Origin: Sabellastarte sp. h YS-2021
Lineage: Eukaryota > Annelida > Polychaeta > Sabellida > Sabellidae
Length of the DNA stretch: 64,000 nucleotides
Assembly: GCA_964017235.1 (NCBI GenBank)
Contig: OZ024927.1
Coordinates: 57,417,293 to 57,481,292, forward strand
Direction: 5' to 3'
Under the pieces are notes generated by a model that saw only the letters and a list, made by a program, of their open reading frames with translations, did no database searches and was not told the DNA's origin. Of this stretch, positions 1 to 64,000 are shown in pieces (position 1 is the stretch's first letter; every line of letters begins with the position of its first letter). The position numbers and the translations under genes were made by a program.

Positions 1-1770
1 TTTATCCTCATGGTGTCTTATTTCTTCCTCAGCTTTGCTGATGAGATGATCCGGAAACAAGGCACTCATATGCAGAGGGGCAGACCTAAGAGCGTTCAAA
101 GTGTCCTGTTTGATTCCGGCTTTCAAATAATCTAGGTAGCTGTCCCTTCTAGCTAGCGTAAGGTTGGCCACATTAATGAAGACACCATCTGATAAATCTT
201 GCATCGTTCTGGCCATTGCCTGTGTGATGCTCTTGTTAAAGGTCACTAGAAAGTCCAGTTCTTCAACAGCCTGATGAGATTTACCGGTAGATTTTCCCTT
301 GCCCTTGTCGTTCTGTAACACTTTCAACTGAGAAGCCATAGAGTCCTGCACTTTGGTGAGGCAACGGGAAAACGCGGCAGCCTGGTTACACATATAGGTT
401 TGGTCTCTGGCTGCTCTCTCCCACTTCCTTAACGTATCCTGTGACACAGGTCTTGAGGCTGGAGCAGAAGGAAGTGACCGGTTAGCAATTCGAGGAAAGC
501 TACTGTTGAGGCGTGCCGGTTGGTTAGTCCAGGAAGACACTTTGGATCTGGAGAAATCCTTCTTGTCTGTATGCATGTCATACCATTTAAGAGTTCTTGG
601 TGGTTTGACAAACTGATCTTTGACTAAGCCAGCAGTTTCTGAAGCCCGGGATGGGTATCCTTCCTGTACAGTAATATTAAGTTTTTCAAATTTCCGGCAT
701 AGCCAGTCATCCACCGGAACCTTCACAGAAACTTTACCGGGCAACTGAGGTCTGGTGCCAGCAAAGGGGTTGTCGTCCTGTGCAGAAGAAGAAGAGTCAA
801 ACTCTGGCACTTGCTCCCAGCCCATAAACGACCTAACACCACGTAGAGTCTCTCTGTAGGTCTGTTCTGCACTTAACTCCTGGTCCGTTTCTATGGGTTC
901 TTCATGATCCGGACCTGCTGACAACACTTCAGACAGTTCACCCTCATCTAAACTGAGGTCAGGCTGGTCACTAAACTGATCATCTTCTGAAGCAAAATCT
1001 TCCGGTTGATCAGCAGTAGTGGGACCTGGGGGCTGGACCTCGGGTCGACCACTAACAGGGGCACCAGCAGAGGAAACTGTAGTTTGGTCGGTTGGTGGAA
1101 GCTCTGTCTCAGCACCGGGAGCCTCAACAGGCTGGGTGGCTGACTTCTTCACACCGGGAGCCTCAACAGGCTGGGTGGCTGTCTTCTTCTTCTTACCGGT
1201 CAAACCGGTAGCAGGACTCTGGCTAGTAGATTGCTGAGCTGGTGGAATAAAGGGCTTCTCAGATACCACCACATTGGAGCTCTGAACCGGTTCCACCGGG
1301 AGCTGGAAAGTCTTTGACAAAAAGAGAGCCTCCAGACGCGTAAAACGATCTGCCCACTTCTCATCCAGGGATTTCAGGTCAGCTTGAAAATCTGGCACTT
1401 TCGGAGGCTTGGATGTCTTCTTAGGGGATTTGTGAGAGGTCTTTTTCTTCTTAGAAGGGGTTTCGCCTCTATCACTAGAATCACCCTTGCCACTCTCAAC
1501 CTTCCCAACAACAGTTACTGAAGACGGATCAACAAGGGAGGGAGAGGCAGTTTTCTTCTGGAGTTCTTTATCTTTTCGGGCCCTATAGGTGGGGGTGGCC
1601 AACTGTAACTTCTGCTCAGCTGTGAAATTATTGCAAATGGAGCAGTCCTTCTTCTCAACACATGCGTCTTGGCCCAGCCCCTTATCACGGCAACGCGCAC
1701 ACTTGGTGTGGGAGTCAAATAATGCCATAGCGTGGCCACAAGTCCCTCTTCTTTGTCCAGGGGACGCCAT
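1..1770 (-). CDS. gag-like ORF1 of DIRS0, open, 3' end outside the window
   Basis: ORF1 of a DIRS element, presumed nucleic-acid-binding structural protein. The start ATG at 1770 lies in the same context as in the other copies (MASPGQRR...). The frame is open for 590 codons to base 1. The N-terminus (about residues 8-50) has a conserved Cys/His pattern, GTCGHAMALFDSH then CARC and CxxC, suggesting zinc binding. A Lys/Ser-rich stretch follows, then a Pro/Thr/acidic linker with two near-identical ATQPVEAPG units, then a conserved C-terminal part (SFMGWEQVP, SVKVPVDDWLCRK, GYPSR). Unlike the ORF1 of DIRS1, 3 and 6 it shows no frameshift in the visible part, so this copy may be young. The stop and readthrough site lie outside the window. 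Confidence 0.85.
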   Translation of the reverse strand, partial: MASPGQRRGTCGHAMALFDSHTKCARCRDKGLGQDACVEKKDCSICNNFTAEQKLQLATPTYRARKDKELQKKTASPSLVDPSSVTVVGKVESGKGDSSDRGETPSKKKKTSHKSPKKTSKPPKVPDFQADLKSLDEKWADRFTRLEALFLSKTFQLPVEPVQSSNVVVSEKPFIPPAQQSTSQSPATGLTGKKKKTATQPVEAPGVKKSATQPVEAPGAETELPPTDQTTVSSAGAPVSGRPEVQPPGPTTADQPEDFASEDDQFSDQPDLSLDEGELSEVLSAGPDHEEPIETDQELSAEQTYRETLRGVRSFMGWEQVPEFDSSSSAQDDNPFAGTRPQLPGKVSVKVPVDDWLCRKFEKLNITVQEGYPSRASETAGLVKDQFVKPPRTLKWYDMHTDKKDFSRSKVSSWTNQPARLNSSFPRIANRSLPSAPASRPVSQDTLRKWERAARDQTYMCNQAAAFSRCLTKVQDSMASQLKVLQNDKGKGKSTGKSHQAVEELDFLVTFNKSITQAMARTMQDLSDGVFINVANLTLARRDSYLDYLKAGIKQDTLNALRSAPLHMSALFPDHLISKAEEEIRHHEDK

Positions 1771-1893
1771 AATACTCCAGAAGTAAGGTAGAATAGATGA
1801 AATTAAAATAAAGTTCAATATAAAAGGTAGTCTTTACAAAATTCAAACGTTTCACCACAGTAGAAAAACACGTCTGTACACTCACGCGCCAAA

Positions 1894-2085
1894 CGAAAAA
1901 AGACGCGATGACGTCATTCTGACTAGACAGGAAGTATGCACGAGGCGACACCTGTCGAATGTACACTCTGTGACCGGTCCTGCCGGTATTTTATACAGAA
2001 TGACTTTTTCTGTCGTTTGGCGGGACCGGTCGCGCCGACCGGTAAAGCAATTGTCCATTGGATAGGATGTATTAACGCAATAAAA
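1894..2085. repeat. Right ITR of DIRS0
   Basis: Inverted terminal repeat matching the right ITRs of the other copies: it ends with attgtccattggatagg and gcaataaaa. Read in the coding direction it has a CCAAT box near the outer end, a GC-rich accggt block, and a perfect CRE-like TGACGTCA near 1909. Likely promoter of the element. Confidence 0.85.
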
Positions 2086-2878
2086 TTATACATTTTTATG
2101 TGAAAACCACAACTTTAATTGACATTATGTGACAGAAATGCTGCATATTTTACACAAAAGTTTCATTACGCGGGCTATAATACAATACCTCGCAAGTAAC
2201 CAAGTACTTGAAATGGACTCAAGTCCTAGCAAAGATCGAATCATCTATCGAGGCTCGAATAACTGTTTGCAGCCCTACTTATAATCTATTCTAGCCACTT
2301 TGGTTCTGTGGGTAACACACACCTAGGGACACGAAAGACCTGGATTCAATCACAGGTACTGGTAAATACATGACAGCAAAGATGACTTTCCCTAATGACA
2401 AGCTAAAGAACCTCAGGGATATACATAAATTCATGGTTTCCACTCCCTTTTCCAATTTAAATTCCCTGTGTTTTCCCTGTGAAGTTTACATTTTTCCCTG
2501 TGGATGTTATTAATAAAATAACACAATCAAGCCAAAACATCAAATGTGACCTGCGAGTCGCGACCCGTGGCGCGTGAATGCAAATGGCTGTTACTCTTCA
2601 AAATCATTCTGAAATTTTCAAATTCCCTGTGTTTTTCCAAAATTTTCAAATTCCCTGTGTTTTCCCTGTCTGGAATTACTTTTCACAATTTTCCCTGTGC
2701 AGTGGGAACCCTGATAATAAATGGTCATCCCTGAAACTTTGTCTTTCAGTTAAGGGAATATTAATTACTGTACCTTGGGCTGTACTTATGCAGTCAGAAT
2801 GGGTCAAATAGTATTTGTGGTCTAGTAGCAAAGGAGATGATAGGCTGAGTAAAAATATGACGCTATATACATGCTTAC
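2086..2878. other. Intronic stretch with SINE-like and short repeat fragments
   Basis: No gene is seen. Between about 2285 and 2360 a tRNA-like B box (ggattcaatcaca) suggests a degraded SINE. From about 2440 to 2715 the phrase ttccctgtgttttccctgt recurs about three times with aattttcaa spacers, a short dispersed repeat. The SINE reading is weak. Confidence 0.35.
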
Positions 2879-2985
2879 CTCAAAAGCCATCTGAGCAGCT
2901 AAACAGATGAGTCCATGTACTGTGCTCTCTTCCTCTGAAGCCTTGGTCTCCTTGGTTGTGGTCATCTGACGGAGACACTCAATGG
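2879..2985 (-). CDS. TEX11: TEX11-like exon, last one visible
   Basis: Acceptor tttacattcag ends at 2986 and donor GTAAGC follows at 2878. The exon is 107 nt: two bases finish an Ala codon begun in the previous exon, then 35 codons starting IECLRQMTTTKE and ending CLAAQMAFE. It ends in phase 0, so at least one more exon should lie below 2879; DIRS0 occupies part of that downstream intron. Confidence 0.7.
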
Positions 2986-3289
2986 CTGAATGTAAACACA
3001 TGCATCCAGTGTATACTGCATAACATTGACAGATGTGGGTATGACACCATTTTCAACATGTACACGTTAGGGAGATGGGACGAAAGCAGTGCATACTAGT
3101 TATCAAGATTCTGCACTGACAACCACTGGACAACAGTGATGAGAAGATTAAAGCTAAATTTCAATTATTCTGGAGTATATAGTTCTTACCCTCACCTTGA
3201 AATTAGACTATCCTTTCTTGGGCAAGCAGCTTCAAATTTGGCTCCATTCATATCATTCACATCAAAACATGTATCATGTATATATATAT

Positions 3290-3701
3290 TAGTGCTGGGA
3301 ATTGCCTCCAATTTTCATGGTCGATTATTCGTCCATTTTTCCGAGCGATGATCGACCCATAATCGATAATTTTACTCCCTTATTGTTTATTATTTAAGAA
3401 ACACTTTCCGGGATAAAGTATAGGTCAATCTGTAAGAATAACGGTGTTCCGACATTTAGACTCTACCGAAAGCACCCACTTCCTGTAAATATGGCGGTAG
3501 ACATAAACTCGAAATGCATGACAAATCTGTTGATTTATTAAGTAAAAATTCGTAAAATATATGGAAAATATGTGGATATTGAGATAAATCAGGAAAGGTA
3601 AGATTTAAGATGAATATTCTATCATTAGAAAACGTTAATGACCGACCACGATTCTACACTGTCACAGACAATCGACAATACGTCTAATCGTCACACCACT
3701 A
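3290..3701. mobile_element. hAT-like MITE with 8-bp target duplication
   Basis: A 412-bp AT-rich segment with terminal inverted repeats tagtgctggga (3290-3300) and the complement of tagtggtgtga (ending 3701). It is flanked by atatatat on both sides (3282-3289 and 3702-3709), an 8-bp duplication as expected for hAT transposases. The duplication lies in simple AT sequence, which weakens it. No ORF inside; non-autonomous. Confidence 0.55.
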
Positions 3702-4127
3702 ATATATATAATTATATATACAATAATTTCTCGAAATTAACAGTCTATAAAGATCTGAAAGAACCTTTAAAATAGGACAAAGAAATGCTTGATGAAAAAT
3801 GTGAAATTTATATTGAAATTATGATTCAATTTTATCGAATCTGTGATTTCTCTGACAATTTTAGGTAATATTTTACTTAACTTTATTGCAGAAATTCAAT
3901 AAATTTTGCTTCTTGCTGTTTAATTTTGAGGGCTGGCTCATGCATCAAGAGGTGCTAATTACAAATCAGAACTGATTCTCAGACTTTTAGGCAATAACAT
4001 ATTAAGCATATTTTATTTCTTCTTATGTCTGAAGATATTGCACAAACTTTCACCAAACCATCCAATATTTGACAGCCTAATCTTTACAATATTTTACAGA
4101 TTTTAATTTATAAATGCTATAAAACAC
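3702..4127. other. Intron, nothing recognised
   Basis: AT-rich intronic sequence between two TEX11-like exons, with no repeat or ORF I can support. Confidence 0.5.
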
Positions 4128-4230
4128 CTTCTTCATCTTGGCCCTTCATGACTGCCAGTTTGTACTTGATATAGAAGACAAAGGGAGAGGTCTTGTCACA
4201 ATTCTCTGCCTTGGCTATGGATTCCTCAGC
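4128..4230 (-). CDS. TEX11: TEX11-like exon
   Basis: 103 nt with acceptor cttatacag (AG at 4231-4232) and donor GTGTTT just below 4128. It encodes AEESIAKAENCDKTSPFVFY, then IKYKLAVMKGQDEE, and ends one base into the next codon, completed by exon 2879-2985. The Phe/Tyr-rich helix followed by KYKLAV is TPR-like. Confidence 0.72.
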
Positions 4231-5188
4231 CTGTATAAGGTACAAGAGATAATCACATGTAGGAAAGGGATCACAAATCAATTACACTCTGTATAAGTAG
4301 AACCAGTCTAAGTAGAAATTATGTATAAGTGGAATGCCAGAATTAAGCTCCCAAGATCAGAACGTCCTTTATTTTTGCCAGTATCAGGGGAAGCCAGCCA
4401 TAACTTGCATAAAATTCCATTGATTATTTAGTCATACTGAGTTTAATATATTTCCACATTAATCAGTACAAATAGCTTCCTGGATTTCAATATGCATACT
4501 AAATATTGTCAGTTTTTCTATATAGCTCCCAATAACTCACAAGGCAATACATATACTATATATATTTTAAGTTTATAGTATCTATGTATAGTGATGTCAT
4601 CGTCTGGGTATACAAGGTCTCAATACCGTGAACAAAACAGTGACCGATATCGCAGTGTCATTGTTTCACAAATTAAACCTAAATTTGCTCTTTAAATAAT
4701 GTGCATCGACAACTAATACTTAAATAAAATAGATTTTATGTTTCATTTGTGCTGTCAGTTGTTAAAATGGTGGATATATGAAGCAATAAAAAGTAAACAA
4801 AACTTACATTTTTTCACTTCCTATAGGAAGTGGAAAGGGTCATCACCATAGTTACATCACAAATCAAAACAAAACCGCATAAAAGTAGAAATTAGATGAA
4901 TACTTCACCATATTTTTATTAAATCCCTTCGAAAATAAGCTAAAGTTAATGGTTGACTATGTTTATGAGATGCATTGCGGATGATCATTAATCCTCGATT
5001 ATTGTCCATTTTTTTCATCACCGGTGAATCTGCGATATCGCCGCTCATGATGACACCACTATCTATATATTTTAATAACATTTTCATATTTTAAAAGGTT
5101 TATCCCTATAAATTTTTTGAAATGTAACCCATTTTAATATGTAGCAATTGAAAAAAGCCAATTTAACAATATCTAAAACCTTGGATAC
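4231..5188. other. Intron, nothing recognised
   Basis: AT-rich sequence. No coding region, tRNA or clear repeat is seen. Confidence 0.5.
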
Positions 5189-5329
5189 CTGGTCGAGTTT
5201 TCCGAGTGAAATGAGGCAAGAGGCCCTGTTCCTGTGTAACTTGGCCAGGTTGGAGTCCTGCTCCTCATGATTGGTGTACAGACTCAGGCTGTAATTGTAC
5301 CATTCCAGTGCCTCGTGGTACTGGTGTGC
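5189..5329 (-). CDS. TEX11: TEX11-like exon with a TPR pair
   Basis: 141 nt, 47 codons, phase 0 at both ends. Acceptor attcaaaag and donor GTATCC. It encodes AHQYHEALEWYNYSLSLY followed by a second helix ending RASCLISLGKLDQ, a textbook TPR helix pair and the most TEX11-like exon in the window. The left end of DIRS1 lies only about 145 bp upstream in the gene, inside the preceding intron. Confidence 0.8.
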
Positions 5330-5475
5330 CTTTTGAATGACAAAGATTCAGATTTCTTCAGAGATAGCAATTATTATTTGTTAAGTATCTCATTTATTTT
5401 ATGTATTGTATATAGAGCCAAAAATTCCATGTACATTGCTCACACTAGAATCTTATTTTAAAGATTCACAGAAAT

Positions 5476-5690
5476 TTGCAAATTTAATAAGTAAATTAAA
5501 TTTTTATAAGTTAATACCCTATCCAATGGGCAATTGCTTTACCGGTTGGCGCGACCGGTCCCGCCAAACGTCAGAAAAAGACGTCCTGTATATAATACCG
5601 GCAGGACCGGCCAGGAGAGTGCATTCGCCAGGTGGCGCATCTTACTTCCTCTTCCTGTCTAGACATTGTGACGTCATAGCATCTTTTTCG
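5476..5690. repeat. Left ITR of DIRS1
   Basis: Inverted copy of 11478-11666. The outer 42 bp (ttgcaaatttaataag...) are left-specific and AT-rich. The shared part runs from ctatccaatgg to tgacgtcatagcatctttttcg. It holds CCAAT, accggt blocks, TATATAA near 5600 and a perfect CRE-like TGACGTCA near 5669. Confidence 0.9.
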
Positions 5691-5752
5691 TGTCTAGTCC
5701 TAGTAAGACCCCTAGTAAGCTGATAGCGGGGCCGGTTGGGTGGGCCTTGCCT

Positions 5753-5848
5753 GTCCATTGGATAGGGTATTAACTTATAAAAATTTAATTTACTTATTAA
5801 ATTTGCAATTTTATTGCGTTAATACATCCTATCCAATGGACAATTGCT
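5753..5848. repeat. Internal complementary region (ICR) of DIRS1
   Basis: Bases 5753-5808 are the inverse complement of the left end (5476-5531), and 5809-5848 of the right end (about 11627-11666). The two are fused at ttgcaa/ttttattgcg. In the DIRS replication model this region templates closure of a circular cDNA. On the coding strand the fusion creates AATAAA. Confidence 0.9.
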
Positions 5849-5999
5849 GAATAACTACCGCTTGGTAGGCGGGTAAGCAGCTAGGGACTTATGTGAACTC
5901 ATAATAAAAACCAAATAGTACAGGCCCATTTGACCTAGGGTCAGAGAACCCTGACAGGTCAAGGTCGGCCACCAACTCACCGGGAGTCTACCGAAGTTG

Positions 6000-6033
6000 C
6001 CCCCCCCCCCCCCCCCCCCCCCTCTTTCCTTCC
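6000..6033 (-). promoter_or_regulatory. Polypurine-tract-like run in the DIRS1 3' region
   Basis: On the coding strand this reads GGAAGGAAAGA followed by 23 G, lying between the recombinase stop (6229) and the ICR. A purine run with a G tail recurs at the same place in DIRS2, 3, 4 and 5. It resembles a retroviral polypurine tract; a role in priming is inference, and a plain poly(G) microsatellite is the alternative. Confidence 0.4.
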
Positions 6034-6161
6034 AAATTTGGTTTGAGAAGGGAAAGATAGAGAGAGAGGGGCTGAGTTCAGTCCCAGAAGAATAAACTTC
6101 CCAAGGGAAGCAAGTCACAGTTTTTTTTTGTTTATTTTTTTGAAAATATATGTACAACAAA

Positions 6162-6220
6162 TATTTACATTATGTACATATTTAACATATTTACAATATG
6201 TACAAATTTACATATATACA
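6162..6220 (-). promoter_or_regulatory. Cluster of Pumilio-type UGUANAUA motifs in the DIRS1 3' UTR
   Basis: On the coding strand TGTAAATA occurs at 6162-6169 and 6188-6195 and TGTATATA at 6213-6220, all within 70 nt downstream of the recombinase stop. These match the PUF-protein consensus. The region is AT-rich, so chance matches are possible, but the motif recurs at the same site in four other copies. Confidence 0.4.
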
Positions 6221-6228
6221 ATATCTCC

Positions 6229-7320
6229 TCACTTCTGGGCCTGGTGGTGCACCTGTTGGGCAGCCACTACAGGTCCCAGGTGGAAAAGCTCTGAGTCAGC
6301 CCAGGCAACATCCTTCAAATAGAATTGGGTGAAGGTGTTGTGAGACTTCCAGTGACAGGCTGACAAGATCTGATCTAAGGAGATCCCTGATTGGAAAGCC
6401 TTAGATGCAGCAAAGGCCCTAACATCATGGGCTTTAACCTGATGCAAGGTGAGGGCCGCCTGGTCAGAGAGCTCATAGAACAGAATCACAGTTTGTTTGA
6501 TCCATGAGGAGATGGTGGCAGGTGAGATGTCTTTGTCAAAGCCCTTCTTGAAGGAGACAAAGACTAACTCCTTATTCTGCCTGAGATCTGAAGTCCTGTC
6601 CAAGTAGTAGCGCAGGGCTCTAACTGGACATAAGGACCTGTCACCCTTGAGAGACCTATCCAGAGATGGTGCCAGGGCTGGAATGACCACTGGAGCCACA
6701 CTATCGGGACCTTCCTAAGCCAGCTGGTTCTTGGATAGGAGGCTGGGTAAGGGGTACAAAGACACCTTAGACCAATCTGACTGGTGTCTGATGTTCTTAT
6801 GTAACCAAGCATGGATCTCACTCCTGCGTTTACCAGAACCTAAGGCCAACAAAAAAACAGTCTTGAAAGTCAGATGTTTCAAGGAGGCCTCTTTTAGGGG
6901 TTCAAAGGGAGCCTTTGTCAGCTGGTGAAGCACCAGAGAAAGGTTCCAGGAGGGTATGCCCCTCCTGCCCTTGGGTCTGTCTCTATGGAAACTATCCAGG
7001 AGACGAGTGAGATGTTCATCCTTACTGACATTAATGGCAGAATTGCCCAGTTTGTCAGCAATGGCTGATCTGTAGCCATCAATAGTGCCTGGTTGCAACT
7101 TCTTGTCCTGAAACAAGTGTAGGAGGAAGTCAGCAATGGCTTTCAAAGGTGGTGCCCTGAAGTCCACCTGATTACTAAGGCACCACTTTGTAAAAATGGT
7201 CCACTTTGCCTCATAGACAGATCTGGTTGATCTTCTTTGAGGAGCCTCAATTCGTGCTGCCACTGCCTCAGAGAAGCCTTGCTCCTTAATCGCTGAGGCT
7301 CTAGGAGCCAGGCAAGTAGG
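6229..7320 (-). pseudogene. Tyrosine recombinase (YR) of DIRS1, one premature stop
   Basis: C-terminal recombinase domain that integrates the circular DNA. It starts around AIKEQGFSEAVAARIEAP and runs to the stop at 6229. Catalytic landmarks visible: Arg in KRRSEIHAW, HDVR (HxxR box), CHW and Tyr in FYLKD. The only lesion in the domain is an in-frame TAG at 6715-6717 after KNQLA, where related copies have a Lys codon. The same frame stays open upstream to 9063 across the RT gene. Its N-terminal ~180 nt overlap the 3' end of the RT/RNase H ORF in another frame. Confidence 0.85.
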
Positions 7321-9152
7321 TTCAGATTCGACAGGTTCCTGTGAAGGACCTGGTTGAAGGGCTGAGACACTAGGTTTGGTATGCAGGGCAGACACAGTGG
7401 GATCTGACTTGACATTGCCACCAGGTCCCAAAACCAGGGCATGTTGGGCCACCCTGGAGCAATCAGAATTATTCTGTTGCAGGGGTAGTCCTGGAGCTTC
7501 TCCACCACTTTGCCCAAGATGGCTGCCGGTGGGAAGGCGTATGGGTCCAGGTCCTCCCAGGAGAGGCTGAGTGCATCCACTGCCCAAGCCTGGGGGTCTG
7601 GCACCGGTGACACAAACTGTGGCAGTTTGTTGTTGAACCTGGTGGCAAACAGGTTCACTTGTGGCTGGTGCCACCTTGAGCATACAGCTTGGAACATTGC
7701 TGGATGAAGTGACCACTCTGTTTGAATGGTCTGGCCAAGTCTGGATAGCTTGTCTGCTATCACATTCAGCCGGCCGGGGATGTGACGTGCCCTGAGAGTT
7801 ACCTGTTGTCTGGTGCACCAGGACAGGATTCTCCACAGTAGGGCACACAGTGACCCCGACTTCATCCCCCCCTCTTTGTTGATATAGGCAACCACTGTTG
7901 TGTTGTCTGTAGCTATCAACACTGTCTTGTTGCAGACCAGGGTTCGAAACTCTTTTAGAGCTAGAAATACAGCCTTTAGCTCTAAGAGGTTTATGTGTAA
8001 CTTGCTCTCTGGAAGGGACCAAGTTCCTCTTGCAGTATGGTCGTCCAAGTGAGCGCCCCACCCTTCGTTTGATGCGTCTGTAAAGATCTGTAGAGCATGT
8101 TGTAGAGGGTAAAATGGTTGACCTAGTAGCACATTGCTTTCCTCCAGCCACCACCTTAGATGGGGGTGGAGGGACTTGGGGACCGGGATCACCTTTTCCA
8201 GTGATTCTGGGACCCTCCAGTTGTTTTTCAAGTGCCACTGTATGGGTCTCATGTGTAGTCGCCCTAAGTGGACTTGCTTTTCTGTTGCTGTGAGTAGACC
8301 TATGAGGGACATGAATTGTCAGACCGGGCAAACCGGATCCGACAGTATTGATCTGATCTTGTCTAAGGTCTGCCAACGTTCTCCTGTTGGTCTGACCTTG
8401 CCCTCTTCCAGGTTGAACTGGTAACCTACAAAGTTGAAGACCTGTTTGGGGACCAGTTCTGATTTTTCCTTGTTCACCAGCCACCCTAGTTCCTGACAAA
8501 GTGTGACCAGGGTTTGAGTATGCTGGAGACAAGTGTCGTGGGTAGAGGCTCTCACCAGCCAGTCGTCTAGGTACTGGTGGGTCCTTATACCCTGCTGAAG
8601 TGCCATGAGTTTGACCTCTTTGGCCACCACTGTGAACTCCATGGGGGCTGTGGATAGACCAAAGGGTAGGGCTTTGAACTGGTAAGACCGACCCTGGAGA
8701 TGAAAATGCATGTACTTCCTGGACTGACTGTGAATTGGTATGTGGAAGTATGCGTCTTTGAAGTCTATAGATGTGACCCACTCCCCTGCCTGTAGGGAGG
8801 TTCTTATTGTCTCTGGGGTCTCCATCTTGAACGACTCTGTGTTTAAAAAGGTGTTCAAGGTGCTCAGATCCAGGATGGGTCTCCACCGGTTGTTGGGTTT
8901 GGGTACGAAAAATAGTCGGTTGTAAAAACCCAGTGAATTTTGGTTTTCCACCGGTTCGACTGCATTCTTGTTTATCAGCTGATACAGTGCCTCCACAAGG
9001 AAGGACTGTTTGGTTGGATTGTGGTAGTTGCTTATTACAGTCGGTGACCTTGTCAAGCAGGGTCTATACCGGAAGGGGAGAGTGTAACCCTCCCTCAGTA
9101 TGTTTACCACTTTTGGACTTGAACCCAAGGACTCCCATTTTTGCCAATACAA
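7143..9152 (-). pseudogene. RT / RNase H / methyltransferase ORF of DIRS1, one premature stop
   Basis: Reverse transcriptase with WRPILDLS, DFKDAYFHIPI and the YLDDWL active site near 8570. RNase H follows, with catalytic Asp in FTDASNEGWG, Glu in LELKAVFLAL and Asp in ATDNTTVVAYIN. Then comes the Dam-like methyltransferase region typical of DIRS elements (PYAFPPAA, IAPGWPNMPWFW). An in-frame TGA at 8319-8321 separates RT from RNase H; related copies have Arg here and CGA to TGA is a CpG transition. The frame ends at 7143 inside the start of the YR domain. Confidence 0.88.
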
Positions 9153-9466
9153 TACTCTCCTCTACAGGAGGATCTATAACAGCATGTTGGGCATTGGTGA
9201 CAAGATCTACAGAACACAAGTGACCTACACAAGAAACATTTCTCACATATTTTATTTTTGTGTACATTTGACAAAAGGTGGGATTTACGCCTTTCCTTTG
9301 TGGCAACCCGGTGACAATATGAGCATTTGCAACATGTGAGTCTACATTGAAATTTAAAGTCACTTTGCTGTTCTTGGAAACCACTGGTGCTGGGTTCAAG
9401 CCTCCCTGACCGGTGACATGTACAGAGTTCTTCTGACCGGTCACAGAATTTACACAATGATTGTCA
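9104..9466 (-). CDS. Readthrough stop (UGA-CAA-UCA) and Cys-rich domain of DIRS1
   Basis: The gag stop TGA (9464-9466) is followed by CAATCA (9458-9463), which fits the CAR-YYA leaky-stop consensus. The frame continues with no ATG into about 118 codons rich in cysteine: CKFCDRSEELCTCH, TCCKCSYCHRV, then CEKCFLCRSLVFCRSCHQC. This looks like a multi-zinc-binding domain conserved in DIRS2, 3 and 6. The frame closes at 9104 after an indel near 9160 relative to DIRS6. Expression by readthrough is inferred; internal initiation would need a non-ATG codon. Confidence 0.6.
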
Positions 9467-11364
9467 TTTATGAAGCTTGAACCCCTTGGCAGGCTTCTGG
9501 GAGAACGTTGAGGCCTTGCCACGACCTCTCCCGGCTTGTTGCTTGTCTTTAATCTGCTTCCAAGCCGGAAGGGTAGGTTTCCTGTCGTGGTGACTCGTAG
9601 ATCTATCACTTGCAGGGTAAGGCCGGAAATGATTTTGTTGTCGGTGTGATGTACCCGATGAATGCCTCTCGTCATTTCTACTGATTTCCTCTTCAGCCTT
9701 GGTGATAAGCTGATCCGGGAACAGTGCGTTTAGATGTACTGGAGACGTTCTTAGGGCGTTCACAGTGTCTTGCTTCACTCCCGCGTGTAGGTAGTCCAGA
9801 TAGCTATCCCTGCGAGCTAGAGTGAAGTTGGCCATGTTGATAAAAATACCCTCGGATAGATCCTGCATGGTTCTGGCCATTGCCTGTGATATTGACCGGT
9901 TAAACGTGGTCAAATAATCTAGTTCATTGAAAGCTTGCTTCATCTTCTCTGATGACTTGCCCTTACTGTCGAGATGAAGAGTTTTGAGTTGAATGGCCAT
10001 AGAGTCTTGAACTCTAGTCAGGCACCTTGACAAACCAGCAGCCTGGTTACACATTATTGTCTGTTCTCTGGCTGCACTCTCCCACCTCCTGAGTAGCTCT
10101 TGACTGAAGGCCCGGGAGGGTGAGGCAGTAGGTAGATTTCTTCTAGCCACCCTGCTGAAGGAATGGTTGAGTTTTGCAGGATCCGATGACCAGGTGCGTA
10201 CTGTGGTGCTATCAGAGTCCTTCTCAGCATGCATCCCGTACCACCTTGAAGATCTGGGAGTTTTAACAAACTGATCTCTGAGGAGACCGGTATTGTCTGT
10301 ATTTCTAGTTGGGTAGCCCTCTGTGAGTGTGAGGTTAAGACTGGACATCTTACGACACAACCAGTCGTCCACAGGAAGTTTCACCGACACTTTACCGGTT
10401 GGTCTAACATGTGCACCGGCAAAGGGGTTATCATCAGCAGTGGAGGACACAGTTTCGAACTCGGGAACCTTGTGCCAGTTCATAAAGCTTCTCACACCCC
10501 TCATGGTCTCCCTGTAGTTTGCCTCCTCAGTCGGTTCACTGTCAGGATCATCTCTGGAGACCTCCCTGTCTGCTGACCGGTCCCGGTGGATCTCATCATC
10601 CAGGGAACCGGTATCACTGAGCTGGTCAGCTTCAATATCAAAAGCTGCACTCAGATCTCCCTCACCGGTTGGCTGAACTTCAGGGAACGAACCGGGGGCC
10701 TGAACAGGCTGGGTTGCTATCCCTGCACCGGGAGCCCCAAGGGGCTGGGTGGCAGTCTCCATCTCCTCTACAGCCTCACCGGTGGCCTGATCAAGGCCGG
10801 GACCGGATTTCTCTAAAGCCAGCTTGCTGGTAGTGGCACCAGGGTAAAAAAAATGGCTTCTGGCTGGTAGTTACATCTGGAACTGGTTTCACAACCGGTA
10901 CTGTGAAAGTCATGGCCAACAACATTGCCTCAAGACGGGAGAATCTTTCTGCCCACTTCTCATCCAGTTGTTTCAAATCTTCAGCTGATGGTTTACTGCT
11001 GGAAGATTTCTTACTGGCAGAAGGCTTGGGTGATTCACTACGCTTCGTCTTCTTGGTAGTAGGGGAAGAATGAACAGCCTTGACCTTCTCCACTTTACCC
11101 AGAACACTAACGTGTGCAGGGTCCACGAGAGTGGGAGCGGAGGAGGACGCAGTCGCCTTCTTGTCTTTCCTGTCTTTATAAGTAGGGGTAGACAATTGCT
11201 GAATCTGTTCAGGGTTAAACCCTCTACAGATAGTACATTCTTTCTTCTGGACGCAGGGGTCGTCGCCTAGCCTTTTGTCCCTACAACGTGCACACTTGGG
11301 AGTGGAAGTCGAACCCAGCCATAGCGTGTCCGCATGAACCTCGTCTTTGTCCTGGAAATGACAT
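9464..11364 (-). pseudogene. gag-like ORF1 of DIRS1, two frameshifts
   Basis: ATG at 11364 (MSFPGQRRGSCGHAMAGFD). The frame slips at an extra C in a C run near 11310 and again at a T8 run near 10845; both are single-base gains in homopolymers. The rest is open to the stop at 9464. Domains match other copies: zinc-like N-terminus, basic linker, ATQPLGAPG and ATQPVQAPG units, then SFMNWHKVP, SVKLPVDDWLCRK and the C-terminal helix-rich part. The slips could be assembly errors rather than decay. Confidence 0.8.
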
Positions 11365-11477
11365 AGTTGTAGATAATACTTCTAAATAACTTTAAAAGTA
11401 AAATAAAATGGTAGCGTTCGGTGTAGAACAAAAAATTCGTTGTCGAGAAAACACGTCTTCACTCTCCACGCGCCAAA

Positions 11478-11666
11478 CGAAAAAGATGCTATGTCACGAT
11501 GTCTAGACAGGAAGAGGAAGTACGATGCGCCACCTGGCGAATGCACTCTCCTGGCCGGTCCTGCCGGTATTATATACAGGACGTCTTTTTCTGTCGTTTG
11601 GCGGGACCGGTCGCGCCGACCGGTAAAGCAATTGTCCATTGGATAGGATGTATTAACGCAATAAAA
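11478..11666. repeat. Right ITR of DIRS1 (probable promoter)
   Basis: Inverse complement of 5476-5690. In coding direction it carries CCAAT near 11640 and TATATAA near 11572, a plausible TATA arrangement for transcription toward gag. The CRE seen in other copies is damaged here (tgtcacg). Confidence 0.88.
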
Positions 11667-12414
11667 TGTCTTTTGTGGTCTATTTAATCTCATTAAATTA
11701 GTTATTTTAAAATTTTAATAATCTTCACAAAGAAGCAGATCATGTTTCATGTACAGGTCGCAATTCTACTACTGCAATACCTTTTGGCACTGTATTTCTC
11801 TTGTAAATTACAATATTTGGTCTTATTTTGTCTGCCTAGTAGCGAGCAGACTAGTCTATGAACACAAAGAACACAGGTTCAATCCTAGGTGCAGGCAAAT
11901 AATGGCTTGAACAAACACTTAAAATGGCGGTCTGTGTCGTATTGTTGGATGTTATTATTCAGTCATTTGTTTGATTTTATTGTATAGAACGTTCTGTAAA
12001 ATTTTGGGAAGCACAGGATAAGTATTCTTTATTCTTTGCCATATCTTGTGTTAATGGATAAATATTCTAGGTCATGGGTTTGAATCTAGCCCCTACCACA
12101 AGTGGCCCAGTAGGGGAATGTCAGTTACTACAGTTCTGGCTGTACGTACAGTTCTGTAGTAAAGGTGATATTGCACCGAGTAAAAAAATATATACCAATA
12201 CTAATTATTTTAGTTTGACCTATTTCAACTATAACGTGTTACCTTCCTGACTACCTTTTATCAAAAGGTAGGTAATGTTTTCATTGAAAATATCCTGTCT
12301 GAATAACTGCATTTGATTGTTAACAATTTGGCAAAATTTAGCTGACACCAAATTAATTTTAAAATTTACCTGTTAGTCAAAACCACTGTATTAGTTTAGT
12401 TTTTATACACTCAC
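11667..12414. other. Intron with SINE-like fragments
   Basis: Between about 11830 and 11900 ggttcaatcct resembles a Pol III B box, and near 12070 gggtttgaatc is a second similar site. Both may be tRNA-derived SINE remnants. No gene is seen. Confidence 0.35.
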
Positions 12415-12500
12415 TTCAAAAGCAGCTCCCGCTTGCTCCCAGAGCAGAAGGTGGATCCTTTTCTTTATCGATATGTCCAATGACTGGCCACAGTTACTGC
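12415..12500 (-). CDS. TEX11: TEX11-like exon
   Basis: 86 nt, acceptor cctcaaatag and donor GTGAGT. Two bases finish a Gly codon, then 28 codons including DISIKKRIHLLLWEQAGAAFE. It joins in phase to 5189-5329 to give ...AAFE-AHQYHEALEW, the TPR boundary expected of the family. The following intron holds DIRS1. Confidence 0.75.
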
Positions 12501-13336
12501 CTATTTGAGGAAATTTTTCATTACTTATGTTAGCAAAACAGTATCAAGACCATTTAATGAAAATATATGAAAAGGAAATGCCATAAAACCATGATGATTT
12601 TCATATTCAGATAATATGGTGGGACAACCTAACTATTACAAACATAATCAATGTGGAAAAAAATCCTAACCTTTGTTGCAACATTTGCATACATTAGGCA
12701 TTTTTGCGACTTTAATGAGAACGATGAGTTTTACTTTAATTAACTCTACTTCCTTTTAACAGCCTATTCGATTAGGAAAACACTAGCACACAATTCTTTA
12801 ATCCCTGAAATGGAACAGTTTTGGATTGGCGACACATTAATCAGTAAAATATGTTAAAGCATCATCCCTACTCCTAGATCACTGAGGTTGAAGAAAGACT
12901 TCCTTCCATATTAACATTAGTTGTCAATTATTACTATTAAGTCAGTTGTTGCCTACTTGTGTGAACATTTGATTACTGTGATTTTAATGAAGTACAAGGT
13001 TTACATACACATGTCCCTGTTCATGCAGAAAAGATGTTCCACTAATAATGACCCCATTATCATCAAAATGATGCTAACACCCTCATGAAATACATAACAT
13101 ATGCGATGAAAAATAACATTGTATTTTCTACCATAATTTAGAAGCTGTAACTGAATGATATTGGTACTGAGCATACCATAATTAATATCTCACTTCTAGC
13201 TCTCATTTCCTTATTTTATATAGGTTTGCATAAATTTGAATGCCAATACTGCAAAAGATATATTTAATCAGCTCCATTCAGCACGCTGCTAATTGCTTTG
13301 ACCATATTTTTCACATAACACAATATTTCCCCTCAC
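12501..13336. other. Intron, nothing recognised
   Basis: AT-rich intron between two TEX11-like exons. No repeats or genes are recognised. Confidence 0.5.
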
Positions 13337-13488
13337 CTATGATGACTTGTTCCACATGTTCCTTTGCCTCAGTGTACTCATTGACTTGCAGCAGTAGCTC
13401 TAGGTGAGTGACTGAGATTTTACCCAAATGTGGACTGTGTTCATATCTCTGGGACAACTGCCTCAGGCCATCAAATCCTACATCTTTC
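13337..13488 (-). CDS. TEX11: TEX11-like exon
   Basis: 152 nt, acceptor cactggcag and donor GTGAGG. One base completes Arg, then 50 codons (KDVGFDGLRQLSQRY, LGKISVTHLELLLQVNEY, TEAKEHVEQVII) and one base of the next Gly. Helical TPR-like content. Phases agree with both neighbouring exons. Confidence 0.75.
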
Positions 13489-14098
13489 CTGCCAGTGAGT
13501 GGATTGATATTAAGGTTATAAAAAGAATGATCACCCAATGAATGAGTCAAATCAGAGAATTGCTGGATAATGCTTTGTCATTTGCAAAAAACAAAATGAT
13601 TTTTGAGGGCCTTTATATGAAACAAATTTGCAGTTTAATTCACTTCTTTACCAGTATGTTTAAAAAAATAAATAAATAAATAAATAAAAAAAAAATTTAA
13701 AAAAAAAGCATATGAGTTGTGATTTCAGTAAATCTGGAATTTAGTGGCAACTTAAGTCTTAAGCCAGGTTACTGATAATCTGGTTCAAGAAGAATATAAT
13801 CTAAAGCTTATTATTTAATTTCAAAACATTAGCCACAGCAATGTAACTACTAAAGTTCTACATTACTGTTATTATCTTATTGGATAAGGAGAGGGCAAAC
13901 AAAAAATATGGGGGAAAAAATTAAGCACTCATTGTAGACTATTTCTCTACTCTTGTAACAAGTACTCTTTTTAATGTAAATTTAAAAGCCAGAAAATTCT
14001 TGATTCCAGATCAATTTAATGAAATTTTCAGCTTTCAAAACGATACACAAATACTTGTTTATTGAAGCTTAGGTGAGAAAATGTAAACCACATCCTAC
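13489..14098. repeat. Intron with an A-rich microsatellite
   Basis: An (aaat)n-like run with A tracts spans about 13663-13710. Otherwise there is no recognisable feature. Confidence 0.5.
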
Positions 14099-14180
14099 CT
14101 TTCCTTTTGTATCAGCATTTTCACTGTATTGAGTCCCAGATCTATATTTAAATCTGGATGTTTCAAGAGATCAAACAACC
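14099..14180 (-). CDS. TEX11: TEX11-like exon
   Basis: 82 nt, acceptor tttatttcag and donor GTAGGA. It encodes LFDLLKHPDLNIDLGLNTVK and MLIQKE with split codons at both ends (2 nt in, 2 nt out). It joins in phase to 13337-13488, giving KE-R-KDVGFDG. Confidence 0.72.
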
Positions 14181-14742
14181 CTGAAATAAAAACAAAAGGT
14201 TACTGAAAATATTGTTTTTTTTTTTGCATATTGCTCTATAAGGTAAGTGAGTCAGTATTTTGCTGTCAGCCACATAAAATCTTAAAGCTAGATAGTTAAT
14301 GCAAAAAAATAATTGTTTAACAATAGACACTTCTTTAGAAAATTATATTCCTAATGAGTAGCATCACCAATACTGTGTTCTTAAAAATTTAAGTTGGAAG
14401 AAAACTTAACTTACTTTCAAATTTTTAAGAAACTCGCTGGTTAATGATCACTGTCCAACCTCATTAGCCAATACATGTGTATTGATAATAATTAATGCCA
14501 ATGACAATTCCCAAATTTACAAAAACACATATTTAAATATGTACAGAAATTGCAAAAAATATTGTGTCGCTCTTTTCGTCAAATGGAACAACAAAACTAG
14601 AGGATCGCTTGGAAAATAAAAAGATGATGTTTTTGCACAGCAAAAACAAAGCGTCCCGAAAAGGATATAAAGGTGAGTGCTAAGCTATTAAGAAAATGCT
14701 CTGCTTTTAGCCTTATACTCTTGTGGCAACCAAAGTCTGCGT
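14181..14742. other. Intron, nothing recognised
   Basis: AT-rich; a T-rich run near 14213-14224. No gene or clear repeat. Confidence 0.4.
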
Positions 14743-15130
14743 AGTCTGCTCTATCTAGCACGGTTTTCGAGATATAAGCATTTTTGTGTTTTGCAACTTT
14801 TGCAAAAAATTCGAAAATTCAAAATGGCCGCCATTTTGGGAGAGACAAAATTTTTTTGAAAATTGTGATGGCTACTCTGCAGAGATATCCAGCAGGTCAA
14901 AAATTTCGTCGAAATCACTCTATCTAGCACGGTTTTCGAGATATAAGCATTTTTTGTGTTTTGCAAATTTTGCGGAAAAATTCGAAAATTCAAAATGGCC
15001 GCCAGTTTTGACGAGACAAAAAATTTTTGACAATTGGGATGGTTACTCTGCAGAGATACCCTGTGGGTAAAAAAATTCATCGAAATCGCTCTATCTCGCA
15101 CGGTTTTCGAGATAAGCATTTTTGTGTTTT
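14743..15130. repeat. Tandem repeat, ~170-bp unit, 2.3 copies
   Basis: Units begin with ctctatctagcacggttttc at about 14748, 14917 and 15088. Each contains cgaaaattcaaaatggccgcc and ctctgcagagatatcc. The second copy is near full length and the third is truncated. Open frames across it are by-products of the repeat. Confidence 0.75.
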
Positions 15131-15509
15131 CCTTATTTGGAAAATTTGTAGTGATTAATTAATCATTAATTACTCACCCATTTCTTAACCACTCAATGCC
15201 AAAATCTAATGATTTCCAGATTTTAATAGAATGAATGTATTTCCCAAGTTTCAGGTGAATTGATAAAATCCCTTTCAAGTTATCATCCGGACAAGCTTAC
15301 CCATCGAAAAAAAAGACATTTTTGGTCATGTGACCTCTCTGATTGGTCGAAATGTCACTGCAGCATATTCAAAAAAAATTCCCCAAAGCTACTGCATTCA
15401 CCTGCCAAATTTGAAAAGAATCCGCCTAACGGTCACAGAGTTATAAGGAAAACGAAAAAGCGGAGCCTGATTTTCTCCCATACACAAAAAAGCGTCCCTT
15501 GCAGGACTC

Positions 15510-16641
15510 TTAAATAGCATCGGAGATGCCTGTACCCCACAGCCTGGGGAAATAATTTTCAACACCATGAGATAAAGAAGTAGTGAAACAGTACAAAGAT
15601 CGGGATACTTTCAGAGCACTATCAAATATATAAAGGTTCAACTAATGTTTAAGTAGAGAAAATAATGTTCAAGAGAAAGAAATTGTATGCAAAGATAAAG
15701 TATTAAAACAAGACAATTCAATAGCAAGATGACAACATTAATCAGTAAACTAAATATTATGACGCTGTAAAAATTTATTAACTGGAGAATAGATGTCAAT
15801 GGAAAATCGCAAAATTATGTAAAAGTACATTATAATAATCAGTTGAAGCAATCCATGTATCTTTGTCAAAAGAGAAACATGTCTCAAATATGGCAGGTGA
15901 ACACACTTTGGCAGAGCCAAAGCTAAAGATCACACCATAATACACACCTACACCCTCTAACCAAATCTGCCAGTCCACAATCAACAGAAATACCTTCAGA
16001 TGAAAAAGATTAAGAACCCACAAGTCTGCTTGTTCTGCAAGCTGTTAATATACACACATCTTGCACAGTGGAATTATGGTTGGAATGTTTTGAATATTGT
16101 CAAAAAACATATGAAAGTGACCTAACACAAATAAACCTCTCCCATCTTTATACATGTTTGCATGGTCGAATTATAGTTTGAATTTTTTAATATTACCCAT
16201 ACATACAGATGTGGTAATACAATGTCCCTACCAAGTATCAACTTCATATACCTTACGGTCTCTGAGATATAGCCCAGACAAGATTTTATAGGTCAAGGTC
16301 ACTACAGCAAAGTCAAAGGTCAAATCAAGGTCACACGTTGCACACCAACACCCCCTAACCAATGTCCCTACCAAGTATCAACTTCCTACACCTTACAGTA
16401 TCCGAGATATAGCCCGGACAAGATTTTCAAACTCAAGGTCACAGTGGCAAGATCAAAGGTCAAATCAAGATCACACCATGACGTTGCAGACCTACACCCC
16501 CTAACCAATGTCCCTAAGTATCAACTTCCTACACCTTACGGTTTCCGAGATATAGCCCAGACAAACTTTTTCTCACCCGCCCATCCGGACACCATAGGTG
16601 AAAACAATACCCCGACAGCCCTTAAGGGCTGTGGGGTAAAA
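15510..16641. mobile_element. Helitron-like minisatellite element, copy A
   Basis: Starts atagcatcggagatgcctg with the subterminal repeat taccccacagcc (about 15533). It ends with the inverse, ggctgtggggta, preceded by the 16-bp palindrome cagcccttaagggctg (16616-16631). The core has about three ~150-bp tandem units (aatgtccctaccaagtatca ... tatagcccagacaag ... caaggtcac). Subterminal inverted repeats, an end hairpin and a minisatellite core match HINE/DINE and pearl-type non-autonomous Helitrons; that class is inference. Confidence 0.6.
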
Positions 16642-16786
16642 ACTGAGCTTGTATAATTTTTAATTAATATCACAAAGAGCCTTTAATAATTTATAAAAAA
16701 TATAAATTATCACTCATGCTTAAAATTCTAAAAAAAATTTCAATCTGTGGTGATAAGTGAATTAGTTATTAAATGTTAACAATTAC

Positions 16787-16868
16787 CCATTTTGAGTCTT
16801 TCACCTCCTTCTTGTCCCTCCAACATAATTCTTATTTTCAAGTACAAACCCAAAGGATCTGGGTGTTC
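16787..16868 (-). CDS. TEX11: TEX11-like exon
   Basis: 82 nt, acceptor ctactttgacacag and donor GTAATT. It encodes EHPDPLGLYLKIRIMLEGQE then GGERLKM and one base of Gly. A second possible acceptor 38 bp upstream would break the phase with the preceding exon, so the inner one is preferred. Joins in phase to 14099-14180. Confidence 0.75.
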
Positions 16869-17263
16869 CTGTGTCAAAGTAGGGAATAATCGCGGATATA
16901 AACACCCTGTATTTAAAGCAATTGGAGTGATGTTAAGATCAATCTGATAAGTATGACAATTATTAGATTTTGAACTGGTATACCAATATCCATTACCTTT
17001 ATCCATTACAACTATTTTTACCATTAGGACTAAATATTACTAAAACTTCTGTTCGGAAAATTTTGCAGCATCAAGAACAATTTTATGCTGTATAAGTAAT
17101 GAAGTAATTATGAAGAAATTCTTAAAACTGATCAACTCCCAACTAGCATTCACATTCAGTTATAACTAGCTACACAAAAAAATCCTCAAATTATCATATA
17201 CTTATCAGTTATCATTTTCAGAAAATCTTTGGGGATATTCATCAGAGCTAATGTAAAACTTAC
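16869..17263. other. Intron, nothing recognised
   Basis: AT-rich sequence between TEX11-like exons; no feature seen. Confidence 0.5.
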
Positions 17264-17359
17264 AGCATTGGCAAGCCCCACAGCATTGAGTGCTTTCTGC
17301 CAGTGTTGTTCACTGTTCCATTCCAGATAGGCATGTGCCAAAAGACGCAAAGTACGGGC
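17264..17359 (-). CDS. TEX11: TEX11-like exon with the LRLLAxxYLEW motif
   Basis: 96 nt, 32 codons, phase 0 both ends. Acceptor tgtattttattttgaacag and donor GTAAGT. It encodes ARTLRLLAHAYLEWNSEQHW and ends KALNAVGLANA, leading straight into EHPDPLGLYLK of the next exon. An acceptor 26 bp upstream is possible but shifts the phase relative to the exon before. Confidence 0.8.
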
Positions 17360-17951
17360 CTGTTCAAAATAAAATACAGCCAAACCTGTGAAAGTAAAAC
17401 TCTGAGTTAAATTATGAAGCCCTTTTCAGCAGAAGTAAATATTAGGACTTGATATTTTGAGAAGTTACAACAGATATTTAGTATTTTAAAGGAAACTTAC
17501 TTCACAATGGTGTCTGGACTTGCCCACAATTTTAGGGTTACATGACTTGTTTTTAAACACACGACCAATCAGCAACTGAAAATCTGTGGTACTTTATTGT
17601 TTTTTTGGGGTCCTAAAAATTAGGTAAACCTAGTTGGCATTTAAAACCATCTAAATGACAGGTACTTCATATGGAATTTGACATGTACAAAAGTTAACAT
17701 AAAGTACAAATAACTTCAACAGAGTAATTGTTTTTACATAAATATTACGAAAATTGTGTTTCAGAGTGCCAAAAATATATAGATAATGTTTCTTTTTGAT
17801 AGCTGCTCATCATCAATTGTTAATTTATTGATGCAAATGATGTCTATGTGTGCCCTTTCATACAAGTGCTTGCACGTTTGTCATACCATTCCCTTATTAA
17901 TTTGATATGAATGCAATATGATAACAAAGAGACTTAAAAAGACTAACTCAC
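17360..17951. other. Intron, nothing recognised
   Basis: AT-rich sequence without recognisable repeats. Confidence 0.5.
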
Positions 17952-18089
17952 CTGTTTCTTGGAACCTACATTTGCCTTGCCTTTACCAAGCTCAAAGCTA
18001 TCTCTCAGAAACTGCACACAGTTTTCAAACTCCTTCTTCTCAAAGCTTTCTACTCCAAAGTTATAACACAGTAAGGACAGATAACCTCC
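17952..18089 (-). CDS. TEX11: TEX11-like exon
   Basis: 138 nt, 46 codons, phase 0 both ends. Acceptor ctttgcacag and donor GTGAGT. It encodes GGYLSLLCYNFGVESFEKKE, then a second helix ending ELGKGKANVGSKKQ. LLCYNFGVE followed by a short loop and a second helix is a TPR typical of the family. Confidence 0.78.
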
Positions 18090-18469
18090 CTGTGCAAAGC
18101 ATCACAATGAACAAAAATTTATTACTTTTTTAAATGAAAAAAATAACCTTGTAATATACTGTAATATTGAACCAAACAAAAACAGTTCACTGTAAAATAT
18201 TGTGAATTTTGATAGCACTGGTGTAAAATAGCCAGCCTCGGCAGGCAAGAATCCCAGCACGCAGGTACAACTAAATGGGCAACAACATTGAGATTTGGGA
18301 AAGTCAAAGGAGCAACTTCAGTTGAAGAAGTATACAGAGCCCATGAGATGTTGTCAGATGTAAGAATGCTCATGTAGTTGAAGAAGGGGAAAAACTTTTC
18401 ATTTTAAACTTTCATTTTATTCGTCCATGATGTGAGGTTGAAGCCCAAAGATCAATTTATAAGAGAAAT
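18090..18469. other. Intron, nothing recognised
   Basis: No gene or clear repeat. An open frame of 83 codons on minus (18122-18373) has no recognisable content. Confidence 0.4.
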
Positions 18470-18970
18470 ATAGCCATTTTACTATGATGACCCCACCTGA
18501 CCTTGAAGCTGGGGTCAAAGATCAAATTTTACACTTGCATAAGATTCACGGGCCATGATTTCTTACAAGTTGTTTTCATATTTTGAAGCCCTAAGACCTA
18601 TATATAAGGGAGATAAATGTATAAGGTCTTTTTAGTACGATGACCCTACTTGACCTTGAAGCAAGTGTCAAATCTGACAATTGCAAAAGATTCACAGGCC
18701 ATGATTTCCCAGAAGTTGTTTTCACATTTGGAAGCCCCAGAACTAATAATAAGGGATATAAAAGAGCTTTTTGGCATGATCACCCTACATGACCTTAAAA
18801 TGGGTCAAAGGTCAAATTTGATACTGGCAAAAGATTCACAGATCATGACTTTCTATAAGTTGTTTTCTCAATCCAAATCCCTAGGACCAATGATAAAGGA
18901 GATATTAGGCCTTTTTGATACCATTTTGTTTTCAAAACAAGGCCAAAATTACTCTCAGGCAAGTTTCTAG
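18470..18970. repeat. Tandem repeat, ~140-bp unit, about 3.5 copies
   Basis: Units share tgaccttgaag, ggtcaaagatcaaatt, gattcac-gg-ccatgattt and aagttgtttt. A related array recurs at about 60000-60570, so both may belong to one minisatellite-bearing element family. Confidence 0.65.
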
Positions 18971-19156
18971 GCCATAAACATTTTGTGCAAATCTGATGAA
19001 GCTAGCTGCAATATTTTAAGTTTTAAAACATATTAATGATTATCGAAGAATCGCCTATGGTGGCCATATTGATTTTTTTTAAATGAGGACAAAATATTTA
19101 CAGTACATACAGTGTTGATTCTAGAAATTTTGAAATGCAGGGGCAGTTCCGAAAAA

Positions 19157-19370
19157 TTGCAAATTTAATAAGTAAATTAAATTTTTATAAGTTAATACCC
19201 TATCCAATGGACAATAGCTTATCCGGTCGGCGTGGACCGGCCCGCCAAATGTCAGAAAAAGACGTCCTGTGTCTCCACCGGCTAGGCTGGCCCAGTACTG
19301 TGCACTCGCCAGATGGCGTGTCGTACTTCCTTCCTGTCTAGACAGAGTGACGTCATAGCATCTTTTTTGT
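19157..19370. repeat. Left ITR of DIRS2
   Basis: Inverse complement of 24604-24789 plus the left-specific AT-rich end. Contains TGACGTCA near 19348. Confidence 0.88.
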
Positions 19371-19431
19371 TGTCTAAACCTTATTAGACCCCTAGTGAAC
19401 TGATAGCGGGGTCGGTGGGAGGGCCTTGTGT

Positions 19432-19527
19432 GTCCATTGGATAGGGTATTAACTTATAAAAATTTAATTTACTTATTAAATTTGCAATTTTATTGCGTTA
19501 ATACATCATATCCAATGGACAATAGCT
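19432..19527. repeat. ICR of DIRS2
   Basis: Fused inverse copies of the left end (19432-19487) and right end (19488-19527). It ends caatagct, matching this element's own ITRs rather than the caattgct of other copies. Confidence 0.88.
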
Positions 19528-19721
19528 GAATAACTACCGCTTGGTCGGCGGGTAAGTTACTAGGGATCAAATTGAACTCATACTCAGTAGTGAAGATAGG
19601 TACCTTGTAAGCCTGGGTAGACCTTGAGGTCGGTAACCCATAAGGGCTGTGGTCGAATATCATCATCCGGTAATAGGGTGTAACCGTCAGAAACGACCTT
19701 GATACCGTATACCCCCCCCCC

Positions 19722-19731
19722 TTTTATTATC
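19722..19731 (-). promoter_or_regulatory. Polypurine-like run of DIRS2
   Basis: Coding strand ATAATAAAAG followed by a run of ten G, between ICR and recombinase. Same position as in DIRS1, 3, 4 and 5. Confidence 0.35.
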
Positions 19732-19871
19732 AGACCTACTCTGAGGTAAAGGAGGAGAGGGATGAGTTCAGTCCCAAAGGCAAGTCTCCCGAAGGAAATA
19801 CATCTGAGAAGATTTTTTTTTTTTTTTTGATGAATTATTCTTAACTATATTTACAAATGTACAAATCTCCT

Positions 19872-20970
19872 CTAGGTAGTGGTCTGTTGGTGGATCTGCT
19901 GGGCAGCCACCACAGGACCAAGATGAAAAAGCTCTGAATCAGCCCAAGCCAAGTCCTTCAGGTAAAACTGCGTGAAGGTATTGTGGGATTTCCAGTGGCA
20001 AGCTGATAAGATCTGATCTAAGGAAACTCCCGATTGGAAGGCCTTAGAAGCGGCGAAAGCCCGAACATCATCAAGCCCATACCCTACATCAAGTTAGAGA
20101 GCTCGTAGCAGAGGATCACAGTTTGCTTGATCCAAGAGGAGATGGTAGCAGGGGAGATATCCTTGTCGAAGCCTTTCTTGAAGGAGACAAAGACTAATTC
20201 TTTACCCTGTCTGATGTCCTGTCCAGATAGTGGCGCAAGGCTCTGATCGGACAAAGGGACCTGTCAGATTTGAGGGATCTGTCCAGGGTAGGAGCCAGTG
20301 CTGGTATGACCACTGGGGCTACACTCTCTGGACCCTCTTTGGCCAGCTGATTCTTTGAAAGAAAGCTGGGAGATGGAACCAGGGACACCTTAGACCAATC
20401 GGACTGGTGTCTGATGTTTTTGTGTTGCCATGCATGGATCTCACTCCTTCTTTTACCCGACCCTAGGGCCAAAAGGAAAACAGTCTTGAAGGTTACATGC
20501 TTCAGGGATGCCTCCCTAAGAGGTTCGAAAGGGGCCTTTGTTAGCTGGTGCAGCACCAGGGAAAGGTTCCAGGAGGGTACTCCCCTCCGCCCTTTAGGTC
20601 TATCTCTGTGGAAACTGTCCAGGAGATGGGTGAGATTATCATCTTTGCTGATATTAACTGTTGTATCACCTAGTTTATCAGCAATGGCAGACCTGTAGCC
20701 ATCAATGGTACTGGGCTGCAGCTTCTTAGTCTCAAAGAGATACATTAGGAAGTCAGCCACAGACTTTACAGGTGGTGACCTGAAGTCCACCTGATTAGTG
20801 ACGCACCACTTTTTAAAAATGGTCCACTTTGCCTCATAGACTGATCTGGTTGATTGTCTTTGAGGAGCCTCAATTCTTGCTGCCACTGCCTCAGAGAAGC
20901 CCTGCTCTTTGATTTTTGTGGCTCTAGGAGCCAGGCATGGAGATTTAGATTTGTCAGATCTCTGTGAGGG
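19872..20970 (-). pseudogene. Tyrosine recombinase of DIRS2, broken C-terminus
   Basis: The N-terminal part is open (QGFSEAVAARIEAPQRQ, GSGKRRSEIHAW) and the same frame extends upstream to 21861. Near 20215 a deletion after YLDRTSD shifts the frame. Around 20070-20090 the sequence of the HxxR box is rearranged, so the conserved His is not seen where expected. The C-terminus, with FYLKDLAWAD-like residues and a TAG at 19872, is still recognisable. Not functional as it stands. Confidence 0.75.
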
Positions 20971-22361
20971 GTCTGATTGAAGGGCTGTGTCAACAGATTG
21001 GGCAGGTTGGGTAGGCTGAGAGGGACCTGGCTGGGCATGGTCACCAAGTCCCAAAACCAAGGCATGTTGGGCCAACCCGGAGCAATCAGAATGAATCTCT
21101 TGCAAGGGGAGTCCAGTAGTTTCTCCACCACTTTGCTCAATATGGCAGTCGGTGGGAAGGCGTATGCGTCCAGATCCTCCCATGGCAGAGTGAGTGCATC
21201 CACTGCTACAGCCAGGGTGTCCGGAACTGGAGAGACAAAGTGAGGTAACTTGTGGTTGAACCTCGTGGCAAATAGGTCTATCTGAGGCCGGTGCCACTTG
21301 CTGCATAGTCTTTGGAAAATGTCCGGAAGGAGGGACCATTCTGTTTGAATGGTTTGATTTAGCCTGGATAGCTTGTCTGCTATCACATTTAGTCGGCCAG
21401 GGATATGCCGGGCTTTGAGGGTTACTTGTCGCTGGGAACACCAGGTCAAGATTCTCCACAGTAGGGCACAGAGAGGGCCCGACTTCATGCCTCCTTCTTT
21501 GTTTATGTAGGCCACTACAGTGGTATTGTCTGTGGCCACTAGGACTATTTGGTTTGTGCATAGGTCCTGAAACTCTTTCAAAGCCAAGAAAACTGCTTTT
21601 AGCTCCAGGTGATTTATGTGCAGCTTGCTTTCCGGAACTGACCAGGAACCCCTTGCAGTGAGCTCGTTTAAGTGAGCGCCCCATCCTTCTTTTGATGCGT
21701 CTGTAAAAATTTGCAGAGCATGCTTTATGGGGTGTAATGGTTGACCTTGAAGCACATTGCTTTCTTCTAGCCACCATTGTAAATGTGGGTGCAGGGATCT
21801 GGGTAGAGGGATGACCTTCTCTAGAGATTCCGGTACCCTCCAATTGTTCTTGAGATGCCACTGTATGGGTCTCATGTGCAACCGGCCTAGGTGAACTTGT
21901 TTCTCTGTGGCAGTTAACAGACCTATCAAGGACATGAACTGTCGGACCGGACAGGCCGGTAGTAACAGCAGTGTTTGTATTTTCCCTTGAAGGTTTTGGG
22001 TCCGGCCCCCAGTTCTAGCCAAGTTTCCCAGAAGTTTTGAAGTCTGGCCCCTACAGGCGGACTTTGGGCAACATTTGGTACATTTGAGACAGAAGTGGCA
22101 AGAGACAATGGAGTGACACACAAAGCACTTTTCACAGATTTTAATTTGTAATCTTTGGTAGTACAAACTGCTGGCCCGGGACTTAAATCTTTCTTTTGCG
22201 ATTGCCCGGACGCAGTAGTGACAGAATGAGCAACAGGAACTTTTACATTTAAAAGGCCTCTTGTCTGTTGATGAGCTTTTACATTTAAAAAGTCTCTTGT
22301 CTGTTGGTGATGTGGGCTCCCGGCCAGCAGTCGTATAGGGAGCTTGTTTAAACTGTAACTG
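20766..22361 (-). pseudogene. Cys-rich and RNase H/methyltransferase ORF of DIRS2, RT deleted
   Basis: After the gag stop the frame runs on through a Cys-rich domain (CEKCFVCHSIVSCHFC, CTKCCPKSACRG). About 20 residues later it joins directly to PVRQFMSLIGLLTATEKQ, just upstream of RNase H. The RT body including YxDD is missing, a deletion of roughly 0.8-0.9 kb compared with DIRS3. RNase H (FTDASKEGWG, LELKAVFLAL, ATDNTTVVAYIN) and methyltransferase-like (AYAFPPTA, APGWPNMPWFW) parts remain open to 20766. The deletion fused the Cys-rich frame to the RNase H frame. Confidence 0.82.
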
Positions 22362-22364
22362 TCA
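22356..22364 (-). promoter_or_regulatory. Leaky-stop motif UGA-CAG-UUA at the gag end of DIRS2
   Basis: Gag ends at TGA (22362-22364), preceded by AAA and followed by CAGTTA, an exact CAR-YYA match. The downstream frame is open into the Cys-rich domain with no ATG before it. Confidence 0.6.
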
Positions 22365-24489
22365 TTTGTACGACTGCTGGCCCTTGGCAGGTCTTGAGGA
22401 GTAAGAGGTAGACCGACCCTTGCCTTTCCTGAACTGCTTTTTCCCAATAGTTTTCCAGGCTGGTTTTTCTTGTCTTGAGTCCTTGTTGTTTCCGGACTTC
22501 TTTTCTGCCCGTTCATAGGGGTGATAATGACCCTTGCTGTGTCCGGAAGCAGAGTGGCTTTTAGCTTCAAATTGGGCTATCTCCTCTTCGGCCCGCTTAA
22601 TTGTGGCATCAGGGAAGAGAGTGGAGATGTGGAGAGGTGCCGTACGCAGAGCTGTGAGGGTGTCCTGTTTTATGCCAGTTCTTAGATGGCTGAGGTACGC
22701 ATCCCGGCGGACTAAAGTGAGATTCCCCATGGTGATGAACACGAATTCGGACAAATGTTCCATGGACTTTGCTGCCGCCTGAGAGATGCTGGCATTGAAG
22801 TCCAACAAATATTGTAATTCCTCAACAGCCGGTGACACTTTGGCTGAACCCTTGCCTTTCTGTTCGGATCTTAAAACCTTGATTTGATCTTTCATACTCT
22901 GCTGGACCTTAACCAGGCAGCGATTGAAGCTAGCACTCTGATTACATACAATGGATGCCTCTCTGGCAGACCTTTCCCACCTTCTTAAAGTTTCTTGTGA
23001 AATTCTGCGGGAAGCAGGAGGGGTAGAACCAAGTCCCGTATACCTTGCTATCCGGCTGTAACTACTGTTAAGCTTCACTGAGTCGGTATGCCATGTTGAA
23101 ACTTTAGATGGTTCTGCTTTCTGATCGGTATGTAGACCATACCACTTAGCTTGGGAACGTGGTGGCCTGAGAAAAACGTCTTTGGCCAGACCTCTGGCTT
23201 CAGAACCTCTGGAAGGGTATCCTTCCGACAAACTTAAGTTGAGCTTGGAGAGTTTCTTGCACAGCCATTCTTCTGTGGGCATTTTAACAGAGACTTTACC
23301 AGGAGTAACAGTTTTGGGCCCAGCAAAGGGGTTGTCTTCAGCTGTAGTAGCAGAACTGTCTACCTCTGGGATATGGGTCCAGCCCATATAAGAGCGAATG
23401 CCCTGCATGGTGTCCCGGTAGGTCTGCTCTTCTGATACCGGCTGATCTTGATCCATAAGAGAAAGTTCCGGATCTTCAGAAAGCTCTCCTTCCTCAGTAT
23501 ACAAGTCAAGGAGGGGTCTGTCCGACAGATCACTACCGGCCTCTGATGAAAAACTTGAGACACTGTCCTGACGAGATCTGTGTAAGACTGGTGAAGCGGA
23601 ATCTGCTGTGTCAGATGGAGTAGGTCGGCCGGATGGGTCGGAGATAGAATCCGGTGGTAAATTTGGTCGGTCAGTCTTGATTTGACTGGAAGGCTGGTGC
23701 GTAAGCGCAGTGGAGCCTTTTGATGAAGCAGGTCGGCTGGTTTTAGTTTGACTGGCCGGCTGATGCTTAGAAGCAGAGGAGCCCGTACCAGGAAACTTTG
23801 TAGTCGTTGAAGACTGTTGACTGATCTTAGCTTTACTGGTCGGCTGATGCCTTTCGGCAGAGGAGCCAGTTCCAGGAAGCGTAGTTGAAGAGGAAGGTCG
23901 GATGAAGGGTTCAGAAGAGTGAGAAACAGAAGCTGGAGGTGAACGGGCCGGAGTCACTTTCACATCAGCAGAGAAGTTAGGTTCCATGTTTCTGGCCAAC
24001 AGAAGGGCCTCCAGCCGGTTGAAACGTTCAGCCCATTTAGAGTCTAACGTGGCTATCTTGTCGTCTGTAGAACCCTGAGAAGCTTTAGAAGTAGAAGCAG
24101 AGGGAGATTTTTCCCGTTTAGCAATCTTCTTTGTGTCCTTTTTGGTTTTCTTGTCTGGTGGGGGCTCAGTATGTGAAATAGCTTTCTTTTCTACAGGCCC
24201 AATAACGGACACATTTGAAGGATCTACAAGTTCTTCACTGTCTTTAGCTGGAGTTGCTTCCAGTTTCTTTGCTTCTCTCTTTTCTTTTTTAATACGATAT
24301 GAGGGAGTGGCAAGCTGAAGGCGTTGTTCTTCAGAGAAAGCATTGCAAATTTTACAATCTGTGGACTGGGGATTTTTAACACAGTCATCAGACCCCTTAC
24401 CCTTCTCACGACATCTTGCACAAAAAGCATGAGAGTCAAAATTCGCCATTGCGTGGCCACAACTCCCTGCGTTGTCCTGGGAACGACAT
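22362..24489 (-). CDS. gag-like ORF1 of DIRS2
   Basis: About 700 codons open to the TGA at 22362. The expected ATG (24489, MSFPGQRR) is out of frame with the rest because of a 2-nt deletion near 24465; an upstream ATG at 24602 inside the ITR is in frame and would add about 38 residues. The N-terminal zinc-like motif (GSCGHAMANFDSH, CARC) is intact. The linker, about residues 240-330, holds three to four imperfect repeats (SSA-HQPTSKAK...). The C-terminal part is conserved (SYMGWTHIP, SVKMPTEEWLCKK). Confidence 0.8.
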
Positions 24490-24603
24490 GATAGTTCTTG
24501 AAGATGATGATAACAAATAAAACTGTAGATGATGAGAAATTCTAACATAAACGCTGATAATTCTTTGCTGAATAAAATTCCAAGTGCACAGTCATGCGCC
24601 AAA

Positions 24604-24789
24604 CGAAAAAGATGCTATGACGTCACTCTGTCTAGACAGGAAGTACGACACGCCATCTGGCGAGTGCACAGTACTGGGCCGGCCTAGCCGGTGGAGACAC
24701 AGGACGTCTTTTTCTGACGTTTGGCGGGCCGGTCCGCGCCGACCGGATAAGCTATTGTCCATTGGATAGGATGTATTAACGCAATAAAA
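24604..24789. repeat. Right ITR of DIRS2
   Basis: Contains TGACGTCA (near 24618), the GC-rich ccggtccgcgccgaccgg block and terminal CCAAT/gcaataaaa. Probable promoter toward gag. Confidence 0.88.
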
Positions 24790-25559
24790 TGTGTTGGTTT
24801 AGTCAATTAAAATGGGAACTTATATCTCAGCCAAGGATGGATTAAATTACAAGAAGATCAAAATTGGTGGACAACTCATTAATATTCATGAGGTTACAGA
24901 AGTCCATGGGATTTCTCCAGAATTCCATCATGGTGTTTCTTACCAATGCTGTACTTGAAGATCAAAATTCAGTGAAGGACAACTCATTAATATTCATTAG
25001 GACTCGTTATTCTGTGGGGTGCCTAACGATTTTTATTTGCGATGCTGTGACTTTAGATGAAAATTTAAAACCATGATACAGCGACAGGAGTAACTTCGTA
25101 ATTATTATTGATTAAAAAGATCAAACATGCACCGGAAGGTTTGCACTATTAGAGTGCTCTTGTTACTAAGTCATTACCATTTTATATGCAGCAGACATTT
25201 TCTCAAGTACCACAGGCTTTCTATGCATAAAATCTTTCTGTATACATGCATGCTGTACAAACTGGTTCAACAGTATTGTTGTCAGTGTCTTACGTTTGAA
25301 TCATCCAATTTATAGTATCTGTTTTGTTTTCATATTAAAAAACATTTTTATGTCAAAAAAAAAACAACCACATATAGCCTTTATGATGATAAAATTAAAG
25401 GATTCCTGCGAAACAATCCATGCCCCTCCATTTTGTAAACATGCAGGATAGCGTCTTCTACCAAACGCGTCAAATCTACCGAATTGCGGGTTAGAACTAA
25501 AACTCCTGGGATATCACGTATCCCGCGCTCTAGAAGCATCACCGTTCATAGGCATAAAC
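24790..25559. other. Intronic gap between DIRS2 and DIRS3
   Basis: No gene. The phrase ggacaactcattaatattcat occurs twice (about 24870 and 24976), hinting at a short duplicated repeat. Otherwise unremarkable. Confidence 0.4.
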
Positions 25560-25780
25560 TGGAAAATTTAATAGTAAATTAAATTTTTATAAGTTAATAC
25601 CTTACCTAGTGGACAGATGCATTTGTCCGGCGCCCTGCCGGTCACGCCAAACGTTAGAAAAAAACGTCCTGAGCTGGGCTCTGGCCGGGACCGGTAGTGT
25701 CCTGTTCACTCGCCAGGTGGCTGTACAGCCTACCTGTCGGTATACTGCGCATGCGTGCGCATGCGCTCTTCCTCTTTTTG
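25560..25780. repeat. Left ITR of DIRS3 with NRF1-like palindromes
   Basis: Inverse complement of 32061-32259. At 25746-25766 it reads tgcgcatgcg twice with overlap, an NRF1-type motif, where other copies have TGACGTCA. Confidence 0.88.
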
Positions 25781-25850
25781 TTGTCTACCTTATGACCCCT
25801 TGTTGGTTATGATAGCGGGGAAGGTAGGGTGGGACTCCCCCTGTCCACTA

Positions 25851-25937
25851 GGTAAGGTATTAACTTATAAAAATTTAATTTACTATTAAATTTTCCATTT
25901 TATTGCGTTAATACAACTTACCTAGTGGACAGATGCA
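25851..25937. repeat. ICR of DIRS3
   Basis: Inverse left end followed by inverse right end. It carries the DIRS3-specific ctagtggacag and the shortened aatagtaaatt of this element's own ends. Confidence 0.88.
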
Positions 25938-26056
25938 GAATGACTACCCAGTGGATGGAGGGTAGCCAAACAAGGGGAACCCATAAAGATAATAGCATAG
26001 CGGGTGTGTCCGGTACTGGTTAAATAAACCAACCTTAAAAGGACTAAACACCCTGG

Positions 26057-26065
26057 CCCCCCCCC
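26057..26065 (-). promoter_or_regulatory. Polypurine-like run of DIRS3
   Basis: Coding strand GGAAAAATCA followed by nine G; same position as in other copies. Weak alone. Confidence 0.3.
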
Positions 26066-26246
26066 TGATTTTTCCACAGGAAAAACAGCCTGTGCACCAA
26101 TTCGACCCAAATGTGCAGGGAGACTAATGAGGGCATGAACTAACAATTCATGAATGAGGAAGAAGAACAGGAGCAAGGAAATACCATCCTTGATAAGCTC
26201 CTGGGTCCACTTTGGATCATGGCTATCCAGTAGCAAAGGATAGTCG

Positions 26247-26247
<1 letters not shown>

Positions 26248-26276
<29 letters not shown>
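26248..26276 (-). repeat. A-tract in the 3' UTR of DIRS3
   Basis: About 28 A on the coding strand, roughly 55 nt downstream of the recombinase stop. T runs occur at similar places in DIRS1, 2 and 6. A Pumilio-like TGTATATA lies at 26305-26312. Confidence 0.55.
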
Positions 26277-26279
<3 letters not shown>

Positions 26280-26328
26280 ACTAAACCCAAAAACATGTGT
26301 ACACTATATACAGTCAGCCATAAGACCA

Positions 26329-29300
26329 CTACTGATGTTCGTGGATCTGCTGAGCCGCTACCACAGGACCTAGGTGGTACAACTCGGAATCTGCCCAGGC
26401 TAGGTCCTTCAGGTAGAATTGTGTAAAAGTGTTGTGTGCCTTCCAATGGCAAGCTGATAGGATCTGGTCCAAGGAAACCCCGCCCTGGAAAGCTTTGGAA
26501 GCGGCAAAAGCCTGTACATCATGAGCTCGGACTTGATGCATATTTTGAGCCTCATGATCAGAAAGTTGATAACACAACAACACAGTTTGCTTGATCCAGG
26601 AAGAGATAGTAGCCGGAACAATATCCTTCTGAAAACTCTTCCGGAAAGATACAAACACCAGATCTTTGCCCGAACGCAAGTCCTTGGTTCTGTCTAAATA
26701 GTAACGCAAGGCCCTGACCGGGCAAAGAGACTTGTCCTCCTTGAGTGACCTGTCCAATGATGGAGCCAACGCGGGAATGACAACCGGAGCCACAGCAGAA
26801 GGTCCGTCCCGCGCTAGCTGATTCTTCGACAGAAAACTGGGAGAGGGATATAATGAGACCTGACTCCAGTTCTCCTGATGCCTGATGTTGCGGTATAACC
26901 ATGCATGGATTTCGCTCCTCCTTTTGCCGGAACCCAAAGCCAAGAGGAAAACCGTCTTAAAGGTCAAATGTTTAAGCGAGGCCTTCCGCATGGGTTCGAA
27001 AGGAGCTTTGGTCAACTGGTGGAGCACTAATGAAAGATTCCACGCAGGGACTCCCCGCCTGCCTTTCGGCTTGTCTCTATGGAAACTGTCCAACAAGCGA
27101 GTTAGGCTTTCATCCTTGCCAAAATGAACCGGGTCGTTGCCCAACATATCGGCAATAGCTGTTCTATAGCCTTCTATAGTACTGGGTTGTAACTGTCTCT
27201 CCTTAAAGAGATACAACAAGAAATCGGCCACTTGTTTCAGAGAGGGCGCCCTGAAGTCCACCTGGCTGGATTCGCACCACTTAACAAAAATGGCCCACTT
27301 TGACTTATAGACCGCTCTGGTTGAACTTCTCTGAGGAGCCTCAATTCTTGCTGCCACCTCCTCAGAGAACCCTTGTCGCCTGATGGACGAGGCTCTAGGA
27401 GCCAAGCATGCAGATTCAGATGATTCAAGTTCCTGTGGAGAAGGCCGTTGAACGGTTGAGTCAATAGATCCCTCTCTAAGGGAAGACTGAAGGGAATTTG
27501 ACTTGATAGAGTGATCAGGTCCCAAAACCAAGGCATGTTGGGCCAACCTGGAGCGATTAAGATCATTCTGTGAAATTCTTGATTCACCAATTTGGATGTG
27601 ACCTGACTGAGCAGGGAGACTGGGGGAAAGGCGTACACGGTCAGGTTGACCCATGGAAGGCTGAGAGCATCCACCGCCCAAGCTGTCGAATCTGGAACTG
27701 GAGAGACAAACTTGGGAAGCTTGTGATTGAATCTGGTGGCAAAAAGATCTATCTGTGGCTGGCCCCAGTTGGAACACAAGCGATTGAACACCTGTTGGGA
27801 CAGGCACCACTCGGTCTGGATCACCTGATTGTGCCGGGACAGCTTGTCTGCTATGACATTCAGTCGACCCGGAATGTGCCTGGCTCTCAGAACTATTTCT
27901 CTGGGATGGCACCAGGAAAGGAGTCTCCAGAGGAGGGCACAAAGAGAGCCTGATTTCATACCCCCTTGTTTGTTGATATAGGCGACCACAGTTGTGTTGT
28001 CGGTCGCCACCAAGACAATCTGGTTCAGGCAGAGAGGTTCGAAACTCTTGAGGGCCAGAAAAACTGCCTTGAGTTCCAAGAAGTTGATATGAAGTCGACT
28101 TTCTACGTCTGACCAAACGCCTCTTGCCGTAGAGTCCCCTAAGTGAGCGCCCCAACCTTCGTTTGATGCGTCGGTAAACAGTTGAAGGGCGTGACTTAAT
28201 GGATGTAAGGGTTGGCCCCTTAAAACATTTTCCTCGTCTAACCACCAATCTAGGTGAGGTTGCAGAGAGGGAGGTAGCGGAATGACTTTCTCTAGGACCT
28301 CGGGCACCCGCCAGTGTCTTTTTAGGTGCCACTGAATGGGACGCATGTGGAGACGACCTGACCTGACCTGTTTCTCGGTGGCTGTCAAGAGTCCTATCAA
28401 GGACATGAACTGCCTTACCGTGCACCTGTCCCGGGTCTTTAAAAACAACAGTTTCTGACGCAAGCTTGCCCATCTTTCTTGAGTTGGTAAAACCCGACCC
28501 GTCAACAGGTCGAACCGGTAACCGACGAAGGTAAAGACCTGTTGAGGATTCAGTTCCGACTTTTTGAGGTTGACTAGCCAGCCCAGTTCGTGGCAAAGTG
28601 ACAAAAGAACCTGTGTGTGAAGGAGACCAATCTCCCTCGAAGGGGCTCTCAGTAACCAGTCGTCTAGGTACTGGTGGATTCTTATACCCCTGTTCTGAGC
28701 CATAAGTTTCACCTCCTTGACTATCTTGGTGAACTCTAGAGGGGCCGTGGCCAACCCGAAGGGAAGGGCAGTGAACTGGTACGCTCTTTTGTTGAGAAAG
28801 AATCTCATGTACTTCCTCGACCGGGGGTGAATAGGGATGTGAAAGTATGCGTCGCTGAAATCCAGCGAGGTCACCCACTCCCCTTTCTGTAGCGAGGTCC
28901 GGATGGTTTCCGGAGTTTCCATCTTGAATGTGCCGGTTTTGAGGAACTTGTTCAACCGACTCAGATCTAAAATAGGCCTCCACTTGTTTTCCGGTTTGGG
29001 TACTAAAAACAGCCGGTTGTAGAAGGCGAGAGAAGACCGGACCAAGACTGGTTCCACTACCAACTTTCCTTGGAGAGAGATCAGTGCCTCTTTGAGGAAA
29101 CGGCTTTTTACCGGATTGGCATAACTGCTCTGAATGATTGGAACCCTGGTGAGAGGAGGTCTTAATCTGAATGGCAGGCTGTAACCCTCCTTTAGAATGG
29201 ACACTGCTCGAGGGTTTGCGCCTAACCTTTGCCAAACTTGCCAAAACTTTTGAAGACGGCCTCCTACAGGACCATCGTGCACAACAGTGGGGACACCTTG

Positions 29301-29733
29301 AACATTTTGGACAAAAAGACATGGATCGACACAAGAAACACTGTTCACATGCTTTATTTTTCTCAACACTGGTACGGGACTTAGACCTTTCTTTTGCGGA
29401 AGCCCGGTGGTAGGTACAGAAGGAGCATGAGTTGCAACATGAAAGAACACATCCTGATTTACATGATCTACTTGCCTCATGGGAAAGTCTGGATTCTGAG
29501 ATGTGCGGGGTCTTGAACCTGTCTGAACTGAAGCCAGTAATTGACCCGAACTTTTTGTTAACATGTCTTTTAATGTCTCTTGAACACTGGAACCGGCCAT
29601 TTCCGGTGGAACTTGACTTAACTTTGAACAAAGAACTGGTTTGTGACAAACTACCTTGACTAAGTTTAGAGTCTGTTTTCTGCCCAACCGATTTAATGTC
29701 TTGACTACAGAGGTTGGGTTGTAATGGTAACTG
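26329..29733 (-). CDS. Cys-rich + tyrosine recombinase readthrough frame of DIRS3 (~1,134 codons)
   Basis: This frame starts right after the gag TGA (29734-29736) and is the gag frame. It runs without a stop to 26329. The first ~140 codons have no ATG before the Cys-rich domain (CKSGCVLSCCNSCSFC, CEQCFLCRSMSFCPKCSRC). The middle overlaps the RT/RNase H gene, which is read in the +1 frame. The last ~360 codons are the recombinase: EEVAARIEAPQRSS, Arg in KRRSEIHAW (~26917), CHW, and Tyr in FYLKD (~26415). The HxxR box reads HDVQ: CAG at 26512-26514, versus Arg in DIRS1 and DIRS6, likely a CpG transition and probably inactivating. Whether the middle is translated is inference; DIRS elements are known for overlapping RT and YR ORFs. 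Confidence 0.72.
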   Translation of the reverse strand, partial: QLPLQPNLCSQDIKSVGQKTDSKLSQGSLSQTSSLFKVKSSSTGNGRFQCSRDIKRHVNKKFGSITGFSSDRFKTPHISESRLSHEASRSCKSGCVLSCCNSCSFCTYHRASAKERSKSRTSVEKNKACEQCFLCRSMSFCPKCSRCPHCCARWSCRRPSSKVLASLAKVRRKPSSSVHSKGGLQPAIQIKTSSHQGSNHSEQLCQSGKKPFPQRGTDLSPRKVGSGTSLGPVFSRLLQPAVFSTQTGKQVEAYFRSESVEQVPQNRHIQDGNSGNHPDLATERGVGDLAGFQRRILSHPYSPPVEEVHEILSQQKSVPVHCPSLRVGHGPSRVHQDSQGGETYGSEQGYKNPPVPRRLVTESPFEGDWSPSHTGSFVTLPRTGLASQPQKVGTESSTGLYLRRLPVRPVDGSGFTNSRKMGKLASETVVFKDPGQVHGKAVHVLDRTLDSHRETGQVRSSPHASHSVAPKKTLAGARGPRESHSATSLSATSPRLVVRRGKCFKGPTLTSIKSRPSTVYRRIKRRLGRSLRGLYGKRRLVRRRKSTSYQLLGTQGSFSGPQEFRTSLPEPDCLGGDRQHNCGRLYQQTRGYEIRLSLCPPLETPFLVPSQRNSSESQAHSGSTECHSRQAVPAQSGDPDRVVPVPTGVQSLVFQLGPATDRSFCHQIQSQASQVCLSSSRFDSLGGGCSQPSMGQPDRVRLSPSLPAQSGHIQIGESRISQNDLNRSRLAQHALVLGPDHSIKSNSLQSSLREGSIDSTVQRPSPQELESSESACLAPRASSIRRQGFSEEVAARIEAPQRSSTRAVYKSKWAIFVKWCESSQVDFRAPSLKQVADFLLYLFKERQLQPSTIEGYRTAIADMLGNDPVHFGKDESLTRLLDSFHRDKPKGRRGVPAWNLSLVLHQLTKAPFEPMRKASLKHLTFKTVFLLALGSGKRRSEIHAWLYRNIRHQENWSQVSLYPSPSFLSKNQLARDGPSAVAPVVIPALAPSLDRSLKEDKSLCPVRALRYYLDRTKDLRSGKDLVFVSFRKSFQKDIVPATISSWIKQTVLLCYQLSDHEAQNMHQVRAHDVQAFAASKAFQGGVSLDQILSACHWKAHNTFTQFYLKDLAWADSELYHLGPVVAAQQIHEHQ

Positions 29734-29990
29734 TCATTTTTGTTGTTTAAATCCACGGGAGCGAGAGAAACGGGGATTACTACTACGACCCCTTCCTCTT
29801 GATCTTCCCCTGCCCCGAGCAAACTGTCGCCATGGCTGATTCGGTTCAGCTGAAGCTGTATTCCTAGAATCCCGGCGATCATAGGGCTGGAACCTATTTG
29901 GGTTTCGCCAACCAGTGCGCTGCATAGCACCCGGACCGGGTCTTGGAGCAGCACTGGTGGTTTCAGACTTGGTAATATCCTGTTCTGCAA
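27237..29990 (-). CDS. RT / RNase H / methyltransferase ORF of DIRS3, open (917 codons)
   Basis: Open from 29990, within the 3' end of gag, to 27237. RT: WRPILDLSRLN, DFSDAYFHIPI and YLDDWL at about residues 441-446. RNase H: FTDASNEGWG (~607), LELKAVFLAL, ATDNTTVVAYIN (~661). Methyltransferase-like: DALSLPW, YAFPP (~786), APGWPNMPWFW (~811). The frame has no ATG at its opening and is +1 relative to gag and the Cys-rich frame, so expression may need frameshifting or internal initiation. Its last ~180 nt overlap the YR domain. All RT and RNase H catalytic residues I looked for are present. Confidence 0.88.
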   Translation of the reverse strand: MQNRILPSLKPPVLLQDPVRVLCSALVGETQIGSSPMIAGILGIQLQLNRISHGDSLLGAGEDQEEGVVVVIPVSLAPVDLNNKNDSYHYNPTSVVKTLNRLGRKQTLNLVKVVCHKPVLCSKLSQVPPEMAGSSVQETLKDMLTKSSGQLLASVQTGSRPRTSQNPDFPMRQVDHVNQDVFFHVATHAPSVPTTGLPQKKGLSPVPVLRKIKHVNSVSCVDPCLFVQNVQGVPTVVHDGPVGGRLQKFWQVWQRLGANPRAVSILKEGYSLPFRLRPPLTRVPIIQSSYANPVKSRFLKEALISLQGKLVVEPVLVRSSLAFYNRLFLVPKPENKWRPILDLSRLNKFLKTGTFKMETPETIRTSLQKGEWVTSLDFSDAYFHIPIHPRSRKYMRFFLNKRAYQFTALPFGLATAPLEFTKIVKEVKLMAQNRGIRIHQYLDDWLLRAPSREIGLLHTQVLLSLCHELGWLVNLKKSELNPQQVFTFVGYRFDLLTGRVLPTQERWASLRQKLLFLKTRDRCTVRQFMSLIGLLTATEKQVRSGRLHMRPIQWHLKRHWRVPEVLEKVIPLPPSLQPHLDWWLDEENVLRGQPLHPLSHALQLFTDASNEGWGAHLGDSTARGVWSDVESRLHINFLELKAVFLALKSFEPLCLNQIVLVATDNTTVVAYINKQGGMKSGSLCALLWRLLSWCHPREIVLRARHIPGRLNVIADKLSRHNQVIQTEWCLSQQVFNRLCSNWGQPQIDLFATRFNHKLPKFVSPVPDSTAWAVDALSLPWVNLTVYAFPPVSLLSQVTSKLVNQEFHRMILIAPGWPNMPWFWDLITLSSQIPFSLPLERDLLTQPFNGLLHRNLNHLNLHAWLLEPRPSGDKGSLRRWQQELRLLREVQPERSISQSGPFLLSGANPARWTSGRPL
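29728..29736 (-). promoter_or_regulatory. Leaky-stop motif UGA-CAG-UUA at the gag end of DIRS3
   Basis: Gag ends AAA TGA, followed by CAGTTA, matching CAR-YYA exactly. Downstream the frame is open for over 1,100 codons. Confidence 0.65.
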
Positions 29991-31943
29991 TACATATCAG
30001 GTCATCAGGGAAGAGACCATAGTTGAACAATGGGGCATTCCTAAGTCGATTCCAGGTGTCAGACTTCACTCCAGACTTTACATGATCTAAATAAGAATCA
30101 CGTCTAAGAAGCACAAGATTTGCCATGTTGACGAAAAGGCTATCAGCTAGGTGCTGCAATGAAGTTCCCATGGCAATGGAGACATTTTGATGGAAAGCTA
30201 GATAGTCTTTCAGGTCGTGAAGAGCCTCTGACACTTCTTTGGGGGCCTTCCCTTTATTGAAATTCGACTGAAGGCACACTAAGCTCCGATTCATCCGATC
30301 CTGCAGTTCACTAGCACATCTGTTAAAGCCTGCTGCCTGGTTGACAATGTAGCTGCCTTCCTTGGCATTCCGTTCCCATCGACGTAGATACTCTTGGGAA
30401 ATAGGTCGTGAGACAGGACCAGAAGGCGGGTAGGAAGAGGCCTTGGTAATACGTGGAAATTGTGAATTAACTTTTGCCTCGGTGTTCCTCCAACTAAAAA
30501 CAGACTTGCCAGGACGCGGAGTAGTGTCAGGTCTGAGGGTGTGCATCTGATACCAACGCGCTTGCGATTTTGGCATTTTAAGGAACTGATCCTTCTTCAA
30601 CCCACTTGAGTCTTGACTTCTAGAGGGATAACCCTCAGCAACTGTAGTATTTAAGCGTTCAAGTTTTTGACATAACCAGTCGTCTGGTGGCATAGCCACA
30701 GACACACGAGCTGGTCTCCTGGGAACCTTCCCCTTCCAAGGGTTGTTGCTCTTGTCGGGCTCACTGAAATCAGCCTCAAAAACCGGGATATGATTCCATC
30801 CCATAAAGGATCTGACAGACCGGACCGTCTCACGGTAATTCATATCCTCTGTAACTTCTTGTTTCTCACCAGTATCCGACAGTTCCCCTTCATCAGGTTC
30901 AGAAGCTGAGTAACGCTCACTTTCTTCCGGTTCATATGGCAGATCAGAACACACACTAGCCTGTGAATAATCTTCCGGACCGGTTCTGTAACTAGCACTG
31001 GCCTGAGAGTAACAGGGAGCCGGACCGGTAACTGACAGTTCCTTTGTCGGTGGACCGGTTGACTGGCCAGCCGGATGAGAGACAGGTGCTTTGGCTGGTA
31101 GAACTTGAGAGCCGGTGTCGGTCATGTCTTCAGCGGGTGCCTGTGCTGAACTTGTAGGTAGTTGTTTTGAACCGACCGGATGTAAGTCAGCTGTAAGTTC
31201 TTGCTTGTCGGTGGGTTTCCCAGAATGTTTACCGGAGTGTCGGTGGGACTTCTTGTGTTTGTGAGATTTTTTCTTGTCCGGTTTAACATCAGACCCGTTA
31301 CCATCTACAGATTCTGCCGGATGCCACACCGGACCGGTGGGTCGGGCAGAAGAAGGGTCAATGAAAGGAGTATCTGATAGCACCTTTTGAGCAGAAATTG
31401 GTTTAACTGGCATAGAGGGAGCAGTGAAAATGTTACCTCTTGAGAGAAGAGCCTCAAATCTGGCAAACTGCTCAGACATCTTGTCAGATAATGTGTTTGT
31501 GAGATTTTTGCAACTAACTGACCCGAAGTGACATAAGAGGCGTCTGACGTAGAAGCAGAAGACGCGGCAGGTGCCTGCGTGGAAGGCTGCGCAGAGGGTT
31601 GAAAATCCGGTGCTGACTGCGCAGAAGGCTGCGCAGAAGAGTTCTCTGTCGGTGCGTCAGCAGACGACAAGTCTTCCACCGGAGAAAGAACTGTCACCTC
31701 TTTGGGGGACACTAGCAATCCTGCTTTCCTTTCCTTTCTTATTCTATAAGATGGAGTAGACAAAGTTTCCTTTTGCGCATCGGAAAACTGGTCACATAAT
31801 GAGCAAGGTTTGTCCTTAACACACGGGTCCTCCCCCAACTTCTTTTCCCTACATCTTGCACAGCGTTCGTGAAGATCGAACGCAGCCATTATATGTCCGC
31901 AAGCGCCCCTGCGTTGCCCCTTAAAATCTCCAGGGGATGCCAT
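29734..31943 (-). pseudogene. gag-like ORF1 of DIRS3, one homopolymer slip
   Basis: ATG at 31943 (MASPGDFKGQRRGACGHIMAAFD). The N-terminal zinc-like motif is followed by an Ala/Pro/Ser/Gln-rich linker (QPSAQ repeats). The frame is lost by one missing base in an A run near 31510 and regained in MSEQFARFEALL (31479), then open for 581 codons to TGA at 29734. The C-terminus is Arg/Gly-rich (GRGRSRGRGRSS), suggesting RNA binding. The slip may be an assembly error, in which case this gag is intact. Confidence 0.8.
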
Positions 31944-32060
31944 GAATATTCAGTAACAATTTGATATGAAAATAATGTCACTTTAAAATGTCTATCCAAC
32001 TCTAAAATGTAAAACGTCTCTTTGTAAATCTTTTGACAACTTTTTTAAAATGGCGCCAAA

Positions 32061-32259
32061 CAAAAAGAGGAAGAGCGCATGCGCACGCATGCGCAGTATA
32101 CCGACAGGTAGGCTGTACAGCCACCTGGCGAGTGAACAGGACACTACCGGTCCCGGCCAGAGCCCAGCTCAGGACGTTTTTTTCTAACGTTTGGCGTGAC
32201 CGGCAGGGCGCCGGACAAATGCATCTGTCCACTAGGTAAGTTGTATTAACGCAATAAAA
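32061..32259. repeat. Right ITR of DIRS3
   Basis: Inverse complement of 25560-25780. NRF1-like double palindrome gcgcatgcgcacgcatgcgc at 32074-32093. Terminal gcaataaaa. Confidence 0.88.
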
Positions 32260-32747
32260 ATTATCTGCAAATTTGGTAAATGTATCATCATAAATGAATG
32301 AGATGCACACACGCATAGAAGACATTTCATAATCTCCCAACTTCGGTCTTTGGCCAGCGGGAGATAAAAATGCAACATCAGTAAAAATGTAGTAACATCA
32401 GTTTAATAGTGCCCCTTTTTTATTAAGACGTTTAAAACGTTGCTATGGCAGCAGCTGTTACCAGATACTCTCAAAACCTTATCAACTCTGGATTGTCTTG
32501 AGGTAAACATATCCTGAAAATTTGGTCCAAATTCATGCATGGGTTTAGGCTGTGAAACACCCGCAAGCTTCTTACTCCCGCCACCGCCTGGATAGTGCAG
32601 GAAATGACTATAACTCTGGCCTTTATATGGGCTGGGTTTAAAAAATGATTCAGTTGATTGCAAAAAAAAAAAAAAAAGATTGATTTGAATGCAAGCACTT
32701 GCAAGACTTAATATCTCTCTCAGTCCTAGTTATCCAATGTGATATCT
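32260..32747. other. Intronic gap, nothing certain
   Basis: Contains an A16 run near 32661. An 86-codon minus-strand frame (32403-32663) has no supported homology and is probably repeat-derived. Confidence 0.35.
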
Positions 32748-33842
32748 ACCAGCCTGGGGAAATATTTTTCAACACCATGAGATATAGAAGTAGTGACACA
32801 GTACACAGATTGGGATACTGTCAGAGCACTGCATGTAAATATTAAGTATTAAAACAAGACAATTCAGTAAACTAAAAGTTATGAAGCTGTAAAATTTCTT
32901 AACTGGAGAATAGCTCTCAAAGAAAATATCACAATTATGTGTGGTCGAACTATGGTTTGAATGTTTTGAATATTACACATACATACAGATGTGGCAATAC
33001 ATGCTTATATGTGGAGTTGGGGCAAAACCTGTGGCTCATTTGATGCAATACCATCTTTTATAATGGGAAGTTACAAAAGTAAAACGGTTAATGAATTCTA
33101 ATATGACTTTAACAGTGCTTAATCTACATCAAAAGACACCCAAAGATGCAACAATCAAGATTCAAGTAAAAAGATATGAGAGATATAAGAGAGATAAAAT
33201 AGTATCACATATCCTTGTAGAGACATAAAATAGCATCAGATATGCAAGATCAAAGGTCAAATCCAGGGCACACCATGATGTTGCACACCTATAACCCCCA
33301 ACCAATGTCCCTACCATTAACCAAATATCAACTTCCTACACCTTATGGTTTCCAAAATATAGCCCAGACAAGGCCAAGGTCACTACGGCAAGGTCAAAGG
33401 TCAAATCATGACATTTTACATGTACACACCCTAGCTAACGTCCCTACCAAGTATCAACTCAAGACATAGTCCAGACCAGATTTTATAGGTCAAGGTCACT
33501 ACGGCAAGGTCAAATCAAGGTCACACCATGACGTTGCACACCTACACCCCCTAACTAATGTCCCAACCAAGTATCAACTTCCTACACCTTACGGTTTCTG
33601 AGATATGGCCTGGACAAGATTTTCAAACTCAAGCTCACTACGGCAAGGTCAAAGGTCAAATCAAGGTCACATTAGGACGTTGCACACCTACACCCCCTAA
33701 CCAATGTCCTTACGAAGTATCAACTTCCTACACCTTACGGTTTCTGAGATACAGGCTGGACAAACTTTTTCCTGCCGCCCTCCCATCCGGACACCATGGA
33801 TGTAAACGATACCCGACAGCCGTTCAGGGCTGTGGGGTAAAA
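32748..33842. mobile_element. Helitron-like minisatellite element, copy B
   Basis: Starts cagcctggggaaatatttttc, lacking the first few bases of the terminus, then follows copy A (accatgagatatagaagtag). The core has about four ~150-bp units. It ends with cagccgttcagggctgtgggg, where the palindrome is degraded. Confidence 0.6.
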
Positions 33843-34372
33843 ACTGTATTTAAATTACATAATTTTCAAAATTAAGTACATGTGGCCTAAAAATGAAATA
33901 TAACCAAAGACAAGAATATTAATATTATATGTACCCAAAACTGCTCAGTTTGCTGTGTTGAAGATCACAACCTTGTACTCAAGGATTTTAATGTTAATCC
34001 AGTGATTTGGTAATGAGTTGGTTGCATGACTGTGGCTTGCTTTCACTCAATTTCATTAATTTAATCATTACAATGTATAAAAGTAGAAAGCCCCTGTGGC
34101 CCCTGTACAATGAACAACTTATGCCAGTAGATTGATAATTGCTATACACTCCAGTATATCGACACTACTAGCAGAACTTCCAAGGGTTCCTCCTTAAGAT
34201 CAATCTATGAAAATGCTGGGCTAGTATTTATTTCTATTTATGTGCAAATCATCAGGTCACAGTTGATGAATGGTATTTTATGTTTATTGTTTTAAGCCGA
34301 AACCTTGATAACCAATTCTTCACAGGTTTTTTCCATGAAGAAAAGCTTGTACATTAAATAATAAAGACTTAC
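33843..34372. other. Intron, nothing recognised
   Basis: AT-rich sequence before a TEX11-like exon; no feature seen. Confidence 0.5.
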
Positions 34373-34453
34373 TTCATGAGGGAGCATTGGTAAAATGTCC
34401 TTTGCCTCTTGCTCAAATTCTATGCTCTTCTCATAGTCTTCTAGATTGAAAGC
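34373..34453 (-). CDS. TEX11: TEX11-like exon
   Basis: 81 nt, 27 codons, phase 0 both ends. Acceptor tttttaaattcag and donor GTAAGT. It encodes AFNLEDYEKSIEFEQEAKDI then LPMLPHE. The downstream intron of about 16 kb holds DIRS2 and DIRS3. Confidence 0.7.
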
Positions 34454-34943
34454 CTGAATTTAAAAAACATTCACTCATAGTATGTTAGTGAGAAATATAA
34501 AATTTACCACAGTGTGCAAGATATATGTAACTTTCAATTATAGGATATTCTTATGAGCATTTTGATGATGTTTCAAGAAGTTTGGTCTTTATTGATCCCT
34601 CTAATGCTTACTAAAATCCTGTTAACCCATTTCCCATTTACACAGAAACATTAAGCAAACTAAATAATTGATGCATGAACCAATACAAGCTAAAGAAAAA
34701 AATGATCATGTACAGAACTTGTATAGTATCAAAGTATTTTACCACAGAGTTCATCCAGTGTTAGATTTCTCGATATAGAATAAACTTCCCCACCATAACT
34801 TTGCATAACTGGGACACAACAACCAATTGACACAAGCACAAATTATAAACATATTTCATTAACATAAAATCAGTACAATTAGCCTTTTAGAATCATTTTT
34901 AATGTGCAAAAATTTAATTTTTATACAAAATCTGCGCCCTGAC
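34454..34943. other. Intron, nothing recognised
   Basis: AT-rich. It ends with the 8-bp hAT target duplication gccctgac (34936-34943). Confidence 0.45.
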
Positions 34944-35157
34944 TAGGGCAGGGTCGGTAGCATATTTTTCATTTCGGTATCCCGTCAGTGTAGAACCATA
35001 CTGATTCCGAGATACCGAAAAAAGAAATTTTGGTTTAGCATATACCCAACTGAATAAGCCCACCAACCGGAAGTAGGATTCGCGAAAAGAAAATATTGCA
35101 GTTCTGATGGAAATCACTATAAAAATGCTAAAATATATAAAAATATGGGATAAAAGT

Positions 35158-35371
35158 TTGCAAATTTAATAAGTAAATTAAATTTTTATAAGTTAATACC
35201 CTATCCAATGGACAATTGCTAATCCGGTCGGCGCAGACCGGCCCGCCAAACGCCAGAAAAAGACGTCCTGTGTTGCCACCGGCTGGCCGGTCCGTAGTAC
35301 TGTGCACTCCCCAGATGGCGCCTCGTACTTCCTTCCTGTCTAGACAACCTGACGTCATAGCATCTTTTTCG
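35158..35371. repeat. Left ITR of DIRS4
   Basis: Inverse complement of 41220-41410, with TGACGTCA near 35350. Confidence 0.88.
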
Positions 35372-35432
35372 TTGTCTAAACCTCTTAGACCCCTAGTAAG
35401 CTGATAGCGGGGTCGGTGGGAGGGTCTTGTGT

Positions 35433-35534
35433 GTCCATTGGATAGGGTATTAACTTATAAAAATTTAATTTACTTATTAAATTTGCAATTTTATTGCGTT
35501 AATACATCCTATCCTATCCTAATGGACAATTGCT
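35433..35534. repeat. ICR of DIRS4
   Basis: Fused inverse ends as in other copies, with a 5-bp tandem duplication (atcctatcct) absent from its own right end. Confidence 0.88.
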
Positions 35535-35736
35535 GAATAACTACCGCTTGGTCGGCGGGTAAGTTACTAGGGACTTATGTGAACTCACAAGTAATAGCAA
35601 ATTTTAACCTACGGTCTAGGCTGACTTCGTCAGGAGACCTATAGGCCCAGGCCTGGGTTGACCCTAAGGTCAGGAAACCCTGTAAGACCTTGGTCGGTTG
35701 CCAAGAGCCGGTTACCCGGGGGCTATACAGACGTCG

Positions 35737-35750
35737 CCCCCCCCCCCCCC
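35737..35750 (-). promoter_or_regulatory. Polypurine-like run of DIRS4
   Basis: Coding strand TTAAAAAGA then 14 G, the most retrovirus-like version of the motif. Confidence 0.4.
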
Positions 35751-35897
35751 TCTTTTTAACAGACCTGCTCTGAGGTAGGGGAAGAGAGGGATGAGTTCAG
35801 TCCCAGAAAGCCAATAAACCTCCCGAAGGAAGCACATCACATTTTATACTATGTGCTTGTAGAACTGTTACATTATGTACATACATACAAATCTCCT

Positions 35898-38800
35898 CAC
35901 TCTAAGGGCCACTTGTGGTTCTGCTGAGCAGCCCAACACCCGGCCCAATTGGTAAAGCTCCGAGTCAGCCCAAACCACACCCTTCAGAAAGCACTGTGTG
36001 AAGGTATTGTGACTTCAGTGGCAGGCTGACAAGATTGGATCTAAGGAGACTCCCGACTGGAAGACCTTAGAAGCAGCAAAGGCACTGACATCATGGGCTT
36101 TAACCTGATGTCAAGTGTGGGCCTCCTGGTCAGAGAGCTCATAACATAGGATCACAGTCTGCTTGATCCAAGAGGAGATAGTGGAAGGTGAGATGTCTTG
36201 TTGAAACCTTTCTTAAAGGAGACAAGAAACACCTCTTAATTCTGCCTGATGTCTGAGGTCCTGTCCAAATAGTAGCACAGTGCTCTGACCGGAGAGAGGG
36301 ACCTGTCAGACTTGAGGGATCTATCCAGAGTTGGGGGCCAGGGCTGTTATAACCCCAGGGCCACACTGTCTGGACCCTCTATGGCCAGCTGATTCTAGGA
36401 TAGAAAGCTGGGTGATGGATACAGAGACACCTTTGACCAATCGGATTGGTGTCCAACATATCAGTTTTGCCAAGCATGAATCTCACTTCTGCACTTGCCC
36501 GACCCAAGGGCCAAGAGGAATACCGTCTTGAAGGTCAAATGCTTCAAGGGGGCCTCCTTGATTGGATCAAATGGAGTCTTAGCTGGTGCACGGCCAGTGA
36601 GAAGTTCCAGGAGGGTATGCCACTCCTGCCTTTGGGTCTGTCTCTGAGGAAACTATCCAGGAGACGAGCGAGATTTTCGTCCTTACTGATGTTGAAAAGT
36701 GAATTTCCCAATTTATCAACAATGGATGACCTATAACCATCAATGGTGCTGGGCTGTTTGCCAAGCATGTATCTCACTTCTATGCTTGTCCGAACCCAGG
36801 GCCAAGAGGAAAACTGCCTAGAAGGTCAAAAGCTTCAAGGAAGCCTTTAATTGGTTCAAAATGAACCTTGTCAGCTGGTGCAAAAACCAGGGAGAGGTTC
36901 CAGGAGGGGGTTCCCCTCCGGCCTTTGGGTCTGTCTCAGTGGAAGCTATCCAGGAGACGAGTGAGATTTTCATCCTTAGTAACATTGATGGGCAAATTTC
37001 CAGGCTATCAGCAATGGCTGATCTGTAACCAACAATAGTACTGGGCTGCAACTTCCTGTCCTGAAACAGGTACCTAAGGAAGTCAGCAACTGACTTTACA
37101 TGTGGAGCCCGAAGTACACCTGATGAATGATACATCACTTGGTAAAAATGACCCATTTGCCTCATAGACTGATCTGATTGACCCCTCCTTTGAGGAGCCT
37201 CAATTCTTGCTGCCACTGCCTCAGACAAGTCCTGCTCCTCGATTGCTGAGGCTCTAGGAGCCCTGCATGGAGATTAAGATTTGTCAGATTTCTGCGAGGG
37301 ATCTGATCGAATGGCTGTGAACAGGCTGGACTTGGGCAGGCTCAGCGGGATGTGGCTGGACATGGCCACTAGATCCCAAAACCAAGGCATGTTGGGCCAC
37401 CCCGGAGCAATCAGAATGATTCTCTTGCATGGGGAGTCTTGCAACTTCTCCACCACTTGCCCAATATGGCTGATGGTGGGAAGGTGTATGCTTTCAGATC
37501 CTACCATGGCCGACTGAGTGTATCCACTGCTGTGGCCAGGGGATCCAGTACCGGTGACACAAACAGAGGCAACTTGTTGTTGAACCTCATAGCAAATAAG
37601 TCTATTTGAGCCGGTGCCACCTGCTGCAGATTGAGTGGAAGACCTCTGGAAGGAGAGACCACTCTGTTTGGATGGTCTGGCCTAGCCTGGATAGCTTGAC
37701 CGCTACCACATTCAGCCGGCCTGGAATGTGTCGGGCTTAGAGTCACTTGTTTCCTGGTACACCAGGTCAAGATTCTCCATAGTAGGGCACATGTGGGCCC
37801 GACCTCATGCCTCCTTCCTTGTCTATGTATGACACTACTGTGGTGTTGTCAGTTGCTACAAGTACTATCTTGTTTGAGCAAAGTTCTTGAAACTCTTTTA
37901 AAGCCAGGAAGCCTGCTTTAAGTTCTAGATAGTTATGTGCAGCTTGCTTCCCGGGAGGGACCCGGTTCCTCCTGCCGTGTGCTCGTTTAAGTGAGCGCCC
38001 CACCCTTCTATTGATGCGTCTGTAAATATTTGCAGAGCATGCTTTATTGGGTATAATGGTTGGCCTGTAAGTACATCATCTTCCTTCAGCCACCATTGTA
38101 AATGGGGTGCAGGGACCTGGGGACTTGGATCACCTTTTCCAGTGATTCTGGTACCCTCCAGTTGTTTTGAGATGCCACTGTATGGGTCTCATATGAAGTC
38201 GACCTAGATTAACTTGCTTTTCTGTAGCCGTCAGTAACCTATCAAGGACATGAATTCCCGGACCGGGCAAGCCGGTAGGGAAAGCAGTTTTAACATAGTC
38301 TCTTGAAGGTTCTGTCACCGGTCCAGAGTCGGTCGGAACCGATCAGACCTGAAGTCGAACTGGTAGCCTACAAAATCAAGGTCTTGTTTGGGCTCCCGCT
38401 CTGATTTCTGTAAGTTCATCAGCCAACCCAGTGGCTGACACATTATTTACTAGTTCCTGTGAATGTTGGAGACAAGCCTGGGATCTGGCTCTCACCAACC
38501 AGTCGTCTAGGTACTGGTGGCTTCTAAAGTCCTTGTGTATGGTCACAAGTTTTACCTCCTTTGGTATCACAGTGAACTCCAAAGGTGCTGTGGACAAAAC
38601 CGATTAGCAGGCATTACCTGGATTGTTCTTGTATAGGTATATGGGAGTAGGTATCCCTCCTTGAACATTTGTAATACCTAGTGTCCAGCCCCCAAGGCTT
38701 CCTAAGTTCCCGAAAAGGGGCTTAGTCTGGACCCTACAGGCCGATTGTGTGCCACATTTGGGACATTTGGTATTTTGATAAACATTTTCTGTCCCTCCGG

Positions 38801-38947
38801 ACACTGGTCCGGTCTGGTGACAATGATCCAGGTTAACAGTCTCTCTGTTCTTATTGTGGTCTGGTGGGACTGACACAACTTTTCATATTAATAGACTCTT
38901 CGCCCCGGGCCAGCAGCCTGCAAGGTGCAGCATTTACAGAGCAATTG
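35898..38947 (-). pseudogene. Degenerate pol (YR, methyltransferase, RNase H, RT) of DIRS4
   Basis: Fragments recognised in order along minus: RT with YLDDWLVRA near 38500; RLHMRPIQWHL near 38190; RNase H ATDNTTVVSYID near 37850; methyltransferase-like APGWPNMPWFWDL near 37390; recombinase AVAARIEAPQR near 37200 and later pieces to about 35900. Frames change many times. A segment of the recombinase around KLQPSTIDGYRS is present twice (about 36570-36750 and 36870-37060), a local duplication. Non-functional. Confidence 0.8.
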
Positions 38948-38950
38948 TCA
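38942..38950 (-). other. Decayed leaky-stop site of DIRS4 (UGA-CAA-UUG)
   Basis: The remnant of the gag end reads GAA TGA CAATTG; the last base departs from CAR-YYA, in line with decay of this copy. Confidence 0.5.
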
Positions 38951-39304
38951 TTCGTGAGATGTCTGACCCCTGGCCGGACATGACAAAATTTATTATCTCT
39001 CCAGCCAAGTCCAGCACTGATAACAGGTTGTTGAGAGATGTGATAAGGGAAGGTTGCCTGGCAGTAGCTTGGGACACTGGCATGTCACATCACCAAGACC
39101 ACTGACCGGTCTAAGAATTCTCTGTAACCAAATTAACCTTAGGCAACTCTGTCCGGTACCAGGACTCCATACCCGGTACTTAACTGTAACCAGCAATTCT
39201 CTGTAACCGGCCCCAAAAAAAAAAACTGGCAGGCCGGGGTGACCAATCAATTTTGACGGCTACTTTTTTTTTTTTTTTTTTTTTTTTTTGTAACCAGTTG
39301 GCTC

Positions 39305-40035
39305 GCAGCATTAATTAGTAAGGACTGTGTAGCCAGCACCCTGTTAGTAGATTTGTAACCCGTATGTTGAAGCAAGTGTACTAGGCTGTGTCGCCAATAC
39401 CAGTCGGTACACTCTGTAACCATTTGTTGAAGCAAGTGTACTAGGCTGTGTAGCCAGTACCAGCCGGTACACTGTGTAATCAGTGTTGAAGGAAGCAAGT
39501 GTACTAGGCTGTGTAGCCAGTACCAGCCGGTACACTGTGTAATCAGTTGTTGAAGCAAGTGTACTAGGCTGTGTAGCCAGTACCAGCCGGTACACTCTGT
39601 AACCAGTTGTTGAGGCAAGTGTACACGGCTGTGTAGCCAGTACTAGCCGGTACACTCTGTAACAGTTGTTGGTCTATATTTAGTTAGTTTATGTAACTAG
39701 TTGGGTGAAAAAAACAGCACAGTAAGGACTGTGCAGCCAGTGCCCTGCCGGTAGACTTGTAACCGGTAGGTTGAAGCTATATGTAGCCAATTGCTAAAGT
39801 AAGTGTACAAGGCTGTATAGCCGGTACCGGCCGGTAGACTCTGTAACCAGTTGTTGAGGCAAGTGTACACGGCTGTGTAGCCGGTACAGGTCGGTACACT
39901 CTGTAACCAGTTGTTGAGGCAAGGGTATAAAGGCTGTGTAGCCAGTATTGGTCGGTGCACTCTGTAACCAGTTGATGAAGCAAGTGTACAAGGCTGTGTA
40001 GTCGGTGCACTCTGTAACCCATTGCTAAAGCAATT
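39305..40035. repeat. 60-bp tandem repeat in place of gag, DIRS4
   Basis: About nine or ten units with a 60-bp period in two blocks (39345-39665 and 39770-40035). Unit text: aagcaagtgtac-aggctgtgtagcc-gtacc-g-cggtacactctgtaacca-ttgttg. The period of 20 codons gives long repeat ORFs (LATQPSTLAS...) that I do not treat as genes. Rich in ccggtac palindromes. Also seen in DIRS5. Confidence 0.8.
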
Positions 40036-40179
40036 TTACAACTATATTTTGTGTTGAATTCAGCTGGCTGTAGGTTTCCTCCATTAATAAAATTATTTCT
40101 TTGAACGCACGTCTTAATTGTAGATTTGACAGTTGCTGGAAAAGCCCTTGTGAGCTATATTTAGAAACAAATGTTGGTC

Positions 40180-40380
40180 GGCGTATCACGTGACCAGCTT
40201 GCTGGTCGGAGGGGCAACGTGATTGGCTGAGTAGAGATGACGATCAGCTTCGTGACCTGGTCGGTGAAGCACGTGATTAACTTCGTGACCTGTTCGGTGA
40301 ATCACGTGACCAGCTTCGTGAGTTGGAAGGAAGGACGCGATTGGCTGACTGGATATGACGTCAGAGGTCGCGTTCTTTTT
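40180..40380. promoter_or_regulatory. E-box / CCAAT / CRE cluster of DIRS4
   Basis: CACGTG at 40187-40192, 40270-40275 and 40303-40308, each in a ~33-bp repeat (cacgtga-cagcttcgtgacctg). Inverted CCAAT (attgg) near 40211 and 40340. TGACGTCA at 40356-40363. A related cluster occurs in DIRS5. Its position just upstream of gag remnants suggests an internal promoter; function not shown. Confidence 0.45.
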
Positions 40381-40387
40381 TTTTTTT

Positions 40388-40795
40388 AGCTGGTCGGCCG
40401 GGTGATGCTTTAAAAGGCAGGAAGCCTGGACCAGCGCACTCTGAAGATTTGTAGATGAAATTTCTTCTTCCTTTTGTGATAAAACCAGTGAACTGGCCAT
40501 CCACAACCCTCACTACCGACAACAAAGCCGGGTCCACAAGGGAGGGACTGATATCACAGTAGACGTGAGATCAAACTTCCTGCTCTTCTGAGGGAATTCC
40601 TTCTATGTAGATGTACATATATATATAGCTTACCGGTCGACTAATGCTTTACAGCAAAGATGTCTGGACCAGTGCGCTCTGAAGAAATTGAGGAATTCAT
40701 CTATTGTTTCTGATGACACTGAAAATCGAGCTAGGCTGGTGTGACTGATGCTTTACAGCAGAGAAGTCGGTACCAGTGCGCTCTGAAAGAATGCA
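40388..40795. repeat. Amplified gag-linker repeats of DIRS4
   Basis: Three copies of ctgatgcttta-agcagagaagcctggaccagtgcgctctg-like text, spaced ~100-240 bp. They resemble the linker repeats in the gag of DIRS2 (tgatgc...gcagaggagcc), suggesting all that remains of gag is its expandable linker. Confidence 0.55.
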
Positions 40796-41219
40796 ACTCT
40801 TCATGGGGAATTCCTTCCATTAACAGAGTTCAAAAACACGTAGACTGAAGTTTACCGTGATTTCTAATTGTAGTAAAATGAGAGACAAAAGACACGGATA
40901 AAAATACCTGTAAGTAGAATATCCATAATTCCTCAATATTTTCAATCTGCCCCTAACAATACAAGGGTTGAATGGAAACTAGTAAAAAAGGCGGCATTCA
41001 TATATCTGGTCTTACATAACTGCCCTATCATCAACACTAAATTGAGTCAGCTAGGGAGCGTTTCCAGCAGATTTTAAAAAGCATATCCGTGCTTGAAGAG
41101 TAGATAACACTTCTACACTGAAAATATCCACAAATAAGGTTGAAATCCGTCATAATGCACACTTTTCCTTTGAAAATCTGGAGATGTTGAAAACACGTCT
41201 GCACAGTACACGCGCCAAA

Positions 41220-41410
41220 CGAAAAAGATGCTATGACGTCAGGTTGTCTAGACAGGAAGGAAGTACGAGGCGCCATCTGGGGAGTGCACAGTACTACGGA
41301 CCGGCCAGCCGGTGGCAACACAGGACGTCTTTTTCTGGCGTTTGGCGGGCCGGTCTGCGCCGACCGGATTAGCAATTGTCCATTGGATAGGATGTATTAA
41401 CGCAATAAAA
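41220..41410. repeat. Right ITR of DIRS4
   Basis: TGACGTCA near 41235, ccggtctgcgccgaccgg, terminal gcaataaaa. Confidence 0.88.
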
Positions 41411-41885
41411 TTGTAATTTCTTCAGATGAGGTTTGTTTCTAATATTTTACGTTTTCTCACAAATTATACACTGACATTCGAAATACCAGCTGTAAAGTGT
41501 CACCACGGTGTTGAAGTGAATTGGTCTCGTTACAAAGATACCGGTGTCACCGACCCTGCCCTAGCCCTGACTTTGCACAATTTGTACATGGAAATTAACA
41601 AAGATATTTATTTTATTTTTATCACTTTGAATTTCTTATTTGGTAATTTGTGAATATCATTTGTGTAATTATACGGTGCTGAGCAGTAGTTTGGTTGATC
41701 CAGTTTGGAAGGGACCGACGTCATGTAAGCCTTTTACAGTATTTATTAGGATTAAAATTGAACGATGGGGCTGTCTATTTTCCAACACAGAGTTAAATCA
41801 TTTTACAGGGTTTTTATTGAAGGCTATAAAATAAATTCTTTTATAGCACTTATTGTTACATATATTGTTATTAACTCTGGCTTAC

Positions 41886-42017
41886 AATTTCTGCTTTATA
41901 ACACAGCAGTTTAAAGTGGTCTCGGTCTACTTCCTGTCTTTTCTCTGTCAATATTGCTGACTCAGCATCTCCACCACCCATCTGAGTAGCCACAATCTCA
42001 CCTCTCTTCTTAATGCA
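41886..42017 (-). CDS. TEX11: TEX11-like exon
   Basis: 132 nt, 44 codons, phase 0 both ends. Acceptor tttatgtttag and donor GTAAGC. It encodes CIKKRGEIVATQMGGGDAES, then TEKRQEVDRDHFKLLCYKAEI, continuing in phase into AFNLEDYEKS of the next exon. Confidence 0.68.
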
Positions 42018-42461
42018 CTAAACATAAAGATTTGAACAGTTGATAACAATTATTCACAAGCTCAATATAGAGCAAATGGAAGGATTATCTGGTGTATGGA
42101 ATTGAGCCAAGTACTGTGAAAGATATTTAACTAGCCCATTTTTTTTTTTTTTTTGTATTGTTAAAAACATGATAGGCTAATGGAAAACAAATACTTTGAG
42201 CCTGGATGTCCTTGGATATCTAAACAGTCATTGCTTACTAGGGGTGGGACGAGTACAAATAATTCGGGTTGATTACTCGCAGATAAAAACTTGACTCGAC
42301 ATCGAGCCCTCGCGAGGTTTAGTATCCACCTCAACAGGAAACGACATCCAATATGGCGGCTCCCGTAAACAAAAAAAATATAAAGGTAAAAGCTTTGAAT
42401 CGCTTGAATTAGTTATTGTCAGCACATAATATCAATGACATTATGTTCAAAATGGTGGATT

Positions 42462-42692
42462 TTGCAAATTTAATAAGTAAATTAAATTTTTATAAGTTAA
42501 TACCCTATCCAATGGACAATTGCTAATCCGGTCGGCGCAGACCGGCCCGCCAAACGACAGAAAAAGTCATTTTATATGAGCGCATAATGCCCCCACAAGC
42601 TGGCCGGTCTACCCAGTACTGTGCACTCTCCAGATGGCGCCTCGTACTTCCTTCCTGTCTAGACAATGTGACGTAATATCATCTTTTTTGTT
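42462..42692. repeat. Left ITR of DIRS5
   Basis: Inverse complement of 48472-48679. Confidence 0.88.
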
Positions 42693-42750
42693 GTCTAAAC
42701 CTCTAGACCCCTAGTAAGCTGATAGCGGGGTCGGTGGGAGGGTCTTGTGT

Positions 42751-42846
42751 GTCCATTGGATAGGGTATTAACTTATAAAAATTTAATTTACTTATTAAAT
42801 TTGCAATTTTATTGCGTTAATACATCCTATCCAATGGACAATTGCT
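42751..42846. repeat. ICR of DIRS5
   Basis: Fused inverse copies of both ends, as in DIRS1. Confidence 0.88.
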
Positions 42847-43048
42847 GAATAACTACCGCTTGGTCGGCGGGTAAGTTACTAGGGACTAATGTGAACTCAC
42901 AAGTAATAGCAAATTTTAACCTACGGTCTAGGCTGACTTCGTCAGGAGACCTATAGGCCCAGGCCTGGGTTGACCCTAAGGTCAGGAAACCCTGTAAGAC
43001 CTTGGTCGGTTGCCAACAGCCGGTTACCCGGGGGCTGTACCGACGTCG

Positions 43049-43059
43049 CCCCCCCCCCC
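43049..43059 (-). promoter_or_regulatory. Polypurine-like run of DIRS5
   Basis: Coding strand TTAAAAAA then 11 G, between ICR and recombinase. A Pumilio-like TGTATATA lies at 43191-43198. Confidence 0.35.
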
Positions 43060-43206
43060 TTTTTTAACAGACCTGCTCTGAGGTAGGGGAAGAGAGGGAT
43101 GAGTTCAGTCCCAGAAAGCCAATAAAACCTCCTGAAGGAAGCACATCACATTTTATACTATGTGCTTGTAGAACTGTTACATTATGTACATATATACAAA
43201 TCTCCT

Positions 43207-46200
43207 CAATCTAAGGGTCATTTGTGGTTCTGCTGAGCAGCCCAACACCGAGCCCAATTGGTAAAGCTCTGAGTCAGCCCAAGCCACGCCCTTCAGAAGG
43301 CACTGTGTGAAGGTATTATGTGACTTCAGTGACAGGCTGACAAAAATGGATCTAAGGAAACTCCCGACTGGAAGACCTTAGGATCAGCAAAGGCCCTGAC
43401 ATCATGGGATTTTAACCTGATGTAAAGGATGGGCCTCCTGGTCAGAGAGCTCATAACATAGGATCACAGTCTGCTTGATCCAAGAGGAGATAGAGGCAGG
43501 TGAGGTGTCTTTGTCGAAACCTTTGCTAAAGGAGACAAAACCACCCCCTTATTCTGCCCGAGGTCTGAGGCCCTCTCCAAAGAGTAGCACAGTGCTCTAA
43601 CCTGAAAGAGGGACCTGTCAGACTTGAGGGACCTATCCAGAGTTGGGGCCAGGGCTGGTATAACCACTGGGGCCACACTGTCTGGACCCTCTTGGGCCAG
43701 CTGATTCTTGGAAAGAAAGCTGGGTGATGGATACACAGGGACACCTTGATCAATTAGATTGGTGTCTAATAGTCCTGCTTTGCCAAGCATGAATCTCACT
43801 TCCGCACTTGCCCGACCCAAGAGGCAAGAGGAAAACCATCTTGAAGGTCAAATGCTTCAAGGAGGATTCCTTGATTGGTTCAAATGGAGCCTTAGTCAGC
43901 TGGTGCAAAACCAGTGTGAGGTTCCAGGAGGGGATTCCCTCTTTGAGTCTGTCTCTGTGGAAACTATCCAGGAGACGAGTGAGATTTTGTCCTTGCTGAT
44001 GTTGAAGGGTGAATTTCCCAGTTTATCAGCAATGGCTGACCTGTAACCATCAATGATGCTGGGCTATAGCTTCCAGGTACATAAGGAAGTCAGCAACTGA
44101 CTTTACAGGGGGGGTGCCCTGAAGTCCACTTGCTTAGTGATGCACCACTTGTAAAAATGGTCCACTTTGCCTCAGACTGATCTGGTTGATCCCCTTTGAG
44201 GAGCCTCAATTGTTGCTGCCACTGCCTCAGAGAAGCCCTGCTCCTCGAACGCTGAGATTCCAGGAGCCATTCATGGAGATTAAGATTTGTCAGATTTCTG
44301 TGAGGGATCTGATTGAATGGTTGTGTCAACAGGTTGGGCAGGCTTGGTGTGATCTGGCTGGACATGGCCACTGGATCCCAAAACCAAGGCATGTTGGGCC
44401 CCTGGAGCAATCAGAATGATTCTCTCGCATGGGGAGTCCTGTAACATCACCGCTTTGCCCAATATGGCTGGTAGTGGGAAGGTGTATGCTTCCTGATCCT
44501 ACCATGCCAGACTGAGCGCATCCACTACTGTGGCCAGGGTATCCGGTACTGGTGACCCAACAAAGGCAACTTGTTGAACCAAGTGCCAAATAGGTCTATT
44601 TGAGGCCGGTGCCACCTGTTGCATATTGCTGGGAAGACCGCCTGAAGGAGAGACCACTTGTTGGATGGTTTGGCCTTGCCTGAATAGCTTGTCTGCTACC
44701 ACACTCAGTCGGCCTGGAATGTGTCGGACTTTGAGTTACTTGATCGCTGGTGCACCAGGTCAAGACTCTCCATATTAGAGCACAACGTGGGCCCGACCTC
44801 ATGCTTTCTTCCTTGTTTATTCATGACACCACTGTGGTGTTGTATGTGTCTACAAGTACTATCTTGTGTATGCACTTCAAGGCTAGAAAGACTGCTTTGA
44901 GTAATTGATATGCAACTTGCTTTCCAGAAGGGACCAGTTGCCTCCTGCAGTGCGTTCGTTTAAGTGAGCGCCCCACCCTTCTGTTGATGCATCTGTTAAC
45001 ATTTGCAGATGTTTTATTTGGGTGTAATGGTTGGCCTGTAAGGACATTGTCCTCTTGCAGCCACCATTGTAACTGTGGGCGCAAAGACCTTGGTATTGGA
45101 ATCACCTTTTCTAGTGACTCTGGTACCCTCCAGTTGTTTTTGAGATGCCACTGTATGGGTCTCATATGAAGTCGGCCTAGGTGAACTTGCTTCCTGTGGC
45201 TGTTAATAAACCTATCAGACGTGAACTGTTGGACCGGACAAGCCGGTATGGACAGTATTTCTAGTATTTAATCCTGAAGGTTCTGCCAACGATCTGGTAT
45301 AGGTCGGACCCGACCAGCCATGAGGTAGAACTGGTAACCTACAAGGTCAAAGAGCTGCTTTTGGTTCCAGTTCCGATCTTTCTAAATTCACCAGCCAACT
45401 TAATACTTGCATATTTTCACTAGGTCTAGTGTAATCCTGGAGACAAACCTGGTGGGATGTGGCTTCCACCAACCAGTCATCTAAGTACTGGTGGGTTATT
45501 ATACCCTTGTGTATGGCCATCAGTTTCAACTCCTGCTACTGCAGTGAGATCCATGGGTGCAGTGGACAGACCAAAAGACAGTGCTTTGAAGTGTATGTCC
45601 GACCCTGGACAAGAAATTGATATGTCCTGGACTGTTCCTGTATTGGAACATGGCGTCCTGGAAATCTATTGAGGTAACCCACTCCCATTGTGGGAGGGTG
45701 GTCCTGATGGTCTCTGAAAGGTTAGGTCTGCCTAGACCTAGAATAGGTCCCCAATGGTGGTGTGGTTTTGGAACCAAGAAAGGTTGAAGAAACCCAGAGA
45801 TTTTGAACTGGCTCGACTGCATGTTTGTCCATAAACTGATGTAATGCCTCTAACCAATATAGGTTCCTGTGAGGATGTACATGGCAGTTGATAATTTTGG
45901 GTGACCTTGTCAAGCTTGGTCTTGTCTGGGAGAGTGTAGCCCTCCTTCACTATTTGTACTACCTAGGGTCCAGCCCCACAAGGCTTCCTAAGTTCCCAAA
46001 TGGGTTAGTCTGGACCCTACAGGCAGATGTATGCCCCATTTGGGACATTTGACAGTCTGACAAACACTTCTGTCCCTCCGGTCACCAGACACCGGTCCAG
46101 TCTGGTAACAATGATCCAAATAAACAGCCTCTCTGTTCTTGCTGTGGTCCGGTCCGGTGGGGCTGACACAACTTTTCACATTTAAAAGACTCTTGCCCCA

Positions 46201-46240
46201 GGCCAGTATCCTGCAAGGTGCAGCATTTACACAGTAATTG
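43207..46240 (-). pseudogene. Degenerate pol of DIRS5
   Basis: Fragments in order: RT YLDDWLVEA near 45480; RLHMRPIQWHL near 45150 with the Cys-rich part near 46030; RNase H and methyltransferase remnants between 45000 and 44380; recombinase from about 44230 to 43210. Many frameshifts and stops. Several small deletions are shared with DIRS4, for example tgacttcagtg where DIRS1 has gagacttccagtg. Non-functional. Confidence 0.8.
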
Positions 46241-46243
46241 TCA
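46235..46243 (-). other. Leaky-stop motif UGA-CAA-UUA remnant of DIRS5
   Basis: CAC AAA TGA CAATTA, an exact CAR-YYA match retained where the gag C-terminus is otherwise lost. Confidence 0.55.
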
Positions 46244-46295
46244 TTTGTGAGATGGCTGACCCTTGGCTGGACATGATGAAGAACTTGTCTGACTA

Positions 46296-46327
<32 letters not shown>

Positions 46328-46616
46328 GACCTATTTCTTTTCATGCTGGTTATTCAGGTCTGTGTTTGTAAAGGTGACATCTATTATCTCTCCAGTCAAG
46401 TCCAGCACCGATAACCGGCTGTTGAGAGGTGTGATAAGGGAAGGTTGCCTGGTAGTAGCTTGGGACACTGTCATATCACCAAGACCACTGACTGGTCTAA
46501 GAATTCTCTGTAACCAAATTTGGGCAACTTTGTCCAGTACCAGGACTCCACAACCAGTAATTCTCTGTAGCTGGCGAAAAATTGGCAGGCTGAGGTCACT
46601 GGAAGGCTACTGGTTT

Positions 46617-46661
<45 letters not shown>
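46617..46661. repeat. Poly(T) tract in DIRS5
   Basis: A run of over 40 T. A shorter one lies at 46296-46318, and DIRS4 has a matching one at 39265-39289. Confidence 0.8.
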
Positions 46662-46663
<2 letters not shown>

Positions 46664-46734
46664 TGACCAGTTGGGGTGAAGCATTGTACAGTAAGGACTG
46701 TGTAGCCACCCGATCAGCAGACTTGGTAACCAGT

Positions 46735-47135
46735 AGATTGAAACCATATGTAGCCAATTCTTAAAGCAAGTGCACAAGGCTGTATAGCCGGTACCGGTCA
46801 GTACACTCTGTAACCATTGTTGAAGCATGTGTACAAGGCTGTATGGCCGGTACTGGTTGGTACACTCTGTAAACAGTTGTTAAAGCAAGTGTACAAGGCT
46901 GTGTAGCCAGTACTGGTCGGTAAACTCTGCAACCGGTTGTTAAAGCAAGTGTACAAGGCTGTATAGCCGGTACTGGTCGGTACACTTGCCTGTAACCAAT
47001 TGCTAAAGCAAGTGTACAAGGCTATGTAGCCGGTACCGGTCGGTACACTCAGTATCTAGTTCTTGAAGCAAGTGTACAAGGTTATGTAGCCGGTACCGGT
47101 CGGTACATTCTGTAACCAGTTGCTAAAGCAATTTT
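46735..47135. repeat. 60-bp tandem repeat in place of gag, DIRS5
   Basis: About six units, 60-bp period, same unit as in DIRS4 with tagccggtaccggtcggtacac as the most regular part. Confidence 0.8.
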
Positions 47136-47274
47136 ACAACTATCTTTTGTGTTGAATTCAGCTAGTTGTAGGTTTCCTCAATTAATAAAAGCATTTCTTT
47201 AATCGCACGTCTTTTTTCGTAGATTTGACAGTTGCTGGGAAAGCCCTTGTGAGCTATATTTAGAAGCACTTGTT

Positions 47275-47610
47275 GTTCGGTGTGTCACGTGATCAGCTTG
47301 CTGTTCGGAATGACACGCGATTGGCTGACTGGAGATGACGTCAGAGGTCGCGTTCTTTGTGTGATTCTTCACCGGCAACTTTACAGTCCACAAAACCCCA
47401 CTACCGACAACAAGGTCGGGTCTGCAAAGCAGGGACTGAAATCACAGTAGACGTGAGCTCTGAGAACGCACTTACAACCTTCCTGGTCGGTGACAACACG
47501 TGACCAGCTTCGGGATCTGTTCGGTGAATCACGTGACCAGCTTCGTTATTTGGTAGGAAGGACGCGATTGGCTGACTAGATATGACGTCAGAGGTCGCGT
47601 TCTTTAAGCT
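47275..47610. promoter_or_regulatory. E-box / CCAAT / CRE cluster of DIRS5
   Basis: CACGTG at 47286-47291, 47497-47502 and 47530-47535; TGACGTCA at 47336-47343 and 47583-47590; two gcgattggctgact sites. The whole module appears twice. Confidence 0.45.
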
Positions 47611-48000
47611 GGCCGGCCGGCTGATGCTTTAAAAGCAGAGAAGCCCGGACCAGTGCGCTCTGTAGATGAAAAACCTCTTCTTTCGTGATAAAGCCAGTGA
47701 ACCGGCCATCCACAACCCTCACTACCGACAACAAAGCCGGGTCCGCAAGGGAGGGACTGATATCACAGTAGACGTGAGTTCAAACTTCTTGCTCTTCTGA
47801 TGGGATTTCTTCTATGTAGATGAACATAGATGTAAGCTTGCCAGTCGACTAATGCTTTACAGCAAAGATGTCTGGACCAGTGCGCTCAGAAGAAATCTGA
47901 AGAATTCATCTGTTGCTTCTGATGAAAAATATTCGAGCTAGGCTGGTGTGACTGATGCTTTACAGCAGAGAAGTCTGTACCAGTGCGCTCTGATGAAGAA
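47607..48000. repeat. Gag-linker repeats of DIRS5
   Basis: Three copies of the tgctttacagcagagaag...accagtgcgctctg unit, as in DIRS4. Confidence 0.55.
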
Positions 48001-48471
48001 TCCACCTTTCATAGGGGGAATTCCTTGCAGGGTTCAAAACTACGTAGACTGAAGTTTTCCGTGATTTCCCCTTTTTGTACTACAAAGACGTTACTATGGT
48101 GACTGTAGCTGGAAGTTTACAGAAGATTCATTCAAAACAAAAGACACGGATAAAAATACCTGTAAATAGTACGTCCACAATTCCTCAATGTTGTCGATCT
48201 GCCCCTAACAACCCAATGGTTGAATGGGAGGAAACTAGCAAAATGGCTGCCTTCATATATCTCGTCGATTACTGCCCTATCATCAACACTAAATTGAGTC
48301 AACTAGGGAGCGTTTCCAGCAGATTTCTAAATGTAAATCCGTGCTTGATCAGTAGGTAATACTTCTACACTGAATATATCCACATATAAGGTTAAAAATC
48401 CGTCATAATGCACACTTTTCCTTTAAAATCTGGAGATGTTGAAAAAACATGTCTGCACAGTACACGCGCCA

Positions 48472-48679
48472 AACAAAAAAGATGATATTACGTCACATTG
48501 TCTAGACAGGAAGGAAGTACGAGGCGCCATCTGGAGAGTGCACAGTACTGGGTAGACCGGCCAGCTTGTGGGGGCATTATGCGCTCATATAAAATGACTT
48601 TTTCTGTCGTTTGGCGGGCCGGTCTGCGCCGACCGGATTAGCAATTGTCCATTGGATAGGATGTATTAACGCAATAAAA
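48472..48679. repeat. Right ITR of DIRS5
   Basis: Matches the right ITRs of other copies and ends gcaataaaa; CRE mutated to ttacgtca. Confidence 0.88.
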
Positions 48680-48856
48680 ATGTGATTTAATGTAAGTAAG
48701 GGGTGTTATTTATGTTTTATTAACTAAAAAATGTTACCGGTTCTGTAGGTTGTTATATATACACGAGTATTCGACCTTGAGAATTAGGATCGAATTTTCG
48801 TGAAATTGCCCTTGCTCGTCGAGTGTCGACTGCTCGGTCGCACCCCTATTGCTTAC

Positions 48857-49258
48857 CATCATGGAATTTACTTTAAATGCTTTCAAATAACACTTAATAT
48901 CATAAACTGGAAAATGACTTTTGAAATAGATGGGATCTTACATGATCATCTACTTCTGTGAGGGAACACTTGTTCTGACAGACACTTTATTGCTAAGACA
49001 ATTTCCAAAGAGATGAATAACCCATCAATGTTTTCCTGGTGGATGTCCCATTCCTTAAGTATTGTGGAATTTGTATTATTTAAGCACATTTGGAGAGGCA
49101 GGTTTTGTTTGAATAAAAAGGTAACTGAAAGTGTTAATTTAGTATGAACCAGTAAGGGCAATATTATAATGGTTGAGATGGGCTCATGTAATTGAATATC
49201 TGTCTTAGACAATTTGATAAATAGAGGTTGTGTTGTTTTGTATATCAATGCAACTCAC
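48857..49258. other. Intron, no certain feature
   Basis: A 100-codon minus-strand frame (48946-49248) lacks recognisable content; a short extra exon here cannot be excluded. Confidence 0.3.
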
Positions 49259-49308
49259 ATCTTCAGCCATTGAAATAGGATTTTCACACATGGATGGATT
49301 CCCTGCAT
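49259..49308 (-). CDS. TEX11: Possible TEX11-like exon (short)
   Basis: 50 nt, acceptor ttttttttgcag and donor GTGAGT. Encodes AGNPSMCENPISMAED and ends in phase 0, which fits the next exon. Too short for independent homology, so it is the weakest exon. Upstream exons were not found in the window. Confidence 0.45.
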
Positions 49309-49327
49309 CTGCAAAAAAAAGCAAGCA

Positions 49328-49645
49328 AGCAAGCATCAGAGATGCCCGTACCCCACAGCCTGGGGAAATAGTTTTCAACACCATGAAATATAGAAGTGGT
49401 GAGAAAGTACAAAGATCTGGATACTTTCAGAGCAGTGTCAATTGTATAAAGCTTCAAATAATGTTTAAGTAGAGAAAATAACATCTAAAATAAAGAAAAT
49501 GTATGTACAGATGAATTAAATCAAGACATTTCAATAGCAAGATGACAGCATTTATCAGAAAACTAAAAATTACAAAACTGTAAATTTTATTAATTGGAGT
49601 ATAGCTGTCGATGGAAATAGCACAATTATACAAAAGTATATAAAC
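49328..49645. mobile_element. Helitron-like element, copy C, left part before the DIRS6 insertion
   Basis: Begins agcaagcatcagagatgcc, then ccccacagcctgggg, and follows copy A until DIRS6 starts at 49646. The continuation is at 55940. Confidence 0.65.
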
Positions 49646-49859
49646 TTGCAAATTTAATAAGTAAATTAAATTTTTATAAGTTAATACCCTATCCAATGGA
49701 CAATTGCTTGACCGGTCGGCGCGACCGGTCCCGCCAAACGTCAGAAAAAGACGTCCTGTATATACTACCGGCAGGACCGGTCACAGAGTGTGCATTCGCC
49801 AGGTGGCGCATCGTACTTCATTTCCTGTTTACCTCTCGACGTCATAGCATCTTTTTCGT
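49646..49859. repeat. Left ITR of DIRS6
   Basis: Inverse complement of 55750-55939; the CRE is altered to cgacgtca. Confidence 0.88.
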
Positions 49860-49920
49860 GTCTAATCCTAGTAAGACCCCTAGTAAGCTGATAGCGGGGC
49901 CGGTTGGGTGGGCCTTGCCT

Positions 49921-50016
49921 GTCCATTGGATAGGGTATTAACTTATAAAAAATTAATTTACTTATTAAATTTGCAATTTTATTGCGTTAATACATCCTAT
50001 CCAATGGACAATTGCT
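49921..50016. repeat. ICR of DIRS6
   Basis: Fused inverse copies of both ends. It keeps gcaataaaa whereas the right end of this copy reads gcgataaaa, a change after insertion. Confidence 0.88.
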
Positions 50017-50287
50017 GAATAACTACTGCTTGGTAGGCGGGTAAGCAGCTAGGAACTTATGTGAACTCATAACAACAAAATTGTACAGGCCCATTTGACC
50101 TAGGGTCAGAGAACCCTGAAAGGTCAGGGTCGGCCACTAACTCACCAGTTAAGAGTCGGTCTGAGAAGGGAAAGATAGAGAGAGAGAGGGGCTGAGTTCA
50201 GTCCCAGAAGAAATAAACTTCCCAAGGGAAGCAAGTCACAGTTTTGTTTTTTTTTTGTTTTTTTTTTAAATATATGTACATTCCACA

Positions 50288-50346
50288 TATTTACATTATG
50301 TACATATCTAACATATTTACAATATGTACATATTTACATATATACA
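50288..50346 (-). promoter_or_regulatory. Four Pumilio-type motifs in the DIRS6 3' UTR
   Basis: Coding-strand TGTAAATA at 50288-50295, 50314-50321 and 50331-50338, and TGTATATA at 50339-50346, all within 70 nt downstream of the recombinase stop at 50355. Confidence 0.42.
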
Positions 50347-50354
50347 ATATCTCC

Positions 50355-51450
50355 TCACTTCTGGGCCTGGTGGTGCACCTGTTGAGCAGCCACTACAGGT
50401 CCCAGATGGAAAAGCTCTGAGTCTGCCCAGGCAACATCCTTCAAATAGAATTGGGTGAAGGTGTTGTGAGATTTCCAGTGGCAAGCTGACAAGATCTGAT
50501 CTAAGGAAATCCCTGATTGGAAAGCCTTAGAAGCAGCAAAGGCCCTAACATCATGGGCTTTAACCTGATGCAAGGTGAGGGCCTCCTGTTCAGAGAGCTC
50601 ATAGCACAGAACCACAGTCTGTTTGATCCATGAGAAGATGGTGGCAGGCGAGATGTCTTTATCAAAACCCTTCTTGAAGGAGACAAAGACTAACTCCTTA
50701 TTCTGCCTGAGGTCTGCAGTCCTGTCCAAGTAGTAGCGCAGGGCTCTAACTGGATATAGGGACCTGTCACCCTTGAGTGACCTATCCAGAGATGGTGCCA
50801 GGGCTGGAATGACCACTGAAGCCACAATATCTGGACCTTCCTTAGCCAGCTGGTTCTTGGATAGGAAGCTGGGTGAGGGGTACAAAGACACCTTAGACCA
50901 GTCTGACTGGTGTCTGATGTTCTTATGTAACCAAGCATGGATCTCACTCCTGCGTTTACCTGAACCTAAAGCCAGCAAGAAAACAGTCTTGAAAGTTAAA
51001 TGTTTCAAGGAGGCCTCTTTCAGGGGTTCAAAGGGAGCCTTTGTGAGCTGATGTAAAACCAGTGAAAGGTTCCAGGAGGGGATGCCCCTTCTGCCCGTAG
51101 GTCTGTCTCTATGGAAACTATCCAGGATTCGAGTGAGATTCTCATCTTTGCTGACATTAATGGTGGAATTGCCCAGTTTGTCGGCAATGGCGGATCTGTA
51201 GCCATCAATAGTGCCTGGTTGTAACTTCTTGTCCTGAAACAAGTGCAGGAGGAAGTCAGCAATTGGCTTTCAGAGGTGGTGCCCTGAAGTCCACCTGATT
51301 ACTGAGGCACCACTTTGTAAAAATGGTCCACTTTGCCTCATAGACAGATCTGGTTGATCTTCTTTGAGGAGCCTCAATTCATGCTGCCACTGCCTCAGAG
51401 AAGCCTTGCTCCTTGATTGCTGAGGCTCTAGGAGCCAGGCATGTAGGTTC
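50355..51450 (-). pseudogene. Tyrosine recombinase of DIRS6, stop and frameshift
   Basis: All catalytic landmarks are visible (KRRSEIHAW, HDVRAFAAS, CHW, FYLKD) and the last 295 codons are open. The domain start is broken by TGA at 51379-51381 where DIRS1 has CGA (Arg in AARIEAP), and by an extra base near 51265. Confidence 0.85.
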
Positions 51451-53257
51451 AGATTTGGCAGGTTCCTGTGAAGGACCTGGTTGAATGGCTGAGACACTAG
51501 GCTGGGTATGCTGGGTAGACACAGTGGGATCTGGCTTGACATTGCTACCAGGTTCCAAAACCAGGGCATGTGGGGCCACCCTGGAGCAATCAGAATTATT
51601 CTGTTGCAGGGGTAGTCCTGGAGCTTCTCCACCACTTTGCCCAAGATGGCTGCCGGTGGGAAGGCGTATGGGTCCAGGTCCTCCCAGGAGAGGCTGAGTG
51701 CATCCACTGCCCAAGCCTGGGGGTCTGGAACCGGTGACACAAACTGTGGCAGTTTGTTGTTGAACCTGGTGGCAAACAGGTCCACTTGTGGCTGGTGCCA
51801 CCTTGAGCATACAGCTTGGAATACTGCCGGATGAAGTGACCATTTTGTTTGAATTGTCTGGCCAAGTCTGGATAGCTTGTCTGCTATCACATTCAGCCGG
51901 CCGGGGATGTGACGTGCCCTGAGGGTTACCTGCTGTCTGGTGCACCAGGACAGGATTCTCCACAGTAGGGCACACAGTGACCCCGACTTCATCCCCCCCT
52001 CTCTGTTGATATAGGCAACCCCTGTTGTGTTGTCTGTAGCTACCAACACTGTCTTGTTGAAGACTAGGGTTCGAAACTCTTTTAGAGCTAGAAATACCGC
52101 TTTTAGCTCTAAGTGGTTTATGTGTAACTTGCTCTCTGGAAGGGACCAAGTTCCTCTTGCAGTGTGGTCGTCCAAGTGAGCGCCCCACCCTTCGTTTGAT
52201 GCGCCTGTAAAGATCTGCAGAGCATGTTTTAGAGGGTGTAATGGTTGACCTAGTAGCACATTGCTTTCCTCCAGCCACCACCTTAGATGGGGGTGGAGGG
52301 ACTTGGGGACCGGGATCACCTTTTCCAGTGACTCTGGGACCCTCCAGTTGTTTTTCAAGTGCCACTGTATGGGTCTCATATGGAGTCGCCCTAAGTGGAC
52401 TTGCTTTTCTGTTGCTGTGAGGAGACCTATGAGGGACATGAATTTCCGGACCGGGCATACCAGATCCGACATTATTAATCTGATCTTGTCTGTCAAGGCC
52501 TGCCAACATTCTTCTGTTGGTCTGACCTTGCCCTCTTTCAGGTCGAACTGGTAACCTACGAAGTTGAAGACCTGTTTGGGAACCAGCTCTGACTTTTCCT
52601 TGTTCACCAGCCACCCTAATTCCTGACAAAGTTGGACTAGGGTTTGAGTATGCTGGAGACAGGTGTGGTGGGTAGAGGCTCTCACCAACCAGTCGTCTAA
52701 GTACTGGTGGATCCTTATACCCTTCTGAAGTGCCATGAGTTTGACCTCTTTGGCCACCACTGTGAACTCCATGGGAGCTGTAGAAAGGCCAAAGGGAAGG
52801 GCTTTGAACTGGTAGGACCGACCCTGAAGGTGAAAACGCATGTACTTCCTGGACTGACTGTGAATGGGTATATGGAAGTATGCATCTTTGAAATCTATGG
52901 ATGTGACCCACTCCCCTACTTGGAGGGAGGTTCTTATGGTTTCTGGGGTCTCCATCTTGAACGACCCTGTGTTTAAAAAGGTGTTCAAGGTGCTCAGGTC
53001 TAGGATGGGTCTCCACCGGTTGTTGGGTTTGGGTATAACCGCTTGTAAAACCCCAGTGAATTTGGATAGTCCACCGGTTCGACTGCATTTTTGTTTATCA
53101 GCTGATACAGTGCCTCTAAAAGGAAGGACTGTTTGGTTGGATTGTGGTAGTTGCTTATTACAGTCGGTGACCTTGTCAAGTGGGGTCTGAACCGGAAGGG
53201 GAGCGTGTAACCCTCCCTCAGAATGTTTACCACTTTTGGACTTGAACCCAGGTTTTC
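51270..53257 (-). pseudogene. RT / RNase H / methyltransferase of DIRS6, frameshifted
   Basis: RT N-terminus (VNILREGYTLPF) is in one frame and the rest (WRPILDLS, DFKDAYFHIPI, YLDDWL, RNase H, YAFPP, PWFW) in another after an indel near 53030. A TAG interrupts the first frame at 53258. RNase H has FTGASNEGWG: the first catalytic Asp is Gly. The frame ends at 51270 inside the YR domain. Confidence 0.85.
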
Positions 53258-53594
53258 CTATTTCTCCCAACACTGGTTTAACCTCGCCCCTACAGGAGGA
53301 TCTAAAACAGCATGTTGAGCATTGGTGACAAGATTTACAGAAGGCAAGTGACCTACACAAAAAACATCTTTCACATATTTTATTTCTGTGTATAATTGAC
53401 ATGCATTGGGATTTACGCCTTTCCTTTGCGGCAACCCGGTGAAAATATGAGCATTTGCAACATGAGAGTCTACATTTAAAGTCACTTTGCTGTTCTTCTG
53501 GTCTGGCACTGGAGGTGGGTTCAAACCCTCCATCTGGTCGGATACAATTACAGAGTCCTTCACTCCGACCACATTTGAAACACAATAATTGTCA
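53258..53594 (-). CDS. Readthrough stop (UGA-CAA-UUA) and Cys-rich domain of DIRS6
   Basis: Gag ends AAA TGA (53592-53594), followed by CAATTA (53586-53591), an exact CAR-YYA. Within three codons the cysteines begin: LCFKCGRSEGLCNCI, then CRLSCCKCSYFH and CERCFLCRSLAFCKSCHQC. No ATG precedes the domain in this frame. The frame stays open past 53258 until the indel near 53030. Confidence 0.65.
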
Positions 53595-55625
53595 TTTATG
53601 CTTCTTAAACCCTTTGGCCGGCTTTTGGTTGAAGTTTGAGGCTTTACCTCCACCTTTCTGACCAGTTTGCTGGTCTCTGATTTGTTTCCAAGCCAGTGTA
53701 GTGGGTTTCCGGTCCGGCTGGTGTGAAGGTCTAGTACTGGAGGGAACGTACAGATGAAAACGTCCGGGTTTCCTCTGTGTGTTACCCATAGAACGCCTCT
53801 CCTCACTACGTGAAATCTCATCTTCTGCCTTGACCAGTAAGCTGTCGGGGAATAATGAGAGTAGATGTACTGGAGAAGTACGCAATGCAGATTAGGTATC
53901 AGGTTTGACTCCACCACGTATAAACTCCAGATAGCTATCGCGACGTGCCAGAGTGAGGTTGGCCATGCTGATGAAAACTCCCTCTGAGAGATCCTGCATG
54001 GTGCGCTGCATAGCTTGGGAGATTGACCGGTTAAAGGTCACCAGATATTCAAGTTCTTCAATAGCTTGCTGTGTTCTTTCAGCACTCTTGCCCTTTGATG
54101 AATCTGACCGGAGAGACTTCAGCTGGGTAACCATTGAGTCCTGTACTTTAGTAAGGCATCTAGATAGACCAGCAGCGTGATTACACATCACGGATTGCTC
54201 CCTGAATGCCTTCTCCCACCTTCTAAGGGTATCCTGGCTGAACGTACGGGAAGCTGGAGCAGAAGGTAAACTTCTTCTTGCGACCCTAGAGAACATGCTG
54301 TTCAGCTTTGCCGGTTCCGGAGACCAGTGGGATACAGCCTGGGTAGCCCCGTCGCCCTTCTTAACTGCTTGCATATCGTACCACTTGGAAGAACGTGGAG
54401 TCTTTACAAACTGGTCACGTAGCAGTCGACTGGTTTCAGAATTTCTAGCAGGATAACCTTCAGCAATAGTTATATTCAGTTTCTCCAGTTTTTTTGCAAA
54501 GCCATTCATCGACCAGCAATTTAACTGACACTTTACCGGTAGTCTTCACTCTTGAACCGGCAAAAGGATTATCATCCATAGAGGCAGCTGAGTTGTCATA
54601 ATCCGGGATGTGATGCCAGTTCATGAAACTTCTAACCCCTCTAATAGTTTCCCTGTAATTGGCGTCTTCAGAGAGGTCCTGATCTGTAGCTGTGTCCGGT
54701 AAATCACCCTGGCAGTGAATACTAGCCGGTGATACCGGTTCCCTATCCAACTCAGCCTCACTATCAGATTCCCTAGGAACGTCAGAGTTCTGGCCAATGG
54801 GAGGCGACTGGTTATGCAGCATAGTTTCAACACCGGCAGGTAGAACCTCAGGACCCGCACCAGGAGCCTGTGTAGGCTGGGTGGCCGTCCCTGCACCGGG
54901 AACCAGTAAAGGTTGGGTGGCTAACACTGTAGAGGTACCGGGGCCCTGAACAGGGTGGGTAGCACTGACTCTCAACACTATCTCTCCCAGCCTCAGTACC
55001 GGGAACCCCCAGCGGAGGTTGTGTAGCCGTCAACTGCGAAGCAATGTCACCAGTGCCCTCAGAAGACATAACACTAGTAGAAGCACCCGGATCAAAGAAA
55101 GGGTGTTCTCTGGGCACCACAGAGGCAGAGGTCACCGGTCTCACCGGAACAGCAAAGGATTGGTTTACCAGCATAGCCTCCAGACGTGAGAATCTCTCAC
55201 TCCACTTGTCATCAAGGGACTTGAGGTCGTCTGAAGTAGGTTTGCTGCTGTGTTTCCGTTTACTCGACCTTGGAGAGCCATCCGAACGCTTCTTCTTCTT
55301 TTGGAGTAGAATCAACAGAGGAAGACTTGTCACAGCTAACCCGTCCCAACAGTGTAACTTCTGAAGGGTCCACTAGAGTGGGGGTCATGCTTGCACTACC
55401 TTCAGCCTTCTTCTGCTCAGAACGTTCCTTTCTTTCCTTGTAGGTCGGAGTTGCTAACTGGTGGATCTGCGCAGGCGTAAAAGACTTACAGATCTGGCAA
55501 TCCAGCTTTTTAACACAGGGGTCGTCTCCCACCCCCTTGTTACGACAACGCGCGCATTTCTGGTGGTTGTCGAAAAGGGCCATAACGTGCCCACAAGAAC
55601 CTCGTTTCTGTCCAAGAGACGACAT
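53592..55625 (-). pseudogene. gag-like ORF1 of DIRS6, multiple breaks
   Basis: ATG at 55625 (MSSLGQKRGSCGHVMALFD). Frame changes occur near 55280, 54960 and 54500, and a TAA at 53892 interrupts the C-terminal part. The linker has three TQP...PGA-type repeats. Domains otherwise align with DIRS1. Confidence 0.8.
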
Positions 55626-55749
55626 AATGATCAGTAACGTTGTATAAATACTCCGTACTAATAAAAAACAAGAAACTTGGAGGAGTTCGTTGAAAAACTT
55701 CAAAAACGTATCTCTGAAGAAATTCTTCCGCACACTCTTTTGCGCCAAA

Positions 55750-55939
55750 CGAAAAAGATGCTATGACGTCAAGAGGTAAACAAGAAATGAAGTACGATGC
55801 GCCACCTGGCGAATGCACACTCTGTGACCGGTCCTGCCGGTAGTATATACAGGACGTCTTTTTCTGACGTTTGGCGGGACCGGTCGCGCAGACCGGTAAA
55901 GCAATTGTCCATTGGATAGGATGTATTAACGCGATAAAA
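55750..55939. repeat. Right ITR of DIRS6
   Basis: TGACGTCA near 55764; terminal gcgataaaa. Confidence 0.88.
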
Positions 55940-56090
55940 TAATCAGTTGCAGCAACCACAATATCTTCGTCAAAAGAGAAACATGTCTCAAATCTTGCAG
56001 GTGAACACACCACGATGCACAACTACACCCCTTAGCCAATGTCCCTACCAAGTGTTAACCTTCTACACCTTACCAAATCCAACTAGAGAT
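55940..56090. mobile_element. Helitron-like element, copy C, part after DIRS6
   Basis: aatcagttgcagcaaccaca...aaaagagaaacatgtctcaaat matches copy A at 15837-15890, continuing where 49645 broke off. It ends in a truncated core unit. Confidence 0.65.
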
Positions 56091-56199
56091 TGCGTCTCGA
56101 CGCAGTGTATCCCCGGACGGGACATAGTTAAGGCGTGAATGTGTCGGGCTTGAGCCTGTTTCCTGGAGCACCAGGTCAGGATTCTCCATAGTACCAGAT

Positions 56200-58300
56200 T
56201 ACTTCCAAAAGCTAATCACTAGTTGTTTCACTTATATCTGTCTTTAAAAATTACATTTCATGGATCCAGAAGATCCATATAGTGATCCGGATCGCTTCCA
56301 AACCTCAATCATTTCATCCTTTTCAGACATATTCTAAAAATTTCATCGAAATCCATCCATAAGTTTTTGAGTTATCTTGTACACAGACACATGTGGCAGC
56401 CTGGATCCACATGATCCAGACAGTGATCCAGATTACTCCCAAAATCTAATCACTTGTTCTTTGTCCCATTTAAGACATTTGCTGAAAATTTCATAAAAAT
56501 CCATTCATGACTGAGCTATTTGTCTTTAAAATTACATTCACGGATCCAGAAGATCCAGATAGTGGTCCAGATCACTCGCAAAATTGAACCATTTCTTCCT
56601 TTTACCACTTCTTCCTTTTACCATTTGTAACATATCCTGAAAATAGTAAAATCCATTCCAAGCTTATGTGCAAGCCTGGATCCAGATGATCCAGATCACT
56701 CCAAAAATGTAATCACTATCTGTCTTAAAAAATTACATTTCATGGATCCAGAAGATCCATATAGTGATCCGGATCACTTCCAAAATTCAATCATTTCATC
56801 CTTTTACCACTTCTTCCTTTTACTATTTGTAACATAGCCTAAAAATATCATCAAAATTCATCGTAAAATCATGTTGCAGGCTCAATCCAGATGATCCAGA
56901 CGGTGATCCAGATCATTCCAAAAGTATAATCACTTGTTCCTTGTACCATTTATGTCATTTGCTGAAAATGTAATCACAATGCATCCATAACTTTTTGAGG
57001 TATGTCTTATTACATTTCACGGATCCAGAAGATCCATACAGTGATCCGGATCACTTCCAAAATTCAGTTATTTCATCCTTTTACCTTTTCAGACATATCC
57101 TGAAAATTTCATCAAAATTCGTCCATAAGTTTTTTTGCTACAATGTACACAAACACATCTGGCAACCTGGATCCAGATGATCCAGATCACTCCCCAAATC
57201 TAATCACTTGTTCCTCGCACCATTTAGGTCATTTGCTGAAAATGTCATCACAATCCATCCATAACTTTTTGAGGTATCTGTCTTATTACATTTCATGGAT
57301 CCAGAAGATCCATATAGTGATCCGGATCACTTCCAAAATTCAGCCATTTCATCCTTTTACCTTTTCAGACATATCCTGAAAATTTCATCAAAATCCGTCC
57401 ATAAGTTTTTTTGCTACAATGTACACAAACACATCTGGCAACCTGGATCCAGATGATCCAGACAGTGATCCAGATCACTCTCCAAATCTAATCACTTGTT
57501 CCTCGCACCATTTAGGTCATTTGCTGAAAATGTCATCACAATCCATCCATAACTTTTTGAGGTATCTGTCTTATTACATTTCATGGATCCAGAAGATCCA
57601 TATAGTGATCCGGATCACTTCCAAAATTCAGCCATTTCATCCTTTTACCTTTTCAGACATATCCTGAAAATTTCATCAAAATCCGTCCATAAGTTTTTTA
57701 GCTACAATGTACACAAACACATCTGCAACCTGGATCCAGATGATCCAGATCACTCCCCAAATCTAATCACTTGTTCCTCGCACCATTTAGGCCATTTGCT
57801 GAAAATGTCATCACAATCCATCCATAACTTTTTGAGGTATCTGTCTTTAAAAATTACATTTCATGGATCTAGAAGATCCATATAGTGATCTGGATCACTT
57901 CTAAAATTCAACCATTTTATCTTTTTACCTTTTCAGACATATCCTGAAAATTTCATCAAAATCCGTTCATAAGTTTTTGAGCTATATTGTACACAAACAC
58001 ATCTGGCAGTCTGGATCCAGATGATCCAGACAGTGATCCGGATCACTCCCAAAATGTAATCACTTGTTCCTCGTCCCAATAAGGACATCTCCTGAAAATT
58101 TCATCAAAATGCACCCATAATTTTTTGAGCTATCTGTGTTTAAAAATTAAATTTCATGGATCCAGAAGATCCAGACAGTGATCCGGATCACTCCCAAAAT
58201 TTAATCACATCTTCCTTTTACCAATTTGGACATATCCTGAAAATTTTATCAAAATCCGTCTGTCAGTTTTTGAGTTATCTTGTTTACAAACAAACAAACA
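56200..58300. repeat. Satellite of ~143-bp half units (~286-bp dimers)
   Basis: About 14 half units alternating two types: ggatccagaagatccatatagtgatccggatcac and ggatccagatgatccagacagtgatcc, each followed by a conserved block (cctgaaaatttcatcaaaat, ccataagtttttgag). The higher-order period is 286 bp (57296 to 57582). Open frames such as HTSGNLDPDD come from the repeat. It ends in acaaacaaacaaac, common at the ends of such arrays. Confidence 0.8.
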
Positions 58301-58309
58301 AATAGAGGG

Positions 58310-59052
58310 CCCAAAATGACCCTCGGTCAGGTACTTTGGCGGTCAGTGGATGACCTTCAACGAAGATCTGTAACCGGTCAGCCTGGATGCTGGTACTCCG
58401 TCATGTACTCAACCTCAAAAGCCATTTTCAATAGTTTCCACGCAATGTAGTCAGCATTAAGTGTGAAAATATCTCCAAATATGCCAAAAAATGACCCTTG
58501 GTCAGGTACTTTGGCGGTCAGTGGATGACCTTAAATGAAGATCTGTAACCAGTAAACCTGGATGGCAGAAGTCCATCATGTACTCAACCTCCAAAGCCAT
58601 TTTCAATAGTTTCCATGCAATATAATCAGCGTAAGTGTGAAAATATCTCCAAAAAGGCCAAAAATGCCCCTCGGTCAAGTACTTTGGCGGTCAGTGGATG
58701 ACCTTCAATGAAGAGCTTCAAGGTCAAATTTCTGCATGCTTATAGAGGACATAAATATGTATTATATATACCAGCCATAGGATGATCTAACTTTCTGTCT
58801 TGGAGAACTGGGCCAAAATGTGCAAAAATGGCCAAAATCTGACGTTTAAGTGGCCACCAGTGACCTTGAGATTGAAGGTCAAGGTCACAAAACAATAGCG
58901 TTCGTGGCATTGCCCATATATACCCACATACCAAATTTGAAAGTTCTAACTAAAATATTTTTTAAGTTATCGCGTCCAAAAGGAAATCTCTGCAGCGGCG
59001 GCGTGACCGTACTGAATCCTAAGTATCCCCGACTTTCGTCCGGGGATACAAT
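58310..59052. repeat. Tandem ~180-bp repeat and hairpin-ended element
   Basis: Two and a half units beginning gacc-tcggtcaggtactttggcggtcagtggatgacc (about 58315, 58495, 58672). The right end has a perfect hairpin gtatccccg...cggggatac (59022-59050), the kind of 3' terminus seen in Helitron-like elements. A similar gtatccccggac occurs at 56108. Confidence 0.55.
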
Positions 59053-59695
59053 AAATAGCCCAGACAAGATTACCTAGGTCATACGTCAAATCAAGACTAC
59101 ACCATGATGATGCACACCTACAACCCCCAACCAATATCCGTACTAAGTATCAACTTCTTACACCTTAGAGTTTCTGAGATATAGCCCGGACAAGATTTTA
59201 TAGGTCAAGGTCATTACGACAAGGTTAAAGGTCAAACAGAGGTCACGCTATGACGTTCCACACCTACACCCCCTAACTAATGTCCCTACCAAGTATCAAC
59301 TTCCTACACCTTACAGTATCCAAGATATAGCCCAGACAAGATTTTATAGGTCAAGGTCACTACGGCAAGGTCAAATCAAGGTCACACCATGACGTTACAC
59401 ACTTACAACCCCTAACCAATATCCCTACCAAGTATCAACTTCCTACAGCTTACCAGATATAGCCCGGACAAGATTTTCAAACTCAAGGTCACTACGGCAA
59501 GGTCAAAGGTCAAATCAAGGTCACACCATGACATTGCACACCTACACTTCCTAACCAATGTCCCTACCAAGTATCGACTTTCTGCACCTTTTGGTTTCTG
59601 AGATACAGCCCGGACAAACTTTTTCCTGCCGCCCGCCCGACCGGACACCATGGGTGAAAACAAAACCCCGACAGCCCTTAAGGGCTGTGAGGTAA
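59053..59695. mobile_element. Helitron-like minisatellite element, copy D (left-truncated)
   Basis: About four core units, then cagcccttaagggctgtgaggta. The left terminus is absent; it abuts the hairpin end at 59050. Confidence 0.6.
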
Positions 59696-59730
59696 CAATA
59701 CCCCGACAGCCGTAAACAAAAAAAAAACAA

Positions 59731-62285
59731 GAGGAGAGTGCCCGTGAACGGGCACTGTGTCAGCTGACTGAGTGTTTTTGATTTGTGAAGGTGATTAGAG
59801 GACAGAATAATTATCAGGAAAAGGGCTGTACAGAAATACAGTAAATGGTAACGGAACAGCAAGTTCGAAAGAAATTCCGAAGCTGACAGAAGAAAAGGAT
59901 AAAAAAGTTGTGCCCTGTAAATGGTATTATGAAGGAAAATAACAAGGTAATTGTTTAAGTGTAAAAAATAGGTTAAAACATATTTAAAGAAATACTACAA
60001 ATGCAATATCCTCGTTCGACCTTGAAGAAGGGGTCCAAGGTCAAATCTAACCACACAAATACATTCCCTGCCCATGATTTCCTATGGTTTACCATTCCAA
60101 ACCTCTAGGACCAATTATAAATGAGTTATAAGCACTTTTAAGCTTGGCTGTCCTCATTTGACCTTGAAGGAGGGGTCCAAAGGTCAAATCTGACCATACC
60201 AAAAGATTCCGAGCCAATGATTTCCTATGGGATGGTTTACCATCCCAAATCTCACCAATAATAAGCGAGTTGTAGGCACTTTCAATTTTCGCTATCCTCA
60301 TTTGACCTTGAAGGAGGGTTCCAAGGTCAAATCGGACCATATCAACAGATTCACAGCCCATGATTTCCTGTCTGTTTACCATCCCAAACCTCTGGGACCA
60401 ATAATAAGCGAGTTATAAGCACTTTTAAGTTTGGCTATCCTTGTTTGACCTTGAAGGAGGGGTCATTGAAGGTCAAATCTGACCACACCAAAAGATTCCC
60501 ACCCCATGATTTCCTACAGGTTGGTTTATCATCCCAAACCTCTAGGATCAATAATAAGGGAGATATAAGCACTTTTCATGACTGACAAAAAACACCTGTG
60601 GCGGCCATCTTGTTTCTCAAAATGAGGCCAAAAATATTCCCAGACAACATTTTATGGTTATTAATATATACTGCAAACTTAAGAAAGCTAGCTATAATAT
60701 TTTTTTTCATCAGAGCAGTAATGGTGAAATCTCTCTCTACACACTGCGGCTATCCAGTGGATACAATGATTTACTCAACAGTGAGAACCTGAAAGTAGCT
60801 ATTGCTCAGCTATGCCATGACATAGAGGTCTGCAATTTCACTATGTTATAGCTGACCAAAAATTCTGTGAATAACATATTTAACAAATTACTCTAAATGT
60901 AATAGTTTTCAAGTTACAACTGATTTACTCAACAGTGAGAACCTCAAAGGAACTATTACTCAGCTATGCAATGAGCTACATGTCTGAAATTTTACTATGT
61001 TATAGCTAACCCAAAAGTAGGTGAACAACATATTTAAGCAAACTACTGTAAATGCAATAGTTTTCAAGCTACAACTGATTTACTCAATAGTGAGAACCTG
61101 AAAATAGCTATTGCTCCGCTATGCCATGAGCTATAGGTCTGTAATTTCACTATGTTATAGCTGACCCAAAAGTAGGTGAACAATATATTTTAACAAAATA
61201 CTCCAAATACAATATTTTTCAAGTTATAGCTGATTTACTCAACAGTCAGTACCTGAAAATAGCTATTGCTCAGTTGTGCCATGAGCTATAGGTCTATAAT
61301 TTCACTATGTTATAGCTGACCCAAAAGTAGCTGAATAACATATTTGCACAAATTTCTGTAAATGCAATAGTTTTCCAATTATAACTGATTTACTCAACAG
61401 TGAGAACTTCAAAGTAGCTATTACTCAGCTATGAAATGAGCCACAGGTCTGAAACTTCACTATGTTATAGCTGACCCCAAAATAGGTGAACAACATATTG
61501 AAACAAAATACTCTAAATGCAATAGTTTTCAAGTTATAAGTGATTTACTCAACAGTGATAACCTAAAAGTAGCTATTACTCAGCTATGCCATGAGCTACA
61601 GGTCTGAAATTTTACTATGTTATAGCTGGCCCAAAAGTAGCTGAATAACATATTTATACGAAATTCTCTAAATGCAATAGTTTTTAAGTTACAAGTGATT
61701 TTACTCATGATGGAAGTTACTGAAAAGCCCAAAAGTAGCTATTACTCACTTAGCTATTGAGACAGACACCCAACTTACTCACCATATTGTAGCTATGAAG
61801 AAAGTAGCTGAACAACATATTTTCACAAAATGCTGTAAATGCAACACTTTTGAAGTTATAAGTGATTTAGTGCATGATTTCATGAATTTTAATGCATTAA
61901 AAATTATTATAAAAATTTATTAAAAAAAAGTAAGACAGATCCAGGTCTCATACTCACACAAGAGAATCTACCTCTGGCCTAGTACATATATGCAAGATAT
62001 GAGAGAAATCCCTGCAATAGTCACTGAGAAAATTGTGATAAAAAGTTGAAATTTTCACACTTTTGGTGGGAGTACCCCCCTTGTAATGTCTCTAGCAAAC
62101 AGACGAACAGACAGATTTGCATGCCTTGAACAATTTTTCATCCTCGATAGATAAGGTATCTTTTAAAAAAAACAGCATGTCTCTAGGCCTTGTAGTTTTG
62201 GAGAAGAAGTTGTTCACGCGTACGCCCACGCCGCAGAGTGATGACATAATGTCAGCTGACTGACAAGTCAGCTGACATAAAAAAC
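59731..62285. mobile_element. Composite repeat element with two minisatellite arrays
   Basis: Left end has the hairpin gtgcccgtgaacgggcac and gtcagctgactgag; the right end has gtcagctgactgacaagtcagctgac. Between them are a ~150-bp array (59990-60570, gaccttgaaggaggggtcca...) and a ~156-bp array (60765-61880, about seven units of gatttactcaacagtgagaacc...). No coding capacity. Single-element status is inferred from the shared gtcagctgac at both ends. Confidence 0.5.
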
Positions 62286-62304
62286 GAAAAAGAGATAATT
62301 AAAA

Positions 62305-63655
62305 AAATAGCATCAGAGATGCCCGTACCCCACAGCCTAGGGCAATATTTTTAACACCATGAGATATAGAAGTACCCTATCAGTACAAAGTTCAGGATAC
62401 TTTGAGAGCACTGTCAGTTATATAAAGGTCCAAACAATGTTTAAATAGAGAAAATAATGTCTAAGAGAAAGATAATGCATGTAAAGATGAAGTCTTAAAA
62501 CAAGATAATTCAATAACAAGATGACAGCATTAATCAGTAAACGAAACATTACAACACTCTTTATCTACATCTGGCATGGCTGAATTATGGTTTAGATGTT
62601 TTAAATATTACCATGCATACAGAAGTGGTAATACATTCAATGAATGCTTATGTGTGGTGTTGGAGCAAAATCTGTGGCTCACTTGATGAAATTCCATCTG
62701 TTACAATGGGAAGTTATAAAAGTAAAATTCTTAATAAATTCTAATATAACTTTAACAGTGCTTAATCTGCATCAAAAGACAGACCCAAAGGTGCAACAAG
62801 ATTTTAAAGGTCAAGGTCACTACGACAAGGTCAAAGGTCAATCAAGGTCACACCATGATGCTGCACACCTACAACCCCTTACCAATGTCCCTACCAAGCA
62901 TCAATATCCTGCACCTTACAGTTTCAGAGATATAGCCCGGACAAGATTTTATAGGTCAAGGTCACTACGGCAAGGTCAAATCAAGGTCACACTAGAGTTT
63001 CTGAGATATAGCCCGGACAAGATTTTATAAGTCAAGGTCACTATGGCAAGGTCAAAGGTCAAATCAAGGTCAGACCATGACGCTGCACACCTACACCCCC
63101 TAACCAATGTCCCTACCAAATATCAACTTCCTACACCTTACGGTTTCCGAGATATAGTTCGAACAAGATTTTATAGGTCAAGGTCACTACAGCAAGGTCA
63201 AATCAAGGTCACACCATGATGTTGCACACCTACACCCCCTAACCAATGTCCCTACCAAATATCAACTTCCTAAACTTTACGGTTTCCAAGATATAGCCCG
63301 GAAAAGATTTTACAGGTCACGGTCAATACGGCAAGGTCAAATCAATGTCAGACCATGACGTTGCACACCTACACCCCCTAACCAAAGTCCCTACCAAGTA
63401 ATAACTTCCTACACCTTACGGTTTCCGAGATATAGCCTGCACAAGATTTTCAAACTCAAGGTCACTACGGCAAGGTCAGACCATGATGTTGCACACCTAC
63501 ACATCCTAACCAATGTCCCTACCAAGTATCATCTTCCTACACCTTACGATTTATAAGATACAGCCTGGACAAATTTTTTCCCGCCACCCGCCCACTCATC
63601 CGGACACCATGGGTGAAAACAATACCCCCGACAGCCCTTAAGGGCTGTGGAGTAA
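62305..63655. mobile_element. Helitron-like minisatellite element, copy E (most complete)
   Basis: atagcatcagagatgcccg with taccccacagcc at the left, five to six core units, cagcccttaagggctgtgg at the right, followed by an A14 run. Same boundaries as copy A, so the termini are well defined. Confidence 0.65.
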
Positions 63656-64000
63656 AAAAAAAAAAAAACCTCAGCATTCTTTTAAAGACACTGATTTACT
63701 CTCAATTCTCATGACCCCTGACCAAATATTTCATTGTTTCTCAATTCTCTTAGAAGTTATCTTTACCTATATTTAATCTTAGTATACTTCAAACAGGCAA
63801 TGTCAAGCAACCTTGGCACAAACAGCCAACAAGCTCATAAGCTGATATCCAATCAGCCATTCAGAGATGCAGACAAATCTCCTACACAACAAACAGCTAG
63901 TTGGTGTCAGAATTAAATAATCACTTATATAGAACACTTATTTATTACACAGTTCAACATAGAAACTAAACATTACTTACATACAACAAAAACAGTCAAA
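63656..64000. other. Window end, nothing certain
   Basis: A possible minus-strand exon-like stretch (about 63798-63870) has AG and GT borders but no recognisable protein; not called. Confidence 0.25.

Follow-up and report, generated by a model that had tools for sequence, protein, structure and literature searches.

A conserved UGA-CAR-YYA context at the end of gag in DIRS-like retrotransposons, probably a leaky stop

Six DIRS copies lie in the window, the whole 64,000-nucleotide stretch of DNA that was analysed, and each ends its gag frame in a TGA. The question raised by this locus is whether that stop is an ordinary terminator or, as the earlier note proposed, a leaky boundary inside a longer coding frame. 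We compared the six copies (labelled D1 to D6) with their relatives in the same genome. From this comparison it is highly probable that a real, selected recoding signal is present at the gag end, and readthrough is probably its main action. Below, the frame of gag is called f0 and the +1 frame f1. All six stop sites, and all coding features given for D3, are on the minus strand.

Identity of the elements and context of the gag stop

The window elements are DIRS-like, possessing inverted terminal repeats, reverse transcriptase (RT), RNase H (RH), a tyrosine recombinase (YR) and, in D3, an internal complementary region. Terminal repeat pairs were present in all six elements (133-189 nt, 97-100% complementary). 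The two ends of D3 (25601..25782 and 32059..32240) were 100% complementary, and its internal complementary region (25841..25937), examined in this element, combined a 21-nt exact copy of the repeat end with a 63-nt complementary arm. The YR domain of D3 (26332..27312) forms the end of f0. Its Phage_int_SAM_1 match (0.002) was under the cut-off and its HxxR box carries a Q; the Phage_integrase profile matched five out of five genome relatives (L009, L026, L032, L051 and L067; best 1.8e-06). The YR alignment showed a conserved Y near the C-terminus together with R and HxxR boxes. Searching PDB sequences with the YR profile gave no hits at E up to 0.1. The DIRS family of the window was very abundant in the genome. 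An exact RT motif pattern had 19,329 matches there and its reversed control had none.

The gag frame of D3 (29737..31656; 640 open codons, first ATG at 31479) is closed by a UGA (29734-29736) with AAA upstream and CAGTTA (29728-29733) directly downstream, so that 29728..29736 reads TGACAGTTA. The same nine bases were found in D2 (22356..22364). D1 has TGACAATCA (CAATCA; 9458..9466), D5 and D6 have TGACAATTA (CAATTA; 46235..46243 and 53586..53594) and D4 has TGACAATTG (CAATTG; 38942..38950). D4 is decayed, as is the gag of D5, and in these two the gag stop was read by homology because the upstream gag body is broken. The description in the earlier note was accurate: TGA stood at the gag end of all six copies, where the note had placed it, CARYYA followed directly in five of the six (all but D4), and the preceding codon was AAA in five of the six, D4 having GAA. 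The 9-mer alone was not enriched, occurring 9 times in the window where 6.6 occurrences are expected (19 of 100 shuffles reached 9); the signal at the gag end is its position and not the 9-mer count. Known RNA families gave no match in the window at the gathering threshold, a result that does not disprove a SECIS.

Conservation of TGA-CARYYA in further copies, which the earlier note had named as a check, was seen within the same genome (one genome sampled, 1.79 Gb, 647 contigs). Gag searches with D3, D1, D2, L026 and L027 each scored the best 131 of 25,779-29,292 candidates, so the five lists are samples of the nearest copies. Eighty pieces were fetched for the site; they were picked from gag hits and therefore have an intact gag end in common. 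One of them (L083) was mis-aimed and was left out, giving an aimed set of 85 copies (6 from the window and 79 fetched). The site script used the pattern TGACARYYR, and the four loci without a match were inspected by eye, which revealed no alternative stop or hexamer in its place. TGA followed by CARYY(A/G) was found in 82 of the 85 aimed copies (all 6 window copies and 76 of the 79 fetched), and the exact CARYYA in 80. Of the three non-matching fetched copies, L018 had TTA for TGA, L048 carried a deletion spanning the region and L082 had lost the bases TGACA. Over the 82 copies the hexamers were CAGTTA (34), CAATTA (27), CAATCA (19), CAATTG (1) and CAGTTG (1), and AAA preceded TGA in 79. In the C-terminal part of gag, counted over 10 copies, AAA made up 86 of 201 Lys codons and TTA 28 of 220 Leu codons, so AAA and TTA at the site go beyond ordinary codon use.

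Across 23 sequence clusters, positions -2, -1, 1-5 and 7 were invariant, position 9 varied once, and positions 6 and 8 varied only inside R and Y; entropies at positions 10-27 were 0.26-1.95 bits, mostly above 1. At the second codon TTA (Leu) and TCA (Ser) swap, TTG occurred in two of the 82 copies and CTN in none. By these counts, variation at the hexamer tracks the readthrough consensus and not the amino acid.

Open frames longer than 780 codons occupied nine of the 655 rows of the five best-131 lists, in which some copies are listed repeatedly. At least three of the nine (L048, L071 and L082) were fusions running beyond the gag stop, and L018 (786 codons) reads beyond its changed stop for a short stretch only, as listed. 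L071 has kept the site, with one base apparently missing just upstream, which would place gag in f1. Searches of the viral and prokaryote collections viral_contigs and genome_contigs yielded no relatives, so all the evidence comes from one genome. Because the families were all taken from it and reached via the gag of the window elements, they represent one clade.

The frames beyond the stop

In D3, f0 remains open for 1134 codons beyond the UGA (26332..29733), comprising a Cys-rich domain, a passive linker over RT/RH and the YR domain. In five lineages, each represented by a single copy, f0 was open for 1071-1134 codons past the UGA and in each case ended in YR. Over the RT/RH span (766-831 codons) f0 contained no stop in L009, L026, L032, L051 and L067, against means of 30-44 and minima of 16-25 in 2000 f1-synonymous shuffles of each, and 55-71 stops in the third frame. 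No f0 stop was found in L020, in which f1 is open for 316 codons only (shuffle mean 17.5), and one was found in L027 (shuffle mean 41.2). Whether picking copies with both frames open matters was checked on the 21 fetched copies in which f1 is open for 760 codons or more, out of 58 that carry the site. Thirteen of these had no f0 stop, three had 1-2 and five had 17-80, the last group probably through indels that swap the frames.

Normalised N/S was calculated for all 10 pairs of the five lineages, with no correction for repeated hits. It was 0.50-0.86 in f0 against 1.11-2.26 in f1 for the Cys domain, 0.20-0.32 in f1 against 1.82-2.45 in f0 for the RT/RH span, and 0.09-0.21 in f0 for YR. The Cys domain had the mildest N/S signal among the regions, and the close pair L032-D6 showed little frame contrast there (f0 0.82, f1 0.93). 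Frame f0 is stop-free where its amino acids are free, and this is best explained by ribosomes crossing the span in f0. The comparison supports the proposal that the stop is a leaky boundary inside a longer coding frame: f0 lacks stops over RT/RH, and the frame downstream of the stop is continuous and selected, as type I readthrough calls for.

The Cys-rich domain of D3 (29260..29451; codons 94-157 after the stop, a position also obtained from the near-identical L009) belongs to a set of six aligned domains, in all of which 14 Cys are invariant. It is probably zinc-binding, and none of the six members had a Pfam match at E up to 1. The domain was recognised in eight copies (six lineages plus L023 and D6) and not in three of 11. 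In all eight no ATG stands ahead of it, as the earlier note had stated, and the first f0 Met falls after the first invariant Cys. The note also had the post-stop frame running into this domain, and was right that the domain is Cys-rich; f0 runs further than it had described, through RT/RH to YR. The note likewise did not mention the +1 position of RT/RH over the same DNA or the downstream hairpin.

RT and RH of D3 are in f1 (27240..29732; 831 codons after the stop, the conserved part from about 29267). The Pfam family RVT_1 matched at 1.2e-21. RT_RNaseH matched at 9.3e-05 in D3 (23.0 bits, just below the cut-off of 24.8) and at 5e-06 in D1, above the cut-off. The f1 protein of D3 gave no Pfam match to a methyltransferase at E up to 10. 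A conserved stretch without an assigned family follows RH. No ATG for f1 was common to all lineages: L032, L051 and L067 lacked any from the stop up to the conserved start, and L026 had none in its 15 open f1 codons upstream. Internal f1 ATGs were present in some lineages; they were rejected as a general start of RT/RH because they are not shared. RT/RH probably needs a second recoding step.

Two positions were considered for this step. The stretch of f1 that begins at the gag stop and runs up to the Cys-domain end was free of stops in all six lineages (product of the shuffle fractions about 2e-4 if these are independent), the single-lineage tests being weak (0.06-0.74) and the f1 amino acids of this stretch not conserved. 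Within the last 100 gag codons f1 was not depleted of stops, and the difference between the two stretches points to the stop as the +1 site. In all seven copies in which both were recognised, the Cys-domain end and the conserved RT start in f1 overlap by two codons, and so neat a transition, at TGTAGG, favours the Cys-domain end. In a scan of 66 copies for TGTAGG, 63 matched the script pattern, 43 of them as TGTAGG, and three were unmatched; the other 20 matches, nearly all from the D1 family, were apparently at a different place. The TGTAGG at the Cys-domain end was considered as a Ty1-like +1 site. By our reasoning dual coding accounts for all but one of its bases, and it is retained as a candidate only.

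The hairpin downstream of the stop

Most lineages possess a hairpin with a stem of 5-9 pairs and a loop of 16-24, starting 13-20 nt past the stop. This is farther than the usual spacing of about 8 nt given for 3′ stem-loops in a passage of PMC3542737. In D3 the recoding region with the hairpin covers 29677..29736. The arms CCCAACC and GGTTGGG (columns 19-25 with 48-54 of alignment A6) enclose a 22-nt loop and begin 15 nt past the stop. The corresponding arms are GCTCCC/GGGAGC in D2, TGACCGGT/ACCGGTCA in D1 (within 9407-9466) and TGGTCGGA/TCCGACCA in D6 (within 53535-53594). D5 had a weak stem only (p 0.32) and D4 no significant hairpin (stem p 0.79).

In dinucleotide shuffles the stem had p below 0.05 in 15 of the 23 clusters; the combined Fisher p of 5.5e-12 is overstated because the clusters are related and the folds were seen beforehand. 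In the other eight clusters p was above 0.05, including L069 (X-693 type, 0.08) and L061 (D2b type, 0.46). MFE z-scores of 123-nt pieces were unremarkable (-1.37 to +0.45). The local-stem and pair-count tests followed sight of the folds, and the hairpin was thus found and tested on overlapping data.

Compensatory changes were seen in two stem alignments, the rows of which were hand-chosen (nine members in A6 and eight in A7). Between D1 and D6 (A7) three pairs of an 8-pair stem were changed on both sides, all three contributed by D6 alone, and between D3 and the X2 types (A6) two pairs of a 7-pair stem were changed on both sides. Slid registers of the two alignments had 14-56% and 0-48% of cells paired, against 97% and 95%. 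The covariation score was matched by 1 of 500 shuffles in A6 and 3 of 500 in A7, the count of double-changed pairs by 112 and 3 of 500, and the further pair types by 496 and 82 of 500. A third alignment (A8) was left out of account, as the stem lies in a different register in each of its two subgroups.

Readings of the signal and its relation to known systems

The reading of the gag end as a leaky stop is supported. Across diverged lineages the UGA, the two As ahead of it and CARYYA either do not vary or keep to the consensus. The frame downstream of the stop is under selection, and a hairpin is present in most lineages. The signal would consist of AAA-UGA-CAR-YYA plus, in most lineages, the compact 3′ hairpin. 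The majority of ribosomes would terminate at the UGA and release Gag, and a few would insert an amino acid there and stay in f0. Their product would be Gag extended by the Cys-rich domain (probably a zinc binder), by a long linker free of constraint that is RT/RH DNA read out of frame, and by YR. We infer that YR, being fused to Gag by occasional readthrough, would reach the particles with Gag in a low, fixed proportion. For RT/RH an additional step would be required, the likeliest being a shift into +1, either at the stop itself or close to the Cys-domain end. That the UGA, with AAA, CARYYA and in most lineages the hairpin, serves programmed readthrough making Gag-Cys-linker-YR is in our judgement the likely reading. 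More tentatively, one leaky stop may feed two enzymes, with readthrough giving Gag-Cys-linker-YR and a +1 shift, at the stop or at TGTAGG, giving Gag-RT/RH.

Three other explanations were weighed. The site could be mainly a +1 frameshift site, at which ribosomes pause on AAA-UGA-C and slip to f1 to make Gag-RT/RH, the f0 extension being produced by another route. RT/RH does sit in the +1 frame with no ATG common to all lineages, f1 is stop-free between the gag stop and the last codons of the Cys domain in six of six lineages (about 2e-4 if independent), and UGA serves as a +1 site elsewhere, at UCC-UGA of antizyme (passages of PMC9841425). However, CARYYA is the readthrough consensus, and the frame selected in the Cys domain is f0 and not f1. 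Taken lineage by lineage the f1 tests are weak (0.06-0.74), f1 is not depleted of stops in the last 100 gag codons, and slippage from AAA to AAU offers, in our judgement, no obvious re-pairing. We consider this explanation unlikely. Splicing, to which we give slightly less credit still, would have an intron join an upstream ATG to f0 (and another join one to f1), the gag stop being ordinary and its context coincidental. It agrees with the lack of a shared ATG near the start of either f0 or f1, and splicing from gag or from the 5′ end into f0 would likewise require an open f0, but it leaves the exclusive use of UGA, the AAA, CARYYA and the hairpin unexplained. An acceptor-like TGACAG exists only in the CAG copies (35 of 82) and is absent from the CAA copies (47 of 82).

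The hexamer might also be shared without function, through the common descent of young copies. Among the best 131 listed, most scored D3-family hits were at least 93% identical in the gag C-terminus, many of them 97-100%. Against this, identity to D1 in the gag C-terminus is 48% for D2 and 40% for D3, the X types are 70-71% identical to D3 there, and the stretch from the stop to the Cys domain can hardly be aligned between lineages. The 12 bases AAA-TGA-CARYYA are nevertheless retained, with variation at R, at the second Y and, as rare exceptions, at the first or last base, and we regard common descent as a very improbable explanation.

The signal at the gag stop resembles type I viral readthrough (the tobacco mosaic virus class, UAG-CAR-YYA) in having CARYYA directly 3′ of the stop and As before it. 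It differs in using UGA, in belonging to a DIRS retrotransposon and in having an extension that ends in a recombinase after passing over a long overlapping frame. According to passages of PMC4132726, CARYYA in an OPRL1 UGA reporter gave about 15% readthrough, all six bases mattered, and UGA and UAG were far better than UAA with CARYYA. Passages of PMC3542737 state that As ahead of the stop stimulate readthrough and that CARYYA works on UGA too, and list a benyvirus UAG-CAA-UUA site with a compact stem-loop. A site using UGA only fits this published activity of CARYYA on UGA and its poor activity on UAA.

Like the Ty1/copia elements Tca2 and VdLTRE5, the elements described here have a UGA between gag and the enzyme frame of a retrotransposon. 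Unlike them they are not LTR elements; VdLTRE5 is without CARYYA and Tca2 is said to be without it (passages of PMC3441728). The UGA gag-pol junction of Tca2 (Candida) alone gave no readthrough in yeast, according to PMC2194720, which cautions against expecting every UGA between frames to prove leaky in a reporter. The +1 frameshift of antizyme at UCC-UGA similarly uses UGA and a 3′ structure for leaving the zero frame (passages of PMC9841425); unlike antizyme, the present site has CARYYA, and the post-stop zero frame itself is selected.

With DIRS1-like retrotransposons, as described in passages of PMC3266345, our elements share inverted terminal repeats, an internal complementary region, Gag, RT-RH and YR, and a long pol-YR overlap. 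The same passages place the YR domain of DIRS1-like elements in the non-overlapping 3′ end and report long overlaps in half of 28 such elements, none of them in Mollusca. Overlapping frames in DIRS elements also appear in passages of PMC5633606 and PMC9210276. Unlike the described DIRS1-like elements, those studied here have Gag and YR in one frame split by UGA-CARYYA, with the Cys-rich domain between them. In the RT frame, the D3 f1 protein had no Pfam match to a methyltransferase. DIRS-like elements “can present” a methyltransferase domain after RH, in the words of a passage on Xenopus in PMC9210276.

The earlier note knew of no stop-codon readthrough described in DIRS elements, and the titles and abstract openings listed, mainly of the open-access literature, likewise yielded no report. 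The term “stop codon” is absent from the main texts of PMC3266345, PMC2685390, PMC9210276 and PMC5633606, and “DIRS” is absent from 300,000 of the 475,107 characters of the recoding review PMC5009743. The only paper found with both CARYYA and “retrotransposon” describes its UGA element as lacking the motif (PMC3441728). Readthrough signals are known and DIRS elements are known; with no report found, their combination is apparently new.

Passages on DIRS elements in PMC3266345, PMC5633606 and PMC9210276 do not explain how the overlapping frames are translated. Readthrough at the gag end, if true, would explain this for the present clade. It would also account for a frame with free amino acids staying open for some 600 codons, and would extend the use of UGA-CARYYA to a retrotransposon in a eukaryotic genome. 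On the more tentative two-enzyme reading, a single mRNA with a single start codon would supply every protein of a DIRS element, and the 600-codon “nonsense” linker would be retained only for being stop-free.

Hand-over from the Cys-rich domain to RT

Where the Cys-rich domain, encoded in the gag frame (f0), hands over to the reverse transcriptase in the +1 frame (f1), the motif TGTAGG was found at window positions 29263-29268 and at the homologous positions of other copies. It was present in 43 of the 63 matched copies, the remaining 20 having apparently been matched elsewhere. We consider TGTAGG at this hand-over a candidate +1 shift site.

Variant DIRS copies

Gag fusion beyond the UGA stop was rare among copies fetched from the same genome. 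It was seen in L018, L048, L071 and L082, each a single copy, and arose by point change or deletion. The fused gag of L018 and L048 continues into f0, and that of L071 and L082 seems to enter f1. In D3, one of the six DIRS copies of the window, the HxxR box (26503-26526) of the tyrosine recombinase has Q in place of R, a difference from L009, L026, L032, L051 and L067.

Tandem repeats in the window

Arrays of 60-nt tandem repeats at 39354-40001 and 46749-47139 lie upstream of the gag remnants of the DIRS copies D4 and D5, respectively, and D4 itself contains a 293-nt tandem duplication (36466-37048). Further arrays (56885-58271, 59076-59617, 60762-61707 and 62796-63577) have periods of 139-288 nt, and some of them are related to each other.

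Abundance of DIRS-like RT

DIRS-like RT was extremely abundant across the whole genome, in which the codon pattern for HQYLDDW had 19,329 exact matches as a pattern count (control, 0).
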